Source: a virus | Length of the DNA stretch: 21,825 bases | Virus record (IMG/VR): IMGVR_UViG_3300025616_000288 | Span: 1-21,825 of that record | Direction: 5' to 3' (one strand) | Shown: one piece after another, positions 1 through 21,825 of the stretch | Position numbering within the stretch: position 1 is the stretch's first letter | Layout of the letters: each line of letters begins with the position of its first letter | The notes under the pieces: model-generated | The model's database searches: none | Told to the model about the DNA's origin: nothing | The model's input: the letters and a program-made list of their open reading frames with translations, nothing else | Translations under genes and position numbers: made by a program

Positions 1-140
1 GTGTTAGATGCCGCACCAATTAATGTAAAATCAGTAGTACCTATTGATATAATCTCATACTGGTAAGTAAGAACAAAGTCGCCGGCAGATGTTATAGCTG
101 CTTTAAATATTATATCTTGTCCTGGTGTTAGTCCACTAGT
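1..140 (-). repeat. GTTDFTLIGA motif, copy 3 (cut by the window edge)
   Basis: The last visible residues read TYQYEIISIGTTDFTLIGAA then SN, at which point the window ends. The wording is almost identical to copy 1, so the protein very probably continues with the GLVF.ATG.GTGTGTA half of the motif and further domains. Confidence 0.7.
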
Positions 141-3100
141 AGAATTACATATTACTGAATCGCTGGCAGCTATTGTTCCAGAAACTGTGATTGCTGCTGG
201 GTTACTAATAGAATTGTCAATGCCAACAATGTTGGCCACTGTTAATCCACGCACAACGCTAGTCATTGCGCCGCTAGCGGTAGTAACTTCTAATGGAAGA
301 CCACCTACTTGACTTGAGATAACAAAGTCAGTAGAATTCAATATTTCTGTTATATAATATGTTTGTCCAGCAACTATTCCACCTATTACATTTTCAAATA
401 CAATAGCACTATTAACAATTAAACTACTAGTTGATCCAGAAGCCAATGTCAAATAATTTAATGTTTGGTCATATAAAACTACTGCAGGACTATCTTCATC
501 AAATGTTGCAACAGTTGGGGTATCTTGGTCAAAACTACTTACTAAATGAGTGGTGTTACTAATAGTAATACTTGCAGTGCCTTCACCAGAACCAGTAATA
601 TTATATTGCGTATTAAAATATTGACGCTCAGTTAAGTTATATGTAGTTACTGCAATAGCATCACCATTTGCTGGCGGGCTATTGAATAGAATTGTATTAG
701 TTACGTCACTTATGGTATATGCCGAATAATTTTGTCTAACCCCATTAATTTCTACAATAGCATTAGTTGGATTATCTCCACTAGTATAGTTTGTTAATGT
801 AAATGACGATGCTGCTCCATTACCCGTAAATGTTTGTATTGTTGGTAATGTATATCCATATTGTATCGGTAGTGTTTCACCCATCAACGTATAGGCCAAA
901 TAATCAACTGAATTGTCATAGGATGCTGAAAGTAATATTGATGCAGTAATTCCGTTAGATGCTAATCCAATTGCATAATCATTAGTAATAAACATTGCTC
1001 CGCCGGTGGCGTCAGTTAATTCTACTGTATCTCCACCTTGTGTCTCAGATATAGTAAATTCATTAGGATCATATATTGTTTTTACATAATATACCTGATG
1101 TGGTACAATTACATCACCAAATATAGTATTACTGAATGCAATTGGTTGATTTGGAACCATCGTTCCGGTTGAATTGGTTGTTATAGTATTAATTACTGCT
1201 TTTGTTCTAGTAACTACATTGGTGGTACCAAGTATTAAAGGTGAACCGTTGTAATACATTGCAGGGGGAGTCCATGCTACACCTGATCCAACTTCTATAA
1301 TAGCAGTCATGTAACCAGTGTCATCTGATAATGCAAACGTTTCACCATTAACCGCTAATGATATAGTAATTCTTTTTGTTGAACCACTGATAGATTTTAC
1401 ATAATAAACTTGATCTTCTACAATGTTACCAAAAACAGCGCCACTAAATGTGATAGGACTATTCAATATAAAATTCTTTACACTGTCACATGTAATAGCG
1501 TCTGTGGTTGAATTAGTTGAAACTGCAATAGCTTGTAAGGGTTCAGTAGTTGGTCTAATTAGCCCCGATCCTTGAAAGATGCTTGCTGTATAATTTGCAT
1601 CCACATATATCTCTTGGAATCCTGTTGTTGAATTTATTCTAATTGGATCAGTTTGTGTGTTAGATTTTACTAACTGGTCGCCGTTACCAACTTCATATAT
1701 ATCAATACGTAATGTGTCTGTCCCCGGAGAGATAAAATTCAACGGAGTAGTTAGTGTTACTACTTTGTTAATCCAATCTACAGTATATCCTGAACCATCA
1801 TATATAGTAGTGCTTAACCCAGTAGCATAATCAATTACAAATACACTTATCTGAGTAGGTATAATTGTTGCGTTATCAAAACTATATTCAGTCTGCTCGC
1901 CGGCTGTTGGGGTCAATTCTAAAGAAACTACATTATACCCAACATGTTGGTATATGGTTTCATCCCAATTTGTACCCGGGCGAGTGTTAGTAATCATAGT
2001 AATAGTATCAGTAACTACGCCCGGAACCATTTCTTCTGGACCATAACCAGCAGTGAATGTATCACCTTGAACATCATACACAGATTCTGGTGTTACAAAA
2101 TTAGATGTTGATGTCCAGGTTGTTAAATTACTACTTTGTAATACAGTATTGTTTAACCCAACAATAACATATTCGCCGCTGTCATCGTTATAAACAGTAC
2201 TTTCTAATGTTTTAACAGTGCCTGATGTACGGGCAGTCCAAGTAATACCAAATATATCAGAAGTTAAAATAACTCCATTATCACCTACTGCAACAAACAC
2301 ACTATTAATACTATCCCAAATGATATTATTTAAGTTATCCGTAACACCAGATGCTTGTGCAAACCATGTATTAGTATTTGTACTTGTATAGATGATACCG
2401 TTATCACCAACTGCTGCTATTGTTTGACCGTTACTTGCAATTGAATTAAATCCGTATACAGTAGCAGTAAAGTTTACTTGAGTCCAATTATACCCATCAC
2501 GGCTAGTATATATTAATGCTACATTAACTAAATTAGATCCCGACGTTGTTTGTCCTAGACCAACTGCGACAAATCCAGAATATCCAGTTGTACTTGCATA
2601 GGTAACACCATTGAGTATATTACTTACTGCAACTGGATTGCCGTTAAATGTAGTTGTAGTTGGTAATCTATATGTTTCTTCCCAAACAGACAAATCTAAA
2701 GCAGATGTAATAATGCTATTACCTACCGCAACATAAACTACGTTGAATGCAACACTATTTAATGACAACGGTATTATTGTGCTTGTTAGACCCAATGGGG
2801 TATATGTAGTAATTGTGCTCCAATTAAATCCATCTGAACTTGTCAATACAGGAGTTGCACTATTATTACAGGTTATGACATACTTTGTTCCAGTATACAA
2901 CATATCAGTAATATTGATAGTTGAGTTTGATAACTGTGCAATGGCCCAAGTTTCACTGTCTGAACTTGCATTGATTGAGGAATAATCACTGGTATCTGCT
3001 GCGCTTAGATAAGTTAGCCCATTCCAAACAATAGCCTTTAAATCTAATCCAGTAGCATAGAATGGTCTATCAGTTAGTATAGTATCAAGGGTAAACTCAT

Positions 3101-6100
3101 CCGCCGGGGCAAATGGATTACCTAAGTAAGTTGAGTTAGGATAAGTTATCCCGTTAACTAATTGAGTTAAATCCACACCCGGCATGTTAACCGTCGGTTG
3201 ATAGTATCCTGTTATTCTATCTAACGCATTTAATTTATAACTTCCTGCATCTAATAATTCCCACTTACCAAAAATGAAGTCAGGATCATTGTTGCTGACA
3301 ATACATTGATATAAGCGATTGTTGTATTTTACAATGCTAGAATTAAAGAAGAATGGTTCTGGCAACAATGCATAATCACCTTGCTTAGCCATATTAAAAC
3401 TTAATTCAGTAAGAGTACCACTATAAACCGTGAATGCACTACCGTTTGGCGTTTCACTAATAGTAAGAGCAGGTAGAGTTTTAATATAATATGTTTGTCC
3501 CAATACAATGTTACCTGTTACAGTACCGGTGAATACAACAGGATCATATAAAGCAAATTCACTAACATTATTAACAGTAACAGCAGTACCCGAAAGACCA
3601 GTGACTGTGGTTGATGTTGCTCCCGTGTATGGGAAATTTAATCCACTAACTGCTACGGTTAAATTAGAATTTTCATATAATTCTAATTGATTTTCAGAAT
3701 AGACTTTAACATAGTACTGTTCAGTTATCCCAGCTGGTGTTCCACTCGCAATTGTTGTTGCTATCCCGCCTGTTGAATCTATGGTTAATACTTGTAATGT
3801 TAAATTATTAGTCGGAGTAGTTCCACCTACGCTAAGTCCTGGTATAGTTATAAGATTTGTTACCGCATATCCACTTCCAGCAGTTTTTACTGTAGCTGAG
3901 TATCCACCCAATAAATAACTTACATTAAACGTTGGGGTAGTACCAACTGCTTGAGTTAATGTTACTAGTCCGGTTGCAGCAGATAATGTATCTGCTACTG
4001 TTACGTATGCTTCGCCGGTGCCAATCATTGTTCCGCTGTCAGCGGTAACAGTAAATACACTTCCTCCGGCTGACTCCGATATTGTAAAGTCTGTAGAGTT
4101 GGATATTGTTTTTACATAATATACAATGCCTAATTCTACTCCACCTAGTGAAGTGCCACTAAAGTACAATGGCATGCCTGAATATAATACATTAGTAGCA
4201 GCACATCTAAGTTTATTCCCCGCAAGAGTAGAGGTAACTGTAATTGAAGTTGTGTCCGCGCCGGTGACAGTGTATGGACCGCCGGATGTTGTTAACCCAC
4301 CAATATTAGTACCAACGTTAAATTGCATGTTAGTGTAGATATTAGTAACTCCACCGCTTTGTGTTGTTAAACATACTCGGTTAACTGTAGCTAGTGTTGC
4401 AGTAATATCTCTTTCTATTAGATTAGAAACAGTTCCTGACACCGCAGTTTTTTCGCCGGACGTTTTGTACAATGTAAATTGTTGACCATTAATTTGACCT
4501 GGGCTTACTGGTAGTCCCATATTCAATGTCATTGACCCAGTGCCTGTAGTTAATTTTACTGTGCCAGCTTGACTTGTAACTGTACATGAACCAGTCTGTG
4601 TAGTTAATGTAAACAGATTTCCATTAATTGAAGTAGAGATAGAAAAAGTTGTCCCTGATAATACTTCTCTTACGTAGTAAGTAGTTCCTGCAACTATATT
4701 ACCAAACGTTGCTCCTGTGAATATGATTGGTGTATTAACCAATAATCCATCTGTGCTATCAGATGTAACATATCCTGAGTTATTTGTTGCGGTTACTATT
4801 GCAGTCACTGGAGTATTACTTGTAGACATTGTGAAATGCTCTAAGTCAATAACTGTCGTTACATAATAATTGTCGTTTTCTATGACACCGCCAAAAACAT
4901 TTCCGGTAAAGAATATAGGAAGTCCGGGATAGAATGCATTTGTTCCATCTTCACCAGTGATATTTAACGGGACAGTAATTGCATTAGTAGCAGTGGTAGT
5001 TGCTGTTACTGTTCTAATGCCATCGTAGTTAACTGTCATTATTGCAGTGTTATTCAACTGTCCTACATATAAAGTAAGACCTGCTGTGCCAACAGTTGCA
5101 GTATTCATCACCACGGTATTACCTGGGACAGGGACTCCATTTGTGTCAACTGTTGTACACATAGTAAAGCCAGTATCTTCTAAAAATCTAGCATCAGATG
5201 CTGTGCCCGAACCAGACCCTACCCCAGTTGCAGTAAAAACAACACCCGCTGTATTAGAACTAGCACCTATTGCCACAAAATTAGTATTGCCCACTGAGAC
5301 AATCGTATAAACAATTCCAGTAACAAAAGAACCCGCATTTATTAGTTTAGGCAATTTAACCAATGATTCTACATAATATATTGTAGTAGAGGGAGGAGTA
5401 ACATTATCAGGAGTTGAAGGAACTATTGGACTACCTGAAGGAACACCACTTCCTACAAACTTAACTGGCATTCCAATGTAGAAACCTAATGTTGACCCTA
5501 ATAATAAATCAACAGATGAACCACCTGTACTTGGGTTAATTCTTATTGCATTAGGGTAAGATGTTGCAGGGCCATATGTTTGAATTGTATTTCTAGTACG
5601 TGATGACCAGGTTAGTGTTTGGTTATTTTCTACATCCAATATTGAAAAAATAACACCCTTATTACTAGCTAGCATTGTACTCACTGGGGGAGATGCATTA
5701 GCTTGATCATACGGTAATAAAATAGATGACGATGCAGCATTTATGCTATCATTATATGATCCAGCATAAAATGAACCATAAAATCCAGACGGAACCCAAT
5801 CAATTACTTGAGTAGTATATGATGTTCTATCATAGCGTAATTTTATAGTGTTTTCTCTAGTTGGGGTAGAAGTAGTAATGCAAGATGCGATTGCACTTAC
5901 ATTAAGTTTCTGTATTCCAGATCCTACGCTAGTCAATAGTACTCTATCATGGTCATTTAACAATGTAACATATGTAGTGTACAATGCAATTATAGTTGAT
6001 GGTGACGTTTCTAGCACACCTACATAATATTTTTGTCCAGCAATTAATCCACCAACACCAGTAGAACCTGCAGCCGGATAATATATTACTGTATCACCAG

Positions 6101-9100
6101 TCTGCAATAATGGAGCATCTAAATTAATTGTATTATTAAGTATATCAACACTAGCCCCGTCAAATGTTACTACAAACGCAGGATCAATTTTTATTGTTGG
6201 TAAAACTGCATATCCTTCGCCTGGGTTTATGACAGTAACTCCTATAACAGAATCCAATGCCATAATAGGTTGTAATTGTGCCGCTACTCTTGGTGCAGGA
6301 TATATAGTAGTATCAATGTATGCGGTGACCCTAGGGGGCTCGGTATACCCTCTTCCAGAATCTAATACTATAACCGCAGGCAAGTCAATAAAGATTTGTT
6401 CTCCGGGAATATGTTGTTCTATTGTAGTACTTCTGGCGCCCCTAGCTAATCCCAACAATTGATTAGTAGATAAATCTCTTGAACTATAAGATATGATTTC
6501 ACTACCAATTAGTATTTCTCCTGTTACAGGGAAACCAGAGACATTATCTACATACAATGAATTAGAACTCAATGACATGTATGATGCTAACTTAGTAATA
6601 GGGTAGTTAGTTTCCCCTACTATTTTATTTTCTATTCTGTAACCAATGCTCAATCCGTAATTATTAAACCATTGAGTGTATGGTGCAGTTTGCCAGATTG
6701 GATCAGTGGGCAAGTATTGATTGTCGCCGCTTGGGCTATTATACACTAATTCCGGTGATATAAATTGTTGTAATGAAGAATTATATTCTGATGGTACATC
6801 AAAATCAGTAATGTCTCCTTCAAATACATCAGTACGAGTATACTTAAATAAGAATTCTTTAATCACTACGTGATATGGTTTAACTTCATTCAAGTATCCT
6901 TCTAAGAACAATTGATTGTCCGAACGAAATACTTCTAATGGCAACAATTCTCTAATTGTGTGGGAAACATCCATTAATGACGTTTTGTTTAGCCATGGTA
7001 AGTAATTTTGATTTTCAACTGTTTCACTTTGAATATATTCAAATAATAATATTAAACTTTCATTTCTATAGATTAATAATTCGTTAGTATAAATTTCTTC
7101 ATTCAATGAACGAACTATATTTCTTGTTTCTTCACTTGGATATTCATCGTATGGAGTGGTGTCAAAAAAGTTATTACCAAATCCTAATCTAGCACTTGCA
7201 TAATCCCAAAGATAGCTACTGAACTCTATTGTACCGTTTGTTAATCCAATGCGTGTCCAATTACCATCAACGTTGCGTACATATGTTTCACTATTGCCTG
7301 CACTGTTTGATGCAACGGTTACAATAGTTCCAGCCGGAACAGTTAAAGTAGACAAGTCGGCATAGATAGGAACTTGCAATGATGATTTAGTATTGTCATT
7401 ATAACCAGTAGCCCACCAATTTATATAATTCCAATAATTTTTAGTGTCATATTTTTTACCAGGTAAGAATGTTAATGTTGTTGCAGTGCCTGTGCCTGTT
7501 CCACTACCCGTAGCAACAAATACTAAACCTACTGTATTTGACGCGGCGCCTATTAAAGTAAAATCAGTTGTTCCTAATGTGGTAATTGTATATTCAGTAT
7601 TAATAACAAAATTACCCGCTGCTATAGTAGCATATAGTGTGGGATTTGCTGCATTCAATAATACAGCATTTCTTATTTCAGTTATAGGATACTGTGCTAA
7701 TACTTGGTTAGCAAATTGTAAATAATTCTTTAGCGCCCCAAATCTATTGTAGAAGAAACCTTGTCTTGGGGTTGCTAACACACCAGTTTGAACTAGTTTT
7801 GGCAACAATGGGTTAGGAACAACTGCACCATAATTGTCAACACCGCACATACTGTCTAGCATTCTATTGTATAGTCCGGCTGGTTCTCTTATTCCTACTG
7901 CGCCATGATATTGATATGCTGCGCCGGTGCCTGGAAGACCCGGCAAGAAGTCATCAGCATAATCTGCTCTAATTAAACTATACTGATTATGCACTACGTC
8001 ATCGTTTGTTCCAGTTTGGTATCCAATATGCAATGTTGTATCGTTTGCATTTATATAAGAAGAACAATTATACAAACCAAATACATTTGGTAACAACGGT
8101 GCAAGATAACTGATACCGGTACCCACTGGATTAGCAATATATAATTGTAACGTGCTGTCCGCTAGAGTTTTATCTCTTTTCTCAACTATAACATTAGTAT
8201 TTCTTGCCCAGAAATAATATACAGGCACTACTAACCCCTCAGCATTAATTACGCCATGTACGCTGTAATTGTTACTGTACGGGATACCGGGTCCAGGATA
8301 TTGCCCTGGAGGAACATTACTAGTAACCCAAGTATAAACAGACACATTACTTCCCGGGAACACTCTGCCCCACCATTGGCTATTGTATGTTACATCATTT
8401 TGATGATAATTCATAAAACGAGTGTTGGTGGTGTCAAACCAAATTGTACCTAATTTTTCTGATCCCCAAACTACATTACCTTGAGTATAGCTTGGATCAT
8501 TATATCCAGCTGGATCAACATTGGAAATAACATCTATGTTCTGTTGAACTGCACCTAATAGTTTGCCTTGCCATGGATCAAAATAATCTAAGTTTTCTAA
8601 GGTTTCATTTGTGCTTGCACTATACAATTGCATTGGGCCCAAACTATTAACATCAACAATAGCACTTGTACTTCTATATACTGACCAATCAGGCTCACTA
8701 CTTAAACTTACATATGTTACCACTTGTCCATTAGTGTCGTTAGCCATTTGGGTTGGAGCAAAGTTAGGGGTTCCCACTGTAACACGATTGCTGTTGAAAT
8801 CTAATGCAGTACCATAGTATGGCTGTGAACCATAATCTAAATCATGTGCATTTGTGCTTTGTGCATATACAAATTTGCCAGGTGCAGATAAACTTTCATT
8901 ATATGTAGATAAGTAATCAAACATATATACTGCGCCTGCATTACGGAAAGTATCGACCCATTGTGTTGCGTTGTTGTCAAATACTGTATCATTGTCTAAC
9001 TCATCATCTGTGAAGTCGAACGTAGTAGCAGCAAATCTTGCTCCAACTGGTGCGCTTGCTATAAATGAACCTGAATTAGATTTATCAAATTTTATTGTTG

Positions 9101-12100
9101 TACCAAATTGTGTTCTACCAGTTGGATGTGGGCAAGTTATTACTTGCGTCTCGGTAAAGACAGTTATACCCATCTCTGCAAATGCTACTGTTTCTGTCGC
9201 AGTTAATGATAATTTATTATTTGGGGTGCTTAAATCAACATTGATTAATTTTATAATTAATTTGCCGTCTAAACTAGTTGCACTAATATTAGTAATGTTT
9301 GCTAAATTAATGGTGCTAGCTGCGGAAACTGCATCACCGGCTGGTAGTGTAACGCTATAACCATTTAATAAAATTGTTCTATCTGTAGTTATATTACAAT
9401 CTACAGTTCCAATAATTATGCCATAGCTTTCTCCACCGTTTGTAAATCTGTGTACTGCGCCTTCATAATTCTTACTGTTCAATTCAAACGGTGCACCAAT
9501 TAATATTTCATTTGCAAACTTATTAGTATCTACACTTGTTCCAAATTCAACACCAATTGCTGGAGTTTGGCCATTGTCTAACGTTTGTGCTAATACAAAA
9601 TTCATTCCACTTACATTAATTATGTCACCTGCATTTATTATTGAAGTGGCATAGTTGTAAAGGTATAAAGTAGAATCTATAACAGCATAGTTGCTATTAT
9701 CAATTAGTGTTCCGTTAACAGAAACAAACAACGGCATTGTTTGTACTGTAACTGACATACTGCCTGAACTAGTTACTAAATCAACCGGAGTTAAATCAGT
9801 TAATGTTTTAGCAATTCTAAATGTAGTAGCAGTTGGTTTATCAAATACGTAATATACTGTGTTTGCTTGAATGGCACCAGATGATAATAATGTTCCAGAG
9901 AATACTACAGGATCACCAATATTAAATCCAGAACTACTACCAACCGTGATTCTATCAGTGGATGCTGCTGTCGCAGTTGCTGTTTGTGAATCAGTAGTTG
10001 GGGTCCATGCTAATTGAAACTGTAACGGGATATAAGATTGTCCAGAGTTTTGTGCTTCAAAGTTTTGAACTGTTCTATCAAATACGTAAGTATAACCATA
10101 ATTCTCAGTTGCACTATCATAATTTTGATATGGTGCTCCAACAACTACAGTATCACCATAATAATCAGTAGATATTGAGTAACCAAACTGATCTCCGGCG
10201 GAAGTTAAACTCAATGCATCACCATCAATGATGTATGCCGGCTCATATAAATCAGTAACTGCCGACTTGAAATAAACATGAACACTATCGTTATCAATGT
10301 CAGATATGTACAACCAATTCTTATCACCTGACAATGTAGTAGAACTACCCCAGTTTGTAACTCCTACCGGAGCAGAAATGGTTTGATATAAATCAACACG
10401 GTTAACTAACAATGTAGTAATCAATTGATACACATAAACATTTTTAGCACTAGTTGGCTCTGATATAATAAAGAAATCATCTGTATATGAAATAGTAGAA
10501 CCAAACGATGCGCCATGACTAATGGTTTGATTTAATTCATACGAATCAGTAAAAGTATTATATTTGTATCTGTAAACTTCACCTGCATCAGCATCACCAA
10601 TTAGATAGCCCATATCAGTTGTATATGCTACTGCGCTACCAAATGATTGGCTGTTTGCTCTTAGTATTTCTTTATCATACTGATAGTTTAAACTCTTACG
10701 GAATACTGCCCAGCTACCGTCATTATTTGTATCTACCCAAACTTTAAGTTTGTTAAATTCGTTGTCTAATAATGGCAAGTCACCAATTTCAGGTGCAGTT
10801 GCTACACGTTGGTTTTGCATTCTAAAGCCAATACCCAATCCAGTGATACTAGTTATTTGAGTAGGTAATGCTAGATTGATAATAACATTAAACGGATCTA
10901 CTACTGCTGCCACAAGATAATAATTATTAATATTGATATTAAAATTAACAATAGCAAACAAATCATAACGACTTAGTTTATGTGCCTGGTTAAAAGTTAT
11001 AGTTACCGTGCCATTTAAATTATTTCTAGCAGCAATAACTCCTCCCAAACTAGCCGGAGTAAATACTTTCCATTCTGATAGATAATTTGCTACCCATGTA
11101 TAATCACGTACATAAAATTGATTGATAGGGATAACAGTACCAGTTGAATTTATACCAGATGATAGCCCTGAATAAAAATAACTTGCCATCTTAACATCGT
11201 TAAAATTAACATACCCGGCAGTAGGTAATAAGGTAGATGGTTGAGTAGGTGAAATAGTAGGCAATACTTCAGCATTAGTTATTGGTCTACCGTAATTAGT
11301 AATTTGATATACAGGTACTTCTTGTTGTACACCATAAATAGATGCGCCATTGGTTAGACCAACTATAGTTGGGTTTCCGGTTAGTATACTTTCTTTTAAC
11401 TGAAATTCAACGAAATTATCATTTAGTACGCCACCAAACTCACCTGACTTGATAGCCCAATTTTCGTAAAGATCGTAATCAATTCCGCCTTGGGCCAGTG
11501 TTGCTCCTTTAAATGCACTTGCAGCATTTTTGGTACCTTTTTCTTTAATTAAATTTTGATATACATTAACTTGAGTTATATCGGTAAGATCGGCTAATGC
11601 CATATAATCTCTTGGACGATATCCAATTAAGCCAAAACTTAATAAATCTGCATCATTTTCTAAATTTGCATTATTTACATCATAGTATAATGTACTTTCA
11701 TATGAACGTGTTTGACTATTAGGCAATAAACCTTTTTGTATTTGATTGTAATCGGTTTGTTTCCAATCACGTTCATCAAATATTTCTTTTGCTTGAATAA
11801 TAGTTAATGCTGTCCAATATTTGTTTTTGTATTTTACTATTGAACCCTTAGTATATTTTATTTCTCTTGTCCATTCAGCAATATTATCTTGGTTTAAGAT
11901 AAACCCATACGCATCTAGTGTGCCGTTCCAATCAGCAGTTTTTGTTCCTCGAACATAAATTCTATTTTGACGTAACCCGGTAACTAAGTTATAGATAATA
12001 TCATTAAATAATGTTACATTATCAAATACAATTCCATGCTCGATATTACTGATATTGAATTGTCCGTACGCAATAGTATCACCAACGTTCATTGGAGTAG

Positions 12101-15100
12101 CAGTAAACAACGTCCCATCACGAATTACTGTTAAATCCACTGCTTGAATTGGATATAATTCTTGATTTAAAACAAAATTCAATTGTCTAAATGTTAATGG
12201 TTGTACTATATGGCTATCTTTATCAATAGCAAATGTATTAGCAGCTGGATTTATTGTGGTAATGCTTCCAATTTCCCAACCAGTTTGAGACCAATATAGG
12301 AACTCGGCAACCATTTGAGGCCAATTAACGGGAACACCGTTTTCTATTTGATCAAACTTTACCCCTTGACTTTCTAAATATTTTCCGTAACTAACTAAGA
12401 ATTGTGAAACTTCCTGTATTGAATACAACAAAGTGCCATATGGAACTACTGTAACGTTATCAGAATAATCGTTAGTAACTTTTACAGTTACTCCCTCAAC
12501 TGTGATTGTTTCGGTTTGACCTCCAAATTTTGGAGTTAATATTTTAAAATATGCATTAGTTTGTGAATTGCCAAATACTTTAAAGCATGTTCCTTTTAAA
12601 GGATTGTTATCAATTGCAGCAATTTGTATTACTACTCCACTATAAACAATTCTGTCAAACGGTTGATTATCATATAATAATACACTATAGCTTTCGTCAG
12701 GAATTAATAGTGAACTGTTGTTGCTATTTGCTGAACTTTTTTCGACATAAAATTTCAATAAAGTTTTATCACTAAATCCAGCTAAACGATATACTAAACG
12801 AACATCTAAATTATCTAATAATTTAGTAATATTTGTAGTTGCATCAACTCCAACTTGTTTCTCAAAATCAACAATCCAGTTGATATAGCTAGTTGCAGGA
12901 GTTCCAGATCCATATATTGGAATATCACTAACTACTAAATGACTTCTATTGTTAACTAGATATTGATCGAATTCAAAATTATATTTGTAGTTGTCTACAT
13001 CTACTCCCAAATTATAAAATTCTGCAGGCTTGGTTAATGCTAATATACGCATCAAATCAAATGGCCATGAACTACTTCTACGATAGCTAAATTCTGTTGG
13101 GGCAACATCACCCACTTGCCAATCATTTCTGAAAGTATTATCATCGTAATTACCTACGATAGAATTAATCGGGGAAACTAAATTACCGCGACTATCAACC
13201 GGTAAAACATTTAATAATCCATTACGTACATATTTTGGCAAAACAACTCCGCGGCCAGTAACTGGATCAATAGTTCCCCAATCTTCTCCGGCTGCTAAAT
13301 CTCCCCATAATACTAAGTTATCACTTGTATACGGGGCAGGACCATAACGAGTTACCCACCAGTCTGGCTGATTTGCATAACCTAACATTTCCCATGGCGT
13401 AGCATTTGGGGTACTAGTATCATAATAAAATAGATACAATCCTCTAAAATAACCTTGCTGTATGGGTTTGCCATTTAATCTATTACCACTAAAGGTATAA
13501 TTATAACTGTATTGCCCATTGGCTGAATATAATTGTGTCTTATAATTTACTCTGTTTTCACCAACCCAATTTAAAAATGATTCACTATATATTTCTAAAA
13601 ACTCATCATATGAATATCCAGTATTTCTAAAGAAGCCCGGTAATACTTCATATGCTTGTATAGGAATAACATTGCTAAGTTTTAAATTATTATAAACTCT
13701 TTTTTCATATTCAAGTAATACTTGATCTCTGAAATCTTCTAATTTGCCAGTACCTGGATCATACTCACCATATAACTTATTATATGAACCATCGTGTCCA
13801 ACTATAAAATATGTAGGGATAAAGTAAGCTGTATCTAAAGTTACGCTAGGTATAGTTGCAGGGTACAATCCCAATTTAGTAGGGGTGTTTGGTGCAAAGC
13901 TACCGTATGTTTGATTATATTCATTAATTATGATTTGATCATTGGGTAATAAATCCAACGTAACAGTTAATGAAGGAGCATCTGAACTTACTGTGTAGTC
14001 AACTCCTTTAATTAGTTGTGTTTGTACTCCGTTACGAATCAAATATACTAGTACACCATAATAATTTGATGTTGCATAATTGTAAATTCTACTTAATGGG
14101 TAGATACTAACATCTAATGAATTTGCAAAACTATATGTGTTTGTAATGTATGGTGCTTTTTGTGGTAGCATATCGCTCCAAAAGAAAGCATCACTATCTG
14201 TATGTGCAGCGTTCATTTTATCTAATGCGTCATCTAACATTGTAGATGCAGTAAGATAAACAGTATAATCAGATTTATTAACCGTATCAATTAATAAATT
14301 TTTAAAAGTAATATATTGTCTGCTATTATACAATAATGCATTAAACAGATTATGATTTTGTTTACGTAAGAATGTACCAGGTAATACCAATGAAGCACTA
14401 TTCTGAATAATTCTATTACCCCACGGAACTAGATTACCTAAGTCACGGTAATTATTAGGGCCAAATACTTCACCTGCAGTATCAGGGTTGTTAAAGAAAA
14501 TACTTTGATATTGACCGCGGATATCACCAATGTTAGCAGTAGTAATATTTTGATTTAACGGATTGTTATTTAAATTAATTGGTGTTTGATAATATGCAGT
14601 TTGACTTACTTGATCACTTAATATCAAAACTTGAATAACCGTCGGCGGGGTAGTAATAGTCAATGCGGGAATGTTTATGCTAGTGGTAGTGTCAGTAACA
14701 GTGACCGTATAGTCGGTGCTAGGAATATATGTATTATTAATATAAACTTGAACCAATGGCCAATTTGTTGTAGTACTGTATGTAGCCGGAACGTCACACA
14801 CGAAATCAGTACCTACATCTATAGGGTTCCAATCAAACTCAAAAACTTGATATTGTACACTGGGGGATACCGCAGTTTGCCAACCTAATTGTCTTATTCG
14901 GGTAATTCTATCCGTGTAATTATATACATACCCTGTGTTTACTTTTGTTGTTATTGGTGATATGCCAGAAACATAGGTAAAAGTTTGACTATTTAATGTA
15001 ACATCAAAACTTATATCTCCCACATTATCTACTGAACTATAGCGCAGTGGGAAACCCAACACTGTGTCATTTGGTCCAGTTCCTATGCCATAGGCAAATA

Positions 15101-17876
15101 AAGTTGAACCAATAAACGATGTACCAAGATAATATGCTGGGTTACCAAAACTTATACCATTACTATCAAATACATCAAACTTAGGCGGTTGGTTAACTGT
15201 AGTTTTTTGTTGCCCACGTGCTGTCCAATAAAGACCGTTAAAATAAAGATCCCAATATAGTCCGTCAAAATAAAAATCTTTACCTCTATTAGTATATCCT
15301 CTATACACAGCAGTTTGTTCGTCTGCTAATACAGTGCCGTCGTCGGCTTCAGTAAGTGTAATTACTGGAACTGATGATCCTGATATAGTTGACAAATGAG
15401 AAACATATATTTTATTTCTAACTTCTACATTAGTATCTTTTGCAAAAACTATTCTTGATCCGTCAAACAATGCATAGTTAGACAATGGGGTATCAGCCGA
15501 AACCATAGACGCAATTGAAGTTGCTGCGATAGTTGCATTTGTTTTATCCCATGATACTGTAATTATAGTATCTGAACTTACTGTCGTTATATCTGTGATA
15601 TAAGTTATAGTAGGTAGTAAATTTGTAGAATCAGTTATATACTGACCAACTTCAAACAATCCAGATACATCGTCAGTAGGAATTGTAATTGTTGTACTGT
15701 ATGGATACACACTAGTAGTCATTGACCCGCTAGCGGTTGATAATGAGAGTGTAGATCCTTGTTTTGATGTTGAAATTGTGATAGTAGAATCAACAATACT
15801 AGTAATGTAGTATGTAGTGTTTAGTGTTATTCCACCAAACGTAGTACTAGTAAACTGAATAGTATCATTAACGTGCAATCCAACTGTACTACTCAATGTG
15901 ATTGTATTTACTACAGCAGTGGTTGCTGTTGCGGTTCTAGTAGTTATTGCACCGGTAACTGGTTCGATTACTGCATTATAAGTTGTGTACCCTGCAACAT
16001 CCGGATAGTAATCAGGTTGTCCTGCCACTTGACTAAATGCGTCAGTGGTGCGAGTATCCATAAAGTCAATTGGTGCTTTACCATATGTACCAGAATCAAA
16101 TAATCTTAAGTTTGGATAGAACTCAATGATAGGACGTTTAGCTTTGCTATCTAACGTCGCCAATTGTGTAAATAAATCTGGACTATTATTGTATTCTGCT
16201 GTGGCTTTAATTACATCAATATGAAACCAACGATTGCTTCTTGACCATGCGTTTTTATTAATTGAATTTCTAGCAATAGTAATATAATCTTGTTCCACTG
16301 GAATGTTTAAACTTGAATCATAGTTTCCAACATCATATGGCAAGGTATCATATGGAATGTATGTTCCTTCTGAAAATAAACCCGGCGTAACTAAAGTAGT
16401 TACTGGAATTAATTCAATTGCTGTTCCCACTCCTTCAACATAATATTCTACATTGTTGTAACTTTCTGGATACACATTACCTTGAAACAATACTTTTAAG
16501 CCATTGGTAAACACTACTCCATTTGGTGCAGTATATTGTTTCTTTCCTAAAATTTGTGTTAATATGTTTAACGTATTAGTGACATTACTATCTACAATTT
16601 TTAATATACCAACTTTATTTGGATTAGTGCCGTCTTGATAATATAATCTATCTAGTATAGCACTATTGTACGGGACTAGAGATATAGTACCTATACTATT
16701 TCTATAGAAATTTCTTGCGGCATAATTAACACCAAATGAAGGTGTTATATTTTGATTGTTGGGTATTGGACCAGATGGTGTTAGCTGAATTTGCGGATTA
16801 GCCTCATCCCCTAATAGTGTGATTGTATAAAAATTTTGATTTACTGTGGTGTAATATCCACCTTCAAAGTTATTATCAAATATTGCTGAACCTGGATAAT
16901 CTGTGGTTGAGTTATATGTTACGCCGCCGTCCTGGTCATATAGTGTTTGATCATAGAACTGATTTACATACGCTACTTCATCTGGTTCTCCGGTGTCGTA
17001 AAACATTACAGTTAGTCCGTTTAACGCGGTAATACCATCAATGCCACCAATGGATTTTACAAGCGCACCATTAACTTGACTAAAAGGTAAAGTAGATACT
17101 ACCCCTACACTAGGGCCGTTGGGAAAATTATATTCATTTAAGGCATCTTTACTTGGAACAGTAAAGGTTACTACACCAATTCTAGCACCGTTGTTGTCAA
17201 CTCCATACACATCACGAGTTTGAACATTTCGTTCAGTTGGGCTAAATCCAGTTACACCGGGTTCACCTTGAATCCAAAACTGCGTATCTTGATTTACTGT
17301 AAATGTATATGTACCACCTCTTAGTAATGTTAGTGATGGATTGGCACTTGGATTAGTAAGTGTTTCGGATGTTATTAAATATTCGTTTGCTAAACTTTGA
17401 ACTGCATATGCTGAAGTATTATAGATTACATCAGTAGATACAACTACACGTTCAGGTCCAGATGGTAACCAATAATACTGATTGAAGTTAATAATTTTAT
17501 CTAAATTAGTAAATGAATCCCATGAATAGAATTGACTATTAAACAGTCTATTATTATCATTAGTTAGCCCACCTTCAAGTTTTAATGCATCAACAATACC
17601 AGGGTAACTAATAAAATCAGTAGCAGTAGTATCATTTTCTTTTAAAAAAGCAACACCCGGATCTAATTGATAATCTGTTCTAATTTTGGTAGGTTCTGTT
17701 ACATAATAATCATTGGCATTAACACCATACCCAAATTTACTACCTACATAACCTTCTATCTTTTTAATATTGGGTTGTGCTGTTAATTGATCTAACGTAG
17801 CCTGTAAAAATTGACTATTGGTTGGGGTTTTAAATATTTCGGGAAGAAAATTTAATGTTCTAATTCTTGTTGCCAT
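1..17876 (-). CDS. Giant multidomain phage structural (baseplate/tail-fibre) protein, C terminus beyond window
   Basis: A single open frame runs from the ATG at 17874-17876 to the window edge, at least 5,958 codons (roughly 650 kDa) with no in-frame stop. The start is secure: an in-frame stop lies at 17895-17897 and this is the only ATG after it. The N terminus reads MATRIRTLNFLPEIF. The ribosome site is weak (AAAGA about 9 nt upstream). The gene follows gp6 by 29 bp. The protein is Thr/Asn/Ser/Tyr/Val-rich, Cys-poor and mostly beta-type, with two beta-propellers, two CBM-like motifs, eleven YYV repeats and several conserved blocks listed separately. I recognise the block order from giant structural proteins of T4-like aquatic phages, from memory only. 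Its position matches T4 gene 7, so a wedge-attached peripheral or fibre role is likely. Cell-surface binding is inferred. Exact function and true C terminus are unknown. Confidence 0.93.
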   Translation of the reverse strand, partial: MATRIRTLNFLPEIFKTPTNSQFLQATLDQLTAQPNIKKIEGYVGSKFGYGVNANDYYVTEPTKIRTDYQLDPGVAFLKENDTTATDFISYPGIVDALKLEGGLTNDNNRLFNSQFYSWDSFTNLDKIINFNQYYWLPSGPERVVVSTDVIYNTSAYAVQSLANEYLITSETLTNPSANPSLTLLRGGTYTFTVNQDTQFWIQGEPGVTGFSPTERNVQTRDVYGVDNNGARIGVVTFTVPSKDALNEYNFPNGPSVGVVSTLPFSQVNGALVKSIGGIDGITALNGLTVMFYDTGEPDEVAYVNQFYDQTLYDQDGGVTYNSTTDYPGSAIFDNNFEGGYYTTVNQNFYTITLLGDEANPQIQLTPSGPIPNNQNITPSFGVNYAARNFYRNSIGTISLVPYNSAILDRLYYQDGTNPNKVGILKIVDSNVTNTLNILTQILGKKQYTAPNGVVFTNGLKVLFQGNVYPESYNNVEYYVEGVGTAIELIPVTTLVTPGLFSEGTYIPYDTLPYDVGNYDSSLNIPVEQDYITIARNSINKNAWSRSNRWFHIDVIKATAEYNNSPDLFTQLATLDSKAKRPIIEFYPNLRLFDSGTYGKAPIDFMDTRTTDAFSQVAGQPDYYPDVAGYTTYNAVIEPVTGAITTRTATATTAVVNTITLSSTVGLHVNDTIQFTSTTFGGITLNTTYYITSIVDSTITISTSKQGSTLSLSTASGSMTTSVYPYSTTITIPTDDVSGLFEVGQYITDSTNLLPTITYITDITTVSSDTIITVSWDKTNATIAATSIASMVSADTPLSNYALFDGSRIVFAKDTNVEVRNKIYVSHLSTISGSSVPVITLTEADDGTVLADEQTAVYRGYTNRGKDFYFDGLYWDLYFNGLYWTARGQQKTTVNQPPKFDVFDSNGISFGNPAYYLGTSFIGSTLFAYGIGTGPNDTVLGFPLRYSSVDNVGDISFDVTLNSQTFTYVSGISPITTKVNTGYVYNYTDRITRIRQLGWQTAVSPSVQYQVFEFDWNPIDVGTDFVCDVPATYSTTTNWPLVQVYINNTYIPSTDYTVTVTDTTTSINIPALTITTPPTVIQVLILSDQVSQTAYYQTPINLNNNPLNQNITTANIGDIRGQYQSIFFNNPDTAGEVFGPNNYRDLGNLVPWGNRIIQNSASLVLPGTFLRKQNHNLFNALLYNSRQYITFKNLLIDTVNKSDYTVYLTASTMLDDALDKMNAAHTDSDAFFWSDMLPQKAPYITNTYSFANSLDVSIYPLSRIYNYATSNYYGVLVYLIRNGVQTQLIKGVDYTVSSDAPSLTVTLDLLPNDQIIINEYNQTYGSFAPNTPTKLGLYPATIPSVTLDTAYFIPTYFIVGHDGSYNKLYGEYDPGTGKLEDFRDQVLLEYEKRVYNNLKLSNVIPIQAYEVLPGFFRNTGYSYDEFLEIYSESFLNWVGENRVNYKTQLYSANGQYSYNYTFSGNRLNGKPIQQGYFRGLYLFYYDTSTPNATPWEMLGYANQPDWWVTRYGPAPYTSDNLVLWGDLAAGEDWGTIDPVTGRGVVLPKYVRNGLLNVLPVDSRGNLVSPINSIVGNYDDNTFRNDWQVGDVAPTEFSYRRSSSWPFDLMRILALTKPAEFYNLGVDVDNYKYNFEFDQYLVNNRSHLVVSDIPIYGSGTPATSYINWIVDFEKQVGVDATTNITKLLDNLDVRLVYRLAGFSDKTLLKFYVEKSSANSNNSSLLIPDESYSVLLYDNQPFDRIVYSGVVIQIAAIDNNPLKGTCFKVFGNSQTNAYFKILTPKFGGQTETITVEGVTVKVTNDYSDNVTVVPYGTLLYSIQEVSQFLVSYGKYLESQGVKFDQIENGVPVNWPQMVAEFLYWSQTGWEIGSITTINPAANTFAIDKDSHIVQPLTFRQLNFVLNQELYPIQAVDLTVIRDGTLFTATPMNVGDTIAYGQFNISNIEHGIVFDNVTLFNDIIYNLVTGLRQNRIYVRGTKTADWNGTLDAYGFILNQDNIAEWTREIKYTKGSIVKYKNKYWTALTIIQAKEIFDERDWKQTDYNQIQKGLLPNSQTRSYESTLYYDVNNANLENDADLLSFGLIGYRPRDYMALADLTDITQVNVYQNLIKEKGTKNAASAFKGATLAQGGIDYDLYENWAIKSGEFGGVLNDNFVEFQLKESILTGNPTIVGLTNGASIYGVQQEVPVYQITNYGRPITNAEVLPTISPTQPSTLLPTAGYVNFNDVKMASYFYSGLSSGINSTGTVIPINQFYVRDYTWVANYLSEWKVFTPASLGGVIAARNNLNGTVTITFNQAHKLSRYDLFAIVNFNININNYYLVAAVVDPFNVIINLALPTQITSITGLGIGFRMQNQRVATAPEIGDLPLLDNEFNKLKVWVDTNNDGSWAVFRKSLNYQYDKEILRANSQSFGSAVAYTTDMGYLIGDADAGEVYRYKYNTFTDSYELNQTISHGASFGSTISYTDDFFIISEPTSAKNVYVYQLITTLLVNRVDLYQTISAPVGVTNWGSSTTLSGDKNWLYISDIDNDSVHVYFKSAVTDLYEPAYIIDGDALSLTSAGDQFGYSISTDYYGDTVVVGAPYQNYDSATENYGYTYVFDRTVQNFEAQNSGQSYIPLQFQLAWTPTTDSQTATATAASTDRITVGSSSGFNIGDPVVFSGTLLSSGAIQANTVYYVFDKPTATTFRIAKTLTDLTPVDLVTSSGSMSVTVQTMPLFVSVNGTLIDNSNYAVIDSTLYLYNYATSIINAGDIINVSGMNFVLAQTLDNGQTPAIGVEFGTSVDTNKFANEILIGAPFELNSKNYEGAVHRFTNGGESYGIIIGTVDCNITTDRTILLNGYSVTLPAGDAVSAASTINLANITNISATSLDGKLIIKLINVDLSTPNNKLSLTATETVAFAEMGITVFTETQVITCPHPTGRTQFGTTIKFDKSNSGSFIASAPVGARFAATTFDFTDDELDNDTVFDNNATQWVDTFRNAGAVYMFDYLSTYNESLSAPGKFVYAQSTNAHDLDYGSQPYYGTALDFNSNRVTVGTPNFAPTQMANDTNGQVVTYVSLSSEPDWSVYRSTSAIVDVNSLGPMQLYSASTNETLENLDYFDPWQGKLLGAVQQNIDVISNVDPAGYNDPSYTQGNVVWGSEKLGTIWFDTTNTRFMNYHQNDVTYNSQWWGRVFPGSNVSVYTWVTSNVPPGQYPGPGIPYSNNYSVHGVINAEGLVVPVYYFWARNTNVIVEKRDKTLADSTLQLYIANPVGTGISYLAPLLPNVFGLYNCSSYINANDTTLHIGYQTGTNDDVVHNQYSLIRADYADDFLPGLPGTGAAYQYHGAVGIREPAGLYNRMLDSMCGVDNYGAVVPNPLLPKLVQTGVLATPRQGFFYNRFGALKNYLQFANQVLAQYPITEIRNAVLLNAANPTLYATIAAGNFVINTEYTITTLGTTDFTLIGAASNTVGLVFVATGSGTGTGTATTLTFLPGKKYDTKNYWNYINWWATGYNDNTKSSLQVPIYADLSTLTVPAGTIVTVASNSAGNSETYVRNVDGNWTRIGLTNGTIEFSSYLWDYASARLGFGNNFFDTTPYDEYPSEETRNIVRSLNEEIYTNELLIYRNESLILLFEYIQSETVENQNYLPWLNKTSLMDVSHTIRELLPLEVFRSDNQLFLEGYLNEVKPYHVVIKEFLFKYTRTDVFEGDITDFDVPSEYNSSLQQFISPELVYNSPSGDNQYLPTDPIWQTAPYTQWFNNYGLSIGYRIENKIVGETNYPITKLASYMSLSSNSLYVDNVSGFPVTGEILIGSEIISYSSRDLSTNQLLGLARGARSTTIEQHIPGEQIFIDLPAVIVLDSGRGYTEPPRVTAYIDTTIYPAPRVAAQLQPIMALDSVIGVTVINPGEGYAVLPTIKIDPAFVVTFDGASVDILNNTINLDAPLLQTGDTVIYYPAAGSTGVGGLIAGQKYYVGVLETSPSTIIALYTTYVTLLNDHDRVLLTSVGSGIQKLNVSAIASCITTSTPTRENTIKLRYDRTSYTTQVIDWVPSGFYGSFYAGSYNDSINAASSSILLPYDQANASPPVSTMLASNKGVIFSILDVENNQTLTWSSRTRNTIQTYGPATSYPNAIRINPSTGGSSVDLLLGSTLGFYIGMPVKFVGSGVPSGSPIVPSTPDNVTPPSTTIYYVESLVKLPKLINAGSFVTGIVYTIVSVGNTNFVAIGASSNTAGVVFTATGVGSGSGTASDARFLEDTGFTMCTTVDTNGVPVPGNTVVMNTATVGTAGLTLYVGQLNNTAIMTVNYDGIRTVTATTTATNAITVPLNITGEDGTNAFYPGLPIFFTGNVFGGVIENDNYYVTTVIDLEHFTMSTSNTPVTAIVTATNNSGYVTSDSTDGLLVNTPIIFTGATFGNIVAGTTYYVREVLSGTTFSISTSINGNLFTLTTQTGSCTVTSQAGTVKLTTGTGSMTLNMGLPVSPGQINGQQFTLYKTSGEKTAVSGTVSNLIERDITATLATVNRVCLTTQSGGVTNIYTNMQFNVGTNIGGLTTSGGPYTVTGADTTSITVTSTLAGNKLRCAATNVLYSGMPLYFSGTSLGGVELGIVYYVKTISNSTDFTISESAGGSVFTVTADSGTMIGTGEAYVTVADTLSAATGLVTLTQAVGTTPTFNVSYLLGGYSATVKTAGSGYAVTNLITIPGLSVGGTTPTNNLTLQVLTIDSTGGIATTIASGTPAGITEQYYVKVYSENQLELYENSNLTVAVSGLNFPYTGATSTTVTGLSGTAVTVNNVSEFALYDPVVFTGTVTGNIVLGQTYYIKTLPALTISETPNGSAFTVYSGTLTELSFNMAKQGDYALLPEPFFFNSSIVKYNNRLYQCIVSNNDPDFIFGKWELLDAGSYKLNALDRITGYYQPTVNMPGVDLTQLVNGITYPNSTYLGNPFAPADEFTLDTILTDRPFYATGLDLKAIVWNGLTYLSAADTSDYSSINASSDSETWAIAQLSNSTINITDMLYTGTKYVITCNNSATPVLTSSDGFNWSTITTYTPLGLTSTIIPLSLNSVAFNVVYVAVGNSIITSALDLSVWEETYRLPTTTTFNGNPVAVSNILNGVTYASTTGYSGFVAVGLGQTTSGSNLVNVALIYTSRDGYNWTQVNFTATVYGFNSIASNGQTIAAVGDNGIIYTSTNTNTWFAQASGVTDNLNNIIWDSINSVFVAVGDNGVILTSDIFGITWTARTSGTVKTLESTVYNDDSGEYVIVGLNNTVLQSSNLTTWTSTSNFVTPESVYDVQGDTFTAGYGPEEMVPGVVTDTITMITNTRPGTNWDETIYQHVGYNVVSLELTPTAGEQTEYSFDNATIIPTQISVFVIDYATGLSTTIYDGSGYTVDWINKVVTLTTPLNFISPGTDTLRIDIYEVGNGDQLVKSNTQTDPIRINSTTGFQEIYVDANYTASIFQGSGLIRPTTEPLQAIAVSTNSTTDAITCDSVKNFILNSPITFSGAVFGNIVEDQVYYVKSISGSTKRITISLAVNGETFALSDDTGYMTAIIEVGSGVAWTPPAMYYNGSPLILGTTNVVTRTKAVINTITTNSTGTMVPNQPIAFSNTIFGDVIVPHQVYYVKTIYDPNEFTISETQGGDTVELTDATGGAMFITNDYAIGLASNGITASILLSASYDNSVDYLAYTLMGETLPIQYGYTLPTIQTFTGNGAASSFTLTNYTSGDNPTNAIVEINGVRQNYSAYTISDVTNTILFNSPPANGDAIAVTTYNLTERQYFNTQYNITGSGEGTASITISNTTHLVSSFDQDTPTVATFDEDSPAVVLYDQTLNYLTLASGSTSSLIVNSAIVFENVIGGIVAGQTYYITEILNSTDFVISSQVGGLPLEVTTASGAMTSVVRGLTVANIVGIDNSISNPAAITVSGTIAASDSVICNSTSGLTPGQDIIFKAAITSAGDFVLTYQYEIISIGTTDFTLIGAASN
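264..1525 (-). repeat. YYV-type beta repeat cluster, units 9-11
   Basis: Three units: about 1308-1525 (ITFSGAVFGNIVEDQVYYVK), 995-1215 (IAFSNTIFGDVIVPHQVYYV) and 264-470 (VFENVIGGIVAGQTYYIT). Between the second and third lies a different beta segment with NGVRQNYSAYTISDVTNTI. The array continues the pattern of the 3.4-6.1 kb cluster after the Asp-box propeller. Confidence 0.75.
2100..3075 (-). other. Asp-box/BNR-like seven-repeat beta-propeller
   Basis: Residues about 4934-5259. Seven repeats end in a conserved Trp, with Trp codons at 2946, 2820, 2682, 2484, 2364, 2238 and 2115, spaced 42, 46, 66, 40, 42 and 41 residues. The repeat is V-A-V-G-x-N-G-x-I-x-T-S-x-D-G-x-x-W; the best Asp boxes are SSDGFNW and SRDGYNW, others are worn (SSDSETW, TSTNTNTW, SDIFGITW, SSNLTTW). 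Seven blades of about 42 residues is the pattern of sialidase-type BNR and Ycf48-like propellers. None of the sialidase catalytic residues (Arg triad, Asp, Tyr/Glu pair) can be placed, so a binding or structural role is more likely than an enzyme. Confidence 0.8.
3249..3345 (-). other. CBM5/12-like (chitin-binding-type) motif 2
   Basis: Residues about 4844-4876. FFFNSSIVKYNNRLYQCIVS followed by a loop and FIFGKWELLD repeats the pattern of the first CBM-like motif (S-I-V-K-Y-x-N-x-x-Y/W, then F...W). It sits immediately before the Asp-box propeller. The sugar, if any, is unknown. Confidence 0.5.
3420..6130 (-). repeat. YYV-type beta repeat cluster, units 3-7 and 8
   Basis: Six units with YYV/YYI cores: about 5940-6130 (degenerate, GGLIAGQKYYVGVL), 5341-5525 (interrupted by a Pro/Ser-rich loop, TIYYVESL), 4801-5010 (FFTGNVFGGVIENDNYYV), 4563-4800 (IIFTGATFGNIVAGTTYYV), 4026-4230 (YFSGTSLGGVELGIVYYV) and 3420-3600 (VVFTGTVTGNIVLGQTYYI). 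The shared layout is a leading strand, P-I/V-x-F-x-G, G-x-I-x-x-G-x-x-YYV, T-x-F-T-I-S, then a Gly pair and a closing T-x-x-G-S/T-M. Codon-level identity between units is low, so these are old duplications. Confidence 0.75.
5185..5345 (-). repeat. GTTDFTLIGA motif, copy 2
   Basis: Residues about 4177-4230: INAGSFVTGIVYTIVSVGNT, then NFVAIGASSNTAGVVFTATG and GSGSGTA. It is the most diverged copy (NTNFVAIGASSNT in place of TTDFTLIGAASNT). It sits between YYV repeat units. Confidence 0.65.
6195..6460 (-). repeat. GLARGAR motif followed by two GxGYxxxP repeats
   Basis: Residues about 3806-3894. The segment begins LLGLARGARSTTIEQHIPGE and continues with two related strands, VIVLDSGRGYTEPPRVTAYI and VTVINPGEGYAVLPTIKID. 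The LxRGARxT...H phrase and the V-x-x-G-x-G-Y-x-x-x-P phrase are both common in phage fibre and baseplate-associated proteins. A third, poorer copy (VKTAGSGYAVTNLITIPG) lies at about 3855-3895. Confidence 0.55.
6790..7190 (-). other. Helical conserved block with KTSLMDV and EVKPYH motifs
   Basis: Residues about 3562-3695. The run includes ETRNIVRSLNEEIYTNELLI, ESLILLFEYIQSE, WLNKTSLMDVSHTIREL, FRSDNQLFLEGYLNEVKPYH, IKEFLFKY and ends TDFDVPSEY. It is rich in Glu, Leu, Arg and Lys with few Gly or Thr, so it is mostly alpha-helical, in contrast to the beta-rich sequence on either side. I recall a similar block in other giant phage structural proteins. It may be an oligomerisation or docking segment. 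Confidence 0.5.
7475..7635 (-). repeat. GTTDFTLIGA motif, copy 1
   Basis: Residues about 3414-3467: an NTEYTITTLGTTDFTLIGAA stretch followed by SNTVGLVFVATGSGTGTGTA. This compact beta motif occurs three times in the visible protein and I recall it from other phage fibre-like proteins. Role unknown, perhaps a linker between larger domains. Confidence 0.7.
7700..8650 (-). other. Conserved core of the giant protein following the propeller
   Basis: Residues about 3075-3392. In order: LDYFDPWQGKLLGAVQQNID, DPAGYNDPSY, LGTIWFDTTNTRFMNYHQND, WWGRVFPGSNVSVYTWV, YYFWARN, HNQYSLIRADYADDFLPG, then LYNRMLDSMCGVDNYGAVVP and GVLATPRQGFFYNRFGALKN. The order and the Trp/Pro/Gly anchors match blocks I remember from giant structural proteins of marine T4-like phages, where they directly follow an FG-GAP region. 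No enzymatic motif is visible; one of the rare Cys residues is here (SMCGVD). Confidence 0.5.
9110..9470 (-). other. Insert between propeller blades 5 and 6, flagellin-IN-like
   Basis: Residues about 2802-2922. The stretch GYSVTLPAGDAVSAAS followed by TINLANITNISATSLDGKLI and a later AFAEMGI resembles the 'IN......V.A....dGkL.I' pattern of flagellin/hook-associated IN domains. The resemblance is by eye and short; it could simply be a generic beta-alpha-beta insert. Confidence 0.4.
9756..9990 (-). repeat. YYV-type beta repeat, unit 2, inserted in the FG-GAP propeller
   Basis: Residues about 2630-2707. It reads DRITVGSSSGFNIGDPVVFS, then GAIQANTVYYVF, TTFRIAKTL and closes with VTSSGSM. It lies between blades 4 and 5, followed by a short beta segment (VSVNGTLIDNSNY, then GDIINVSG) before blade 5 begins. 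Confidence 0.75.
11760..11880 (-). other. CBM5/12-like (chitin-binding-type) motif 1
   Basis: Residues about 2000-2038. The spacing of W-T-R-E-I-x-Y-x-K-G-S-I-V-K-Y-K-N-K-Y-W, then a loop and F-D-E-R-D-W, matches the 'W...Y..Gd.V.Y.gk.Y.a.....F....W' signature of small aromatic-rich carbohydrate-binding modules. Ligand binding is inferred from the motif only; many phage tail proteins use this fold without a proven sugar. Confidence 0.5.
13000..13960 (-). other. Conserved core of the giant protein with GHDGS, PWEMLGY and SWPFDLMR motifs
   Basis: Residues about 1306-1625. In order: a Pro-rich lead (APNTPTKLGLYPA), VGHDGSYNKLYGEYDP, the acidic helix RDQVLLEYEKRVYNNLK, PGFFRN, YYDTSTPNATPWEMLGY, PDWWVTRYGPAPYTSDNLVL, an LPKYVRNGLLNVLPVDSRG stretch, then WQVGDVAP and RRSSSWPFDLMRILALTKPA. 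The density of Trp, Pro and charged residues is unlike the surrounding Thr/Asn-rich sequence and suggests a globular domain kept under selection. It matches blocks I remember from relatives; no catalytic site is evident. Confidence 0.55.
14950..15300 (-). other. Conserved block of the giant protein with NQPPKFDVFD motif
   Basis: Residues about 859-975. The features are a Trp/Tyr-rich hairpin (FYFDGLYWDLYFNGLYW), then RGQQKTTVNQPPKFDVFD, and a later GDISFDVTLNSQTFTY. I recall similar wording in other giant phage structural proteins. The fold is unknown, beta-rich by appearance. Confidence 0.45.
15720..15944 (-). repeat. YYV-type beta repeat, unit 1 (isolated)
   Basis: Residues about 645-719 of the giant protein. 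It shows the full pattern: an ITLSST strand, then FTSTTFGGITLNTTYYITSI, then TISTSKQG and closing LSTASGSM. It is the most N-terminal copy and lies almost 6 kb from the next. Confidence 0.75.
17100..17876 (-). other. N-terminal conserved block of the giant protein
   Basis: Residues 1 to about 258. The first 30 residues look like a capped attachment segment (MATRIRTLNFLPEIF, then FLQATLDQL). They are followed by IEGYVGSKFGYG, a W-D-S-F...NFNQYYWLPSGP stretch, and a beta-sandwich-like segment with LLRGGTYTFTVNQD, FWIQGEPGV, GVDNNGARIG and VTFTVP. I recognise this order from other giant phage structural proteins. Because this end is conserved while the rest varies in modules, it is the best candidate for the part that docks to the baseplate; that is inference. 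Confidence 0.6.
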
Positions 17877-17905
17877 TTTTGAAAATCTTTGTGGTTATAT
17901 ATTAC

Positions 17906-20900
17906 TTATGCTATCTGTAATTCGGCAGGAGTAAGTGCTGCAATAACAAGTACATCATTTGCTGTTGCTGCATTTACAAATATTTCGTACGGCAGACATT
18001 TAATTTCATATAAATCTCCAAATGACATAGTTGGATCATTCGGAACTAATACGCAAGAACTAACGTATTCTCCTATTTGAGTATGAATATATCCACTTAA
18101 TTCACTAAAATAGAAAGTGTCACCAAAATTCCAATTGTTAATATTAAAATAATTATCCATCTGCGTTAATACTGCGCTGCGAATTTCACTATCACTAGCA
18201 TTTGTATTGGAATTTTTAATAACTTTAATTGTGCCTCTCAATGCCGCGGCGGCTTTGGGCCCAAACAATGGTTTAAACACCACACTATTCAAGATAGCAC
18301 TATCACTTAACATTTTATAATCTTGTATCTTAGGATAACTTTGACTTAATTCGTTTATGGTTGGACGAGTTGGCATAGGAACAGTATCAGTACTGTCTTG
18401 TATCCAATTTTGATAAGCAGTATAATATGATTGTGTAACTACATACAAATCAATAATGTTTGTTGTTGCAGGATCAATACGTGTAGTATTGTTGCTGTTG
18501 TGACGGTATTGGAATTGCAATCCTTGACGACCAGGCTTCATACTATATTGCGGCTGAGCAACTAAAGTATAGTATGGAGTTACAATTGTAGGATCTTGCA
18601 CAGTTATATAAAATACATTATCTGTGTAGGCATAAAATAATGTTCCAACTGGATATTCATATTTTACAACTTCAATTTGTGTTTTTGTTGGATATTGATA
18701 TTTTACATCAGATGATGCTATCAATTGATAGCGAGTTAAATTAATGGCATCTTGCACTTCTTCAAAAAATGCATATATACCAATATTAGTATTTCCAGTA
18801 ACATATCCAGTTACCTCGTTGAAGAAGTCTGGATTTTGAATTATACTTCTATCATTAGTATCAATACTAGCAATTTCAACTTCAAAATCATTTATATACC
18901 CGTCAGATTGTACAGTTTGACCAATGATACTAGTAGCAATGGCTTTATTTAATGGATAATTAGAACTTGGTTGTGTATTTGTTGCTAATACATTTACATA
19001 ATCTTGTAGAATTTTTCCTGTAAATGGATCATATACTAATTTACCTAATTCATAAGTGAAGCGGGTATCTGCTACACTACCAAAATAGTAAATCAATGAA
19101 CGATATGTAACAGTATATCTATTATATCCAGTACTGTTAAAGTTTACAAAATAATTAGTAGCATTATATGGTTGTACACTCCAGCGAGTTTGTGCAATAG
19201 TTAATGAATTATCAAACACTAATGAAAAATCTTGTTGTAATTCAATTCTAGTGATACACTCATTTATAACAGTATTAGGCAAAGTATTACTGAATGAAGG
19301 AATAACAACGGACAATATTGCAGTTGTAGGGATATAGGCATTTAATGTTATCGGACCTGTTCCATTTGCAAATCCACCTGCACCATTATTATAACCGTCA
19401 CCTACAACATTTAATACTGTAGTCCAAATATAGGTAGCATCTGATGGGCTAGGAACACCATTTACTAATCTGTTATTAACATCAAAGTAATACCCGGAAG
19501 GTGCTGTGAATTTTAACATGGCGCCTTTTGTTATGTACTTTGCATTGTATGTTGAATAAGTTCCAACTGGTATTGGATTATCCCCACCATTCACAATATT
19601 ATAAAAATATCCAGTCATACTATTAGCATTAACTGTTTTGGTTTGCCAATAAGTGGTACCATCACCTGACGCAGTATTGATATTATATCTAGGATAATTT
19701 TGAACGTAATATTGAGATGATCTATTGTCTGCTAATATTGATGCTAGTGTGTCTGTTAAGAAAGTAATAATATCACTGGTACTGTTAATAACAAATAAAG
19801 CACTACCTTCATTATTATTTAAATATGTGCCGCCGTCGTTAGCAAAGCTGTTAGTGCTAGAATACTTTCCGGTTGGATCTAACAAATCTAAATTTTTACT
19901 TATACCAACACTACTACGATTGATAGCTTTTGATTTGATAATTGAACTATATAAGGTGTATGGGAAATTATTATAATCTTCCCCATTAACCATACGATTC
20001 TGTGTATAGTAACGACTTGGAGCACGTTGTTTAATATCAGCTAGTGATTCACGTACTTGTGCATTTGATACTGGAACTTGTAGTGCTAAACCAAGAGTTA
20101 GTGTTTCTATACGTCCAACTCTGCTGACATAATTAATGTTAACACTAACGCCTTGCATTTGTGTTGGGTCAATTGTATAAGATAGTGCATTGCCTGCACG
20201 AACATATGCTCTAAAGTTACCCACTGGGATCTCACCAAATACGCCATCACCAAATACATAACTTACTTGGTCATTGAATCTGCTGCCCACTGAGAATATT
20301 TTTCTAATACTATTTTGAGTTTGTAAGTATGCATTGGCATATACATTTTCAACTTGTGTCCATGGACCAAACCCACCATTAACCTGACTGATTTGATATA
20401 ACCAAGTATCAGTATTATTAATACCTTGAATGTCAATGTCGATTACTTGATTAGCAATTTGATTTTGTAATACAAAGTCAAAGTTAGTTAACGTGCCTTG
20501 CTTGAAGTAAAAGAAGAACCCTGTGTTTGGGCTACCGTAACCAAGTTTATCGTTACGATATAGCATATTGAATCTGTTTGTAGGTGCAGGTGGCAATTCA
20601 TAAACATAATCTTCACCAACTGTAGTTACACTACACAATTCAAAATTCATGTTTAGTCCATTGACGTTTGTAGAGAATGGAATTACAGGTAAGCTGCCGG
20701 CTGGGATTTGAATAGTATATTCGTCTGTTTTTACTCCAAGAATTTGTGCTGAGTTACCCGGTACCCCCACTCGTTGTGTATTAATTAGTGATGCATTGAT
20801 GATAGTATTATATTGTTCTAACCAATTTGAATTAGCAGGATCATTCCATAATATTACTGAATTACTTAAATTAAATCCATTTAAGTCTGTAATATTTTGA

Positions 20901-21277
20901 GTTGTTTTAATACTGGTTACTTTTAAATAACCCTGTGATTCTATGTTTCTTTTTGGAGTGTAACTTACTAGATTAGCTAATTTGATAACTGAATCTCTAC
21001 GTTCAGCCGTATCCATAAAGTTTTCACGGGCATTTAAGTCATTACGGAAGGCAAGACCTTGTCCCATAAATGATATAACATCAAGCAAAGCAATAAATTC
21101 TGAACTTTCAATGTAATCGTTAAAAGTTTCAGGATAATATATACGCAAGTAATCTATAAAAGTCTTGCGTAATGTTTCATAGTCATAACTTCTGAAGTCG
21201 GCCTGTTGGAAGGTTTGATAAATGGCTTTCCAGTCATTTACCCCGAATAATGCTGATTGTCTTGAACTTGTAGCCAT
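17906..21277 (-). CDS. 6: Baseplate wedge protein, gp6-like
   Basis: This 1123-aa protein is the gp6-type wedge component that, in T4, forms the dimeric ring joining baseplate wedges around the tail hub and triggers sheath contraction. Residues about 52-111 carry the block I associate with T4-like gp6: FNDYIESSEFIALLD, then AFRNDLNARENFMDTAERRD, then the PKRN motif. A second conserved stretch, APSRYYTQNRMVNGEDY at about residues 415-431, resembles the 'R.Vn..DY' core of gp6/gpJ-type baseplate proteins. T4 gp6 is about 660 aa, so this protein carries several hundred extra residues, mostly beta-rich and Tyr/Asn/Thr-rich, in its central and C-terminal parts. The start has a good ribosome site (AAGAGA, GAGA 6 nt before the ATG) and a late-promoter-like motif 17 nt upstream. 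It lies between gp25 and the giant gene on the same strand, which supports the call. Confidence 0.92.
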   Translation of the reverse strand: MATSSRQSALFGVNDWKAIYQTFQQADFRSYDYETLRKTFIDYLRIYYPETFNDYIESSEFIALLDVISFMGQGLAFRNDLNARENFMDTAERRDSVIKLANLVSYTPKRNIESQGYLKVTSIKTTQNITDLNGFNLSNSVILWNDPANSNWLEQYNTIINASLINTQRVGVPGNSAQILGVKTDEYTIQIPAGSLPVIPFSTNVNGLNMNFELCSVTTVGEDYVYELPPAPTNRFNMLYRNDKLGYGSPNTGFFFYFKQGTLTNFDFVLQNQIANQVIDIDIQGINNTDTWLYQISQVNGGFGPWTQVENVYANAYLQTQNSIRKIFSVGSRFNDQVSYVFGDGVFGEIPVGNFRAYVRAGNALSYTIDPTQMQGVSVNINYVSRVGRIETLTLGLALQVPVSNAQVRESLADIKQRAPSRYYTQNRMVNGEDYNNFPYTLYSSIIKSKAINRSSVGISKNLDLLDPTGKYSSTNSFANDGGTYLNNNEGSALFVINSTSDIITFLTDTLASILADNRSSQYYVQNYPRYNINTASGDGTTYWQTKTVNANSMTGYFYNIVNGGDNPIPVGTYSTYNAKYITKGAMLKFTAPSGYYFDVNNRLVNGVPSPSDATYIWTTVLNVVGDGYNNGAGGFANGTGPITLNAYIPTTAILSVVIPSFSNTLPNTVINECITRIELQQDFSLVFDNSLTIAQTRWSVQPYNATNYFVNFNSTGYNRYTVTYRSLIYYFGSVADTRFTYELGKLVYDPFTGKILQDYVNVLATNTQPSSNYPLNKAIATSIIGQTVQSDGYINDFEVEIASIDTNDRSIIQNPDFFNEVTGYVTGNTNIGIYAFFEEVQDAINLTRYQLIASSDVKYQYPTKTQIEVVKYEYPVGTLFYAYTDNVFYITVQDPTIVTPYYTLVAQPQYSMKPGRQGLQFQYRHNSNNTTRIDPATTNIIDLYVVTQSYYTAYQNWIQDSTDTVPMPTRPTINELSQSYPKIQDYKMLSDSAILNSVVFKPLFGPKAAAALRGTIKVIKNSNTNASDSEIRSAVLTQMDNYFNINNWNFGDTFYFSELSGYIHTQIGEYVSSCVLVPNDPTMSFGDLYEIKCLPYEIFVNAATANDVLVIAALTPAELQIA

Positions 21278-21294
21278 AAGTATTCTCTTTTAAG

Positions 21295-21302
21295 TATTTA
21301 TC
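21295..21302 (-). promoter_or_regulatory. Putative T4-type late promoter upstream of gp6
   Basis: On the minus strand this reads GATAAATA followed by C, the same NATAAATAC core as upstream of gp25, and it ends 17 nt before the gp6 ATG. The near-identical spacing in front of two consecutive structural genes supports a real signal in an AT-rich genome where single matches would be weak evidence. Confidence 0.55.
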
Positions 21303-21314
21303 ATACCTGAGAAC

Positions 21315-21331
21315 TAGGGTTTTTTAGGGTT
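21315..21331. repeat. Short direct repeat TAGGGTT in the gp25-gp6 spacer
   Basis: Two copies of TAGGGTT (21315-21321 and 21325-21331 on the plus strand) are separated by three T residues. The second overlaps the gp25 stop codon. No stable hairpin is evident, so it does not look like an intrinsic terminator. Function unknown; it may be chance. Confidence 0.35.
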
Positions 21332-21779
21332 AGCGTAATACTGCTTGATTAGTTGCGTTATCAAAAAATACACTCAATGCAAAGGCGTTATTAAAGGGTG
21401 CAATAGCCATTTCAACTTCAATTAATATCCCGTTTTCTTGTGGATAAGCATTTACTGAATTTACTATCATTCTAGGATCCAAATTAGCTACTCTGCGGAT
21501 TTCACTTTCCAATTGAAACTGAGTATCCGGGGTATTTGGTTCAAAAACAAAAGTCCACAGTGTGGTTCCATACCCTGGCTGACCTACTTTTTGCCCCTTT
21601 TGAATATTTAAAGCATTAATAAAATCTTGTACAACCAATGGAGTATCTACTAGTTGATACTTATTTCCAATTAGATAAGGGTTTATAGTAGATCCTACGC
21701 CTCCGCCGGCGCCAAAAGGCAAATTAGTAGACCTAGGTTTATTTGCATTTATTGAACTGTAACCAATGTAAGTTGTCAT
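21330..21779 (-). CDS. 25: Baseplate wedge protein, gp25-like
   Basis: This 149-aa protein belongs to the gp25/TssE (GPW_gp25) family, small wedge proteins that touch the sheath-tube interface and help start sheath polymerisation. Visible marks are a central G-x-x-x-x-x-P-x-Y-G stretch (GQKVGQPGYGTTLW, residues 62-75), followed by a helix (FQLESEIRR, 88-96) and the family's EPR-type motif, here DPR at 101-103, then a beta hairpin (INGILIEVEMAI-like region, about 105-130). T4 gp25 is 132 aa; the extra length is a Gly/Asn-rich N terminus (residues about 8-40). The start is preceded by a clear ribosome site (AGGA 6 nt before the ATG) and by a late-promoter-like motif. It is the first of three co-directional genes, followed by gp6 after 52 bp, the same order as T4 genes 25-6. 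Confidence 0.93.
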   Translation of the reverse strand: MTTYIGYSSINANKPRSTNLPFGAGGGVGSTINPYLIGNKYQLVDTPLVVQDFINALNIQKGQKVGQPGYGTTLWTFVFEPNTPDTQFQLESEIRRVANLDPRMIVNSVNAYPQENGILIEVEMAIAPFNNAFALSVFFDNATNQAVLR

Positions 21780-21795
21780 AATTTATCCTGTAATG

Positions 21796-21803
21796 TATTT
21801 ATT
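21796..21803 (-). promoter_or_regulatory. Putative T4-type late promoter upstream of gp25
   Basis: On the minus strand the sequence reads AATAAATA followed by C, one base from T4 TATAAATA and fitting the looser NATAAATA form known in T4-like cyanophages. It ends 16 nt before the gp25 ATG. With T4 geometry transcription would start about 6 nt downstream, leaving a very short leader that just keeps the AGGA site. The sequence match is direct; promoter activity is inferred. Confidence 0.55.
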
Positions 21804-21825
21804 AACTTATGTAGAACTACTGTTG

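Follow-up and report, generated by a model that had tools for sequence, protein, structure and literature searches.

How does a single viral reading frame stay open for 5,958 codons, and what would so long a chain do beside the baseplate genes of a phage? The window analysed here, which is the whole of IMG/VR record IMGVR_UViG_3300025616_000288 (21,825 bp), carries such a frame on its minus strand. It starts with ATG at position 17876 and runs stop-free to position 3, where it is still open at the record edge, as had been predicted from the letters of the DNA. At 34.8% GC, so long a run without a stop would arise by chance with a probability of about 10^-192. The visible chain amounts to 648.6 kDa, just under the figure of more than 650 kDa in the original prediction, whose description of a structural-type gene holds. 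The features of the window are collected in Table 1.

Table 1. Features of the 21,825-bp window, in order of translation within the giant gene
Feature	Residues	Position	Strand	Remarks
gp25-like baseplate wedge protein, 149 aa		21330..21779	-	PF04965 GPW_gp25, E 2e-7, above cut-off
gp6-like baseplate wedge protein, 1,123 aa		17906..21277	-	phrog_10646, E 8e-258
Giant virion structural gene (gp7 slot)		3..17876	-	5,958 codons, 3' end missing; PHROG 10938
Conserved N-terminal domain	1-160	17397..17876	-	common to PA5oct, Atu_ph07, SCTP-2, RaK2
Module A copy 1	650-720	15717..15929	-	
Core 1	~857-2175	11352..15308	-	HMM; collinear with PA5oct/RaK2/Atu_ph07/SCTP-2 proteins
CBM5/12-like fold	1997-2043	11748..11888	-	model; lies in core
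KGT-motif segment	2075-2160	11397..11654	-	possible gp7-like element
Small beta-barrel (predicted)	2271-2356	10809..11066	-	like domain of phage endosialidases and E1 enzymes
FG-GAP repeat	2559-2599	10080..10202	-	PF14312, E 2e-8, above cut-off
Module A copy 2	2634-2707	9756..9977	-	
Core 2	~3057-3740	6657..8708	-	HMM and BLASTP; KPYH motif at end
Module B copy	3420-3465	7482..7619	-	
Module A copies	4119-4173, 4291-4371, 4362-4432	4581..5522	-	
Module B copy	4181-4226	5199..5336	-	
Module A copies	4550-4617, 4757-4821	3414..4229	-	
Beta-propeller, Asp-box-type repeats	4943-5253	2118..3050	-	predicted fold, pLDDT mostly 80-95
Module A copies	5453-5524, 5556-5625, 5805-5872, 5901-5952	21..1520	-	
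Module B, truncated	5931-5957	6..86	-	contig ends here

A scan of viral contigs returned 386 stretches that encode relatives of the giant protein. A stop closes the homologous frame in 19 longer records (5,965-6,886 aa, median 6,465) and in two more, G044 (7,756 aa) and the 348.7-kb record G026 (5,996 aa); in all, at least 21 metagenomic phage records besides the window have closed giants with conserved neighbours, at 5,965-7,756 aa. A search of 22 records, G044 and G026 included, gave giant frames of 5,428-7,757 aa; closure is established for those two, and the others count here by frame length. The nearest full-length relative is a 6,597-aa protein in a 263.7-kb record (G001), and residues 1-5951 of the window protein align to its residues 1-5823. 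From this alignment we infer that about 770 aa are missing from the window and that the complete protein would have close to 6,700 aa.

The frame is under strong selection, as had been proposed. Specifically, dN/dS between the window and G001 is 0.12 and ranges over 0.06-0.15 in six pairs (this one and five others); in each block of 500 codons, pS far exceeds pN. Because purifying selection extends along the whole length and relatives are closed by stops, a chance frame is excluded and a chimera is very unlikely; the same relatives make a frameshift very unlikely. That two or more genes were joined in assembly could be suspected because the record is one metagenomic contig whose end falls within a repeat-type module, and because a relative record, G009, looks chimeric downstream. 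Against this stand the same gene order around a stop-closed gene in at least 21 records, the matching open frames in 22 records, the low dN/dS over the full length, and the 45-68% DNA identity of the module B copies, which should not collapse. For this window we consider such a joining scarcely credible, and for the family it is already refuted. A repeat-driven assembly break was likewise rejected, the module B copies being too diverged in DNA to account for a collapse. These data confirm that the giant is a real, single, selected gene and not an assembly artefact. In G009 (73000-83499), a 565-aa ORF that exceeds its counterparts in length follows soon after the giant and precedes bacterial-looking ORFs (by eye, rubrerythrin-like and phosphate-binding-like); that record may be chimeric.

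The giant comes after gp25-like and gp6-like genes and thus holds the position of gp7, in agreement with the original prediction. The gp6-like protein is ~34% identical to the baseplate wedge protein of Serratia phage BF, CBB and GAP32, and the gp6 proteins of these records are nearest to those of RaK2, CBB, PA5oct and Atu_ph07. In G001, the giant is preceded by SbcC, late sigma factor, virion structural proteins, hub/lysozyme, gp25 and gp6, in that order, and is followed on the 3' side by a 206-aa protein (phrog_11259) and then by a protein of 416 aa that carries an autoproteolytic cleavage domain, Peptidase_G2 (at 1621-2871 of G001 locus 72000-91999, two genes past the giant). The records belong to T4-type jumbo phages; a T4-type gp23 is present in all six large ones tested (E ~1e-99). 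Both gp23 and jumbo size come from the relatives, and the window itself shows gp25, gp6 and the giant. A T4-type gp7 profile has no match in the six large records. Signs of a cyanobacterial host were sought as a psbA-type gene, which is absent from the same six records. No relative was confirmed in cellular genome contigs, which therefore give no clue to the host.

Further downstream in the G001 locus (~4169-19525), there are a radical SAM protein (PF04055), a nucleotidyltransferase/APH fusion, a shikimate dehydrogenase-like domain, an FG-GAP protein and several related 'CFSGxPRTW' ORFs that lack Pfam matches. Similar ORFs follow the giant in other relatives too, and the block recalls the host-recognition cluster of pelagimyophages (PMC7029224). 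The 349-kb G026 record has two further very large ORFs, of 2,753 aa (120023-128284) and 4,990 aa (134833-149805).

The weak ribosome site to which the original prediction drew attention is present, but most relatives have a site of the same AAAGA/AGAGA type before the gene, and in G026 a clear Shine-Dalgarno tetramer accompanies only 35% of the ORFs, compared with a 6% background. Weak sites are therefore frequent in the lineage, and this one looks normal for it and not like a defect.

The N-terminal part and the core of the protein belong to a known family. The PHROG 10938 profile matches successive pieces of the giant (E 1e-56, 7e-124, 1e-13 and 3e-51) from residue 8 to about residue 3,400; its PHROG label is 'head and packaging', though the position of the gene is that of a baseplate gene. 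A profile HMM built from the 19 complete giants recovers the same block order in the PA5oct-type, Atu_ph07, SCTP-2, RaK2 and CBB proteins, with collinear blocks at model positions 1-160, ~520-625, ~800-2,160 and ~3,010-3,600. The N-terminal domain has 14 invariant columns among 24 sequences, and core 1 aligns with the PA5oct type at 27% over 1,460 columns (BLASTP, E 2e-109). Just downstream of core 2 there is a weak link to phrog_708, a baseplate wedge subunit (E 1e-8). The extension closes with a conserved end that is weakly similar to the PA5oct-type and Atu_ph07 ends, with E-values that come from a very small database. Within the core, at 15225-15278, a 27-bp unit is duplicated in frame (two copies, 85% matches).

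The remainder of the chain is modular. Module A, a 72-aa repeat, occurs in 11 copies in the window and in 8-16 per protein in relatives, while module B, a 47-aa repeat, occurs in 3 and in 0-8, respectively; longer proteins have a higher module content (Spearman 0.82). The FG-GAP stretch is without counterpart in the shorter cultured relatives. For residues 4281-5260, structure modelling predicts, with good confidence, a propeller fold that superimposes on a propeller enzyme (VIA Z 28.8 over 271 residues), with YCF48 among its Foldseek matches. The model of residues 1701-2450 is confident only in parts, and its matches are small common beta folds. Among these, the predicted CBM5/12-like fold resembles a baseplate/receptor-binding chain of Agrobacterium phage Milano, 8fqc_P1 (VIA Z 7.5, 45 residues, rmsd 1.2), and the predicted beta-barrel resembles the phi92 endosialidase (Z 9.1 over 80 residues) and UBA6 (Z 9.8). 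A search of solved structures (PDB) by sequence, with three family profiles and gp6, gave nothing meaningful. A tape measure protein was considered and rejected: a long, mainly helical chain would be expected, whereas beta structure dominates in the two stretches modelled (1,730 aa) and the gene follows gp6.

We favour, with a probability of roughly 0.72, a single very long baseplate-wedge protein that occupies the gp7 slot of a T4-type, RaK2-like jumbo phage and serves as a scaffold with modular surface domains. The wedge role is the best reading because of the slot, the conserved core and the detection of CBB_236, the homologue beside gp6 in CBB, in virions by mass spectrometry (PMC5259590), where its table values of 21 and 7.72 are read as peptides and % coverage. 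The N-terminal and core regions, which are common to homologues of 3,300-4,450 aa, would probably dock on gp6 and help to build each wedge. Clade-specific inserts and a C-terminal extension would add a chain of small repeats, the FG-GAP region, the beta-propeller and the conserved tail segment. The propeller, the sugar-binding-like domain and the variable repeats point to an outward-facing extension. It probably occupies the outer side of the baseplate, where it would act as a scaffold and touch the host surface, possibly binding sugars, and its length would grow and shrink by gain and loss of modules.

The same modules, together with the unexplained tail whiskers that CBB bears (PMC5259590), could be taken to indicate that the protein is mainly a tail fibre or whisker and not a wedge component. 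We consider this improbable, given the position and the conserved core after gp6 and the fact that G026 encodes its other very large ORFs separately. Equally improbable, in our judgement, is a structural polyprotein, one chain cut into several mature proteins; the extreme length, the multi-domain build and the Peptidase_G2 protein encoded downstream would suit it, but a Pfam domain search found no protease or intein domain in the giant itself.

Does a wedge protein in the gp7 slot descend from gp7? T4 gp7 is present in six copies in the baseplate. If the giant were present in six copies as well, it would add more than 4 MDa to the baseplate. Profile comparison of the giant with six T4-type gp7 proteins, whole and by region, was not significant (hhalign E 0.2-0.8). 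In the KGT segment, Q402, Y406, K413 and G414 of A5 are invariant in 55 aligned sequences, and the Y...KGT motif resembles, by eye, FYSTKGI of T4 gp7 and FYQSKGS of cyanophages. This segment is modelled at low confidence (pLDDT ~50 or below), and there is no gp7 chain among the structure matches listed for residues 1701-2450, which cover other parts than the motif. Because the profiles are not significant and the motif is recognized by eye, we claim the gp7 slot for the giant and not gp7 descent.

An unrelated protein may have filled the slot, as proposed for VrlC in a pelagimyophage study in which gp7 is absent and apparently replaced (PMC7029224). This would fit the lack of significant profile similarity to T4 gp7 and the cyanophage giants, which show only short shared modules. 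The shared slot, the conserved Y...KGT motif with its resemblance to T4 gp7 and cyanophage elements, and the match of the 4,225-aa ACG-2014f protein to T4 gp7 (hhalign E 7e-7) speak against it, and on balance we regard it as rather unlikely.

The size class itself is already known, since proteins of equal size occupy the gp7 slot in cultured marine cyanophages. In S-SSM4 a 6,932-aa protein follows gp25 and gp6 and precedes the downstream wedge genes (locus 10788-31586), and in ACG-2014d a 6,817-aa protein lies between gp6 and gp9 (locus 3301-23754); both are labelled only structural protein. S-SSM7 has two 'gp7' genes of ~3,000 aa. The PHROG 701 profile has 6,136 positions and is matched by S-SSM4 at E 0. 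Placing the giant among the largest viral proteins is justified where phages are concerned, but its size is not exceptional: many relatives match or exceed it (up to 7,756 aa), and the S-SSM4 and ACG-2014d proteins are equally large. Our search of the literature on the largest phage protein found little, and the papers searched contain little discussion of giant proteins in cultured phages.

Almost no collinear similarity to the cyanophage giants was found where they were compared, the best local matches being 66-102 aa at 30-38% (S-SSM4, S-CAM3), and a full PHROG scan of the giant for PHROG 701, 2885 and 4406 gave short weak matches only. Because only short modules are shared, gigantism may have two origins. 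We tentatively suggest, as a conjecture at somewhat less than even odds, that the gp7 slot grew gigantic independently in cyanophages and in the RaK2-like clade, and that small modules, gained and lost, set the length. If so, the 7,756-aa relative would rank among the largest single chains from any phage, and the baseplate would be far heavier than T4 gp7 would predict. What subunits of 700 kDa would gain for a phage if length grew twice in this slot then becomes a question; it could be a wider search of the host surface, a skirt that binds sugars, or a sturdier trigger. Widespread uncultured T4-type jumbo phages spend 18-23 kb on this one baseplate-region gene, and the giant ties them to the cultured models CBB, PA5oct and S-SSM4, in which its role can be tested.

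Compared with known systems, the giant most resembles the RaK2-type proteins (RaK2 3,326 aa, CBB_236 3,340 aa, PA5oct type 3,857 aa, Atu_ph07 4,449 aa), with which it shares the slot after gp25 and gp6, a collinear N-terminal region and two core blocks. The gene order late sigma-hub-gp25-gp6-giant is shared with RaK2, and its hub-gp25-gp6-giant part with CBB. In contrast to these proteins, the close relatives of the window protein measure 5,965-7,756 aa: they have inserts, and a long modular extension separates their core from the tail end. The virion evidence comes from CBB_236, a distant homologue that lacks the extension. T4 gp7 (1,032 aa) also follows gp6 directly and has a KG motif by eye, and the giant, at its expected full length, is ~6.5 times as long; the size ratio of ~6-6.5 supports the roughly sixfold difference given in the original prediction. 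VrlC-type proteins of pelagi- and cyanomyophages, which are reported to replace gp7 in the baseplate (PMC7029224), are likened to the giant by description and not by sequence. Finally, the cyanophage gp7-slot giants (PHROG 701, 2885 and 4406; S-SSM4 6,932, ACG-2014d 6,817, ACG-2014f 4,225 and S-CAM3 3,045 aa) lie, like those of the window clade, after gp25-gp6, and they precede gp8 or gp9. They are of equal size in two cases and have the KG motif in S-SSM4, ACG-2014f and S-CAM3, but they share only short modules with the window protein (S-SSM4, S-CAM3, ACG-2014f) and belong to phages of marine cyanobacterial hosts.
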